Source: Brachionus manjavacas (lineage: Eukaryota > Rotifera > Eurotatoria > Ploima > Brachionidae). Taken from it: DNA of 64,000 bases. The stretch covers positions 7,750,001-7,814,000 of the forward strand of contig JAHQIY010000002.1 of NCBI GenBank assembly GCA_019054805.1, written 5' to 3'. Made by a program: the position numbers and the translations under genes. The notes under the pieces were generated by a model. It saw nothing but the letters and a program-made list of their open reading frames with translations, did not search any database and had not been told where the DNA came from. This document shows positions 1-64,000 of the stretch, piece after piece (the first letter of the stretch is position 1; every line of letters begins with the position of its first letter).

Positions 1-2250
1 GAAGCTAACAAGCTCTTCAGGATCGAATTTATGACAGAATGGTTTCATTCTGACTGAAAGTAGTTAAAATTTTTATCATAATTCACCTGCAAAATTAAAG
101 GAATTAATAGGTGAAAAATGACTTTAGGAATTCAAATTAGAATTTGAGCCACAGTGAAAATCTAATTGAATTATTGGCAAAATATATTTAATGAAGGAAA
201 AAATTTTGGATGGCTTGATGAAAAAGAGATTAATTTGAAGTTTGCAGCATTAAAGCTTTTAATATTCAATAATATCAGTTTGATGTTTATGTATTAGTAA
301 AATTATAAAAAAGTGAATTTCATGCTTTCATTGTTTATTAGTAATATTTTTAGAAATATTTTTCACTCAGTAATTATGTAAAATTTCGATGTCGTAGTAA
401 AAAATCACAGTCATTGTGTAACTCGAGATTTCATGAAGGCAACTTAAGCTGTAAAAATTAATATACTTTTTATTATTACTTTCTTTTAGTAATTTACTAA
501 AAAGACTCGAAATAACTTAAGCTTACAAAGGAGATTGTTTGTTTTTTTATTTTGAAAATTTACGTTCTATTACTGCAATTTACAAAAATAATAAATCAGT
601 AAATATTTAAAATATTTTAATCTGTTTTTTCGTTTTTAATTTTTACTACTAATCCGCTAAATTTACGAATTTACGTGTTTCAGAAATTTACATTTAATTT
701 ACACCAACATTTGGCAAGTTTTTTTTTCTATTTAACTTTTATAAAATTTTGAAATTACGTTGTTTCATTAAAACTCAATACTTAAGCATGTTAAAATTTG
801 AAATATAATTACGCAATTATTTTTAGAAATGTAAAATAGAAAAAAAAGCTTGCCATTTATAAATTTTGAAAAAAAAATCAAAATACCAGGGTTTGATAAA
901 GAAAATACTTTTATTTTTTTATTTTAAAAAATTTTTGTAATCTTCAAAATTTGTAATAGGCTCTAAAGCCCTGAAACATTCTAACCAAGCCTTTGGTTGA
1001 CTTTAGTGATCCAAAGTTAAACTACTAAAAGTTAAACTTGTTAAATCTATCTTGAAACTTTTTTGGTTTGAGTACATTCTCACTATTATGTAGAGATATT
1101 TCATCAGTTGCTGTTAGTGCTGTTAAGCTTCTTACAAATAATCACGTGACAAAACCAAATTTCAAAATTTTAAAAATTTTTAGATTATGAGATAACAACT
1201 TGTTATCATCCGACTTAAAAATTAGAACTTTTTATTTAAAACTTTTTACTTTTTTCTTTTTACTTTTTTAATTAAAAATACTTACGCAAATTTTTTTTGT
1301 AAAGATTAATTTTCTTCGAATGATTGTTTGTTTTTTTTTGTTCTTTCATTTAAGTTTTGTTTAAATTATTTTCAATTTTTTATTGATTATTATTGAAAGC
1401 TATTTTTATGAGTTATTTCAATTACTTATTTTTCTATTTGATTTTTCTATGAAACGCTACCTGCCTCATGTTGAAAAGTATTCAATTTTAATTAATAAAA
1501 TGACTTAAAGATTTAGGATTGCAAAAAAGCTAGAATCTAAATATTTTTAAAGCTCAAAATTTTACAATTTATATTTCACTATTAACTTTTTCAGATAATT
1601 CAATTGTCAAGCTTTAATCAAAAGATTATTTTATAAGCAAATTTTTATATATTTTAATATACTAGATCAAAAAAGTGTGAATGGGTCGTGATTAGATTGT
1701 GACAAGGGCCCTGACTAATCTGCTGATAAACCTTGAAATTTTGACTGCGAAATTTTTGGAAAAAAATTGAATTAAGTTGCCATGTAGATGCATGTTGAAC
1801 AGGTTGGCTTTGATCAAATAGCTTAATTTATTGCAGATAAATTTTGAAATTTTTTATTGATTTTATGGTTCTAGAAAATATGGAATTTTCATATTTTGTC
1901 ATGCATCCATATCTTACACAATTGTTTAAAATTGATACATAAATAAATGATTCGACTTGTAAAGGAAATGATGAGCTGGAGCCCAATTGTAAGACAATGA
2001 TAATTTATGAAAAAAAGACCTGGATGTTTTGACTGTATCATAATTGGCATATAAAATCTTAGGGCACCCGAGTTAAAGCATTTTATCTTGCCTAAATTTT
2101 GCAAATTTATGCCGATTATTATAAAATTCGTTCGAACAAAAGCAAAAAAATCAATTTCAAGCATTTTTTATTGATTTAATTTCAACTGCTGCTGATGATG
2201 CCAATAATTTTGCTGCAATAATTGAATACCAGATTTTAAAAAACATAATA
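1..2250. other. AT-rich non-coding stretch, no gene seen
   Basis: I found no open frame with coding character, no splice-flanked exon and no recognisable transposon protein in this stretch. It holds poly-A/T runs and a few words with the TTTACG core near 555-690 that resemble the TTACGTAA-rich islands seen elsewhere in the window. It may be intergenic DNA or decayed repeat. Confidence 0.6.
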
Positions 2251-2257
2251 ATTACTT

Positions 2258-2289
<32 letters not shown>
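2258..2289. repeat. (CT)n microsatellite
   Basis: An almost pure CT dinucleotide run with a single GT interruption, followed by further CT-rich sequence to about 2308. It lies about 380 bp upstream of the serine-rich ORF start. No function can be assigned from sequence. Confidence 0.9.
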
Positions 2290-2671
2290 CATCCATCTCA
2301 CTCTCTCTTTTTTTGTTCAAGTAAAAATGTACAGTGTAATGTTAATTAAAAAAAGCCGAAATCCACATTATGATTTTGAATTTTGAAATAAGCTCGCTCA
2401 CATTCTTTCACCATCTAGTCGACGGGCCCAATATTCGTCTTCATGATTCAGGCTTCTTCTGTCACTTAAATAAAAAGAGAACACCTATTAAACCTTGTCA
2501 TCGAGTCTAATCGCGGGTACAACAGCATTTTTTTCTTTAATTTTTTTGTCAAATAAAAATAGAACAAAAAATTTTCTCTTAATTTTATTAATTATTATTT
2601 AGATTTAATTAAAGAGTTTAATGTCAAAATACCGCTAGGCAACGACACAAAGAACGGATTGAACAAGTAAC

Positions 2672-3711
2672 ATGACAAACAATGAGACTGATAATTTGTT
2701 TGTGAACCAACATGGGGCTTCTCACAGGACCCATTCGCCCATATTGTCGTTTGAGTCCAGCTCGTCCTGTTCGTCGTCCGGATGCACCAAGGCGACCAGA
2801 GCAGCGCTCAACCGCACCAAAAGCCTCAAGCTCAGCTCGTTCGAGAAAAACTCGTCCGAAAACATGCTCTTGCTGAAATCGGACAACTTTTTTTGCTCCT
2901 TGTTCGATGACATGCGACACTCGTCGCCCAATCACTCGCCAACCAAAAAATTGGTCAAAACCTCATCGCTTGTCTCTCAGAGCGATCTCAGAAATTTTAG
3001 CAGGAAACAAATTAAAAAATATTTGAACTACAACCTGGAATGCCTTGATCTGAAGATCGACTTGCCCAAATCAGTTCATTACGAACAAATTGTTGTTAAT
3101 AAATCCTTTGACCAGATCACGGCCAAAAATTTCTCCAGCATTCTTCTGTCATTGTCGTCGTCCTCTTCCTCCTCGTCATCGTCTTCTTCGTCGTCGCTGT
3201 TCAATAGTCGAACTCACATTCGAAAATTGACCAAGCAAAGTCAAACTCTTCAAGTTTTCAGACCGATCAAGTCTTCGTCATCAAGTCAAGACTTGAAGCC
3301 CAAAACTGTTGTGTCTAGCAAAGTTATATCCATCAATAGTGATGGAACTTTTAAGCCCTTATCAGCCTCATCGGCTAATCTTTCGCCGAGCAAATCAGCA
3401 TTTTATAAGCCTGATTTGAACTCGAATGCCAGAAAAATTTCAAATAATCCAAATGAGTTCAAGGTAAGATTTACTTTTATTACTTAAGAATTTACTGCAT
3501 TTTTTTTCGCCTAAAAATTTTTTGTTTCTAAAATTTAAATGTAAAAAAAATTGTTTAATACAAGAAAAAAATTTTAGTATATAAAATAAAGGGAAGTGTT
3601 TATTTTTATCAGCACAATTTTTTTTTACAGAAAAATTCTTCTATATCACCAGAAAAACGAAACCAAAAATGTGAAGCATTAAATGACAAAAAAAAATTAA
3701 TTCCTTTCTGA
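2672..3711 (+). CDS. Serine-rich low-complexity protein (two-exon model; may instead be a first exon of RasGRP)
   Basis: The ATG at 2672 opens a 264-codon frame that stays open to a strong donor (AAG|GTAAG) at 3464. Codon usage is visibly richer in G and C than the flanks. The protein is basic and serine-rich, with a run of about 15 serines near residues 160-178 and several SP motifs, and looks disordered; I recognise no domain. In one model the next exon is 3631-3711, entered through a pyrimidine-rich acceptor, in phase 0, and ending at TGA 3709-3711, giving 290 residues. The 167-nt intron that this implies fits neither intron size class in the window. In the other model the same phase-0 donor joins the phase-0 acceptor at 13201, giving RasGRP a long serine-rich N-terminus across a 9.7-kb intron. 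Both are frame-compatible and sequence alone cannot decide. Confidence 0.6.
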
Positions 3712-4082
3712 TCTTACTCTATTTTTTTGCCGGTTGACAAATTTCATTTTCATTTACCATTATTGGAATTATTTGAGAAGATTGGTAAGGCTGAATTGTG
3801 TTAATTGCATTTTCATTCCGAAAATAGGTTCAAGAGCTGCTGGTTTTGGATTTGGTATGGCAGCATCATGATTCACTGCAAAATCTTCACTATTTTCACT
3901 TGGCTGACGCTGAAGTACATGTTGATTTTTTTAGATTTTTCCTTTACCGTTAGATATTTTGTTTTATAATTAATCAAGTTGGATTCCTGAGGCGTCGTTT
4001 TCTGTTGGATCGATATAATCTATAGAAATTCTCAAAATCGAACTTAAACATTTTCACAGCTTTAAAAAATTACTTGTCACAA

Positions 4083-5597
4083 TTATTTATTTAAAAATTA
4101 AATTGGTTTTATTTTTGTGTTTGAATTACAAAATGAATTAAATGTTGAAAAAATATTAAAAAGTGCGATGCTCAAATATTTTTTTCAATCTGAAAAAAAA
4201 AAATTTAAGTTCGTATTGCAAACATGAAAAACTTTGAGTTTTTATGAATTTTGACTTTGGGTTTGTGATATGATGATCCTTAAAGATAATATTTGTAGTT
4301 TAAAAAAATATCTATGCTCTGTTTTCCATTTTTCAAAAATTGAGTATTTGTTAAAATGCACCAAACGAAAATAAGTTATCACTAAAATGAAAATTTTACA
4401 AGAAGAAAACCAAGTTTTTCGGGTCTAGTCGCTTAGGTAAACTATGGTTCACCTGTTACTGGAATAATTTAAAAACTGTTCTACTATTTTTAAATTTTAT
4501 TCATTATTTAAAAAAAAAGCTAAAGTAATGATAAAAAATAAAAAAGAGAAAATAATTTCAACGCGAGAGAGAGAAACGATTTTTGTTCATCAGTCAATAC
4601 TAGACTTAACTTTTTCACAAACAGAACAAGCAAGTGGTGGAATAAATTACCTAATGACATAGTCGTAGCGAAATCGGTCAACTCGTTTAAAGCAAAGCTA
4701 GACAAATGGCTGGAATCGAACGAGTCAAAACTAATTTAAACTAATTTAGTAAAAAAAAAAAATAAAAAAATATTATATTAATATTTTATATATAATTAGA
4801 AAATGTATAGGACTGCTATAGCTGAAAATAAAACGCTCAGGCTTTCTCAGCTTTGTGGATAAGATCCACGCAGTTATCTACTACTACTACTACTACTACT
4901 ACTACTAATTACATAGAAAATTTAAAGTTGGGCTGAGTAGGTAAATTTTGCGAAATAGATGAATCTTTGTTCCCCAAAGTCAAACACTTGAAGGGTGAAA
5001 GATTAATTTTAATTTTCTTTAATTTTTTTTTATTCATGCTGAAAGACAAAGATATAAGTAGAGAGCGCATTTGGGTATTTGAAATTGTTGAAAGAGTAAT
5101 ACCAAGTCAACCAGATTAGCGCAAATACTAAGCTATTTCTAAAGCTCTTTTGAATTAAAAATAAAATAATTAATAACTATTTTTTATATCAGTTTCGTGA
5201 ATTAGGAATTCTATTAAATGGCTTTATTTAATTTGTTCACATAATCTAAAAATTTTTCGTCTAATTCAATTTTAGTTTTTTTTTAAATATGTTTTTATTC
5301 GAAGGAGAATTTGCTCGGTATTAGTAAATAAATTTATTGTTTAAAAGTTAAAAAAGAATTTTTTCAAATTTCCAAACAAAAATTAAACTCATTCTATTTC
5401 ACCAAAGAGTTTAATTTCAAATATGAAAATGTTAGCAATATTAACTTTAAATTGTTTTTTTGTTGAAACTGAAAAAAAAATTTGAAACATCGCACTTTTT
5501 CAATGTTATTTCAACATTGGATTCATTTTATGATTCAAACACAAAAAATTTAACCAATTTTTATTTTAAATAATTTTTTTTATTAAATAATGTCAAA
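4083..5597. mobile_element. Decayed element with ~115-150 bp terminal inverted repeats
   Basis: The sequence from about 4083 to 4215 reappears as an imperfect reverse complement at about 5440-5597. Shared stretches include the word AAAGTGCGATG (inverted as CATCGCACTTT) and neighbouring runs of the same order and spacing. This is the layout of a non-autonomous DNA transposon with long inverted repeats. No transposase frame is visible inside. A LINE 3' fragment (4550-4907) has landed between the arms. Target-site duplications were not resolved because the flanks are simple AT sequence. Confidence 0.65.
4550..4907 (+). mobile_element. LINE 3' end (CR1-like reverse transcriptase C-terminus) with (TAC)n tail
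   Basis: In one frame the + strand encodes the typical C-terminus of a CR1/jockey-type reverse transcriptase, with the peptide WWNKLPNDIV followed by SVNSFKAKLDKWL and a TAA at about 4733. The 3' UTR carries a 6-bp stem hairpin (GTGGAT at 4855-4860 with ATCCAC at 4864-4869) and then a TAC trinucleotide run at 4878-4907, the microsatellite-type tail expected of this LINE group. Strongly 5'-truncated and without an intact ORF. Confidence 0.8.
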
Positions 5598-5607
5598 GTT
5601 CTTATCA

Positions 5608-5638
<31 letters not shown>

Positions 5639-5675
5639 TTATTTCAATGAACGCCTCTAAGGCGATGTAAAAAAA
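5608..5675 (-). mobile_element. Solo LINE 3' tail: (ATT)n plus hairpin
   Basis: On the minus strand this reads as a short 3' end: a hairpin (5-bp stem CGCCT/AGGCG, 5652-5664) followed by an (AAT)n microsatellite (5608-5640). It has the same architecture as the ends of coding LINEs in this window, but no reverse transcriptase sequence is attached, so I infer an extremely 5'-truncated insertion. Confidence 0.5.
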
Positions 5676-6039
5676 TTTAAAAATCAAAAAGTTAAAATAA
5701 CTATTAAAAAAAAATATATATATAATAAATTTTCTGATGACAAATAATCTTGCTGATAAAAAAAATTAAGTGAAGAAAGAAATAAAGTACTAAAATAAAC
5801 ACTAATTAAATGATTGATTTCGAAAGTGGTGTTACAGATTAATCGAATGTGAGATTGAAGATTATCAATTGTTATCGATCTAGTTTTGAGTTTTGATCAA
5901 TTTATTGTACTCAATTGATTTATTAAAAGAGTATAGCTAAATGAAATTGTAAAAACTTTTTGAAAAATTATTTATGCAGACATATTGTAGCATTCACAGC
6001 TACAGTAGTAATTAGATACAAGGATTTTACCATATTTAC

Positions 6040-6950
6040 ATTTTTGCACTTTTTATTTTGTTAATTTCCGTAATTTGGCAAAAATTACCGTAAAAACTAA
6101 AAGAAAAATTGACAAATATACGGTAATTTACATGAATTTTCGCAATATTTTGTCAAATTACGGAAATTAATATTAATAAAAAGTGCAAAAACTTCTTAAA
6201 AAAGCTGCATATACCCTAAAGGGAAAATGACTATGCTTGTTTGAAATAAAACAATATTAACTTAATTTAACAAATTTTTTAAAATTTTTTACTTTAAATA
6301 ATTAATATTTAAAAAAAGTTTTTTGAGAAGTTTTGGTGCTTTTATTATGATAATTTCCATAATTTGACAAAATATTACGAAAATTCATGTAAATTACGGT
6401 AAATGACTTAAATTATTGTAAAATATGGTAAAATCTTGGTAAAACCTGAATGACCTAATCGTTTAAGCTTTACAAATATTGGTTTCAAAAAAAGAAACTT
6501 AGTAGAAAAGACTGGTAATTAAAGAACATTAATTAGAATTAAAAAACAGCTTTTTTTTACATTTAACAACTTCAGCAAGTTTTTTAAACTCATAAATTGA
6601 ACTTATTTAATAAATAACTTCTCAAAGCATAAATGTTATTTGCTTAAAATTATATAAAAGTAGTATTATTTGGTGAAAAAAAATAGAAAGCGATTTAAAA
6701 TGTCAAATGTAGATTTTTTTTTATGTGATTGACAGTGATGATTTTTTCCGGATTCTGAGGTGAAATTACGTAATTTTACGTAATTGACCATTTGTTACTT
6801 AAAAATTTGTTAAACTCAAAAAGTATACAAAAAGATAATTTTTTCTTTTTTTTAAATTTTTTGCTAAAATTAATTTTACTTTCCAAAACATTAAAAAATA
6901 ATTTACCAAATTTTACGTAAAATAACGCTAATTTTGAGTCAAAAATCGTA
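6040..6950. repeat. Island rich in TTACGTAA / GTAAATTACGG words
   Basis: This stretch repeats the motifs TTACGTAA, AATTTACGTAA and CCGTAATTTG on both strands several times within 900 bp. Similar islands recur at about 32210-32940, 38990-39180, 51660-51690 and 57430-57510. It looks like a degenerate repeat family. No coding capacity is seen. Confidence 0.5.
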
Positions 6951-7101
6951 AAAAAGGAGAAGAAAATTTTTTTTTTGAAATAGATTTTTCTTATTTATTT
7001 AGCATGAATTTCTTTAATATTAAAAAGTAACGAAATAAATATGAAAGCAGATGCTCTTAAAATTCTATTCTAAATTCATTAAAATATAAGGTCATAATTA
7101 T

Positions 7102-7367
7102 TGTTGCCGAGTAGGTTGACTGGATCTCTTTGACATAGTAGTGGGAGTAGTGTTAGATAAAAGATATAAAATTTTTCTATTCAGAACACAAAATCAGGAC
7201 TATTTATTCAAATTAAACTATATTTATATATTTCTTAACTTGGCGCCAGCAATCACTCAGTTGAGTTAGACTAACAAACTAGCAACTAGATTCATGACAC
7301 TCATGAATATGAAAGGACTAATACCCGGGGCCTAGCTACGCCTACATAATATAGTGACACGGCAACA
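7102..7367. mobile_element. Solo LTR of an LTR retrotransposon (Copia-like ends)
   Basis: The 266-bp unit begins TGTTGCCG and ends CGGCAACA, a perfect 8-bp inverted terminus of the TG...CA type. It is flanked by the 5-bp direct repeat ATTAT at 7097-7101 and 7368-7372, as expected of integrase-made target duplications. It contains a TATAAAA box-like word near 7164. No internal gag/pol sequence is present, so it is a solo LTR left by recombination. TGTTG...CAACA ends are common in Copia-type elements; that assignment is an inference. Confidence 0.75.
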
Positions 7368-7372
7368 ATTAT

Positions 7373-7650
7373 CATCATCATAATATGTCAATCTTTTAAG
7401 GCACGGATGTTAAGCGTCTCCAACTTTCCCTTTCTCTGGCATAGTTTGTAATTTCGTCCTATGATATCTTGTTCTTATGATCTTGGAGGATGGTTTTTAA
7501 AATTTGGTCAAGGTAGAATTTTGTTCATTTTCCTTGTCGATTCGATTCCGTGACTTTTGATTCATGTAGTGAAAATAATTGGTGCTGGTTCATCTTCAGG
7601 CATTCGCAGGCAATGTCCAATTAAGCTGAGCCATCTTTTTCTTATTCTTA
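7373..7650 (-). mobile_element. LINE reverse transcriptase C-terminal fragment with (TGA)n tail
   Basis: The minus strand encodes a degenerate peptide RWLSLIGHCLRMPEDEPAP followed by a region ending in KLCQRKGKLETLNIRALK. This matches the conserved C-terminal GHVLRM-type segment of APE LINE proteins such as those common in flatworms and cnidarians. Several stops interrupt it. The 3' end is a short TGA/ATG run abutting the solo LTR. Confidence 0.65.
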
Positions 7651-7999
7651 TTATATTATCCTCGGATACATGCCAAAAAATGAGATTAATGGGACTCTTC
7701 TCTACCTTTTTCTTAAATAAAATATTTTATAAAAATTAATTAACTAGCTGAATATCAAGTTTTTAATCGAATTTAGAAAAGTATTGATGCATATAATTTG
7801 ATCTTTTATAAATTTTTTTTTTTTCTTAAGTCAAAAATAAACAAATTATCAATTACAAAAATCATAAAATTTACTTTAAAAATTTTTTTAAAAAAGTATT
7901 TACCTTTTAAAATCCTTGAAAATCTAAGACTACTTGAGCTTCTGTGTTAGTCTTTAAAGCAAAGAACCTCAATGGACTATAATTTTTTCTTAAGTCTAA

Positions 8000-10950
8000 T
8001 TTTCGAGTAGCCATTTATGAAGACCTCTTCTTGAGATTAATAAAATTGATTTGAAATAATTGACTAGTGAAATAGATAAATAGCAAGTCTTATTAGAAAA
8101 AAATAAATTAAATTAGTTTAACTTATAAACTATAAAGAAAAAAAAATGCGAAACGTATTGAAACTACTGCTATAGCTTATTAAAGCTTAGATTGGAGAAT
8201 CTACAAATTGTAGGTAATTTTATTAGTCCTACTACAAATATTTTGTATTGAATTTATTAGAAATGTAATTTAAAAATTTTATCTTTTTATGTCCTTCTTT
8301 AGTAAAGTCGAAAAAATAAATCGAAAAGAAAGAAGTGGATTTAGCCTGCGTTGAGTGAATTTACTGTCAGTAATTTTTAGCGAGAAATGAGATGAATTAT
8401 TTGGCGAACGTCATTTAAGACTAGAAGATCTATTTTAGCCCTCAAGCCCGAGAAATTAGTGAAAAACAGTACAAATGTTTGACAAGTCTAAATAACATCT
8501 CGGACCTTTATGTTAATATTTTTAAATGCTTATTATTAATAAAATTAACCTCTTTTCAAAAAATTATGTTACTTTTTAAATTATGTGACATTGAATTATA
8601 AAGGAAAAAAAATGGATCAAAAAGTGGAAATTTTAATTTTAATTAATATTCAGCAAAATTTTGGAAAAAAGTCAAAAGGCTTCTCGATTATACTTAAAAA
8701 TATAAAACTTTTTAAAATTAAAAATATTTTGTTCGACTTTTTTATTTTTAAATTAATTTCAATTAATTTATTTCAATTTTTTGTGCTGTTTTTTATATTA
8801 TTTACAGTAATTTATTTAAATCAAAAGGTAATAAATGTATAACATTATTAAGACAATAGATAAATTATTAACTGTGCTTGTATAAAGTTTTATTCACTTT
8901 TCGAATTTGACATGTTTACACGGTTTAATTAAAAACTTAGATCTTAAAGTCAGATCTAACTTAAATCATCTAAAAAAGATCATAATAATAAACAATTTTT
9001 TTTAAATGCTTATAAAAAATTGAAAAAAAACTTATCATTTTTTAATTTTCTGTCATTTTTTAATGTAATAATTTAGTTAAACATTTATTTTAAAAGCGAC
9101 AATCAATTTTCAACTGTTTTTTCTTAGTCTTTTTTTCAATTCAATATCAGTGATAATTAAAAGAAAAGTATTTTTTTCTGAGATAGTATTGAATTTCAGA
9201 GCAAAAATTAGAGTACTACTTAACTCAATCTAAATGACAATAGAGTTATTAAAAATTTTTTAAAAAAATTAAATATTTTTAAATATTATTAAATTCGGTT
9301 CTTAATTTAAAAAAGTTTTAGATTTTTTAATTTTTTGAAATAAAAAGTTAAATTATTTTAAATGATTTTTAAAATAAAATTGAGTTCGTCTCAATACCTG
9401 GATGTCCAGAATAGGGAAACAAAATCTTAAGACTTATGCTTTTATGATAAAATTTCATAAATCAAGGCTTTTGATTTCTTTTAATACTACATAGAACTAA
9501 TTCGTTTTTCTTTTAAATGATTATATAACTTATGGTTTATTTTTAGCAATAACTGTTCATAACTCTTTTCGCTAAAACAAAAAACAGATTGAGAATTTAA
9601 CAAAAATTTATCGACTTTTTATAACATTGTGATAAGCAATGGAAATTTTTTTAATAATTAATTAAAATTCTAAATTAACCAAAAAGAAGGAAACTTAAAG
9701 TTTTAAAAATATGAAGCGTTTTGATAAAATCTAAGTGTCATCAATTCAGGGATAAAATTTTTTCTCATTTTTTAAATATTAAAATTAAATGAATTTGTTA
9801 TTCTTTATCCTATAATCGATTTTATTTTATTTTTTAAAGTTAATTTTAAAATATGTACTCAAGATTTTAACCATTTTATTCACCTTAATAAATTTATTTG
9901 ATTTTATCAAACAAAAACTAGATAGATCGGATTTAGGAAAAGATCCAAAATTAAAATTTTGTGTCAATAGATAAAATCAAAATTAAAATTTTTCTCTATT
10001 TTTAAATCATTTATTTAAAGAATTTTTTAGGTTTGTTTCCTAATTAACTGAAATCTGACACTAGACTCAAGGATGAAATATTTTTTTTGTATTATGTAAT
10101 AATGATCTTTAAAAAAGATTATTTTATACAAACTAAACGTAATTTTATCTTTTAAAAATCTGTTTGAGCTTATAAATTTTTTAAGTTGAGAAAAAGAATA
10201 AAATATTAAAAAATTTTAGAATATTTTGAAACCGGAGGCCAATTTTATTTATAAAAATGCGCAAAGAATAAAGTTTTCGCTTCTAATTTTAAAAAATTTT
10301 CTTTTCCTGTTAAAAGTTCTTTTAATTAGAAAAAAAATTAGTTAATTATTTGAAATTAAATTAAGCTAAATTAAAATGAAAAATGATTTCTATTTTAATC
10401 AATTCAATGAAAAATTATCAGTTAGGTGTAAAGTGTATCATGTTTCAAAATTATTTCAGATTGGCGCAAACAATTTATTATTTGAAAAATTCAACTTGTA
10501 ACAAAAGATAGAATTTTATTAAGATTTGAAATGATCTGACAAATTTTCAGCTTTTTTCAGCATAAATGAAATATTGCTGTATTTAACTCAATTAAATCAT
10601 GGGATGCTGAAAGGAGAGCGCTCTTTCTTCAAGCAGCAGACCATAGGTCACATTTTAATTTATATAAATAAATAAATAATATCCTGGCAAAAATATTTTT
10701 TTTTAAACAAAGACAATTAAAATAATTTTATTTCACCATTAATTTAAAGTAAACAAACTTCTTTTTTCAAAGAAGCTTTATGATTAAGAAGTATGAAAGG
10801 TTACTGGTTGTCAAATTGTAGCTATAGGCGGCTGGTGAATTTAATTGATTTATTAAATTAAATAAATTAATAAGATTTATATTTCAAACATTATTTGTTT
10901 AATAAAAAAGTAAAAAACAGGAATTTCTTTAATCAAATTGTATGTTTCCC
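8000..10950. other. AT-rich stretch with no recognised content
   Basis: No splice-flanked exon, protein homology, inverted repeat or tail structure was recognised. The 85-codon frame at 8585-8842 has the composition of random AT-rich DNA and I do not call it a gene. This lies in the 9.7-kb interval between the serine-rich ORF and the RasGRP exons. Confidence 0.55.
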
Positions 10951-11082
10951 AATATTTTTCCAAGCCAGACTGAGCTTCTTTGAAAAGGCATGCAGTGAAA
11001 CTTGCTTGATGTGATGCGTTCTATAAATTTAATCTTTCAAAATTAAACAGTTCTAATAAATTTTTAGTAATTTTTTATGATT

Positions 11083-12170
11083 TTGTGAAGTTCAGTACAA
11101 AAGAACAGAATAAAGTGTAAAAAATTAAATAATTTTTTGCTAAAGGTTTAAAATTAATTCTGTGAAAGCAACATGGTGCAACATTCAAAGTTCAATCAAC
11201 TGTAAAGGTCTTCTAAAGGTGTGCAAAATCTCCGCAAAATGCACTTCGCTTAATTATCTTGAAATTTATAAGATTAATTTCATTCGGACCCTTCCAAAGT
11301 TCATTTAAGTAACAAATAGTTGAGTTCTTCACTAGGAATCTGGCATAGGAAGTGTTAGCCTTAAGGTTATTACAGTTTAAACACGAGATACTAACTTTTA
11401 CGGATTGAATACAAGAAATTGATTAAATTAAGTATAAAAATAAAAAAATTTAAATTTTGATTTAAACAAGATTTGTTGGATTGTTTGGTGTTGTAAATGT
11501 TTGAGAACGATTCTGTTCATTTTTTTCGGCATTTGTTTGTCTTTCAGCACGGTCTTCGATACTTGTTGACTACCGAACCTTTCGGTCATGAATCTTTTTG
11601 ATTTATGATCTCTTTGTCAAATATACTAATTGAACATTTGACTTGAAGTTATTTTGTGCTGTTTTTATTTGAGTAAAACTATATTCTTACAATCGATTCC
11701 ACGTTTTTTTTACATTCTCATTTTCTTCGCCATTTTCTATTTGTCCTAGGTAAACTTCAATTTTCTTACACACGCGTTAAGGCCACTTTTATCGCCTATA
11801 CCAGCATTTTTCATGTAAGTAGTAGTTGATGTTTTTTGTTTGTTTTTCGCTTTGGACCGGCTACTTTGTATCCTAGGGTATCATCTTCTATGTCTATGCT
11901 CGATCAGTTTTTTTTTTTTATATTTAACTTTTTTTTATACTCTTTCTCCTTCAATGGAGGATAATTTAACAATAAATAAATAAATAAATATTGAAATTCA
12001 ATTTTTGCTAAACTCTGCAAATTTATCAGACTAAGATATTTGATGCAACTTTGAATGTTGCACTATGTTGCTTTCACAGAGCTAAGTTTAAACCTTTAGA
12101 AAAAAATTAATCAATTTTTTTACATTTTTTTTGTTCTTTTAAACAATTTGCATTGAATTTCACAAAACCT
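11083..12170. mobile_element. Inverted-repeat element (~120-bp arms) interrupted by a LINE tail
   Basis: The sequence around 11160-11200 (with GTGAAAGCAACATGGTGC and then CATTCAAAGTT) recurs as a reverse complement around 12040-12080. The match continues outward through CTAAAGGTTTAAA and an AAAAGAACA word, giving arms of roughly 120 bp (11083-11205 and 12035-12170). This suggests a non-autonomous DNA transposon. The interior holds a LINE 3' UTR and tail. No transposase is visible. Confidence 0.65.
11500..11990 (+). mobile_element. LINE 3' UTR fragment with hairpin and (AATA)n tail
   Basis: The stretch is less AT-rich than its surroundings and ends with a CTCC-TTCAAT-GGAG hairpin (11946-11959) followed by a run of AATA units to about 11990. 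This is the same hairpin-plus-microsatellite layout as at other LINE 3' ends here. No reverse transcriptase peptide was recognised, so assignment rests on the tail alone. Confidence 0.45.
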
Positions 12171-13201
12171 TTTTTATAAAAAATTTGAAAATCTTATTTA
12201 AGAAAAATAAATAAAATAAAAAATGAAGAGCTAATGGGTCTTTTAAAGACAAGGACCACTTTTCTAAAGCATGCAGACTGAATAGAAAGTTAACTCGTTC
12301 TGATAAGCCACGAGTAATTAAAAACAAAAGTGAAGAAAATTTAATAATATTTGAAATTTCCAAATTTAGTAAAAAAAAAATTCCAAATCGTTCATGCTAG
12401 AGGAACAATAGAAATTTAGGCACCGTTAAATAACGAAGCCAAAGAGCATCGTGACAATTTTTAAAAATAAATATAGAATTTCTTAAAGATTATTTGATTA
12501 TGATGCATTGATAACTTGTGGGAAGTTTATGTAAAACCGCAGTTCCGTATCATCCTGTACAGATGTCTTTTTGTCTTTGGATTATTGGTACGTGCTTATA
12601 AAGCATGGATAAATTACGCTTTTAATTATTAGCCCAATAAATTAATGGAGGTTACCGATAAGGTTCTGACGCAAATCGATCATATTTGCTTTTTATCAAA
12701 CAATATTCTGTCATTATTTAACTACTCTCTCACTTTTCATTCAAGATTCTTACTTTCTCTTTCCTTTCTTTTTCCGTAACAATCCTTAATTTAATGCCTC
12801 TAATAAAAAATCAAAAAAAAAACTAAAAAAAAGCACATATTGACGTAAAGCTTTTTTTATAATTTATCAAACAATAAAAAAGCTTTATGCATTTTGTAAC
12901 TTTCAAATTCAATCTAAATAGTTTGCTTCTGCGTAGTTTGAGTGACAAGCTGATACGCGCCCATTATAAATAAAAAACATTCTAAATTCTGATAGCCTGT
13001 GTTTAGATTTAATTAAAAAAATGAAATTAAAAATTAGATATTTTTTGAAATTTTTTATTTTTATTTAATTCGATTTGATAAGTAAAAAAATGTGTTGAAA
13101 ATCCAGGTTTTTCGATTATGTAATCTGAAAGAAAAATCGATATGAAGACGATAGTTTTGTTTTATCGATAAAAATTTTGAAATGTTATTTTTTAATTTAA
13201 G
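12171..13201. other. Non-coding stretch upstream of the RasGRP exons
   Basis: No exon or recognisable repeat protein was found. It ends in a pyrimidine-rich acceptor (TTTTTTAATTTAAG) at 13201 that opens the first confident RasGRP exon. A promoter, a 5' UTR intron or a long cis-intron could occupy this stretch. Confidence 0.4.
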
Positions 13202-16200
13202 ATTGAAAAATTGTGCCCCATGAAATCTCTGCCGGAAGATTCGTGCAGAAAAATAATTGAGCTAAACAATTTGGAACCGCAGAGTTCAAAAACTGAAACA
13301 TTTCAAAGCCAAATATCGTTTGAAATAAATGAGAAGCCGAACTATCATTCGGTACGCGAATCACCGCCGCTGAAGCGAACACATGCAATTACCGATCTCC
13401 ACTCAATGGACGACTACAGTCCGGTCACTTTTGCCTCATCAGCTAGTCTTAAATCCGACCAAACAGAAGAAACTTCTGCATCACAGACATTTTACATTGA
13501 AGAGCTCAATGAAGTAATAAAGGGTATCAAAGTGCGGGCCGCTAATCTTCCCAAATTAATCGAAATTTTAGTAGAATCATTTGGTAAATAAGTTTATTAA
13601 AAAATTTTTTTTTTAATATATTTAAATTTTTCTTGTCATAGATGAGTCTGGGAATCTTAGCCCAGGGACCGACTTCCCGCGAGTTTTTCTCCTAATGCAC
13701 AAGTGGTTCATGGAATCCGAAGAGTTAGTTAATATGCTTTCGGGTCTGTATTTAAAATACGAGGATTATCACACCCAGCATTCCAATAGTTATCAATTAA
13801 GAATATGCTACACGTTCAGGTGAGCTTTTTTTTTAGTTTTTAATTGCATAATTTTAATTTATCAAAATCAAAATTTAAAAAAAAACTGAAACAGTCTAAA
13901 AATTTTTTTATGAAATTGAATTTTATATTAAAAAAAATCTAGATCGTCGTTAAAGGATTAAAATCAGAATATTTTTAAAATTAATAAATAAATTGAAAAT
14001 TGTCGCATAGAAAAAAGTGAATAAAAAAATTATCTGTTTTATTGCTTTTGTTTGGGATTAACAAATTTTGTTTAAAAAAATTAAACAGTAATTTTTAAAA
14101 TAATTGTCAATAATTAAAAAAAAACTGAAATTAATTAAATATATTTTTTTACAGTTTTTGCTCCTTCACTGCCGCTTTTATAATCAAACATTTTACAAAT
14201 TTCTAAAAAACTCATTCAAAAGAAATACTCTCTAACTTACTAAATTTTATTTTAGTAAATCAGGATATTGATATTTATGCTGAATCTATTGATTAGAGTG
14301 AAAATTAATTTTTTTAAAAAAATCACAAAATAAAATTAATGTTTGATTTTTATTCCATTAACTTTCAGTTTATCTCAATTGTGAACAAGTAATTTCTCAT
14401 AACTTAATAAAGCCATCTCATAACTTTTTCATCAAAGATAAAAAAAAAATTTTAATTTTTAATATTATTTATGATAGAATAGGGTTAATAGTCAATAGTC
14501 ATATGTGACCAAGTCCGACGTCAGATTAGGTGAAAAAACTTGACCACCAGAGAAATGTAGGAGTGTAAGGCAAACAGCATTCGAAAAACAAGTGGTTAGA
14601 AAAATATTGTGTAAACAAAAGCAATTTTACGTGACCAAATAAAATAAAATAGACAAATATTTAATTAATTTTGTTATGAAGCTTCTAAAACTCTTCTCAT
14701 TAAAAAATTTCCGCATACTGCCCATTTCAGTTGTTGACTTTGTTTGTTCTTAACTTATTAAATTTTTTTTGAGTATTATTTTTTATATGTCTCTTAAATA
14801 TCTTTAAATATAGAGTCGATTATCTTAGAGAAATTCCTTAATTCTGTTATAGGTTGTAAAACAAAGCCTGTCTATTAAAAAAGTTGATTTTTTTTGGATT
14901 CTTAAATAAATATTTTGTTTTCATGTGAACTTTATTTTTATTTATGAAAATTATTTTTTTTCAGAAATTTAAGAAAATGAATGCCAACAAGTCTTTAAAA
15001 AAATATGCATTATATTGTTATTTTTATTTCGTTAATTGAATAAAAAATAACTTAGATTATTTTTATTTTAAGATACTGGATAAACACGTTCACATTTCAC
15101 TTTGTCTTAGACAATTTACTCATTGAATCCCTGAAAAAATTCACCAACATAATAGCCATAAATGGTCACAAAGATCAATTGAAATTTTTCGACATCTCAA
15201 AAATAGAATGTTATGACTGGATGAGAAAGCTGACCACAAAAAACCCACTCAAACCAAAGCAAAAAATCGCGCTAGGCTTTGATAAAATGGAGCCCGAAGT
15301 ATTGGCCAGTCAACTTACTTATTTAGAATGGAAGACCCTACGCAGAATAAGTGTAGGATATTTTTTTATTCTTAAAACAAATCAGACTAAATTTTCCTAG
15401 TTCCAGGATTACAAATCTTATGCAATAAAAGGAAGCATTCAGAACAATCCTCCATTAGAGAGGTCCATTCAATTGTTCAATGGGTTGTCCCAATGGATCC
15501 AATGTATGGTATTGAGCAAGACTACCCCAAAACAGCGGGCCGATATTATACACAAATTTATAGAAGTTGCTAAGGTAAAATAAAATACTAAATAATTATT
15601 TTTCTCATTCTCTCTCTAAGTATCTGAGACAACTGCAAAATTTCAATTCCTTAATGGCAGTTATTGGAGGCATTTGTCATAGCGCTCTAGCCCGTTTGTC
15701 CAAAACAAATTTGTACCTATCTGTTGAAGACCAAACAGTCTTAAGCGACTTTATGGAGTTGTTATCATCCAACTGTAACTATGGTCAATACCGAAAAACT
15801 ATAAGTGAAATAAAAAATTTTTGGATTCCGATCATGTAAACTTTATTTTAAACTAGAAAAAAGCTAATTAATTTTTTTGGTTTCAGTGGCATACATTTAA
15901 AAGACATGATTTCTTTGCACACTGCTCACTTGGACAGATTAGACAACGACTTAATTAACTTTCGCAAAATGGCTAAATTGTCGGTGATATTTCAGAGTGT
16001 GACTAATTTGCAAAATTCAGTGCCACCGGTGCAGGAGAACCGGGACTTGATAAAGCTATTACAGTTATCATTGGACATGAGCTATTCTGAAGATGAGATA
16101 TATGAACTTTCGCTAACCCGGGAGCCAAGAACTTCTGTCTCTTCGGTAGAAAAAAATAAAAACAAAAAACTTATTTAATTTCTTTTTTTTTAGCCGAGTA

Positions 16201-19200
16201 CGCCATCAAGAATTTCCGCTTTTGCCGATTGGGCTAAGAGCATTTCGACCCCTCTTGATCCTCAAACAATTCAAAAACACGTCAATTCCATGGTCGATGC
16301 TGTTTTCAAAAATTATGACCACGACCGCGACGGTTTTATATCTCAAGCTGAATTTAATGAAATTGCTCAAAATTTTCCCTTTATTGACACTTTTGCTGTG
16401 CTCGATGCCGACAAGTAAGAACTTATTTTCCAGGTCTACCTTAAAATTTGATCACTCAGTCACATTTTTTTAAAACAAAATTTGACCGAGTGCTCAATAT
16501 TTTCGAACCAGACAAAAAATGATTGTGGAGTAGAAAATTTTTTTAATACTAAATTAAAAGCTTATAAAAAATATCTTATTTCTAAAAAAAAAAATTGGTA
16601 AATTAATTTATCAAGATTTTGAATTTGTTCACTTGTTAGCGGTAGCTAAAAAGGCTTTTGAATGAAACAATTTTTCAGAATTGAAATTTAATTGAATTAA
16701 TCTAATTCTCAAGATAAATATTTACTATCAGCAACTAGTAAAGAACTCGAAAAAATTAATTTTTGTTTATTATCGTATCATTGTATTATTTTATTGTGTT
16801 AGTTGAATTACTAAATAAAGATATTGAGAGTAATCTAAATAAAAAAAAATTATTTCTTTATTTTGATAGAATACTTAGATAAGTGGCTTAAAAAATTTTT
16901 AATTTTTTAAAACTTATCACTTTTTTAGGGTATAAGTCAAATTTTAAAAAATTAAACCTGCTGCTTTTAAAAGTTAGAATTTCCTAGTTCCAAATAAAAG
17001 CACAATTACAGATTTACTTCCGAAAAGTTTATGTTCCAAAAACAAGAATTTTCAAATACGAAATTGCTTATTTTTGTATTTAATCGAAATAAATTTTTTG
17101 ATGAAATAATTAATAAAAAATTTTTAGATTTAACTTAATGATTTATGATCGTTAACTAACATTCTTAAAAAATATATTTTTTTAATTAAGAAATAAATTA
17201 AACTGGTTGAGTCGATAAGTTTATGATTTTTTTTGGCAAATGAAGTTAATGATCATGATCATGCTACTAATATCATAAATAGATTCAAAAGCATATTTTT
17301 GGTTGTGGTTTCAACATAATATGTCTCAGTATTAAATTCTTTATTAAAGAACTACTTTAGATCTTCTTTTAGATCGTTTATTTATTTAATTTAGAATACT
17401 TTTGGTATTTAGAATTAAAATTTTTTATTTTTTCTTGCTAATTTGAGAAAAAATACAATTAAACTAAACAATCAGTTGGATCTATCTTTAAATAGCTGAG
17501 AATCTAATAGCTGTGTCAAAAAAAACTTGTCAAAATAGCAAAGAAAATTATAATCATAGCAGTGCCAAAATCGCTTTTTTAACAAGATGAAAATATCTCT
17601 TTCATTAAAGCAAATAAAAATATCCATTTCTAAATAGCTTAATTATAGATTTATTTCATTTTTATTAAAATTTCTAAAAAATACTGATGTAAATGATCTA
17701 GCTTTAAATCGTAATTCAATTAATTTAAGTGATAAAGGTAAAATCACTCGATCTTAAAAGGTTTTTCACAACTTAGTTTTCAAAACTATTATAATTAATT
17801 CAAAAACGTCTATTTGAGTTATTAAATAATCATGAAAAGATAAAATTAGATGAATTTTATTATTTATTATTTATTTATTTGTATATCTGTATCGAGCTAA
17901 GGCTCCTTCAGATTAAAAAAAAAGTAAAATAAAATAAGTTAAAATAGAAGAAAATTAAAATTAGATATATTGATATAGAGAATAACAGGATACATATTTT
18001 TAAATGTCTGATTTTTCAGGGAAAAAAAAAGAAATAGTAAGGTAGCAATTACACAATGGAGTTGAGATGAATTTTACAATAGTTTAGCTTTAATATTAAA
18101 ATATTGATTAATAACTTAATTATTTAATTCAATTTTTTTTCGTGTCATAAAACAAACTTTTTTTCAAATAAACTTAGCTATTTTCAACAAAGTTTTTTTT
18201 TTTGGCTATTTTTGACTTTACCTGTCTATTTTTAAATGATTTATTTTGACATATCTATTTATAAAAAGTGGCTATTATGTTGATTTTTTTTTGAGATATT
18301 TTCACCGTTTCCCCTATCAGTTATAGATGATATTTTTTTAAAGGAGTTTGAGACTGATAGGGGAGATTAAAATTTTTTAAAAGATATCGAAGCCGAATGT
18401 ATGCAAAATAATGAAAGTCTTATTGAAAAATGTATAAAAAAACCCAGTGTTTTTCGTCAATCAACTTAGTTAAGTGAATACCTGTCTGAAGCTCAGATAT
18501 CACTTAATATTGAGCAGCATAAATTGATACAAGGTTTTCAAACAAGATAGCACTCTACTTAAATGATGATTGAACGCTCATAAGAACAGTAAGAGAAAAT
18601 TAATCACGCTTTTAAAAAACCCGTATAGCCGAAAGGTTTTCGTGTTAGTCATGCAAGCAGAGGATCGAGGGTTCAAAACCCGCTAAGGGTGAAAAAATCT
18701 TCAAAATATCTCTGCAATACGGGGCGAAAGTTTAGACCTTTTTCATCATAAAAATAGGGGGAACAGTTTCGACTGGGTAATAATTGCGGTGTAGATGATC
18801 AACTCGATGCAGTAGCCTTTGTGTAAGATCGGAGCCGTTGCTCAAAAAGGTACTTCAAAAGGAGATGAGCGCCTCCCCAATATCCACTAGGATAGAATAG
18901 GAACAAGTATATTTTAGATCTTGATTAGAATTTTTTACAATATAAGTTAAAATTTACCATAATTTGGATAAAACTTGAACTAGAAAAAAAAGTTATTCAG
19001 TAATTTTTTGTCCAATTCTTGCCTTTATTTTAGCCAACAATCAAACTTAACTCTTAAAAAATTAAAGTCATGTAAGAAAAAAATAATGATACAAAGTAGA
19101 AATAAAAACGAAATAAATTTGAGTTTAAAAAAAATTTATCACATGTTTTAGATGACTGAAAAACTACTAAATAATTGAATTTTTTTACTTTTCTATGAGT

Positions 19201-22200
19201 ATTAGGCAAAGTTTTATGGTAAGTTATTTTACTCAAAATTTTAAAATTAAATATTTTTAATTAAATATTATTATTTCATTTGGATGCTTCTATTTATTTA
19301 TTTATTTATTATTATTATTTATTTATTTATTTTTTTAACTGTACCGAGCTTAAGCTCCTTCAGAATAAAAATATAAAATAAAAATTAAGTTAAGTAAAAT
19401 AAAATCAAAAAATAGAAATAAAAATATGAAAAAAGTTTATGAGAGTTAAAAGTAAAATTAAAAGTAAATAAGATAATCTATGCTTTGTGAGCTTAATAAA
19501 TTAGTGATCTTGCTTAAAATCATATTCTGAGCTGATTTATTTATTAAATTTTTTAATTTTTTAGTTTTAACGTAATCATTCGAATTGAGTGACATCTTTA
19601 TTGACATGTCACTAAATTCGCATAATTACGTTATTTTACTTTAATTTCAAGATTTAGTTTATCTAAAGAGTAAAAATAAGTTTTATTGATTAATTTTAAA
19701 ATAATGAAAAATAAATATTTAAGTTAAAATTATTTTTTTTTGTTTAATATCTAATGGACTCTTGAATGTACCATTCGACCCCAATTATATCCAAAACTTT
19801 TTGAACTTTGGTCAAAATCAAAAGATAAAGTTTTAATAAATTGACTTTTTCAACTACTTATTTTATTTTTTTATTTATTTACAAATAGCCTTTAAGGCCG
19901 GCTGCTTGGAGATCGCACGTTCCCATTTCAGCAAATTAAGCGCTATGCAAAAATAATTTACTAGATTTACAAATTATACAGTTTTTAAATTATCAAAAAA
20001 AGTTTTTTAAAAGCATAAATTAAAGTTGAAGATAAAAAAAAATAAAAAAATTGTTTAATTGAGATGTTTTAGTATCGATTTAATCGGTTTAATTGCATAG
20101 TTGTTGTATGAGTTTACGATTTTTGCAACATCTTTATCATATAAGGTTGAGCGAGTTAGATAGTTTGTTGTTAATTTTTTGAGCCTTTGTTTTACTGTCG
20201 ACATATTCGCGATTGCGTGGAGTATATTATTACTTGTATTTCGATTGACTTTAAAAAATAATTTTGAGTGCTTTGTTTTGAATAATTTGAAGTTTTTTTC
20301 TAATTTTTTCACGAGTTATATGATATGGTAACATACTGTATTGAACTATTGATTGTAATGTTAGCTTATAGACTGTAATTAGTGTTTTTGATTTGATCCC
20401 ATAATGTTTTGAGCTTAGTATTTTAAGCAAGTTTAATCTTTTATTACATTTGTTGATTATTTCGGTGAAATTAGTTTCGAAATTAAGACCGTGATCGAAA
20501 TTAATACCCAAAATTTTTGCTTGTTTTACTTTTTCAATTTTTTGATTGTTTATTTCTAAGTTTAAGTTCGACGAAAGCTCATACGATGGTCTATTGTAGT
20601 TGTTGGCAATTAACATGCATTTTGTTTTGCGAATATTGAGTTTCATACCCCACTTTTGTGAATATTTATTGATTTTGTCGATCGCTTTTTGTAACAATTT
20701 ATTTATTTTTTTTAAACTTTTAGCACTAAACCAGACTGTGATGTCATCAGCAAAGAGCGCAAATTTAACTCCGATTTTTTTAAGTTCGTTTTTAATGTCG
20801 TTTATGAAGATCGCAAATAATAGGGCACTTAGGCAGCCACCTTGGGGTATACCTGATTTGATCAGTTTTTTAGTTGAGTCTAACTCGTCGTTTATTTGAA
20901 AAGTTCTTCCTTGAAAACTACTTATTCACTTGGATCAATTGATTCATAAGATGTTTGCACAATGACAAACTTTTTTCTCCGTATCGGATTAAAAGAAAAT
21001 TCACCTAATGTTTGAGTTATACTGGCGATTTTATTTCTTAGTTGTCTATCTTACTTTGTTGTATTTATGGCTACTTCCCAATTTACTTATTCCTCTTCTT
21101 AATTTTAAATAAAAATTGCATTGTTATTTTTCAAATAACAATATATTTTTAGTTTAGTCCTCTAACCTTTGTCAGTTACTAAATAGTCCAAGTTTGAGGA
21201 TTTCTTTAGAGCTGAAATTAAAAAAAGAATTTTAAAAATATCATTGAGTCAAGTACTGACTTTGACTTAATGAATGATAAAAAAAAAGTTTAATTTTAAA
21301 TAGTTTATTGAATAATTGTTGAGCTCTAACAATTTTAAAACTTAGTGTAATAATTAAATAATATCTTATTTAGCACTCAGAATTGAATCATTATTTACAC
21401 ATATAAATTCATTTCAAGAACTTTAAATTCTAATGGATAATGTTTATATCAGGAACTGGAAGCGTCCAACTTCTGAGGTACGTGTCAAGTACATTAATTC
21501 TTAATTATCTTTGTGCATCAGCTGAGAAGCTTTAACAACCAGTATTTTTATCGAAAAGTAAAATCCATTTTATTAGAAAAATGGAAAAAATTTAAATGAT
21601 AATTTTTTTGTTTAAAAATTATCTGAATATGTTGATCGAAAATTTATATTTAGAAAAAATACAGTGACTATGAAAATTTATTTTTATTCAATTTTGTTTT
21701 CTGTTAAAAAAAATGATATTTTATCAATCTTTAATTAATTTAAAAAAAATCCCATTTTTTAATTATTCTTGCCAAGAAAAAAAAAAAGTAAACTAAATTA
21801 GTTTAAATGTTAAAGTACGACATCAAGAGAAGGATATATTGTCGATTTTTTTTTACTAAATATGTACACACGCTAAAAACACAATTAATTCTTTAACGAA
21901 ACCCATGCTTATAATTGATTTTTTTCTTAAAAAACTAAAAGTTTATATCTAATGAAAAAATTGAGTTTCTGTTTTTGAGCCAGCACTTTATCCCTTTAAT
22001 TCTTTTAAGTCTTCAAAACTTAAAAATCTCTTCAATTTTATTCTAAAAAATCTCTTCAATTTTATTCTTAAATTCATTACATAAATTCATTGAGCTAATC
22101 TTACTTTTTTTGAACATTAAAAAAAAATAAATTTCAAATATTCAAAAAAAATTTGTCAAATAGTCAAGACTAATAAATTATTCAAGCCATGAAACTTAAA

Positions 22201-23988
22201 ATATCAACTTCATTTTGTTTTTGTTGTGCTAATTTTCATATTACGGTAGATTTAATTTTAAATAACTTAAGTTTTTCACTTTTTTTTAATTTAATCTATA
22301 AAAAAAATCTAAAGATTAATCTAAATAATTGAAGAAAAAACAAAATTAAAATAAAATTTTTTTGTCTCAGAGATGGCATGATTAGCGGTGAAGAGATGAA
22401 AAATTATTTTTTGAGGGCCAACTACCATGCTTTAAAAACCGAATTCAAACACGACTTCCACGAGACCACATATTTTAAGCCCACCTTTTGCAACCACTGT
22501 GATGGATTTGTAAGCCTAAAAAAAATTCCAAAAAAAATTCTAAATTTTCCAAAAGCTCTGGGGTCTGATCAAACAGGGATGGAAATGCAAAGACTGCGGA
22601 ATAAATGCTCACAGAGTGTGCAAAGACCGAATTGTGATGGAGTGCCGATCGAAGCGAAACCTGGCGATGTATCGCCAAGCGTCTTCGACCGACTCGGCCC
22701 GCAACCGGTCGGTGTCGGCGCGTTCCTCGACCCGCGAGCAACCCAAAGTCAAACAAAAGGCCACACAGACCGACAACTTCGACGACCTGTTCATGTCAGA
22801 CGAGAGCGACTCGGATGCAGAGGACACATACAACAAACAAAGCAACAACACATCATTCACCAGCTCCACTCTAGTTGAGACCGAGATAACTGAAGTGAGC
22901 CCCGAGGAAAAAGGTGAAAAATCTACTGTTAATTCCGTGTCCCGGTCAAGCCGCTTGGCCTCCTATTCGGGCAAAAAATCTCCCAAACGCCGCAAATCAC
23001 TTCCTTCTCAATGCAGTCTAACTGTCGAACCCCATTCGGTAACTCTCATACCCAGAGGACCACTTATTTGTTCAAATAGTGAAAATTTGGAAAACTGGTT
23101 GCCGGACAAAATGCTCAATTCGGGTTTTAAAAGTGCTGGTAAAACAGGCGCTGACCAAACGAGCCTTAATGTCAACTTGAACAAAAATGTGTCACTAAGC
23201 CAAACAATTACAGACAAGATATCATCAAGCAAAATTTTGGACTCAACTTTGGGATGTAACTTGGTCGAAAAAGACTCTGATTTGCATTTGTCATCCAAAT
23301 TGGTCAACATTATGCCAGGTTCTAGTCAAACATCGAGCGTAGAGGATTCGTGTTCGATTGTGAACACCACTAAGCCTTTTACCAAGATATCCACCTTTGC
23401 CTCGATTCTGGACTACAATAAAAAGTTTGAGAAAAAAAATTCCGAGTCTTTTTTGACGAGTAAAATGTCCGCGGCGAGCTCAGTCAATAAGCCAGTCAAG
23501 TTGATACCAAGACCGATTGAAACAATCGCGTTCAAGCCCTCTAGACTCGAGCTGGTCAATGTCAAATCGATAAGCTGTGAGTCAAAAAATTTGAGCGTGT
23601 CCAACGACCACAATAGAATCGAGTCCGACTCGGACTTTAACTATTTTAATGAAAGCTATCAGTCGGACAATTTGTACAGCTCCAACGATGATGATAATGA
23701 GGTTTTTTTAAGGCTTAAAGAAATTGAGAGGGTAAGAATTTGAAAAAAAAATTTTTAAATTTTTTGATAAATTTTTATGATTTTTATTAGGAGAAAAGTT
23801 GTGAAATTGAGGTTGAGTGTGAGTTGAAAAAAATTGAATATGATAGCGAGTCGAATATTGATCAGCAGGAGGATTGCGTTGAAGTGAGGCATAAAAATGA
23901 GTCTATTGATGATGATATTGATGATAGCGAGTTTTTGGAAGACGGTCCAAATGGTGAACTAAAAAGTTTAAAATTTAAGCTTTTCTAA
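13202..23988 (+). CDS. RASGRP: RasGRP-type Ras guanyl-nucleotide exchange factor
   Basis: Ten exons join in frame: 13202-13583 (first ATG 13220), 13642-13819, 15073-15352, 15401-15574, 15621-15835, 15887-16145, 16194-16414, 22371-22509, 22556-23731, 23791-23988. From ATG 13220 the protein has 1,067 residues. Order: disordered N-terminus; REM domain (about 100-215, with [13 protein letters not shown]); CDC25 exchange domain (about 218-460, with [15 protein letters not shown]); EF-hand loops at about 532-543 ([12 protein letters not shown]) and 561-572 ([12 protein letters not shown]); and a complete C1 domain at 591-640 with the H-X12-C-X2-C-X13-C-X2-C-X4-H-X2-C-X7-C pattern. The family loads Ras/Rap with GTP at membranes, recruited by diacylglycerol through C1 and tuned by calcium. 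Both EF loops keep acidic positions. The ~427-residue serine-rich, acidic tail after C1 is longer than I expect for vertebrate members. An upstream first exon at 2672-3463 is frame-compatible. Neighbours are unrelated. Confidence 0.95.
13820..15072. other. RasGRP intron 2, nothing recognised
   Basis: A 1,253-nt intron between the two REM-domain exons. A mildly GC-richer patch at 14470-14610 may be a decayed repeat, but I cannot name it. Confidence 0.5.
16415..17860. other. 5' part of the 6-kb RasGRP intron, nothing recognised
   Basis: AT-rich sequence after the donor within the second EF-hand loop. No coding or repeat structure was identified before the first LINE tail at 17861. Confidence 0.5.
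17861..17915 (-). mobile_element. Solo LINE 3' tail (GGAGC hairpin family)
   Basis: The minus strand reads CTGAAGGAGCC-TTAG-CTCGATACAG and then A-rich TAAA/TAAATAA units. The same signature occurs at 19291-19370, 35441-35485 and 54331-54385, the last attached to a coding LINE. I infer a strongly 5'-truncated insertion. Confidence 0.6.
18619..18905 (+). mobile_element. Candidate tRNA-derived SINE
   Basis: Positions 18619-18691 fold roughly like a tRNA. A 7-nt acceptor strand ACCCGTA faces TAAGGGT with one mismatch. An A-box (TAGCCGAAAGG) and a perfect B-box-like T arm (GGTTCAAAACC) are spaced as in a pol III promoter, and the anticodon loop position would read CAT. The D and anticodon stems are poor, so it is not a functional tRNA. 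The following ~200 bp are clearly less AT-rich than the flanks and end near 18905, the layout of a tRNA-headed SINE. It lies in the RasGRP intron. No second copy in the window was recognised. Confidence 0.5.
19291..19370 (-). mobile_element. Solo LINE 3' tail with perfect GAGCTTAAGCTC palindrome
   Basis: On the minus strand: TTCTGAAGGAGCTTAAGCTC, then GGTACAG, then a long run of AATA/AAT units. The 12-bp palindrome is at 19346-19357. Same family signature as 17861-17915 and 54331-54385. Confidence 0.65.
19862..20932 (-). mobile_element. Jockey/CR1-type LINE, 3' half with reverse transcriptase core, frameshifted
   Basis: Reading from 20932 downward, the minus strand encodes a reverse transcriptase C-terminal half: [13 protein letters not shown], then FADDITVWF with the catalytic aspartates intact, then [14 protein letters not shown] and [10 protein letters not shown]. 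The frame breaks at a six-A run (20253-20258, a T run on the coding strand); removing one base would continue the frame to the stop near 20055. The 3' UTR ends at a GCC-TTTAA-GGC palindrome (19888-19898) and an A-rich TAAA tail at 19862. The 5' part (endonuclease and N-terminal RT) is missing. Located in the RasGRP intron in antisense. Confidence 0.85.
20933..22370. other. 3' part of the 6-kb RasGRP intron, nothing recognised
   Basis: AT-rich sequence leading to a good acceptor (TTTTTTTGTCTCAG) at 22370. A short local duplication of ATCTCTTCAATTTTATTCT occurs near 22024-22070. No gene seen. Confidence 0.5.
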
Positions 23989-24147
23989 CAGTGTCTTTAA
24001 TTTGCTTTAGTTTTGATTGTTTTTTTGTTTATTTTGTTTTTAACTTTTTTTTGTAAAAATTAAAATGTAAATTAAAATGTACATTTTTTCTCAATGTCAA
24101 TTTTAAGAGTTTACTTTAAATTCTATTACTTTTTAAAAAATTTTAAT

Positions 24148-24153
24148 AATAAA
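24148..24153 (+). terminator. Candidate poly(A) signal of RasGRP
   Basis: AATAAA 160 nt downstream of the RasGRP stop codon at 23986-23988. In AT-rich DNA the hexamer is common, so the position, not the word, is the support. Confidence 0.35.
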
Positions 24154-24475
24154 ATTTTGCTAGTGCAGAAAATTTAACAGTTAACTTTTACCTAATATTG
24201 TGATTTTTGATTTCAATTTTGGTTATGAAATAATTGTTTTTTTCAGCAAGCTGCTGCTTTTATATATTTGGAATATAATTTTGATAAGCTATGGCAGGAA
24301 ACCTGCGGAGCGAGACCAGCTGTAGTGTCACTATGGTAGCTGTCTTTCCTAGAAAAAAATTAGTCTGAAATAAATTTAGAATCAAAAAAACTTAAAGCTC
24401 AATCGAGGATTCATAGGTAACGAAATATTTTCTAAAAAATCTTAATTTTATTTTTAACAACTTGTGTTTTTTATT

Positions 24476-25330
24476 TCAATGGGTAACTCGTTCTAGTTCT
24501 TGACTTCTCAAAGAAATTTTCGGGTTGTCTTGTCCTGGGATACTACTTGCAGGACCGTCAGTTGAAAAGAATTTACTTTTAAGCATAGAATTTTTCCACG
24601 TCACCAAGCTAACTTGTTTAATACACTTTAAAAATTCTATTAGGTCTCCTATTTCACGTCTCGCTTTTAGAGACATTGAATCGAGCTCTCAACCTTTGTT
24701 CAAAGCTTAAGTGCCTAATTTCAGGGACCAATTTAGTTGCACAGCTTTGTATTTTTCTAATGTTTCTATATCTTTTTTCAAATATGGATTCCAAGCTGCA
24801 GCAGTGTACTCTAAGTGGGGCTTTACAAAAGCTACATAGAGCTGTCTAAAAGTGTTAATTGACCAGAACTAGAAAACATGTTTAAGCTGACCAAGAAAAT
24901 CATTTGCTTTTACGCTGCATGAGATCATTGACGGTTCCATTTAAGGTCACTCTAAAGGTGAATTCTGAGGTCTAGCTCAATATCTGTGTGCTGCATTTGT
25001 AAATTTTTCTTTGGTAATTTATTTTCGGAAAGTGCTGGTTTTTAAAGAATACAAATTTGCAGTTTTATTCATTGAGACTCATTTTTCATTTATTTTCTCA
25101 GACGAAATGTCTGTCACTGTCCACTTGAAGGTTTTGAACGTTTTGAATTCCGTTCCTTAAGGAGGCTATCAATTTGAATGCGTTCTAAAAAAAGCTTAAT
25201 GGCGCTACTAACTTCTTCAAGCGTGTCATTGATGAAAGTGTTAGAAAGTAAGATCACTCTTCACTTCTTTTCAAAAGGATGACTTTAGCCTAGGACGACT
25301 CTTTGTTTTTCTACTTGTTAAAAAGCCAGA
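24476..25330 (-). mobile_element. Decayed CR1-like LINE fragment
   Basis: The minus strand encodes QLYVAFVKPHLEYTAAAWNP followed by LKKDIETLEKYKAVQ and then SLKARREIGDLIEFLKCIKQ, the standard reverse transcriptase C-terminal module of CR1/RTE-like LINEs. Upstream, around 24880-25000, there are traces of the preceding DL.WN..C..AA.KA segment. Stops break the frame at two or more places. Its relation to the copies at 35882-36350 and 61700-62545 is by domain, not close sequence. Confidence 0.75.
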
Positions 25331-25339
25331 AAGCCAATT

Positions 25340-26510
25340 AAGAATTTTAACTGAGTTTAAGTCCCATAGACAATTAATAATAAAACTAAAAATTTAAATA
25401 TAAAATTATTTTCATTATTTACAATTAAGTTAAAAATTTACTCTATCAAAAATATTATTTTGATTTATTTTTCATGCTCAAGTCAATTAAATAAAAATAT
25501 TATAGATTGATTAGTTCAAGATAAAATTGAATTTTAGATAATATTCCATTCAATTAATATGAATCTCTGCACTTTTGACAATTTTTAAATAAAAGATGCA
25601 TTTTCACTATCAATCATTTTAAATTATTTTTATTTAAAAAAAAGTGAGCTTACTTTTTAACACTTAAGTGGATTTTTGAAAGTAAAAAACTTTAAAACAA
25701 ATATTTTTAATTGAATTTCTTAATTAATCCAAAACTTGACTAATTTTGAATTAAAGTTTTAAAATTTGAATAGCTATACTATCAAACTAAAAAACTAAAA
25801 TGCTAGTTTTGGAAAAAATAAAAACCTTTTTTACTTGAATTGTATTTAACGTTAATTACATTGAAATTTATCAGTTTTTCAAAAAATGAAAAAAATAAAA
25901 ACGAAAAATTGTAAAGCTGATTAAGAAACTTAGGATTATAAGCTGTTTATTTCAAACAACAATAACCCTATGCTCCTTTAATTGTGGTTAATGGTTCAGA
26001 ACTACAATGTGATCATACGAAAAAATTTATTGAATTCGGGTTCTAGTCAACATTTTGCCAGGTTCTATGCCAGTCTTGGTCTTAAGACAAAAAGAAATGG
26101 TTAAGAAAGGGTTTATTTTTTAAAAATCGACAGAATAGGACTAAAAAAATTATGTCATCAGAATTAACAATAATTAATAAATTAAGATTTTCAAAAATTC
26201 CACACAGTTTTTACTCTATGCATTCTTTAATTTTTAAATATTTGTTTATCTGTGACGAGCTAACAAAAAAATTTTAAATAAAATTACAGTGGCGTTTAGA
26301 TCATTTTTTTAGATGTAAATTTAAAAAACTGATGATGTTATATCGATAAAAAAATTATTTTTTCACAAACATAAATATGTTTATGTATTAATGTTTTAAG
26401 ATGTAGTTATCTCACGTACAATATTTTAAAAGTTCTAAGACTCTTTAAAATTGATGAATTTTATTTTTTTCCCAAGATGTTCTTCATCAGTTCAATCAGA
26501 TCCAACCATC
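25340..26510. other. AT-rich stretch, one short match to RasGRP exon 9
   Basis: No gene or named repeat was recognised. A 22-bp segment at 26046-26067 matches the RasGRP coding exon (23303-23324) with one mismatch, and a GAATTCGGGTT word just before it resembles 23117-23126. Confidence 0.45.
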
Positions 26511-26513
26511 TTA

Positions 26514-26640
26514 TGTCACCAGAGTTGTTTAATGTCACCAGAGTTGTTTAAAAGCCAAACTCAAGCCACTAGCCTTGACTTGAAAATTCAAATGAAATTT
26601 TTTAAAAAATGCGACTTGACTTTAAATTATTTTAGTCTAA
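26514..26640 (+). mobile_element. hAT MITE end with a doubled terminus
   Basis: The hAT terminus CAGAGTTGTTTAA occurs twice in tandem, each time preceded by TGTCAC (starts near 26519 and 26538). The second copy runs on into AAAAGCC and AAGCC/TTGACTTG words like those of the complete MITE at 44843-45716. I see no matching right end. It reads as a decayed or partially duplicated insertion. Confidence 0.5.
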
Positions 26641-26739
26641 AAAGTAATTTCAAAGTCTTAGAAATAAATTTGGCCACCACAACAATTACATGGAATTTTT
26701 CTTGCAAACAAATAAAATTAAATTTATAAAAAATATATA

Positions 26740-29040
26740 AAAAATTATGTTGTCGTGATCATGACTGCATGGAACGGTAAAAATTCACTTAAAAATACCG
26801 AAAATACAATTAAAATACTAATTTGCGGCAAAAATTTTCTTGGGGATCAAATGGTCAAACAGATTAAACTCTAAAATTTTTGGACCCACATTGATTGATA
26901 ATGATTTTTTGACATTTTTGGGTATCTATTCAGAATTAATTAAATTTTTCAAAAAGAACTAAGAATTTTCTTTTTCTCTATTGTAATTGTTTAATAATAG
27001 AGAGAATGTGGTTGTTTGAAAAAGAAAACTGAATTATTTCAGAAAATTCTATAACAAATTTTTTAAGGCTTTATTTCATTAGTTTCGGGTAGATGAAATA
27101 CCAGCAATTATTTTAATATTTGTTTGCCAAAAAATTATTTTGACGTTCATTATTGACTTCTATTCATTTATTTACTGAATCCAATTTAAGTTTAAGTTGC
27201 TATTTCAGCAAGTAAAATAAAAAAAATTATTTGCAAACAAAAAAAATTAAATTTACTTGTAATCGATTCTTACCTTTTTTTTTAATACGGAAATACCAAA
27301 TTGAGAAAAATTCAGTCGAGTGCATTATTTTTCTTTTTTAAGGACATTGGTAGTTTTCATACAAAAATTTGAAAATATGGATTATGCACTTTAGATTTTC
27401 TGTAAGTTTTTAAAGGTGGAACAAACATTGTTTCATTTAACAATCAAGTTAAAGAATAAAATTTTAAAGAAAGGTTTGTCAATAGATTGATTATTTTTAA
27501 TAAAATTTTAAGTTAATTCAGAATTGAAAAATAAAATTTTACCTTTTTAACCATCTTATTAAAAATTATATAAGTAGTGATGAAAAAATTTTAATATTTA
27601 TGTATAATAAATTTACAAATTGCAAAAAAAATTAATTAGAATAGATCATAGAGACAAAAATAAATAAATTTCAAAATGTTAATATTTTATTTGATCAATA
27701 ATATTCTCTTATTAATTAAAATTAATTTTTGTTAATTGAATTTGGTGAAACATTTTTTTTCATGTTGTTTCATCATGAAAGTTTAAATTAAATTAATGAG
27801 AAAGAATTTTATTTTTGTAATTTTTGGAAGGTTTGTGTGAAAATTCACAATGCTCTTTCCAGGCTTCTTCCAAATTATTTAAAATGTACATTTATTTTTT
27901 AAATTTTATTAAGAATACGCATTTAAGATAAAACATGAATTAAACAATGATTGAATTTAGATCAAAAAGAATGATAAAAATAAAAATATAAAATAATTGT
28001 TATGCAATACCTTTTGCACTTTTAAGTACTTTGAAATTAAAAAAATATTCCAAAGAAACTGTTGATGTCAGCCCATATAACATATATTTAAATGAGTGAA
28101 ACTTTTAATGATAAAAATTCTACTACCCAAATGTACAGAATTAAAATGGTATTTAATTTTTTTTTTAATTCTTGAAAGTTTTTTAGCATGTTAACATTTT
28201 TGTATAATATGAACTTAAATAAAATTTAAAAAAATAAGTTTTTTTTTAAATGTTCACTTCAGACTCAAATCAATCAAAAAAAAATTTCATCTAAAAATTT
28301 ACTGAAAGATTCAGAAAAATGAACAATATCATCGACTCGTTAAATTGTATTAAAAAAAATACAAATAATGCTGAGAAATCAACTTTTAAAAATAAAATTT
28401 ATTTTTAAATTTTTATTTTAAATTTGCATGTAAAAAAGTGCCTTGTTTTTGAGCTAATTATACAAGGCTTTATTTTTATCATTAAATAAAAAAGTTATTT
28501 AATTCACTTTTTAGGTAATCTAGGAACATTTCTGTCCTTTGATCAAATTTTCTACGAATTCATCTATTTTTGTTCCAAGTTTTAGCAGTTCGCCGAACCT
28601 ATAGCTTTTTTTAAATTTACATTATTTAGCGTTATATTTTCTAATCCAAAAAAAATTTAAATATTTACAAAATGTTGAGAACAATGGAACCAAAAATTAA
28701 TAATAGTGAAACCATCTAAAATTTAAAGCCATCTAAAAAAACTCTAATGAAACTTAGACAACCAAATCTTATTAAATAATAAACCCTGTGCCAGACTCAA
28801 AATATAAAGCTTAATGTTGATTAGCTTATATATGTTGTCTTTTAACAAGCATACATTTACGAAAGAGAAAGCTTCGTACTAATAGCCTTGAGCATCTGAA
28901 ATTTTCAATTCAGAATCGACTTAATTAATTCGTAGGTAGTTGAATAGAACAGGTAATACAAAAACAAAAGTCTGTCTTGAAGGCGAATCGTTTTAAACAT
29001 TTATTTTAATGTGTTGAGTTTAGGACGCATTGAAAAACTC
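26740..29040. other. AT-rich intergenic stretch, no gene seen
   Basis: No open frame with coding character, recognised repeat or RNA gene. Promoter elements for the downstream 19-exon gene should lie in or near the right part, but nothing stands out. Confidence 0.5.
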
Positions 29041-29073
29041 GCTTGATTTCTATTTTTCTAATTTCTAATTTAG

Positions 29074-32000
29074 TGATGACTTCGCTCTATAATGAGCCTG
29101 AAAGATTGGCCAAAAATTCCACCAACTTGTCGAATTTGACTAAGGGAATTGGTGAATTGTGCAACGAGGATAAAAAATATGACATCATAATTGAAGATAA
29201 TGTACAATCTAGCACTCTTTTACCAAACTATTAGCTTAATTTTACCTCAAGGAATATTACGGATCCATAGGACAAACAAAAGGCCTATCAAGACCCAAGC
29301 AAGAGATCAATTTGCCAAAAACTTTCACCACCAAGTACCATTAGGAAAAAAAGCAAAATATTGTTTTTATTTAGTTAATTAGAAAAGGTGCTCTCATTCT
29401 TTTTTCCGAGGATTTAGCAACCTACAAGAGAACAGATGATTTTTCACTCACAGCTAGATTCAATGAACAGACAAAAAGTGATTTTTTTGACGAAGAAATT
29501 CCGATCAAAACTGTCAATGAATTGCAACAAAATGTTTTGATTTATGGATTTAATAAAAATATGGTATTTTGCTTTTGATTAAAATTTTCTTTTTAACCTT
29601 TTTATGTCCAGAAATTACCTGAAATCGGCAAAACCGATTCCAAGACCACTTCGGACTCTAATTATCTGGACCTAATGTCCACCAAGAATTTGATATCAAA
29701 GTCCGAATTTGACTCTGCGGTAAAATATGACGAGCTCAGCGATTTGAAGAAAATAAATCGTGGATACTCGGCTCGTCGCTACTTGAGAAATTTGACCAAA
29801 AATTGGGATCAGGACCTTCTGGACACGTTTATATCGGACGGAAAGCTTAACGAAGAAACCATCTATGAGAAAAAGGCTACGAAAAGAAAGAGAGCGGAAG
29901 AGGATTTGACCATTTTGCCACAAGCGTATACCTTTGACCAAAACTGGGTCTCTACCGCCATGGACAAGCGAAATTTGAATTTTTTTAACGATTTCGGAAA
30001 TAGCAAATCGGAATCTTATCACTTTAAGATTAAGAAAAAATCAGCTGATAAAGACCCGATTACAATTTTTAAAAAGGATGAAGAAGAAATTTCCTATGAT
30101 TTGCTTGATCAAGACGATAAGCAAAAAGTTCTGTCAGATCTTTTATTTCACAGTGTAATGAACAACATTAATCAGCATCAAATAGTAGAATTTTAAATTA
30201 AAAAAATAATTGGGTTTTATTTATTTTTGTTTAGGGAGACCCCAACAATTCGAGTATTAGTTACACTCGAGAGGGAGTTAGAGCTCCCGAAAAAATTGAA
30301 ATTCATATAAAAAATTTTCCAGAGATAATATTTGATGTAAATTCAATTAAAATAATTTGGAAAATTTTAAATTTTAAAACCAAAAAAACAGAACTAAAAT
30401 TAAAAAACTCCCAAAAAGGTTAGAAAGACAAACTGAAGTTTATAATCATTTTTTGATGCTCAAAATAATCAAACCAAGTTTTAGTTATGAAATAAAATTT
30501 TATTTCTTAGAAGAATTAATGCAGAAATACTTTTGATAGGTAATTTTTTGCAAATATCAATTTTAAATTTAACAGAGTTGTTTGAAAGTCACAAGTCTCA
30601 AGTCAAGTCCGGACTTGTAATGACTTGGAGTTTAATTTGAGATTTTTAAAAAACTCTCAAATTTAACATAGTATGTTAAATACAAGAATATATCTATGTA
30701 TTTTTTCTATTAAGAAATAATAATTTATTTCATAATTTAAACTTGGTTTAATCATTTTGAGCACCAAAAATTGGTCATAAATAAAGACTTCAAGTCACCC
30801 TGTAAATTCAAAAACTGGTACATTCAGATTATCACATTAATCTACTGCATTTTTTTTTAAATGCACATGATTTTGTATTTGGTAGAAAAATAATTATTAA
30901 ATCATTTAATAATTATAAATTATAAGTTATAATTTATATTGCCACAACTTTTGTTTTAAAATTCAATTAGATTTAAGCAAATCCTAAGCCTTTGTATCAT
31001 TGAATTTTTGATTTAGAATTTTTTCCATAATTTGTTTTAAAATAAATTTCCAATGCACAAAACTTGGTTAATCACCATTCTTACTTTTTTTTTGGCTGCT
31101 ATATTTCTAATATCTAAATATTCGAATAGTTGGACCAAAAAATTTCCGATTCAAAGAATTAATGACTAATTTTCTGCAAAAAAAAGAGAGATAGAAAAAA
31201 ATCAAGTTTGAATTTTTTATTTTTGAAGAAAATCTTGAATTAAATTTTAAATGATATTAAATATTAATAGTAAAATTTATTGAAAAAATTTGACTAAAGT
31301 GGTGATGGCTAAACTTAATCAATTTAATCGATTATTTTGAGATGTTTTACAACAAAATTACTAGGACTTTTCATTAATCCAAAAAAATCAAAAAAATTTT
31401 ATTCAAGAATATCAAAATAAAATTTATTAAGTATGTTACAGAATCTTAATTTTTAATTTTAATTTAAAATTTTTCAAACCGGGTCAAAATTATTTAACCG
31501 GTTCTTTAAAATAGAAAATATTCACATAGCAAGATTAACAAAATTTCTTTTTAAAAAAGAAAAGAAAATTTAGATTAAAGAATTTCTTAATATCATGATA
31601 CAAATGATGTTGAAAATTTCAAACTATTAAGTTTTTTAAATTTTAGTTGTGTTATTTTTCGTTTTAAAATTCACAATTTCAAAAAAATCAAATTAAATTT
31701 TTTTTAGGATGCGAGTTCGGATGAAGCGTCCGACTCTGTCTTAGATAAATTAATTTCCGATTCGGACGGATTTCAGAAAGCAGAAAAATCCAGAACTAGT
31801 TTTTTTGACACTGCTCCAAAAAAAACTAACTTGGAGCCAATTTACATGTTTGGAAAGCATTCAGGCGCTCCATGGATCAAAAAACAGACCGAAAATAACC
31901 CTCCTAGTTCTTCAATAGCTGGCGACTTGAAATCCGAGAGCAAAATTTTAAAACCGAATAGTAAGATCCGAAAACAGCTGTCAAAAGATGAAGTTATAAA

Positions 32001-35000
32001 AGATGAGCCAAGTCCTCGATCAAGTGACGAGAAAGACACAGATATTCAGGAGGAGTCAAAAACAATTAGAACTAAATTTGATGCTGATTTAGTTCAGCAA
32101 GAATTCAAAACGATAGATGAAATGTTTGGTAATGTTTAAAAATTATTTTTATCAAGACCCTTTAAACTTTAAAACTGCAATAAGTAAATAATGTAAAAAA
32201 AATTTACAGTATTGACATTGTATTTGATTTAATTTATGTAAAATTTACGTAAAATATGGTTAATTCTTAACAGCCCCAAAAAAATAATTTTTTGTTTTTT
32301 TTTCTTGATTTTACAATATTTTAAGGAATTTTACGTAAATTTATGTAATTTATATGGTAAATTTTGGTCAAAAATGTAATTAACTAAAAAAAAAGGTCTA
32401 AATTTTATTTAAATAATGCCTAAACGATTGAATTTTTTTTTTTACAATAGCGCAAATATTAAAAAATACAATTTTAGTTGAGCAATTACAGTTAAAATTA
32501 CAATTATTTAAAATATGCTTAAATTAAATCTAAAACCATTATTTTTGTAAATAAATTATCTATCATAAATAACAGAAATTTACGTAAAATTTAGTAAAAC
32601 AATTTTAAATTAATTTTTTATTTAAGAAAAATTTTTTTTTTTGAAAAATAACAAAGAATCATTTTTTTGCGCTGTAAATGTTTGACCTTATTTAACGTAA
32701 ATTTTTGATATTTATACGAAAATTACCTTTTTATGTTGAATATCGAAATTATATTTAGCCTGAGCTTTACAACAAATAATTGTCGCTTATTATTAATTAC
32801 TGAATCTTGAAAGCTTAAAAGGTTTTTTTTATTTTCTAGATCTAAATTTTTGATTTTTTATTCAAAAATATGTAAGATTACATCAAAATGTAACGTAATT
32901 ATACGTATTTAGAGAAATGTCACTATAAAAAATGAGCACTGGTTTAGAAGATTAAAGTTCAATTTTAATGAAATGTCTTAAAAAATGAATAAATTTGATC
33001 CATGTTAAAAAAACATCCGACTTTAACATTGTTTAAAAAACATAGTTAATTCAATTTTCATTTTTTTAAGAATTTTATATAAGCTTTTACAATTGTTACT
33101 AGTTTTAAAATGTGTTCACTTTTTATTACATGTCACTAAAATAGAGAACTCTACTTTAAAGACATGTCACTCAATTCGGATGATTACGTTAATAAAAAGT
33201 TAAAAACGCACTAAGTAAAAAAATTTGCTTAGATCAACTTTTTAAAAATTTTTATTAACAATTTCTGTTTTATGCGTTGTTTTTTTAGTATAACTTTTTT
33301 TATTTGTTTTTAATCCTCATCCATAATATTTATTGTTAGCTCTCAGCATAAGCGACAATTTCACATAAAGCCTATACTTTTTTTATCACTAATTTAACTT
33401 CACATTTAAATATTTAATTACGATCTATTTACGATAAATTTTAAATTTATAGAACAACTTAATTAAGATAAAATACTTTTCCAATGTAAAATTACTTCGA
33501 AAAAAATTAAAATTTCTATACTTTAAAAAACTCTCTCTTTGTTGAGTTTTTTTCTTTATTTTTAGTCTCCATTTCTGACTAGCAATTGCTTGGGTGTCCA
33601 TTCTTTCAACAAACAACTATCGGTTTCACTTTCCAAATCAAGAATTTTTAAAATTTGGTGAAAAAATTATTATTTTGGAAATAATTTTTTTGTGAAAAGA
33701 GTTTTTTAAATCAAAAAAATTAAATTTATTTTAGTGATAAAAAAAGTAATTTTAGTTACAATTTTTAGTCTATAGATTAATGGATAGAAATAATTTCTTC
33801 GAACAATTCTTAAAAAAAATCTTTGAAATAATAAAAACAGTTCTTTGAAAATATAAAAATAAAAAATTAAATAACATAATATACAAAAAATTTTGATTTT
33901 TTTCAAAAAAATTAATTTATATTAGCCAACAAATTAATCTTTCATAGCTTGAAATGAGATAAAATTTATTTGAGCTTTTTTTAGAGATTGCCGCTAAGGA
34001 TTATGAGTTAATCGAAAAATCAAATGTATCTTTGCCAAAAGAAGATGAGCTTGACCAAGATGAAATGAAAGGTTTTTTTACTTAAATCTGAAGCAGCAAG
34101 CTTTACTTACATATTTTCTAAAGAAATGTATCTTGACGAAATTCGTTCTGTCCAGGAAGGCTACGCATTGGAAGATCTTTCTCATCTAAATCTTGCCGAA
34201 ATCCGAAATCTAAAATCGGCAAGTACTAATCGCAGTAATGCAAAAAATAAATCAATTCTCAAGACAGAAAAAGCACTGGATACAAAACCTCAAAAGAACG
34301 AGGTTAGATTCGAAAAATTGCCCGAAAAAAACAAAATGAAGCAGGAAAGCTTTAACTTATTTATCAATGAGAAGATTCAGAACAAAGATCCTAGTGAGAC
34401 AAAGCATAAACCAGACGTCAAACCACGCAATTCAAGCAATGATCTTGAAAAACACAGTGTAAGAGTCATAACTGTTAATAACAAAAAAAAAACTTACAAA
34501 GTTGATCCTAAGAGTAATCTTTTAAAATTTTTTTAATCATCTACTAATTTTAATAAATATTCTCTTAAGTTTTAAAGGACATGGAACATTTTGGGATAAA
34601 AAAATTTGAGAGATTTGATACCAAAAAATATGATAGACAAAGGGAAAAAAATTTTACGGACAATTCAACGAATTCTAAAGCTAGCTGGACCAACAAGGAG
34701 ACTAAGTTTGAGACTAGTAGACTAAAAGGAAGCAGTTTAAGTGACGAAAAATCGAATAACTTGAATGCAGAAGAATCATTTCATCCAAATTCAGCCGAAG
34801 ACAAAGTATCACAATTAGCCGAAACACTTAAAAGACCTTTAAAACCAAAAAGTAAAATTTAAAATAAAATTAAAAAAAAAAAAAAAATTTTTTTTGAAGT
34901 TGAATCTGTTCAGCAGCAAAATAAATTGCCTAAATTAAAATTTCTAAAATCGCAGGACTTTCAATCGGAAAGTCTGAACGATTATAAACAAAGTTCTTCC

Positions 35001-38000
35001 AATAGCGATTCTGCTTATTTTGATAGCGATTATGCCAAAGTAGAAATGCTCCGGCTTAAGCCAAAACAAAATGGAGGTTTTGCTCAAAATTTGCAGTCAG
35101 CTAGAAAAGAAGCAAAAGAATTCACGTCCCAGGTTCCTAACCAAACTGCCATCTACAACTTTGAAGAAAAAGAGCCATACAACCCAAATAAATATGATTA
35201 TTCAAATATTTTGTTCAAAGAAACAATTAATTCAAATAAAAAAGATAATAACTATTTGAAACCAACTTCTTTCAAGGGACTTCGTAGTGCGGAATGTAAA
35301 TTAAATTGAATTCCAAAATTTTAATTTAATTATTTTTTGAAAAGATCGGAATGAGATCAATACTCAACGAGATTCAAATGTGTCCACAAAGTCCAAGTCC
35401 AATGATAATTTAAAAAAAAGAAGTAAATTTAATTTATTTATTTTTTGTTTATCTGTTCCGGGCTAATGTTCCTTCAGAATATAAAAAAAAATTAATTAAG
35501 ATAAAATAAAAAAAATGATTAAAAGAAAAAAAAATACGGTGCTAGGGGTCTAAAGATACTTTCTGAGAGGTAAAACTAATTACTCCATAAACACTCATCA
35601 ACTGGCATATATTCTGAAAGACCACAAGATTTTACGTCAAAATATGAAGTCTTTTTGAAACAAAAATTTTTTGTTGGACTGGAATTTCGAAAAAAAAGCT
35701 GAAAATTAAGCCTTTTTTTTATTTTTTTTGTATCTAGTTCTGGGATTACCCCACAACCAAATATAAAATATATATATATATTCTGAAACAAAAAAAATTC
35801 TGAACAAATTGTAGGTTTTACTTTTTTTATTTTTAGAGTTATACGTCTAAAAAAATTAATTGAATTAATTTATTTAAAAAATTAAAATGCCAAAAAAAAC
35901 AAAAATTGAAAACTTTTATTGCCTCTTGTCGAGGCCGCAGGAACATCTTGAATGACGGTTGATTTAAGATACAGTCTTTGATACCAGTCAATACGCCCGA
36001 GCTCATTCAATGACTTAAAAAATTGAATTAAATCACCTCTTTTGCGCCTGAGATCGAGTGCGGTGATCGACATTTTATTTAAACGATTGTTGTATTTAAG
36101 ATTTCTATTAGTGTTAGGTATTTTCGAGGCTCTTCGTTGAACCTTCTCAAGCATGATCGACTGCGTTCCGAGCTAATGTTCCTTCCGACTGCGCAGATTT
36201 GGGTGGGTTCTACACCGAGATCGCAAATTCCAAGTAGGGTCTAACGTATGTCGTGTAAAGAGTGACCCACAGGTTTCGGTCTCGACATTCAAAAGTATTT
36301 TTAAGCATACCAAGAATTTTTGATGCTTTGTTTAAATTGAATACTTAATCAATATTTTGAAATTTTACAATACAAAATTTAACTTTATTTCGCCGTAATA
36401 TAATTTAATTAATATTAAAATACCATTTAAAGTGTTTATTTGAGCCATAATTTGGATGCCTTAATGTCGATTTTAAATTTGTCTTCAAAGTTTTCAAATA
36501 TAGATTTTAGAAGAAACAATTAAAGGTCAATTAGAGAAAAAAGGAGTTTTTTTAATTAAAATAATAAATTTCTTATGTTTAATTTAAAAAAATTAAAAAA
36601 ATCTAATTTTATCATTTCTATTAAGATTTTAATCAATTAAATTTTGATCATTTGATTATGATCATGGACTTCAAGTTGCCAAGATTTCCTATTTAATTAA
36701 GAATAAAAAAAGTAGCCTAGTCATCTGTCAAAAGAAAAGAGTATTGACAGTCTGTCTGTTTAATAGGATATTGATCACTTAAATATCCATTTAAATTTTC
36801 TTTAAAAGATCTTAAATGCAGAAACGATCTTATTCAATAAATAATAATTAAGCGATTATTTTTGAATAATTTATTTTGCTCTTTCGTTATTGAATCTGTA
36901 GCTTTGGACCACTCCATAGTATGGTGTCGGATAAAAATTTGATTTAGTGTTGGATAAATTCGGTAAATGATTTAAAAAATATTCAAAAAAATTTTGGCAC
37001 TATTTTTAAAAACTTAAATAAACCCATATCCATGTAAAATTAGAATAATTTTCATAAATTCGTGAATTCTGTATCTTATGGTATCTTAAGTGATTATAGT
37101 AAAATTTTGCAAAATTACGAAATTAACTATTAAATTAAAAATTAAATTACGATTTGGTAAAATCTTCTCATCAAATTTATTATTTATATTTATTTTATTT
37201 ATATTTATGCCTTTTTTATTTTCTAAATTTTTTTTTAATAAAATTCGAAGTCTTTTTTTTTTTCAAATAAAAACTTTTAAAATTTTGTTAAAGCGATCAA
37301 CTGGGCTGCCGGTGATTTTGATCCAAGGGAATTTTTTTTGCTATGGTCTTACGAATCGCCGCGTAAGTTCTAAAATATAATAAAGCCTTTGATAAAAAAA
37401 TTAATAAATAAAAATTAGCTGCACCCATTGTTGTTGATAGAACGTTTGCAGATACTTTAAGAAAGTATGCAGAATTCATAGCAAAAAATGTACTTAACAA
37501 CAAACACGCAGGTATGTGCTTATCAGATGACATAAAACGGGCATTGAGAGCCAACTTGGAGCGATTAAAACAGGCCATAGCTCAAGGAAAAATTAGCAGG
37601 GAAGTACTAGATGAGTACAAGAATATTTTTAAGCAAGTTTTGGCCAAAACAAGTAAATTTAAAAAAATTAAAAAATAACTAATAAAATTGGTCTGAATTT
37701 AGTGAAACGCAAGGACTTGGAAAATGTTGAAATTGATGATGAAATGCTAATGAAATTGTTAGAGCTTCCGGCTAGAGCATTCGAGGTTTACATTGATCCA
37801 ATAACTGGTAAAGAAAGTCTCAGAATTAAATCAGCCTTTTTGAGAGAACAAGCAAAAGTTATCAGAAGTATTTAAAATTTTTGTTTTCTAGTTACTTAAA
37901 AATTATTGTATGGGAATAGCAAAATTTGAAGTATTTTGTAATAATAGCCTGATAAATTCTATTTCTGTGCCACTGCAATCTTTTCAAAACTTGTAAAATC

Positions 38001-41000
38001 TCTCTGTCTACAATTCTAACCAAGTAAATATTTTCCAAAAAAATTTAATTTTTTCGGTCATGATTATGTTTATTTTTTTAACTTTCACACTATCTTAAGA
38101 TGGAATTTTTACCAAAATTTTAAAAAAAACTTTTAAAATTTTTCACCCTAATATAATTTCGAAAAAAAAATACAATGCAATATTTTATTCCCTTTGCATT
38201 GTAATTGTGTTATATATTTAATTTTTAATTTAGATTTTTCTATAAGTAGGTAACTTCATTTTTATTATGGTATATGTCTATTTTCTTTCTGCAATCATAT
38301 TATTATTTAAAAAAAATTAATGTGAAGAAAATATAATTTTTAAAAACGGTTTTGATTTTAAAATAACTAAAGAGAATTTTTTAATTTAGACTCTTTTTCC
38401 AAAAATTTATTTTTGAACAAAATTTATCATTGTTTATGATCAGTATTATTTGTTTAAAAAATTTAAGCTTCTATAGTTATTTTTGAAAAATGAAATCAAA
38501 ACTTGAATTCAAAATTTTTAAAGCTATGAATTAAGTAATTCCTTTATTAAATTTAAATAAAAATACCTGAATTTTAACTTGTTATTTCTCCTTAAAAAAT
38601 AAAAAATAATTTAATAAGAATATAAATTAAGAGGATTTGCAGATCCTTTTTTAATATTTAGCATTTTTCAGAGAGATTTAATCAAATGCCATTCAAAAGT
38701 CATTCTTATCTTTTAAATCTAATAAAAATGAAAAATAAAGTTTTGGCATTTAAAATGAAACAAGAAACATCATAACAAGTGAATTTTACTGAATATTTAT
38801 TTTTATTACAAAAATTTACCTTTTTTTATAGTTTATAACATTATTTTGCGAAAAATTATGCAATAAAATGTAATATTTCAAGTTGCGAAATAAAATTATA
38901 AAACTAAAAAAATTTAATAAAAATCAAATTTTTTTCGAAAAATTGTACTTTTTTGGTCGTCAGCATTTTTTCTAAGTTTGACTTGAAATAACGTAATTAT
39001 ACACCATTTTACGTAATCTTACATTTTTTGATGTAAAATTATGTAAAATGATGTAATATTACCCGTTCTGTGGTAATATTACATAATGGAGTAATCCTAC
39101 AGTGTAAAGTAAAACACTGTAGGATTTACTTTACACTGTAGCCAAAAATTGCCAATAATTAGGATTTACTTTAACCAAAAATTACCTCATACCTTGATAT
39201 GACTGAAATTTTTAAACCTTAACATAAATCAGTGGCTTCAAAAACTTTGAATCCATATAAATCTACTCAAAATTATTTTTTATCTAATTATTTCTTTAAG
39301 CTATTGTGACAGAAAAACCTTTAAGCAAAGACGATTTTGATGAGTACATTGATCCAAAAACTGGTGAGAAAAAGCTAAAATTGCGACTAGATGTGGCCAA
39401 AAAATTGGGAATTCCAGAAGATGCCGAAGACTTAATTGAATTTTACACAGATGAAAATGGAAATCAAGTAATGCGATTGAAAGATGGTGCTAGGAATGTT
39501 ACCATTGGTGACACGATTTACGAACTAGTTACAGACGCTGATGGTAAGCAAGTTCTTAAAATGACCACTAAACAAAAAGTTGGTGAAGAAAAGTTAGATG
39601 ATATTCTGCGCCTAGCTGACAATATGAGCCCTGAGGCCAAAAATAGGTACCTTCAAGATCTTTTGAAGACCGGTGGCGGCAAAATGAATGATGAAATACG
39701 CAAAAAATTGATTGACGAAATGATAAAAAATGCCGAGAACTTGACCGGCGAGGCTAAGGAAAACTTTCTTAAAGATCTAATGGTCAATCTGGTAAATGAA
39801 CTGCCTCCAAACGTTGCCAAAAAAGTTCTTAGCGATATCATGAAGTCTACGGATGGCATTGACTCGGAACTAAAACAGCAAATGATCAAGAACTTGATTC
39901 ATGATTTGAATGAACTCCCGGAAGATTTAAAAGAGCAAGCTTTGATGGAACTGATGAAGAACATGGACAATTTGTCGTCTGAGGCCAAGAATAATCTTTT
40001 GCAGGATATTTTGACTAAAGTTGAAGAGACTGGTGGAATCAAGTATTCTTCGCAGGAATTGAGAAATCAAGTTTTGAAAGAAATGCTCAAAAATTCTCAA
40101 AATCTGGATGAAGAAACTAGAAATAAAATTTTGCACCAAGTTTTGGACAAAATTACGGCCGAAGATGGTGGTGACGTACCACCTAATGTTTTAGAAGAGC
40201 TTGTTAAACAAATGTACAATTTGCCAGACTCAATAAAAACTAAGGTATTGAGTGAAGTGACCAAAAATTTGGAGCAAGGAAATTTGGACAGTCATGTTTT
40301 GTCCGAGTTGCTCAAACATTCAGAAGACTTGGCGCCGGAAATTTTGGCGGCCATTATCAAAAACACCGACAAAATGGAGAGCAATACTCTGAAAGAATTG
40401 GTAAGGCATTTGGACAAAATTCCAGATGAATTTAAGCAAGAAATAATCGGGAAAATGGTCAATAATTTGGACGAGATGGACTCGGGAGTCAAACAAGAAC
40501 TTCTAAAGGAATTGATGGCAAATCCAGATTTGATACAAGATGAAAAATTGAGAGAAAAAGTATTGAAAGACATTTTAAGCAATTTAAAAACAGATGATGT
40601 CATTAAAGAGACAGAGAACATGACTGCCGAGGAAAAAAATAAGTACTTACAAGATCTGCTAAAGCACTCTGACAATTTGAGCGAGGAAACTAGGCAGCAA
40701 ATAATTGGACTTTTGATAAAAAATGCCGAAAATTTAGACCAAGAGACAAAAAATAATTTTCTCAAAGATCTCATTGAGAATATTAAGGGTAAATTTTTAT
40801 TTTTAAAGATGACTTAATTTTAAATTAGTCGAACTCCTTGCATAAGAATCCTTTAAATCTTTTGGGACAAAAAATAATTTCTAAATGAATTTTACATTTG
40901 TTTTCTATTTTTGATTGATGGTGATTTCAAGCTCGATATTTTCATTAAAAAATAACAAAATCATATTTTCCTAATGCATTTATATAAAAATTTTAGATTA

Positions 41001-44000
41001 AGATTACATTCTGTTCCTGATAAGTTAAATATCTTTAAAATTACTCAAATCCTTAAGAACCAGTCAAAAAAGAATAGTGACCTTAATAATATTAGGCCGA
41101 TCTCGGTATCTAACTGTTTAGCTCAAATGTTTGAAAAATTAATACTTTATTCATGTTCAGATTTGCTCAGAACAAGTTGTAATCAATTTGGATTTAAAAG
41201 AAAAACTTGTTGCAATCATGCAACATTTGTTCTCAAGAATGCTATTCTAAAATATAAGAAAAATTATTCTGGATGCAAAGTAGTATCCCTAGACGCAGAA
41301 AAGGCATTTAATAAAGTCTGGAGAGATGGACTCTTCTTAAAACTTATATCAAGGATGGACATTAGCTTTTGGATAATACTAAAAAAATACTATGGGAGTT
41401 GTCTATATTAGTGATTTACTATAATCTAATGCTAAATGAATCTAATGCCAAAAATTTGATGTCAATTACTTTAATGCCAAATCGTTTAATAAGAAAAAAA
41501 TGTCAAGAATAAAATAAGGAATCTTTTGTTCTTTCTTAAATTATGAAAATAATGCCAATTTTATATTTAGGAAATTAATGTCTTCTCTCTAAACTAAGAA
41601 ATTATTGCCGAATAAAAATTAAAGAAACTAGTGCTAATGAAAGCAATGACAAAATTTTTTTGATTTAATTCCTTGATTTAATTAAAATTTTTTGATTAAT
41701 AATAATCAAGAAACAGAAACCACTTATATACATTAGAGTATTGGCTTGATTCTGAAGGAGCAATTGATCACGATAAAGACACAACTATTGAACAATCAAG
41801 CGAAGAACAAGAATATGGAAACCATGATCAAAAGATTGTGTATGCTCAACTATGAGCCATTCATGATCTCCCGGATTTAACTTGGCAATCAAACCAAATG
41901 AATGTTCAGGCTGAAAATCGCCAAACTAGATCTACTCCAAGCACAATTTCTAGATACGGTAAACGAAGATCCAGAGGAGCCGCATTTCAACTATATTCGT
42001 TCTTTGATGGACCATGAAACATGAAAATGCCATATCAAACGCAAAGAAAGCTGAAGAAGAGCGTAAAAAACAATTAACAGATGAATACACAGCTGCTATT
42101 ACCTCGAAGGATATGGAAGATGAAGTAAACTCATTTGTAGATCCAGTGGGAGCGAATTTCGAAAAAAGATCGTGACGCAATGTTTATCCTGCGCAAAAAG
42201 GTTGCTGAAAAAGTGGAAGTTCAATTTGCATCTAAGTTTCTAAAAAAATACGGCGAGACTCAGAGTTATCGATAGAATTTCTTAAATGTTTTTTTTTCTT
42301 ATCATTGATTTTTTTTGTCATTATTTTAATTGGCAGTAGATTACTTTATCATTAGATTTTATTGATACTATTTTCTTATTTTCTAAATTAGCATTATTTT
42401 CTTAAAATATTTATTGACTATAAAATATTTTGGCATTATTTTTTTTGACATTAAATCTTTGACATTAGAATCATTTGACATTAATTTACAGATTACCATA
42501 TTAGTGACTTAAAAAAGTCTGATTTATTTAAAATTAACTGTGGTGTTAAACAAGGTGGAGTAATATCATCAAATTTATTTAATGTCTTCATTAATGAATT
42601 AATTCTAGAATGTCTGTCCAAAAATATAGGTGCTCTATTTAATAATGTAAATATAAGTGTAATTGTCTATGCATATGATATACTAATGATAAGCCCAGTA
42701 GATTCTCATCTACAAGAACTTCTTGATATTTGCTCTAAATATGGAATCGAGTGGAAAATAAAATTCAACCCCAAGAAATCTTCAATAGTTGAATTTGGTC
42801 CACAAATCTTTAGGAAAACTTTTTATCTGGGAAACACCACCTTGGACACAGTAAATAGAATTAAATATTTAGGAGTTGATATCCCAAGTGACTAAGATTA
42901 CCAGAGTGTTGCAGTCAGTAAATTTATAAAAGTACAACAAGCTTTGTTTTCTTTTTCACTTACTTAGGTTTAAAAAAAGAGAAAATTTCTCCGTTCCTGC
43001 AAGCGTTTATCTATAAAACCTACTGTTTGTCTCAATTCGCATACGGTCCTGAGACTTAAACTTGATAACCTGTATTCCTTTGCTAAACTTTGCTTACTGG
43101 TATCAATTAAATGGGTCTATAAAAATTATTAATTGAAAGATTAAATTTTATTTTAAAGAAAAAGATAAATAATAACTAACTTTTGTTTTAAAATTTATTA
43201 GCTTTTCGTGGCTTACCTCGGCCTTTTTATTATATTTTGATTTTTTTCATGTTTCTGTTTTTAATTGCTTGTTATTAAAAAATATTGTCTTTTGACGCTA
43301 ATGTCTTTGTCGATTTCATATATTTCCATCCTCAACCATGACGTGCAATTCAAAGGTAAACTAAAGTCAGAATTGAGTTAATTGGAAAAATTTTAAGTCA
43401 ATGTCTAATTTGACTTTTTAAATTTTTCTAGTAAAATTTGTGACATTCTTTCAAACTATTTTCAACCGCTAACTGTAGCGAGGGAGTAAAAGAACTTAAT
43501 TGACTTAAATGTCTTGCTCATTAATTTTCCCTAGTTTCTCTACTCCTTCACATTCATCTTCATTAGAGTCGAATAAAACTAATTTCTTCTTGATCAAACT
43601 CATCATCACGGACATCACGAACAATTAAAAAAGAATATTTTAACATATTCTGATTTTAGACCTTAATTTAAAAATAATTTCTGATTTTGTTTTTTAAGTT
43701 AATGTTATTGAAAATTGAAAGCTAAAATGTTGAAAACATCAAAATTGATCTCTAGATCACAAAGAAATTTATTAAAAAATCAAAAAAAAAATCAAAGGTT
43801 TTTTCTCCACGTTTAGATTTGGCCATTAATTCAATTCGATTATTGATGTTTCTTATATTATAATTCAAATTTCTTGAGTCATTTTTATTTAGTCTTTCTT
43901 TCAGATTTAAGGGAGAATTGTAATAAAAAAGACATTTGAAAAAAAAAGTTAGCTTCCTTTCAAAAATTCTATGTAAAAATGAACCATTCTTTTCTAAAAC

Positions 44001-47000
44001 GTAGTTTATTTCACTAAAACTTCAAGCTTTAAATTAAGTTAGATATCTAATAACTTTTTTTTAATTTATAGATTTCTAAATCGAAAATAATTTTCTATTT
44101 TAAAAGATCATGCACAAAGCTTTAAATTAGCTTATATCTATTAGTAAAATTTTTGCTGTAAAATTTAAAATTTTCAAAGATGTTTCAACGTCTTTATCAG
44201 AGATTCTAAATGTTGCATCATCTGCTAACATTTTTATATTTAAATCTTTAAATAAAAATGGTATAAATCATCTACAAAAATAAGAAAAAAGATTGGACCC
44301 AAAACTGGTCCCTGCGTTACACCTAATTTTTATATTAGGGGTTTAGACATTTCACTGTCATATATATAACTATCTGATATTTTCAAAGGAGTTTGAAACA
44401 GGGCCTAAAGAAGAATCGTCAAAACATAATGAAAAAGTTTCAAAAGTATTAAATTTGGATCTGTAACATCAAAGGCTTTTTTAAAGTAATAAAAAATAAA
44501 CAAATTGTAAGTTTCTTTTCTTTGACTTTATTGATTTCACTTATATACTCATGAATGACTGTTTCACAAGAATGTCCAGATCCAGAACCATGTTTCCATT
44601 AAAAAAATTTTATTCGATTCAAAATAGTAAGATATCTGTTTTCCAAGTAGCTTTTCGAATGTTTTTGCTTTTTGTGAAAGAACTGATATCCCACGATAAT
44701 TGTTTATATCTGATCTATCATCTTTGTTTCTAAATTAAGCAAGTTTTCAATCTTCTTCTATAAAAAGAAAGTCTTCTTTAGCAACTATACTTCTCCTACT
44801 CAAGTCTCTTCTAACTATACCGACTAAAATCATAGTTAAAACCAGAGTTGTTTAAAAGTCACAAGTCTCAAGTCAAGTCAAAGTCAAGACTTCTTTTTTT
44901 TTTTTTTCAAAAGTCCCACCAAAGACTTTAAAATTTTTTTTTCAAAAAAAAGTCCAAGTCAAGACTTTTTTTTTTTTTTCAAAAGTCCCACCAAAGACTT
45001 TAAAATTTTTTTTTCAAAAAAAAGTCCAAGTCAAAAAAAAGCGGAACATCTCTGTTGATCCAATTTTAAAATTGAAAAAAAAATCATAAATTTTATTTTC
45101 TTTAATTTATTTTTGAAAATGGATTAAAAAAACATCCTTGAAAGATTTGAATTAATCTGTTCTTTGAAATGGAATGGTTCAAAGATAAATATTTGAGACT
45201 TTGCTTACTTTTTTTAGCAAAGTTATAAAAAACTTTATAATTTTTTTATTATTCTTTGTGTTCATCTGAAATTTTTTTGAATTTTAAATCTTTTTAGTAT
45301 TACAGCAACAAAAGTAACTTGTGTTTAAGTAATGAAATCAAAAAGTGCCAATTGCTCCCTTCTTACTCCACCAGATATTATAAAATTAAATCTAGTCTAG
45401 TAATTGAAAAATATAGGCCCTTGGCAGGAAGAAGAAAATTCTATTAACAAGGAAAGAACCATTCCATGTAGCTCAAGTCAACTAACTTTGATTGAAATTT
45501 TCTGAGATGATTGAAAGTTTAAAAAAAAAAAAAGAGCAAAAAAATTTTATTTAAAAAAAAAAAAAAAAAAAAAGTCCTGAATTGGACTTTTTTTTTGAAA
45601 AAAAAAATTTAAAAGTCCTGACTTGGACTTTGAAAAAAAAAAAAAACAAAAAAGTCCTGACTTGGACTTTTTTTTTGATGACTTAGACTTTTTTTTGGGA
45701 CTTTTAAACAACTCTGGTTAAAACTGCTATTTTACAGACTTTTAGGCAACTTTTTAATAGAATTAAATGATGATTTTTAAAGTAAATTACCAAAAAAAAT
45801 TATTAAAGAATTAGGGTAATCTAAAAAAGAAATGTTTTTGTTAAAAATAGTTTGTAACTCTTTATAAACTATTTTACCGTTTCTTATTAAAAAGTAAAAA
45901 ATCAAATCTTTTAAGAATTGCCACCTGACTTGGCAAATAAAGTCTTGGGCGACTTGATGAAGAATACAAACTTGCTGGATGCTGACTTGAAGCAAAAAAT
46001 GATAGAGAACTTGTTAAATAATTTGGACGACTTGCCAGATGAACTCAAACAAAAAGCTTTGAATGAAATTGCTAGAAATTTGGACAATCTATCCGCTGAA
46101 AAAAAAGAGGAAATTTTCAAAACAATTTTGAACAATTTGGATTCACTGCCGGACGAGCTAAAACAAGAAACATTCAAGACTTTGATTGACAACATGAACA
46201 ATTTAAGCTCAGATCAAAAAAACACTCTGCTGCAGAACATTCTGGACAAAGTAGAGGATGACAATTCGGACAATGAATTCAAAAAAAATCTCAAAAACGA
46301 AGTGCTTACAGAAATTGTTAAAAATTCACAAAATCTAGACGAGGAACAAAGAACAAAAATTCTCAAAGACGTGATGCAAAAGTTGAAGCCCGGTGAAACA
46401 GTGCCTGATTCGATCATGAACGAGCTGGTGAAACAAATTGATGACCTGCCTGATGAAATAAAATCACATGTTCTAAATGAATTGAAAAATTCAATCGAAA
46501 GTGGAAATATTAGTGGAACAGTTTTGGACCAAATGATGAAAAATCCCAAAAATCTGCCAAAGGATTTGTTGCAAAAAGTAGTGGAAAATATAAAAAATCT
46601 TGCACCAGACGCTTTGCAGAAATTTGTTGAAAATTTGGACTCTCTACCCGAGGATCTTAAAAGCAAAGCTGTCCAGGACATGCTCAACAATATGGACAGC
46701 ATAGATCCCAATGTCAAAAAGGATCTTTTGAAAGAACTGGTCTCAAAACCCGGCCTGATTAAGGACAAAAAAATGATGGAAAAGGCCATCATGGACTTGG
46801 TCGACAATTTAGAGTACATGCCTGAGAATGTTAAAAAAGACATGCTCAAAGACTTGGCTAAGAATATCAACAACTTAAGCGGAAATGTGAAGGAAAAAAT
46901 TATAAAAGAAGTTTTCAAGAATTTAACCAACTCGAATGATGAAACAAGAGAGGAAATAATGAAGCAATTAATGAAGAAAATGGGCGCTGATGAACTAGAG

Positions 47001-47802
47001 AAATGGCTGGAAAATAGTGATTTGCCAGAAGAATTTAAAGCTAAAGTTCTTGCCGATATAGAAAAAATTCGAAGTAATAACTTGGATTAAATGTTTGATT
47101 TGATTAAAAAAAAAAATTTAATATTCCTAGATGAAGGTGAGGATTTGCTGAATAGCGATGATGAAAAAGAATTAGAAGGTTTGAGTGGCGAGGAACGAGC
47201 GGTCATGAAACGACGTCTAATTGAGAAACGCAAACAGATAAAACACGAAGAAAAATCTGAAAAAGAGGAAATAAAACGAGATTTAGACTGGTTACAAAAG
47301 AATAAGGATAATGTCTTAAAAAATTTGGTTCTTGATTCGGAAAATCCTGAAATAAATTGTAATTTTTGAAAATTGTTTAAAAATTTTTTTGTACTAAATG
47401 GAAATAATCTAGTGAATGAAGAACAAATTGATTTTATTCGAGCATTCCACAAATTGTCCGAAGAGGAAAAGACAAAATTGTTGGAAAATATGAGCGAAGA
47501 GGAAAGAAAAGTTTTGACCAAGTTAACCGAGCAATATCATGAGTAATTTTTGATTAAATTTTTTTAATTCGATTTCTATTTTTTGCTCAAGTCTTCGACA
47601 AAAAGAACTGCAAGAAGCGTTAAGTGAGGCAAAAAATTTGGCTATTCAAAAGTTAAGAGAAAGGCTAGCACTTCAAAAACGCATGGAATACCTTAACTTT
47701 CTTAAACTCGAGTCTAAAATGTTCGACTTTGCGCAGCAGATATCTCGGGCTTTTGTTTTTTCTTATTTTGAAATGTTACAATGGCTAGAAATTTCGTTTT
47801 AA
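29074..47802 (+). CDS. KIAA2012: KIAA2012-like (DUF4670) protein with a duplicated helical-repeat array
   Basis: Nineteen exons join in frame: 29074-29201 (ATG 29076), 29252-29334, 29383-29563, 29612-30184, 30235-30336, 31708-32128, 33985-34071, 34124-34513, 34570-34851, 34900-35295, 35345-35422, 37294-37362, 37419-37652, 37703-37867, 39301-40788, 45916-47073, 47131-47358, 47413-47542, 47592-47802. The CDS is 6,402 nt, 2,133 residues. N-terminal LPKTFTTKKGALILFSE (63-79), RGYSARRYL (180-188) and C-terminal ISRAFVFSYFEMLQW (2114-2128) match the conserved ends of vertebrate KIAA2012 as I remember it; no alignment was run. Between them lie a charged disordered region, four YxDxxG hairpin-like repeats (about 1028-1160), about 40 helical repeats of 15-22 residues (1163-1944) and a charged coiled coil. 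Human KIAA2012 is shorter, about 1,200 residues, by memory. Introns 6-18 are all phase 1 except the last. Function unknown; a structural role is inference. The intron 6-7 and 8-9 junctions are the weakest. Confidence 0.8.
30574..30790 (+). mobile_element. hAT MITE fragment (AAGTC-rich family)
   Basis: Begins CAGAGTTGTTTGAAAGTC and continues with AAGTCTCAAGTCAAGTCC, near-identical to the left arm of the complete MITE at 44843-45716. The right arm is not clear; the region around 30780-30800 has degenerate AAGACTTCAAGTC. It lies in intron 5 of the KIAA2012-like gene. Confidence 0.6.
32210..32940. repeat. TTACGTAA-rich island in intron 6
   Basis: Repeats of TTTACGTAAA, AATTTACGTAA and TTATGTAATTTA over about 700 bp, similar in wording to 6040-6950 and 57430-57510. 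No terminal inverted repeats or coding frames were found. Confidence 0.45.
35441..35485 (-). mobile_element. Solo LINE 3' tail (GGAGC hairpin family variant)
   Basis: On the minus strand CTGAAGGAACATTAGCCCGG and then AACAGATAAACAAAAAATAA. The core (35456-35475) reappears with one mismatch as a 20-nt insertion at 36166-36185. Located in intron 11 of the KIAA2012-like gene. Confidence 0.55.
35882..36350 (-). mobile_element. CR1-like LINE C-terminal fragment with a 20-nt insertion
   Basis: The minus strand encodes MLEKVQRRASKIPNTNRNL followed by YNNRLNKMSITALDLRRKRG and DLIQFFKSLNELGRIDWYQR, the CR1-type reverse transcriptase C-terminus. It is nearly identical to 61800-62150, so the two copies are recent relatives. 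Relative to that copy it carries an extra 28 nt at 36166-36193, consisting of a LINE-tail word and a repeated CGACTGCG. Lies antisense in intron 11 of the KIAA2012-like gene. Confidence 0.8.
38990..39180. repeat. TTACGTAA-type island plus 17-bp hairpin
   Basis: ACGTAATTATAC, TTTTACGTAATC and ATGTAAAATG repeats are followed by a perfect 17-bp inverted repeat (39097-39113 with 39125-39141; arm CTACAGTGTAAAGTAAA) and a second AGGATTTACTTTA word at 39161. Sits 120 bp upstream of the acceptor of the first helical-repeat exon. Confidence 0.55.
39598..40788 (+). repeat. Helical repeat array, first part (about 20 units)
   Basis: Inside exon 15 of the KIAA2012-like gene. Units average 19 residues with the loose pattern L-P/S-x-E-h-K-x-x-h-L-x-x-h-h-K-N-h-D-N, where h is hydrophobic; 15-residue variants occur. 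Examples are LPEDLKEQALMELMKNMDN and LSEETRQQIIGLLIKNAEN. Each unit predicts one amphipathic helix with a polar turn, so the whole could form a superhelix or solenoid. Units 1-17 resemble, in the same order, units 18-20 here plus the first part of exon 16. Confidence 0.85.
40974..43060 (+). mobile_element. LINE reverse transcriptase split by a DNA transposon
   Basis: The left part encodes NNIRPISVSNCLAQMFEKLI and CKVVSLDAEKAFNKVWRDGL, RT motifs with the first catalytic Asp. The right part (from 42508) encodes CGVKQGGVISSNLFNVFINE, YAYDILM where a YADD box is expected, and KFNPKKSSIVEFG and IKYLGVDIPSD. The two halves are separated by a 1,083-bp insertion with a 10-bp target duplication. The YADD to YAYD change and later stops show decay. 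Lies sense in intron 15 of the KIAA2012-like gene. Confidence 0.8.
41415..42497. mobile_element. Non-autonomous DNA transposon nested in the LINE (Mutator-like?)
   Basis: Flanked by the direct repeat ATATTAGTGA (41405-41414 and 42498-42507). Its ends are imperfect inverted repeats of about 40 bp built from sub-repeats of TAATG(C/T)CAAA, which continue inward on both sides. A 9-10 bp duplication and sub-repeated termini suggest a Mutator-like element. The middle (41730-42276) carries a decayed + strand coding region (for example KKAEEERKKQLTDEYTAA, then DEVNSFVDP, then RKKVAEKVEVQFASKFLKK) broken by stops and a frameshift; I do not recognise it. Confidence 0.7.
43780..44560 (-). mobile_element. 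Decayed LINE reverse transcriptase fragment
   Basis: Minus strand traces of RT: FKKAFDVTDPNLILL near 44480, TQGPVLGPI near 44300, LADDATFRISDKDVETSL near 44200 with the catalytic DD, and a C-terminal NYNIRNINNRIELMAKS near 43850. Many stops and frameshifts. In intron 15 of the KIAA2012-like gene. Confidence 0.65.
44843..45716. mobile_element. hAT MITE with perfect 8-bp target duplication
   Basis: The 874-bp element starts CAGAGTTGTTTAAAAGTC and ends with its exact reverse complement. It is flanked on both sides by GTTAAAAC (44835-44842 and 45717-45724). The CAGxGTTG-type terminus and 8-bp duplication are diagnostic of the hAT superfamily. Subterminal regions hold many copies of AAGTC/GACTT, including two near-identical ~70-bp direct repeats on the left and AAGTCCTGACTTGGACTTT words on the right. 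No transposase ORF. Related fragments lie at 26514 and 30574. Confidence 0.9.
45916..46990 (+). repeat. Helical repeat array, second part (about 20 units)
   Basis: Inside exon 16 of the KIAA2012-like gene. The order of units parallels exon 15: LPPDLANKVLGDLMKN here against LPPNVAKKVLSDIMKS there, VPDSIMNELVKQIDD against VPPNVLEELVKQMYN, and IDPNVKKDLLKELVSKPGLI against MDSGVKQELLKELMANPDLI. Two extra units (around LSAEKKEEIFKTILNNLDS) appear inserted in this copy. Confidence 0.85.
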
Positions 47803-47847
47803 ATTTTATTCTTAATTTATTTTTAAATTGTAAATTTATTAAAAAAA

Positions 47848-47853
47848 AATAAA
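47848..47853 (+). terminator. Candidate poly(A) signal of the KIAA2012-like gene
   Basis: AATAAA 46 nt after the stop at 47800-47802, with a second overlapping AATAA-type run just downstream. Confidence 0.4.
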
Positions 47854-48079
47854 TAATAAATATATTTAATTTAAATAAGAATTTTATTAATATTCAATTA
47901 AAAAAATTAATTTATTTTTAATTTAAAAATGAGTTGGTCCTACCTTGATAAGTGAGTTGAGTTTACGAAAATATGTGAACTTGATTAATTCTTTTGTTTT
48001 CGTGATCTCAGCTCACCTGGAGAGAAAATAAAAAATTATATGATCTTCAGTTCAGTGCAGACAAACAATAGCAAAAAAT

Positions 48080-48180
48080 GCTGATTTTGAGTGTGAGTAT
48101 GAGTGCTAGGCACTCGGCAGATGAGTGTGAGTGACTCACAAAATTTTGAGTTAATCACTCACGCTCAAAAAAAAATCACC
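48080..48180. repeat. GAGTG / CACTC palindromic cluster
   Basis: About ten copies of GAGTG or its complement in 100 bp, including GAGTGTGAGTGACTCAC and an inverted AATCACTCACGCTC. Such clusters are typical transposase-binding subterminal repeats. It sits at the 3' side of the hAT transposase relic and may mark that element's end, which is an inference. Confidence 0.45.
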
Positions 48181-48382
48181 AAAAAAATAACTGATTTAAT
48201 AAATAACTTCTAAAATACTTATTATTTTTATTCTTAAAAATGGTTTTTCTAAAATTTTTAGAATAAAATATGTCCAAAAAATAAATGTTTAAATAGTCAA
48301 GTTGAGAAAGCTGTTGATTAAAAATAAAAAAAATGATCCGAAAAGAAGAATTCCAATTTATTATTTATTAAATTTTTTAGTT

Positions 48383-51240
48383 CTAAATAAATGATTGAAT
48401 TAATTCTTTTAAAATATCTATGTTTGATTTTAGTATGCTGCGAGTAATAATCATATAATCACTCATATTTTCACTTTGTTTTTTGCAAATAATTCCACAA
48501 ATGCTGAAAAATTTTTCAATGAAAGCACTCGATGCATTAATATTTGACCAAAAACTTATATTCGATTTAATCAGGGCAAGCACGTCCTGTTTTGAAAGAA
48601 TAGCGGTTAAATATTTTATTTCCATGTCAAGCTCAATCTAAATTTAAAATTTTTCTGATTCATTGTTTTTAACACTAATGGCTTCATCGTCCTTTAAAAG
48701 CTCGTCCAGAAAGTCTCCATGATTATCAGATTGATTCTCATTTATAATTTAAGGATTCAATTCATTAGACTCATTTAGTTTTTCCTCATAGAAAAATTTC
48801 AAATAAACACATTTCAATGATTTTAGCCCATCAGCTACGACGTTTCTACAAAATAATTTGTTAATCCATAAATTCATTTTCCCGATGTTCAATACAGTTT
48901 CTGCCTTTAATTGATCTTTATATTTTGTTTTGATATTGAATAAAATATTCTTACCTTATAAAATTCAGATTCAATTTCAGATTTAAACTTATGCTTAAAG
49001 CAAACTATTAGGATTGTAGCAAGTCTTTCATCCTATTCCTCTAATTCCATTGTTTCCCAGCTATAAATAATTCTAAATAAACAAGGGATCAATGCAGATA
49101 TAGGGGAATTGTTATTTTGGAAACTAATGGTAAATCTATAAGCCGGTTTGAGAATTTGAAGGTAAGTTTCTATCTGCTTCAAACTAAGTGGGCATCTAAG
49201 ATTACTATCTTCGTCAATAAAAAGACCTTTATCGTATGCCCTTTTAACTGATTCCAGTTAAAGATACGTAGATGACCAGCGTGTTTTATTTTCAATACGT
49301 AGCCTTGATTTTTTAGTTGAAAAAACTTTGTATAGTTGGATTGATTTTTTTACATCATTGTTTGAGCTATTTAAGATTTAAAGGTTTTTCACCAATTGCA
49401 TGCATAGAGATTGCGTGGCGTACTGCTAAATTTGCTTTATGGCATGCACAAGAATATCTTGGAATGTTCTTATCCCCTATTTTAATATCAAAATCAGAAA
49501 CGATTTCTCCTTTCGAGGAATCGTACTCTCTAACTTCTTCTAAATCAAGTTCTTGAACGTTTTTATAGATGCGCATTCGATTTTTTTCAGAATGTTTTAG
49601 AGCGTTTGTGAAAGTTAAAGTTTTTAGGTCTTCAAAAATTTCTCTAACTTCATTTTGAGTCGAAATAATTTCTGTTTTACCTTCATTTTCTTCCAGTTCT
49701 CCACTTCCTGGTTCACAAAGAACCTGAATTGATTCAGCTTCCTGATAAATATTTTCGTCAATGAAAAAATCATCTCCTAATAAAAAATAAACTAAGTCAA
49801 TTTGTAAAATTTACTTTTATTTTTTTCATCTTCTAAATATTCATCTATTTTAAATTTTTCAATAGATAAGTCGATCTGGGTGAAAAAATATAAGATAATA
49901 CAAGACTACTGCCTTCATCACACACAATAGCTATTAAAACAGTAAAATATTCCAATTTAATTAATAAAATTTTTGTAATCACAATTACAATGAATTTTTT
50001 TTGTTAAAACTTAATCTACTCAATAGATTTAGCAGGGCTTTCCTTATGTTCTCTGCTGAATGTGATCCAGACATTGGAGTATACCCAATAACAAAAAATT
50101 CTTTCACAAAATGAGGATTCGAAGTTATTGCTGCGCATGCCATAAAATCGATGTTCTAATTGTTTGTCCATAAACCAATTCCTAGACAAATTGTGCTAGA
50201 GAGTTTTAATTTTTCATTAAGTTTTGTATAGACTTTATTTAAAACATTTGGAAGTGTGAAGCATCTCAAGTGTTAATGACTTGGAATTTCAATTGAGGGA
50301 TCTAAAATGTTCCTGAAGTAAGGGATTTTGAGTTGACTAAAACTCTCATTTGTAACTATAAACCATTTAACCAGCTCAAAAAGCTTATCATCTAGCCTTT
50401 TAACACTTTTATTCATCTGTTAATCATATCTAACAAACCATTCATATAAGATGTCATAATGTTTGTATTTTAAGTGCTGATTGCACACTCTAGCAAATGG
50501 AGCTTATAACTCTGAATTCCAAAGTTTGCAATGAAAAATTAGATTTTTGTCGGAAGGCATCGATGTTAACCGAAAAGGACGGAGAAAAAAATGTAAAAAT
50601 TGGTGTCTTCCCGAATATTGAATTTCCAATGTAGATAAATTTCTGGGGAAAAACCTTCTCTTTTGACAATTCAATCATCTTCTCAACACTTTAATCATTT
50701 TCAACATCTGTATCTCCAGATAAATGAATTTTATTTCTTGACATTTTTCCTTTGTTTTAATTTTTCGATTCTTAAAAAATTTCTTTTCCTATATTAAATA
50801 TCCTAAATTAGGATTTATTTCTTCTTCAATTGTTTCTAATTCACTCTCAACATCACTTTCGACCTCATCAGTGTATTCAGCAGTATCTTTCGAACATAAA
50901 GGGACAATGCTTTTAGGTTTTTCATTTGAAATCTTCTTTCTTGATTGTGGAGTTTCAATAATGTATGACTCAGGTCGATTTCTATTATGACTCTCTCTGT
51001 TGGATCTTAGTCTTACTTGTGTACTCGACTTTTTTTTTAATTTTAATACATCGTCAGAATTTGCGTTAAATGGAATAAAAAAATTACTAAATTCTGTTAA
51101 GGATTTCACAAGTAAAGAAGAAATGTCGAGGCAAAAAAAAAATAAGCGGTTTTCTAATACACTAATTTGGCTACAGAATTATGCTTTTTGTGTTACTCCC
51201 TGTCTGAGATCTTGTAAAAAATAATATTTCTCTATATTTT
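48383..51240 (-). pseudogene. hAT-family transposase relic
   Basis: Minus-strand segments in the right order for a hAT transposase: an N-terminal acidic region (50789-51109); ELVKWFIVTNESFSQLK near 50330; LDPSIEIPSHxHLRCFTLP; LSSTICLGIGLWTNxQ; MSGSHSAENIRKALLNLL near 50050; IPRYSCACHKANLAVRHA (49400-49460), the RCxCH-type segment; and the C-terminal dimerisation region at 48383-48625 (SFWSNINASSAFIEKFF). Stops and frameshifts separate the segments, so it is not functional. hAT transposases cut and paste elements with 8-bp duplications, as seen for the MITE at 44843; whether this relic belonged to the same family is unknown. No clear inverted termini were found around it. Confidence 0.8.
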
Positions 51241-51977
51241 TGGCTTCTCATTATTGATCTAAATAAAAAACTTATTTTGTTTAAAATAGATTTGTCCAAC
51301 AAACTTTAATCTTGGCTTCATTTAACGGAGTAACATGGATATATTATTATAACCGAAAATGAGTTTAATTAATAATTAGATTCTAAATTAAATCTTTAAA
51401 TACTTACTTTTACTTAAACATTCATTTATTAGATCATCTACTGATTTGCAACCGATTTGATCCTTCTGTAATAAACGTAGTTTTTGTTTATTATCTTTCA
51501 GTGTATAGACGAGTATTAATTTAATAACTCCCGCAATGCTTTGGTTGAGAGACCTTACAATAAAAAAAACAACTTTTTAAGGATAATCTTTGAAATAAAT
51601 TGGAATCTCAAACTAATAAGTGAAAAACTATCATTTATATACAGTAGTGATTTGATACTTGTGTTTTTACGTAAATTTACGTAATGAAAATTAGAACGTG
51701 AAAATAAAAATTACTGTATCTGTTTATAACTCAAATTATAATGACATTAAACTTGTGTTATAACACTTCTCTAACGAATTAGGATTCCCACTTTGGGAAA
51801 AAAATCAGCATAGAAAAAGCTATTTTACAGCCCAATTTTTTGATTGGTATTAGAAAAAATACTACGATTCAGCAAATGTTGTAATACCGGTATCCAAATA
51901 CTTTCTATTTGTAAGTTTTCCAATCCAAACTGGATGGAATCCTATCACCATTCTTATAAAAGTTTTTTAGAAAAAAG

Positions 51978-53031
51978 CATGTTAAAAGTCAAAATCAGTA
52001 GTGAAATTAAAAGTTAATTAAGCAATCTAATAATGTGTCGTTACAGTCTTTCCTCCGTATAACGAGACCCCATAAAACGAGAAACTCTTTATAACGAACA
52101 TTTTACCTGGAACCGATTACGAGCAATACAGAAAGATTTGAAAATGTTTTCGATAGAACGAGTTTCTATAGAACGAAAACTTGATAAAACGAGCTTATTT
52201 TGAAAGACCGCTTAATCATTTTCTTAAGAAAAGAAATTTCCTTTAACGAGCTTGAAAAAAAACTTTTACTCTTGTGTATTAAAAAAAAGATTAAAAAAAA
52301 TAAAAATAAAACAATTAATTTTGTTTTTATAATTGAATATATAAATAACTGAAAATACTTGATTGTCTAGTCTAATTGAAAAAAATGACAGATAAACTTG
52401 CTCAAAAATCTGTATCTCGCTTGAGACTAAATAGAAATTGTTAAAAAACATTGCGATCAAAAAATAACTACCACTACACTTTCTTAAGAATACAGCGTAA
52501 ATACATCGACGATATCAACAATTCTCTCGTCGAAGGCAAAAATATTAGAACATTTTGCTAAATTTTTTTCTAAATAAAAAATAAGATTTTTCCAACGTTG
52601 TTGACTTTTTGTTTAATGCTGAAAATATTGAACTAGAAGAATGTTAAACCAAACAATCCAGTATTAGAGATTTTGTAAAAAAAGCTTAATTTTTAGTTTT
52701 ATTTATCTTTTTTTTTAAACTTTTTCAATAAAAATTTTAATAAAGAAATAAAAATTGCACATCCTTTTTAATGGGATTTTGATAAAACGAGTTTCGATAT
52801 AACGAGCACAAAAATTTTCGCCCAACTTGCTCGTTATACCGAGGAACGACTGTAAACAGATGTCTAAACAAGTTTAAAATAGACAACTTTAAAAAAAAGA
52901 AATTGATGTGCGTAAAAAAAAGGCTTTTAAAAATTGACTTGTTATTAATCAATTTATTATTTGAATAGAATTTTTGAAAAAAAAACTTGAAACTTTTAAC
53001 TTTTTTACTACTGATTTTGACTTTTAACATG
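51978..53031. mobile_element. Inverted-repeat element containing a nested pogo-like element
   Basis: A perfect 25-bp inverted repeat (51978-52002 with 53007-53031; arm begins CATGTTAAAAGTCAAAATC) extends imperfectly by another 15 bp inward. Between the arms sits the 809-bp pogo-like element. Without it the outer element would be about 245 bp, a MITE size. Outer target duplication unresolved in T-rich flanks. Confidence 0.7.
52044..52852. mobile_element. pogo/Tigger-like DNA transposon
   Basis: Left end CAGTCTTTCCTCCGTATAAC and right end (reverse strand) CAGTCGTTCCTCGGTATAAC are imperfect inverted repeats, bounded by TA on each side (52042-52043 and 52853-52854), the Tc1/mariner/pogo target. 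Both termini are followed by repeated TAAAACGAG/TATAACGAG words, as in Tigger-type ends. No intact transposase is visible; it is a non-autonomous or decayed copy. Confidence 0.8.
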
Positions 53032-53550
53032 TTTTTTTTTTATTCGAGTCGTTAGGCTCAAGAGCTTTCGATCGGTATTTTTTCTTCAAAATAATATCAT
53101 GTTTTAGGCTAAATTAGTAAGGGTGTGCAAAATTTGAAGGGGTCTACAGACACTTTTTGAGAGGTTTTCAACAAACTTTTGCTCAATAACAACCGAAACT
53201 TGGCATGAAATGTTAACGAAGAATACAAAAAAAACTTCTATTTTTTTGTTCTCCTTCTTTCTTCTATTAAAACTTCTGTAGCGTGCTATATTAAATAATA
53301 AAAGAGATTTTCTTTTTTTGAACTCAAAAGCTAAAATCTCAATCTTTGGGTTCTATTCCTAATACCATTTTACCATTCACCATTTCATTCTTTCTCCATT
53401 CTTGAATGAATCTTAATATTGATATAAATAAAAATTTTAAAAAATTATTTGTTATATATGTAAGATAAAAATTTACCATATAGATGTTCGACTTGAAGCG
53501 AGCTGTCTGGTTGAATTGGTCATGTAGAATTTGATCCATTTGTTGCTATT

Positions 53551-53760
53551 TTATATTTTGATAGTCTGGTTTTCATATTTTTCGTCATTATTTTCACTAA
53601 TTGTAACATCTCGGTCAGAAAATTCTTCTTTGCTATCTGAACCCCAGCTAACCAATCCTTCATAAACACCATTAACTACTCTATCAATATTATCTTCAAT
53701 GAAAAATTCGTCTAATACAATGAAAAAAATCTGGATTTTCATTTCCGATTACACGATAAA
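53551..53760 (-). pseudogene. Fragment related to the hAT relic's acidic region
   Basis: The minus strand encodes DEFFIEDNIDRVV followed by an acidic stretch. The relic at 48383-51240 has DDFFIDENIY followed by an acidic stretch near 49760. I infer a second truncated copy of the same transposon protein region. Confidence 0.4.
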
Positions 53761-54330
53761 AAAAATTTGATTCAGAAATCTATTCTTAATCAAGTTCACT
53801 AAAGAAAGAATCTTTTGCTAAAGTCCAAAACAACCGGCACCAATTTTGTGTGATCTTTTTTAACTAAATCATTCATGATTCATTTTTCAGAATATAGGGC
53901 TCTATTTTCACTCATTAGCCATATTCTCCTTCATGTGCATTTTTTTTTGTTGTTTTTAACCAAATCAATTAAAACAGTCCTTGGTATATTAAGATCTAAA
54001 AGATATTAGATATTAGTTTAGTTTCGAAAAAAAATCATTTCTCAAACTTTAAAAAGATTTCATAATTTATTTAGTATGAATAAAAATTTTTTTATGATAC
54101 TTTTTTAGACCGTAAGTAATTAATGTTTATTAAAGGCTTCTTGGTGCATAATATTGGATCATATTTCGGCTTTATTATAGTTCGAAGTTAAAATTGCAAG
54201 CGTTTTAATATTTGAAATTAAACTCTTTGGTGAAATAGAATTAATGGATATACAATTATCGTTCACCAATAATATTTTTTTTATTCACCAAAAAAATATA
54301 ATCTAAGGCTTGTGACTTAAAAATATTTAT

Positions 54331-55190
54331 TTTTATTTATTTATTTGTTTTCTGTACCGAGCTAGGGCTTCTTCAGAATAAATTAAAAAAATCAAAATAA
54401 AAATAAAAAATTAAATTAAAGTTAGTAATTTAAGTTTATTAAAAGCTTCATGATGCACGATGTTGGAGGGAGTATCATATTTTAATTACTGCTGAATTCT
54501 GAATTGCTTGTAGTTTTTTGATATTATTTTCTGAAAATGAATTAAAGCAAGGAAAAGAATGGTCTAAAATTGATCCGATTAAAGATTTATATAAATTTCC
54601 TAGTGTTTTTTGAGTAAGACCCCATTTTTTATTTGACAATATCTTAATAATATTGAGCCTTTTGTTGCAGCATTCTTTAATTAAGTCTACTAATAAATTA
54701 AAATTTAACTTAGAATCAAATTTTATACCAAGAAACTTGATTTCTTTTTGGTTCATTATTCTGTTTCCATAAATTTTTAAGTTTAGATTATCACTCTCTT
54801 TTTTGTGCCTAGAGAAGACTACTGAACACGACTTTTCAACTGATATCTTCATTTTCCATTTAATAAGCCATTGTTCTAGTTCGTTGGTGTATTTAATTAT
54901 CTTATATTCTAGGTTCCCCTTTTTGTTATAAATGAAGAATGTAACTAGATCATCTGCGAAAAGCAGAGAGTATTCGTTATTTGTTTTGTTTCTTTTGGGG
55001 ATGTCATTAATATATATACTAAATAAAAGAGGACTAATTACTGAGCCTTGAGAAACACCTGCAGTTATTTGATATTCGTCGCTCAAGTGGTCATTCACAT
55101 TTACCTTAAATGTCCTACTATCTAAAAAGGATCTAATCCAGTTAGTCAAGTAATGAGGTGGATTCTTTAAAATTAGCTTGTGTTGAAATT
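54331..55190 (-). mobile_element. Jockey-like LINE 3' part with intact RT core and hairpin tail
   Basis: The minus strand has a 224-codon open frame (55149-54475) continuing upstream to about 55190. It encodes TNWIRSFLDSRTFKVNVN, GVSQGSVISPLLFSIYIND, SLLFADDLVTFF with intact catalytic DD, and KKWGLTQKTLGNLYKSLIGS. The 3' end at 54331-54385 has the CTGAAGAAGCCCTAGCTCGG hairpin-type word and a TAAA-rich tail. 5'-truncated, lacking the endonuclease. This is the only tail of the GGAGC family here that is attached to coding sequence, so it identifies the source of the solo tails. Confidence 0.85.
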
Positions 55191-55788
55191 AGCAAGAGAC
55201 CATTTTATGATTATTATATATAAGAGGCGATTGCTTTAAAAAATTTTTTTTTTCTATTAATTACTAAATTCAAACATAATAATATTGTATGGTGCTATCA
55301 ATCTGGAATTTGTTTCTCAACTGTGTATGAAACATAAATTAATAAATAATATATAATATATGAAACAATAATAAAACAACTGTAAATGAAACATAAATTT
55401 TGAACAATGAACAATTGATCAAGAAACTCTTTATGGAGATTAAGAAAATGTCTGTAAATACTTCGAGGAATGATACTTCTTTTGGCAGACAATTGAGAAG
55501 ATTGGAACAAAAGATTAGTGTTGAATGCCTAGAATATGAAAATTACTCGAATTTATAAATGAGCTGTTCACGTGCCAAAACAGAGGCTTAATTGACTAAG
55601 TTAAGTTTTTTTTTTCATAAAATTAGATTTTCATTAGATAGTAATTTAACTTTTTACTTTTATTTTGACTACTTGAATCTTTTACTTAAGCCTGCAATTT
55701 CTTAATTATTTAGATGTTTTTTTTTACCCCTCTTTTATGTAATCTAGACTTTAAAATTTTAAATTTTTAATGGATTAATTAATTATTT

Positions 55789-57144
55789 GACTGGTCAAAA
55801 GGCCTAATAGTCAGGCTCCCAAAGAAAGGTAACAAAATGATATGTGACAATTGGTGAGGAATAACACTGCTACCAATAGCAAGCAAGGCGTTCTGCAGTA
55901 TAATCTGGAAAGAATCAGGAACTCTTTGGATGTTATACTTAGAGAAGAACAAGCAGGTTTTAGACGAGGTAGAGGATGCATAGACCAGATATTTACACTT
56001 AGGAGCATCATAGAACAAAGTCTGGAATGGAATAGCCCCCTGTATCTTAACTTCATTGACTTCAAGAAAGCCTTTGATAGCATACACAGTGAAACCTTGT
56101 GGGCCATTTTAAGATCCTATGGCCTGCCACAGAAGATAGTTAACTTGATAAAACTCTTCTATGAGAAATTCGAGTGTAACGTGATTCTGGAAAAAGGAAA
56201 ATCTGAGAGTTTCAAAGTGTGTACAGGAGTCAGACAAGGGTGCGTTCTCTCTCCGACACTATTCCTAATATTGATTGACTATGTCATGAAGAAAACTACT
56301 GTTAGTGCGAGAGGTATTCAATGGGGATTAACTGCAAAACTTGAAAACTTAGACTTTGCGGATGATCTGGTGTTAATATCTAATACAGAAGCACATATGC
56401 ATATGAAGACGCAAGACTTGGCGAACAACGCTAAACCAACCGGACTCGAAATAAATGGAGACAAAACGAAAGTTATGTGCATAAACACCAAATTGGATAC
56501 CCCGATCATCATCGATGGTACACAAATCGAGTGTGTAAATGAGTTCATACACCAGGTAGCACTGTCAGCACAACGTTGGGAACACACAGAGACATTAAGA
56601 ATATACTTGGTAAAGCAAAGAGTGTCTTTGCTAGACTCCGACCAGCATGGAAATCAAAAAGCTACAGCAAGGAAACAAAGCTTAAACTATACAACAGTGT
56701 AGTAAAAGCAACATTGATGTACGGAAGATAATTTTGAGGGATGAGTGAATCTGACAGGAAAAGCCTTAACACCTTCCACACTGGAAGCCTGTGGAGGATT
56801 CTCGGGAAACACTGGCCTGAGACATTGTCAAATGCTGAGCTTTACACAAGAACAAATTCAGAACCATTAAGTCAATGCATTAAGAGCAAAAGGCTGCGAT
56901 GGCTCGGGCATGTACTTAGAATGAAAGATACACGGATACCAAAAAAGGCCCTTCAATGGACACCTCAAGGGCAACGTAAGGTAGGACGATCAGCAGTAAC
57001 ATGGAGGTCAACAATCACGAAAGAGCTCATCGAAATGGGTATGACATGGGGAGAAGCAAGGGTAAAGGCAAAAGATCGACTTGAGTGGAAATCAAAAGTA
57101 ATTACTCTATGCTCCACAAGGAGTGAATAAGGAAAAAAAAAAAA
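55789..57144 (+). mobile_element. 5'-truncated LINE with poly(A) tail and 12-bp target duplication
   Basis: Direct repeats AATTAATTATTT (55777-55788 and 57145-57156) bound a 1,356-bp insertion ending in a poly(A) run (57133-57144). It encodes most of an RT: REEQAGFRRGRGCIDQIFTL, FIDFKKAFDSIHSETLW, GVRQGCVLSPTLFLILIDY, LDFADDLVLIS, then the C-terminal RWLGHVLRMKDTRIPKKALQ and WTPQGQRKVGR. Defects: a stop near 55855, frameshifts near 55912 and 56548, and TAA and TGA codons near 56730-56740. Similar to APE-type endonuclease-reverse transcriptases common in flatworms and cnidarians. A decayed copy lies at 61290-61700. Confidence 0.9.
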
Positions 57145-57209
57145 AATTAATTATTTATGAAAATTAATGCGATTTGTAAATCACCATTTTTTTTTAATTG
57201 TAATTTGTA

Positions 57210-57270
57210 TTTTTGTGTTTCTTTTTAAATATGCCTATGAGACTTTAAATTTAAATAAATAAATAAAATT
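57210..57270 (+). mobile_element. Possible LINE tail, (TAAA)n
   Basis: AAATTTAAATAAATAAATAAAA follows a short non-AT segment (GCCTATGAGACTTT). It resembles + strand LINE tails such as 11971-11990, but no coding part or clear hairpin is attached. Confidence 0.3.
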
Positions 57271-57429
57271 AGTTGAGATGGCCAAACTGGTGCCTGCAAG
57301 CAAATCTTTCAATGAATGCTGGAAAAAAGCAGAAAGATGCCTAATAACATAAAAGTCAGCAAAAAAAATGTATTGATTTTTAAAATTCAGAATAAAAGTA
57401 CAAAATTAAAATTTTTTTTAATTTAATTT

Positions 57430-57510
57430 TCTTACATACAAGAAATGATGTAATATTACGTAAACTTATATTCTCTGACGTAAAATTACGTAAAATAATT
57501 TAATTAACTT
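57430..57510. repeat. TTACGTAA-type island
   Basis: ATGATGTAATATTACGTAAAC and GACGTAAAATTACGTAAAAT within 80 bp, the same words as at 38990-39180. No further structure. Confidence 0.45.
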
Positions 57511-57909
57511 AGCAATTATACTGTTGAGCTTTAACCACTGTAACTGTATTTAATAGTATTTCTAGTAGAAATAAATAAAAAATAATTTATGAAAGTTTTT
57601 TTTTAATTTATTTAATAAAATTATTAGACTGATATTATGACCAAAATATATTTTTTCCTATTTAATTCATTTTTAAGCAAAGCTTCCTTCTTTTTTGAAA
57701 TATTTTAATCTAGCTCTTTTTTTAATTCATTTAAAATTCTTCGTATTTTAAATTATTTAATTATTAAGCAACAACTCATGTGGATTGATGATTCCCAAAT
57801 TGATATTAAGTGCTATTAAATTAAATTAATTATTTTTTTATACAAAAACCAAAATTTTAAATAAAAATCTTGATCTTTTTGATATTTTTTTGATATTTTT
57901 TAAATCAAA

Positions 57910-59985
57910 ATGAAATACACTTTTTATTTTCTGACTTGGTTTCAAATTATAACAGCCCAAGACGATTTTACAGTTGTTTAAAAAAAAAATAATAATTCAG
58001 AATGTCTGCTTTTTAAAAAAATGATCGATATAAGAAAGCTTTTGTCTAGATCAGAGTCTTTTTCGACTTTTAGCTTAACAGTGTCTGGTTTTCACTCAAT
58101 GAGCCAGCTTCACCTTGAATGCTTTGCTTTTGGAAATTTTTTTCTACTTGGCATTGACTTGGTTCCCAACAAACCAATTATATTAGAAGACAGTGATAAA
58201 CTAACATTCAATTTCTTACTAGCAAATGATTCACAATTTTCTATTAATTTTGTTAATTTCAAAGGTATAGATGTCAATTTTAACATGTTTAAATCGATGC
58301 CAATTTTTCATCAAAATTCAATAATATTCAAATATTCACAATTTTTGGTGTACAACAACCGAAAAAAAGTAAAAAATTGTGATAAAATATTACCTTTATT
58401 TAGAAATATTCAGTCATTATATTTTTCCAATTCGGTAAAATATTCACCATTTATTTGCCCATTGTTGTTTAATGATTCATATTTTGACTATCTTATCTTT
58501 GATGGCTTATGTGACACTTTTATAAGAAAAAATATATTGGGATTTCTGGATTCAAATATTTCAACTACAAACAAAATTACAAATGTTATGCTTTATTTTT
58601 TTAATTTTAAACTTTCAAATGCTTTATTGAACAAACAAATATTTAATTATACCAGCTTTTTAAGATTAGAAGGTACTTTAAAAAAAATTGACATGGAGCC
58701 ATTTTTTGCGCTTAATAATTTGAAAATCTTACGAATCTATTTAAAAAATTTAAATGTCTTAATTTCAAATAATGCAACTTGGCTTACTAGCATTGGAAAC
58801 AGATTCAATGTAGAGCTTGGATTTTTAGGTGGTTATTCTTTTTTTGATCAAGATTTTTGTTTATTTAAATCATTCAACAGTTTTATTGAAATCGCCATTA
58901 ATAGAATGGAAACAACTTGTACATGCACCATCATGTATTTATGGTCTCAAAGTAACTCTATTAAATATTTGCCAATTAATTGCTTTGATTTTAAACAAGA
59001 GTGCAATTTTACACAACTAGCTTTAGCTTGTGATAAAAATCTAAAAATTAAATACAAAGAAGATCAATATGATTTTTATTTTAGGTCAGAAAATATAAGT
59101 TTGGTCAATTTAGTGTTAATACCAATTTTTGGTCTATTGGGTTTGGTCACAAATGGTTTGAACATATTAGTTCTAATTAATGGAAACAAAATTAATATCA
59201 TGAACGAGAAAAAGTCCTCTAAAGGCCTACTAAAGTTGATTAAAATCAATTCAATTCTAAATTTTATCTATTGCTTTATATATTTGTTCCATATGGCAAA
59301 TATTTTTGTTGTGTCGTGTCGGTCGGTTTTGTCTCTGATGATAAATTTGGAGAGTGTTTTTACAATTGAAATAAACGATGTTAAATTTTTGGCCAGAAAT
59401 GATTATTTAGATTTTCCGATCAAGAACACTTTTATCAATGTTTTAAAGAATTCATTTAGAAAGCCTATTTTGGGACTAGCCAGCATTGAAAGAGACTATG
59501 ATCCATTCTATTTTGCACTTTATTTCCTTAAATTTTTTGTGAATGATATTTTACTTTACTTTTTAAATATAACTTTTGATTTTTTTCTTTTATATAGACT
59601 TAAAAAATATCTAAATCGGAGATCAACTGCTACACCCAGCCAAACAAATCAAGCAACTACGAAAAAAAAAATTCAAGAGAAAAAAAATCTTGAATTCAGA
59701 ACAACATTTGCTATTGTAGTAAATTGTTTCATTCTTTTAATTTTCCGACTATTGGAACTTATGATTTCAGCGTTTATCTTTTATAAAATAATTGCAACAG
59801 ATTATTGCAGTTTAACCGAAAAGATTTGCACCAATATTTACCATTTAGGCAGTATGATCTATTTAATTTCATGTTCTGTTAATATAGTAATTTATTCAAA
59901 TTCAAATTTTGTATTTCGTGAAACGATTAATGACTATATTATTTTTTTTAAACAACAATTTTACAAAATATTTAGTTTTTTTTAA
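57910..59985 (+). CDS. 7TM-like orphan receptor with large ectodomain; in-frame stop after signal peptide
   Basis: An ATG at 57910 begins a 23-codon signal-peptide-like sequence (MKYTFYFLTWFQIITAQDD). A TAA at 57979-57981, beside a long A run, then interrupts the frame, which reopens at once and continues through ATG 58021 for 654 codons. The ectodomain (about 350 residues) has spaced Leu/Phe and Asn motifs vaguely like leucine-rich repeats and several N-glycosylation sites. Membrane segments, numbered from M58021, are about 360-385, 410-436, 497-525, 561-590 and 609-632; the last contains NIVIYSNSNFVFR, resembling the NPxxY-x-FR end of rhodopsin-like receptors. No DRY motif and no clear TM3/TM4 are seen. 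Function unknown; probably a divergent surface receptor or its pseudogene. Either the upstream stop is an A-run error, or translation starts at 58021 without a signal peptide. Confidence 0.7.
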
Positions 59986-60018
59986 TTTTGATTAATTTCT
60001 AATTTAAAAATTTAAAAT

Positions 60019-60029
60019 AATAAAATAAA
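60019..60029 (+). terminator. Candidate poly(A) signal of the receptor gene
   Basis: Two overlapping AATAAA hexamers 34-44 nt after the stop at 59983-59985. Confidence 0.4.
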
Positions 60030-60079
60030 TTTCAAATATGTAAAACAATATGTAAAACTGTGTTTTTAAATTTTTTTTT

Positions 60080-60330
60080 GTTTAACAAGTTAGGTGAAAG
60101 AATACGTCCTGTTTGACACCCTCAGTTGTTGTGATAATATATCCTGCCTTATTCTGAGACTGCAGTAGCAGTTTAACAGGCGCCATATTTCATTTAGTAT
60201 GTTGTTAGTAAGCTTACAGAACAGTCTATCCTTCCATAGTTTATCAAAAGCTTTACTTGCATCTACAAAGATAACATGCGTTTTTAAATTTTTCTGTCGA
60301 TAAAAGTTGATAGTCTCATTTACCTAAAAA
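60080..60330 (-). mobile_element. LINE reverse transcriptase fragment
   Basis: Minus strand encodes HVIFVDASKAFDKLWKDRLF, the RT motif with the first catalytic Asp, and then a degenerate GVKQ-type segment. Closest in this window to the split LINE at 40974-43060, which has VVSLDAEKAFNKVWRDGLF. Ends within 100 bp of the receptor stop codon. Confidence 0.7.
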
Positions 60331-60860
60331 AATAACGCATGTTTGCATGAAATGTTTTTTTATAACCATATTGTTAATTTTACTTAAACACTCCATCTTA
60401 CTCGTTGGAAATTATCCCGTTTTTTTTAATCCCAATAAAAATTAAAAAAATTATCCTGTTTTCTTTTTAAACAAAAAAAAAGAATATTAATCCGTTATTT
60501 TTCGGAAATAATAAATTAAAAATTATTAGGGTAATTAAAACTTATTTAATATTTAGTAATAAAATAAAAAATTAAATTCATCAGAAAAAATTTACTACTC
60601 CTAATAGTAAAGATTAAATGAATATCTGTCCAAAAAATCTAGGTGTTTTCTTTGATTTTCCTCGGTTTTTATTTTACTGATCAAACTTGCTTTTGCTAAT
60701 TTTCGTTACATTTTTGATACACGTCGTTTATTAGTGCCATTTTTCGCTCATAACCTCTTTGCTTCATTCTTGATATCCGAATCTGTTAAACTTTCTATTC
60801 TGTTGAAATCTTATCAAGCAATAAGGGCATCAGCCAGCAAAAAAAATCACACCCAATCGC
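60331..60860. other. AT-rich stretch, nothing recognised
   Basis: No exon, RNA gene or named repeat found between the RT fragment and the MULE-like fragment. Confidence 0.45.
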
Positions 60861-60881
60861 GATCGTAAGTGTAGAACCATT

Positions 60882-61239
60882 TTGATACAGATAAATGAAT
60901 CAACAATAAATTTCTATTCTGGATCAAAAAGGATAATAAACAGGAATCATCCCAACACATTCAAATTGGTCAAATACATCAAAAAACAACAAGCGCGAGT
61001 GTTGATAGATTATGAACGAACCAAACAAGCTCAAGTTTTTCAAGGCCAGTCAAAACAAAACAAAGAAAAAGATATTTTTTTTGAAAGTTGAACCAAAAGA
61101 CTCAAATAATTTAAAACATTTTATTTTAAATTTGAATCAGTGTATAAAATATCTTTATGAGTATTGGTTTGAATACAAGATATCGCCTCATTTGTTGAAA
61201 TTCAAGGAGAATAAGAAGATTTTGAATTACCATAACTAA
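60882..61239 (+). pseudogene. MULE/FLYWCH-type transposase C-terminal fragment
   Basis: The frame at 60882-61091 contains INRNHPNTFKLVKYIKKQQA, which resembles the SHPN-x-(F/W)KF(I/L)-x-x-(I/L)KKEQ segment found near the C-terminus of MULE-domain proteins that carry FLYWCH fingers. A second overlapping frame (61012-61239) suggests one frameshift near 61010. No start or intact catalytic core. Assignment is from memory of the family, unverified. Confidence 0.45.
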
Positions 61240-61289
61240 ACTTTTATTTACCAGATGAATATTTATCTTCTTTTTTTTTTTTACTTATT

Positions 61290-61700
61290 TACTCTTTTTG
61301 CCTTTACCCTTGCTTCTCCTCATGTCATTCTCATTTCGATGAACTCTTTCGTGATTGTTGACCTCCATGCTACTGTTGGACGTCTTAACATACGTTACTC
61401 TTGAGGTGTCAATTGAAGGGCTTTTCTTGGTATCCGAGTTTCTTTCATTTTAAGTACATTCTCAAGCCATCGCAATTTTTTGTTCTTAATGCATAAAAAT
61501 TATGGCTCTAAATTTGTTCTTGTGTTTAGGTCAGCTTTGACAATGCCTTAGGCCGGTGTATCCCAAGGTTCCTCCGTAGACTTCCAGTGTGGAAGGTGCT
61601 CAGTCTTTTTCTTTCAGATACAAAAATGCCTCAACATTCGCTTCGGTACATCAGTATTGTTTTTACTAAACTTTAATACAGTTTAGGTTTTGTTTCCTTG
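61290..61700 (-). mobile_element. Decayed copy of the 55789-57144 LINE family
   Basis: Minus strand: RLSTFHTGSLRRNLGIHRPK, then NKKLRWLENVLKMKETRIPR and KALQLTPQE, then TVAWRSTITKEFIEM. This parallels the C-terminal part of the + strand LINE at 56741-57130 but is riddled with stops. It abuts the CR1-like fragment at about 61700. Confidence 0.75.
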
Positions 61701-62545
61701 CTGGAGCTGGTTAAATTCCATATGGTCGGAAGAGTGAAAGTCGCTGGTTGCACGTGAAATGAACGTTTGCGACCTGACCCGCCTTTTATTGCCTCTTGTC
61801 GAGGCTGCAGGAACATCCTGAATGACGGTTGATTTAAGATACAGTCTTTGATACCAGTCAATACGCTCGAGCTCATGACTTAAAAAATTGAATTAAATCA
61901 CCTCTTTTGCGCCTGAGATCGAGTGTGGTGATCGACATTTTATTTAAACGATTGTTATATTTAAGATTTCTATTAGTGTTAGATATTTTCGAGGCTCTTC
62001 GTTGGACTTTCTCAAGCATGATCGATTGTGCAGCTTTGGGTGTGGACCACACCGGGATCGCAAATTCCAAGTGGGGTCTAACGTATGTCGTCTAGAGAGT
62101 AACCGACAGGTTTCGGTCTCGACATTCAAAAGTATTTTTAAGCATACCAAGAATTGACGCTTTGCTTACGCAGACTTGAGTCTGAAACTTCCATTTCATG
62201 TAGCTCTCAACATAGATGCTCAAGTCTCTTTCTACCTCTCTTTTTTCGAGATAGTGAAGAGAATCAGAATTTCGCATTGTAAATACGTGGTCGAAATTAC
62301 GAATTCCTTGTCCATTACCAAATAGCATTAATTTTCGTTTTTTAGAGTTTAGTTTCATGCGCCATTAGTCGCACCATTCTATCGAGATCTGATTGCAGTG
62401 CATTAATATTCTCTCTTGTTTCGACTGTTCTGAGCACTTAACTGTCTTCTGCATAGAGTTTAAAGTAGTTTTTAACAGTGTCCGGGAAGTCTTTTATAAA
62501 TAATATGAAAAGAAGAGTGCCCAGTACTGAACCTTTTGACTTTTA
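61700..62545 (-). mobile_element. CR1-like LINE reverse transcriptase 3' half
   Basis: Minus strand from 62545: KGSVLGTLLFILFIKDFPDT, YAEDS where YADD is expected, SKKRKLMLFGNGQG, TYVRPHLEFAIPVW, IMLEKVQRRASKISNTNRNL, RRKRGDLIQFFKS, and then SGRKRSFHVQPATFTLPTIW. The catalytic DD is altered (AED) and there are stops and frameshifts. Near-identical over about 350 bp to 35882-36350. Confidence 0.8.
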
Positions 62546-62792
62546 TTAATTCTAATATGTGATTCTGAATTAGATATTAGGACCATATCATCCGAAAAGT
62601 CTAAATCTTCTAAAAAATAAAGTTTAACCAGATCAAAATTTATTTTTACCAGAACAAAAAATCCATAAAAAATTAATAAAAATATTATATAATAATATAT
62701 GGACTCATAAAGTCCAGTAAAATACTTTCAAATCCTCTTGCTTTAACATAATATCCTTAAAAATCTCTAAATGCAATAAATTTGACGCTATA

Positions 62793-62900
62793 CAGTCAAC
62801 TCTCGTTAATCCGGACAAGCTTATTTTCTTATATTTTGTAGGAAATTAGCGAATATCCGAGATATCGTTATCACGGAAGATAGGATTGAATTTCCGAATG
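62793..62900. mobile_element. Tigger-like element end
   Basis: TA at 62791-62792 followed by CAGTCAACTCTCGTTAATCC, the classic start of Tigger/pogo-type elements in which TIRs contain TTAATCCGGA-like words, then further AATATCCGAG and ATCACGGAAG words. No right end found in the window; partial or continuing beyond decay. Confidence 0.55.
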
Positions 62901-63349
62901 AAGAAAAAACATATACAAAAAAATATTAATTGATAATATCAAAAAAAAAAACAATTCTAGTTCAAATTAATGGAAAAATTATATTTAATTATTTTTAAAA
63001 TAAAATTTTCTTAAGTTAATTACTTATTTCTAATTTACTAAGCTTGGGCTTAAAAGTTAATTGATTTAATGTGTTAACGTCTTCTTCACTCAAACAATTT
63101 TTTATTTTGTTCAACATAACTGGTTACGCTATTCAACGATGCAATTAAATATCAAATATTATTATTTGTCAAAAAAACTTCGATAGACCTTATAGGTCAA
63201 AATTAAAAAAAAAAAATTTAAAGTTAAATAAAAAAATATAGAATTATTTAAATTTGACAAAGTCAATTTTTTTTTACGACGAATTTAAATATTCAACCTA
63301 TTGCTCATACAAATTTAAGTTATTTAAATCTACAATTTTTATCTTTTTT

Positions 63350-63715
63350 TCATTGGTAATTATTAGTGTTGCATCGGTAAAATATCTTCTGTCCCTCGAA
63401 GGTGTTTTTGATATTTTGCTGAGCCCATTGTTGTTCGCTGTGTGCTGAAACTGCAGCTAAAACATCTTTGTACGAGTCATAAGTCTCCAACTTATCATAG
63501 CAAAGTCGATGTCCACGCCTAGTCTTCTTCTTCTTGGCTGCTGGTTCTTCACTGCCACTAGTATCATCTTCGCTGTCGCTTATAGCATTTGGATCGAAAG
63601 CCTTGTGGACTGTCATGACGGTGCTGGTACTGGTATCGGCGGTTACCTTCGTCGTATTGGCTGTTTCATCCATGTCAACTGGTATGGCTATACTATTCTC
63701 GAAAGTATTTACCAT
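63350..63715 (-). pseudogene. MULE-type FLYWCH-like N-terminal fragment
   Basis: A minus-strand frame from ATG 63715 to a stop at 63350 gives 121 residues: an acidic low-complexity N-terminus with SDSEDDTSGSEE, a basic KKKKTRRG patch, and WAQQNIKNTFEGQKIFYRCN, which resembles the start of the zinc-binding W...GxxxFYRCN segment in MULE/FLYWCH transposase-derived proteins. The frame ends just after RCN, where the finger should continue. Base composition is much less AT-rich than the flanks, suggesting recent or selected coding sequence. Could also be a first exon, since a splice out of the window is possible. Confidence 0.45.
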
Positions 63716-63729
63716 ATCAGTTGACACTT

Positions 63730-64000
63730 GCGGAGTGAATCAAGTAAAAAAATCAAAGCTTTTCCGATTTCCGATCAGACCATTTCCCAATGCCATTAAA
63801 AGCAACTAAAAGACCGAAGTTTTTTTGCTCATAATTCTCAGAATTGGTTTGATGATGACGAATTTATTTATATGAAGTTTAATTAATTAGAGTAGACTTC
63901 GAAATATATTAGGTTCCATTTAATTTATTAGTGTAGATATATATAATTATACTCAAAAGGAAATTTATTAGTAATCAGGATATGATAAGTGACCATTTTC
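63730..64000. other. Window edge, nothing recognised
   Basis: No feature recognised. If 63350-63715 is a real first exon, its promoter would lie here. Confidence 0.4.

Follow-up and report, generated by a model that had tools for sequence, protein, structure and literature searches.

The 64,000-nucleotide stretch of Brachionus manjavacas DNA analysed here (the window) carries a gene with ends resembling KIAA2012 and a long interior array of helical units, which raises the questions of whether ends and array form one protein and how the array was built. The answer that we favour, with moderate confidence, is that the gene is one of two KIAA2012-like paralogues, in which an acidic alpha-solenoid, grown and block-duplicated, takes the position that a charged stretch has in the other, the protein probably being a ciliary scaffold.

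Gene model and exon map

The gene was modelled on the + strand at 29076-47802 with 18 exons encoding 2,100 residues in a single open frame; all introns are GT-AG, and the one stop is terminal. The original prediction had 19 exons and 2,133 residues, which did not hold; its exons 15 and 16 are exons 14 and 15 of the present model. Since the ATG of the model lies close behind an acceptor-like TTTAG, an upstream exon may be missing and the 5′ end is uncertain. The features are as follows, with identities referring to a paralogue on another contig (C20), described below.

29076-30336, + strand: exons 1-5, N-terminal family domain (LPKTFTTKKGALILFSEDLA ... GYSARRYLRNL); paralogue aa 7-210, 28% identity, E 2e-19
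31708-35422, + strand: exons 6-11, polar linker, probably disordered; GT-AG chain in one open frame
37419-37867, + strand: exons 12-13, middle family domain, ending near AFEVYIDPITGKESLRIK; paralogue aa 548-672, 32% identity, E 1e-16
39301-40788, + strand: exon 14, with a second YIDPKTG-type stretch, block A and then the first three units of block B
39618-40589, + strand: block A as aligned, units 1-18; 148/320 residues identical to block B
40614-40788, + strand: block B, units 19-21, 5′ of the intron
40789-45915, + strand: 5.1-kb intron splitting block B after unit 21; contains reverse-transcriptase-like ORF fragments
45916-47073, + strand: exon 15, with the remainder of block B (units 22-37, to 46814) and then tail units 38-42
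46086-46199, + strand: 38 residues (two units) found in block B only, closest to units 23-24
47131-47802, + strand: exons 16-18, charged segment, conserved C-terminus (ISRAFVFSYFEMLQWLEI) and stop codon; paralogue C-terminus, 36% identity, E 9.6e-9 (genome search) and 2e-8 (protein comparison)

Exons 14 and 15 (39301-40788 and 45916-47073) are joined by a same-phase GT-AG splice and encode 881 amino acids without a stop. An alternative model with six exons inside the 5.1-kb intron contained a stop and was rejected. All introns from exon 6/7 through exon 16/17 are in phase 1, and thus exons in this part of the gene can be added or removed with the frame intact; exons 14, 15, and 16 are symmetric (phase 1-1). 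In the linker, no Pfam family was matched at E ≤ 1 in exons 6, 8, 9, and 10, the four stretches scanned.

The array exons are preceded by an intron of 1.4 kb and divided by another of 5.1 kb, as would be expected if exons 14 and 15 were a separate nested gene and the joined model an artefact. We regard this as very improbable, because the junctions into and out of both exons are phase 1 and open, because both the end of exon 13 and the start of exon 14 carry a YIDPxTG motif, and because the paralogue has the same two domains, middle and C-terminal, joined over the equivalent position. The YIDPxTG motif belongs to a set of hairpin-like motifs (YIDPxTG, YTDENGNQV, VTDADGKQV) repeated just 5′ of the array at 37760-37830 and 39330-39570, which AF2 modelled as low-confidence strands. 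The paralogue aligns with the first copy of this region only, without the YIDPxTG letters, and a query of both copies against the genome found no other gene (next match E 4.47).

The helical array and its duplicated block

Using an iteratively built 19-position profile, the array was parsed into 42 units from 39624 to 47072 with the consensus LPDELKQKLLKELLKNLDN, in agreement with the expected figure of about 40 helices of some 19 residues; 9 of the 42 units scored below 10 and were poorly parsed, with shorter helices or longer linkers there. Among the 27 of 42 units passing a length and first-letter filter, the mean unit score was 21.4 at distance 1 (n = 19), 30.6 at distance 2 (n = 17), 20.6 at distance 3 (n = 17), and 24.1 at distance 4 (n = 16). 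The peak at distance 2 is a sign of a 38-residue hairpin period, and this two-unit periodicity, together with a two-unit indel between the blocks, fits hairpins.

Block A and block B, the latter comprising units 19-37 over an aligned span of 40614-46814 interrupted by the 5.1-kb intron, aligned over 320 residues with 46% identity and one 38-residue gap. The alignment score of 718 was about 12.5 sd above those of 2,000 unit-order shuffles (mean 336, sd 30.5, maximum 490), while 300 residue shuffles reached a maximum of 149. When block A was rotated by whole units, the score fell steadily, to 373 near half a turn. Therefore, the duplication is not a by-product of similar units. Independently, a protein search of the genome itself paired exon 15 with exon 14 (E 2.4e-43 and 2.2e-15). 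The tandem, order-preserving duplication of a helical block, as originally predicted, was thus borne out, and the three sequence pairs quoted in its favor were all in register in the alignment. The proposed recurrence of units in the same order stood, with the correction that block B has two more units than block A.

These two extra units scored best with units 23-24 (96, next 80) in a comparison omitting pairs that overlapped or touched the insert, which suggests a local hairpin duplication. A third block in the tail (the last five units) was considered and rejected, as its score of 120 against a shuffle mean of 122 showed no register. At the point matching the 5.1-kb intron, after the third unit of block B, block A has no intron, and the intron was consequently gained or lost after the duplication.

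Codon differences between the blocks were distributed over positions 1/2/3 as 145/63/195 of 320 codons, as expected for a constrained protein, and the array has therefore been kept as protein. For 12 hand-chosen, well-parsed unit pairs with core positions assigned by hand, in-register identity was 0.48 at outer and 0.60 at core positions, against 0.24 and 0.26 off register. With only 46% identity between the blocks, the duplication is not recent.

A second family member with a charged middle

In the genome (114 Mb, 61 contigs), the N-terminal exon matched one other gene, on contig C20 (E 2.8e-15), and a query with the last exon also led to that contig, to a same-strand match (E 9.6e-9) 7 kb farther downstream. 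This paralogue (1007360-1014994) was modelled with 10 exons and 1,501 residues, of which one short last-exon stretch may be unspliced intron. Among the best candidates scored, the N-terminal domain had no genome match beyond these two genes. Three collinear pieces of the window protein (aa 17-244, 901-1020, and 2040-2098) matched the paralogue (aa 7-210, 548-672, and 1414-1472), so that the two genes agree in the order of their N-terminal, middle, and C-terminal domains, and the middle match stops just ahead of the array exon (aa 1030). Beyond that point the two proteins differ: from the middle to the C-terminus the paralogue is at first lysine-rich, with a net charge of +7 to +14 per 120 residues, and farther on Arg/Glu-rich, whereas the window gene has the array. 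No array unit was detected in the paralogue, where the best unit-HMM score was -3.8, compared with up to 50.6 in the array and one stray 6.4 outside it in the window protein (aa 293-308).

A paralogue with the same domains in the same order and without the array argues that the flanking exons are one gene into which the array was built. By this sequence comparison, the array is in the place of the charged, non-repetitive stretch of the paralogue. The expectation of a duplicated helical block between family-conserved ends was accordingly supported by the paralogue, with the same ends and no array, but that of a bare insertion was not, as the block replaces a charged stretch.

As a lead to the family, the N-terminal domain matched a human KIAA2012 fragment at 49 of 191 columns (26%, E 1e-18) in a single comparison, with the motifs LPKTF.T.KGALIL.SE.LA and GYSA.RYLR in common, and a C-terminal RAFVFSYF-type segment is common to the window gene and the paralogue (E 9.6e-9, a comparison within this genome). 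DUF4670 (PF15709), which we take to be the Pfam family linked to KIAA2012, had no match in this genome or in 14 control genomes, nor in the scanned stretches of the window gene (9 + 5) or the pieces of the paralogue; no papers on DUF4670 were found. Human KIAA2012 is probably shorter and has a coiled-coil middle, a charged middle of this type being typical of the family. The window protein would thus differ from the human protein in having a duplicated solenoid: the charged coiled-coil-type middle is missing, with the array in its place, whereas the paralogue has a charged stretch (as judged by charge). Because of this replacement, the gene was classified as KIAA2012-like rather than KIAA2012.

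The array could also be ancestral to the family and have been lost from the paralogue, and perhaps from vertebrates, in which case the window gene would retain the old architecture. That the duplication is not recent, at 46% block identity, speaks for this reading. Two observations speak mildly against it: compared with the human N-terminal fragment, the array-free paralogue scored 87.8 bits and the window gene 55.8, and the paralogue is without a detectable unit. We therefore consider array loss unlikely, although a serious alternative, and infer from the greater nearness of the paralogue to the human fragment that gain of the array is the favoured direction of change.

Predicted fold, origin, and possible role of the array

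The array was predicted by AF2 to be an alpha-solenoid of stacked helical hairpins, as in HEAT/ARM repeats, and the structural neighbours of the models were HEAT/ARM-like. Ranked by E-value, the first Foldseek rows were designed repeat proteins, and the low TM-scores indicate that whole superhelices do not overlay. Compared with HEAT/ARM solenoids such as the PP2A-A subunit and importin-alpha, the array differs in its near-uniform units of about 19 residues and has about 10% identity.

Since the predicted fold neighbours are HEAT/ARM proteins, exons 14, 15, and 16 are symmetric, and HEAT proteins appear among the insignificant matches (CAND1 in the PDB search with exon 15, E 0.65-0.95; the HEAT-type Cnd1 in Pfam, E 0.008, below its cut-off), the array might have been captured from a known HEAT/ARM protein via exon shuffling. 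This origin appears improbable. No donor was found in the genome, with no other match to the array for a block-A query at E ≤ 10 or for an exon-15 query at E ≤ 0.01 (best candidates scored), and no HEAT/ARM Pfam model exceeded its cut-off among the 12 families for exon 14 and the 25 of 42 listed for exon 15. The PDB sequence search gave nothing significant for exon 15 (best E 0.33) or the array profile (best E 0.32), and no match for exon 14 at E ≤ 1 or for the N-terminal exon at E ≤ 10. Prokaryote and viral collections, which hold no animals, were scanned for stray relatives and none were found.

Pfam and NCBIfam scans of the array returned scattered families with no common theme. DUF3106 exceeded its cut-off on exon 15 (27.6 vs. 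24.3 bits) but its function is unknown and the match covers a single stretch of 81 residues, and it was set aside, as were Rtt106_N, the next best (E 1.2e-5, just under its cut-off), and MgtE_N, a helical superhelix whose matches to exon 14 (E 0.25) and to positions 47418-47540 (E 0.0049) did not reach the cut-off.

According to the gain of the array that we favour, the stretch from the middle to the C-terminus would be an acidic alpha-solenoid of about 40 helices, or about 20 hairpins of some 38 residues. It may have grown by duplication of units or hairpins followed by divergence, and a later tandem duplication of a block of about 18 helices would have given blocks A and B, with one hairpin gained by block B or lost by block A. 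One report places human KIAA2012 in motile cilia of five tissues, with no known function (PMC12772120). From this location we infer a ciliary scaffold: the conserved ends would anchor the protein at the usual site of the family, probably the motile cilium, and the solenoid would serve as a long scaffold of slight elasticity, each block offering one of two near-equivalent binding faces. Among titles and abstract openings, the KIAA2012 literature contained nothing on its architecture in invertebrates, and "KIAA" does not occur in the accessible text of a paper on spiralian ciliary-band genes (PMC7441323).

A more specific role is conceivable, though highly speculative. By HEAT rise figures, the length of a block of about 18 helices (about 9 hairpins) would come to roughly 8-10 nm, near that of one tubulin dimer. 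In this lineage, an acidic solenoid may thus have taken the place of a charged, coiled-coil-like middle and, through tandem duplication of its block, become an axonemal ruler or spring of two periods.

Two related versions in one genome provide a natural swap, in which the role of the shared ends is separable from that of the middle. The array would also exemplify how block duplication can build a large solenoid, one recognised here by no curated HEAT/ARM profile among those listed.

Several other features were observed in the window. The 5.1-kb array intron contains two reverse-transcriptase-like ORF fragments at 40956-42895 (labelled by eye), and the ORF piece at 42485-42895 had 41 genome matches among those listed, itself included, the closest of the rest being about 89% identical across almost the whole piece. 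The same intron holds tandem arrays of short AAGTCC/GACTT-type units at 44875-45703, with periods of 20-72. Upstream of the gene, + strand ORFs at 13196-23985 are presumably a RasGRP-like gene: they matched C1 above its cut-off (E 6.5e-7) and RasGEF weakly, short of the cut-off (E 0.0077). On the - strand, an ORF at 49367-49810 contains the stretch CHKANLAVRHAI, which we take to resemble hAT transposase remnants.
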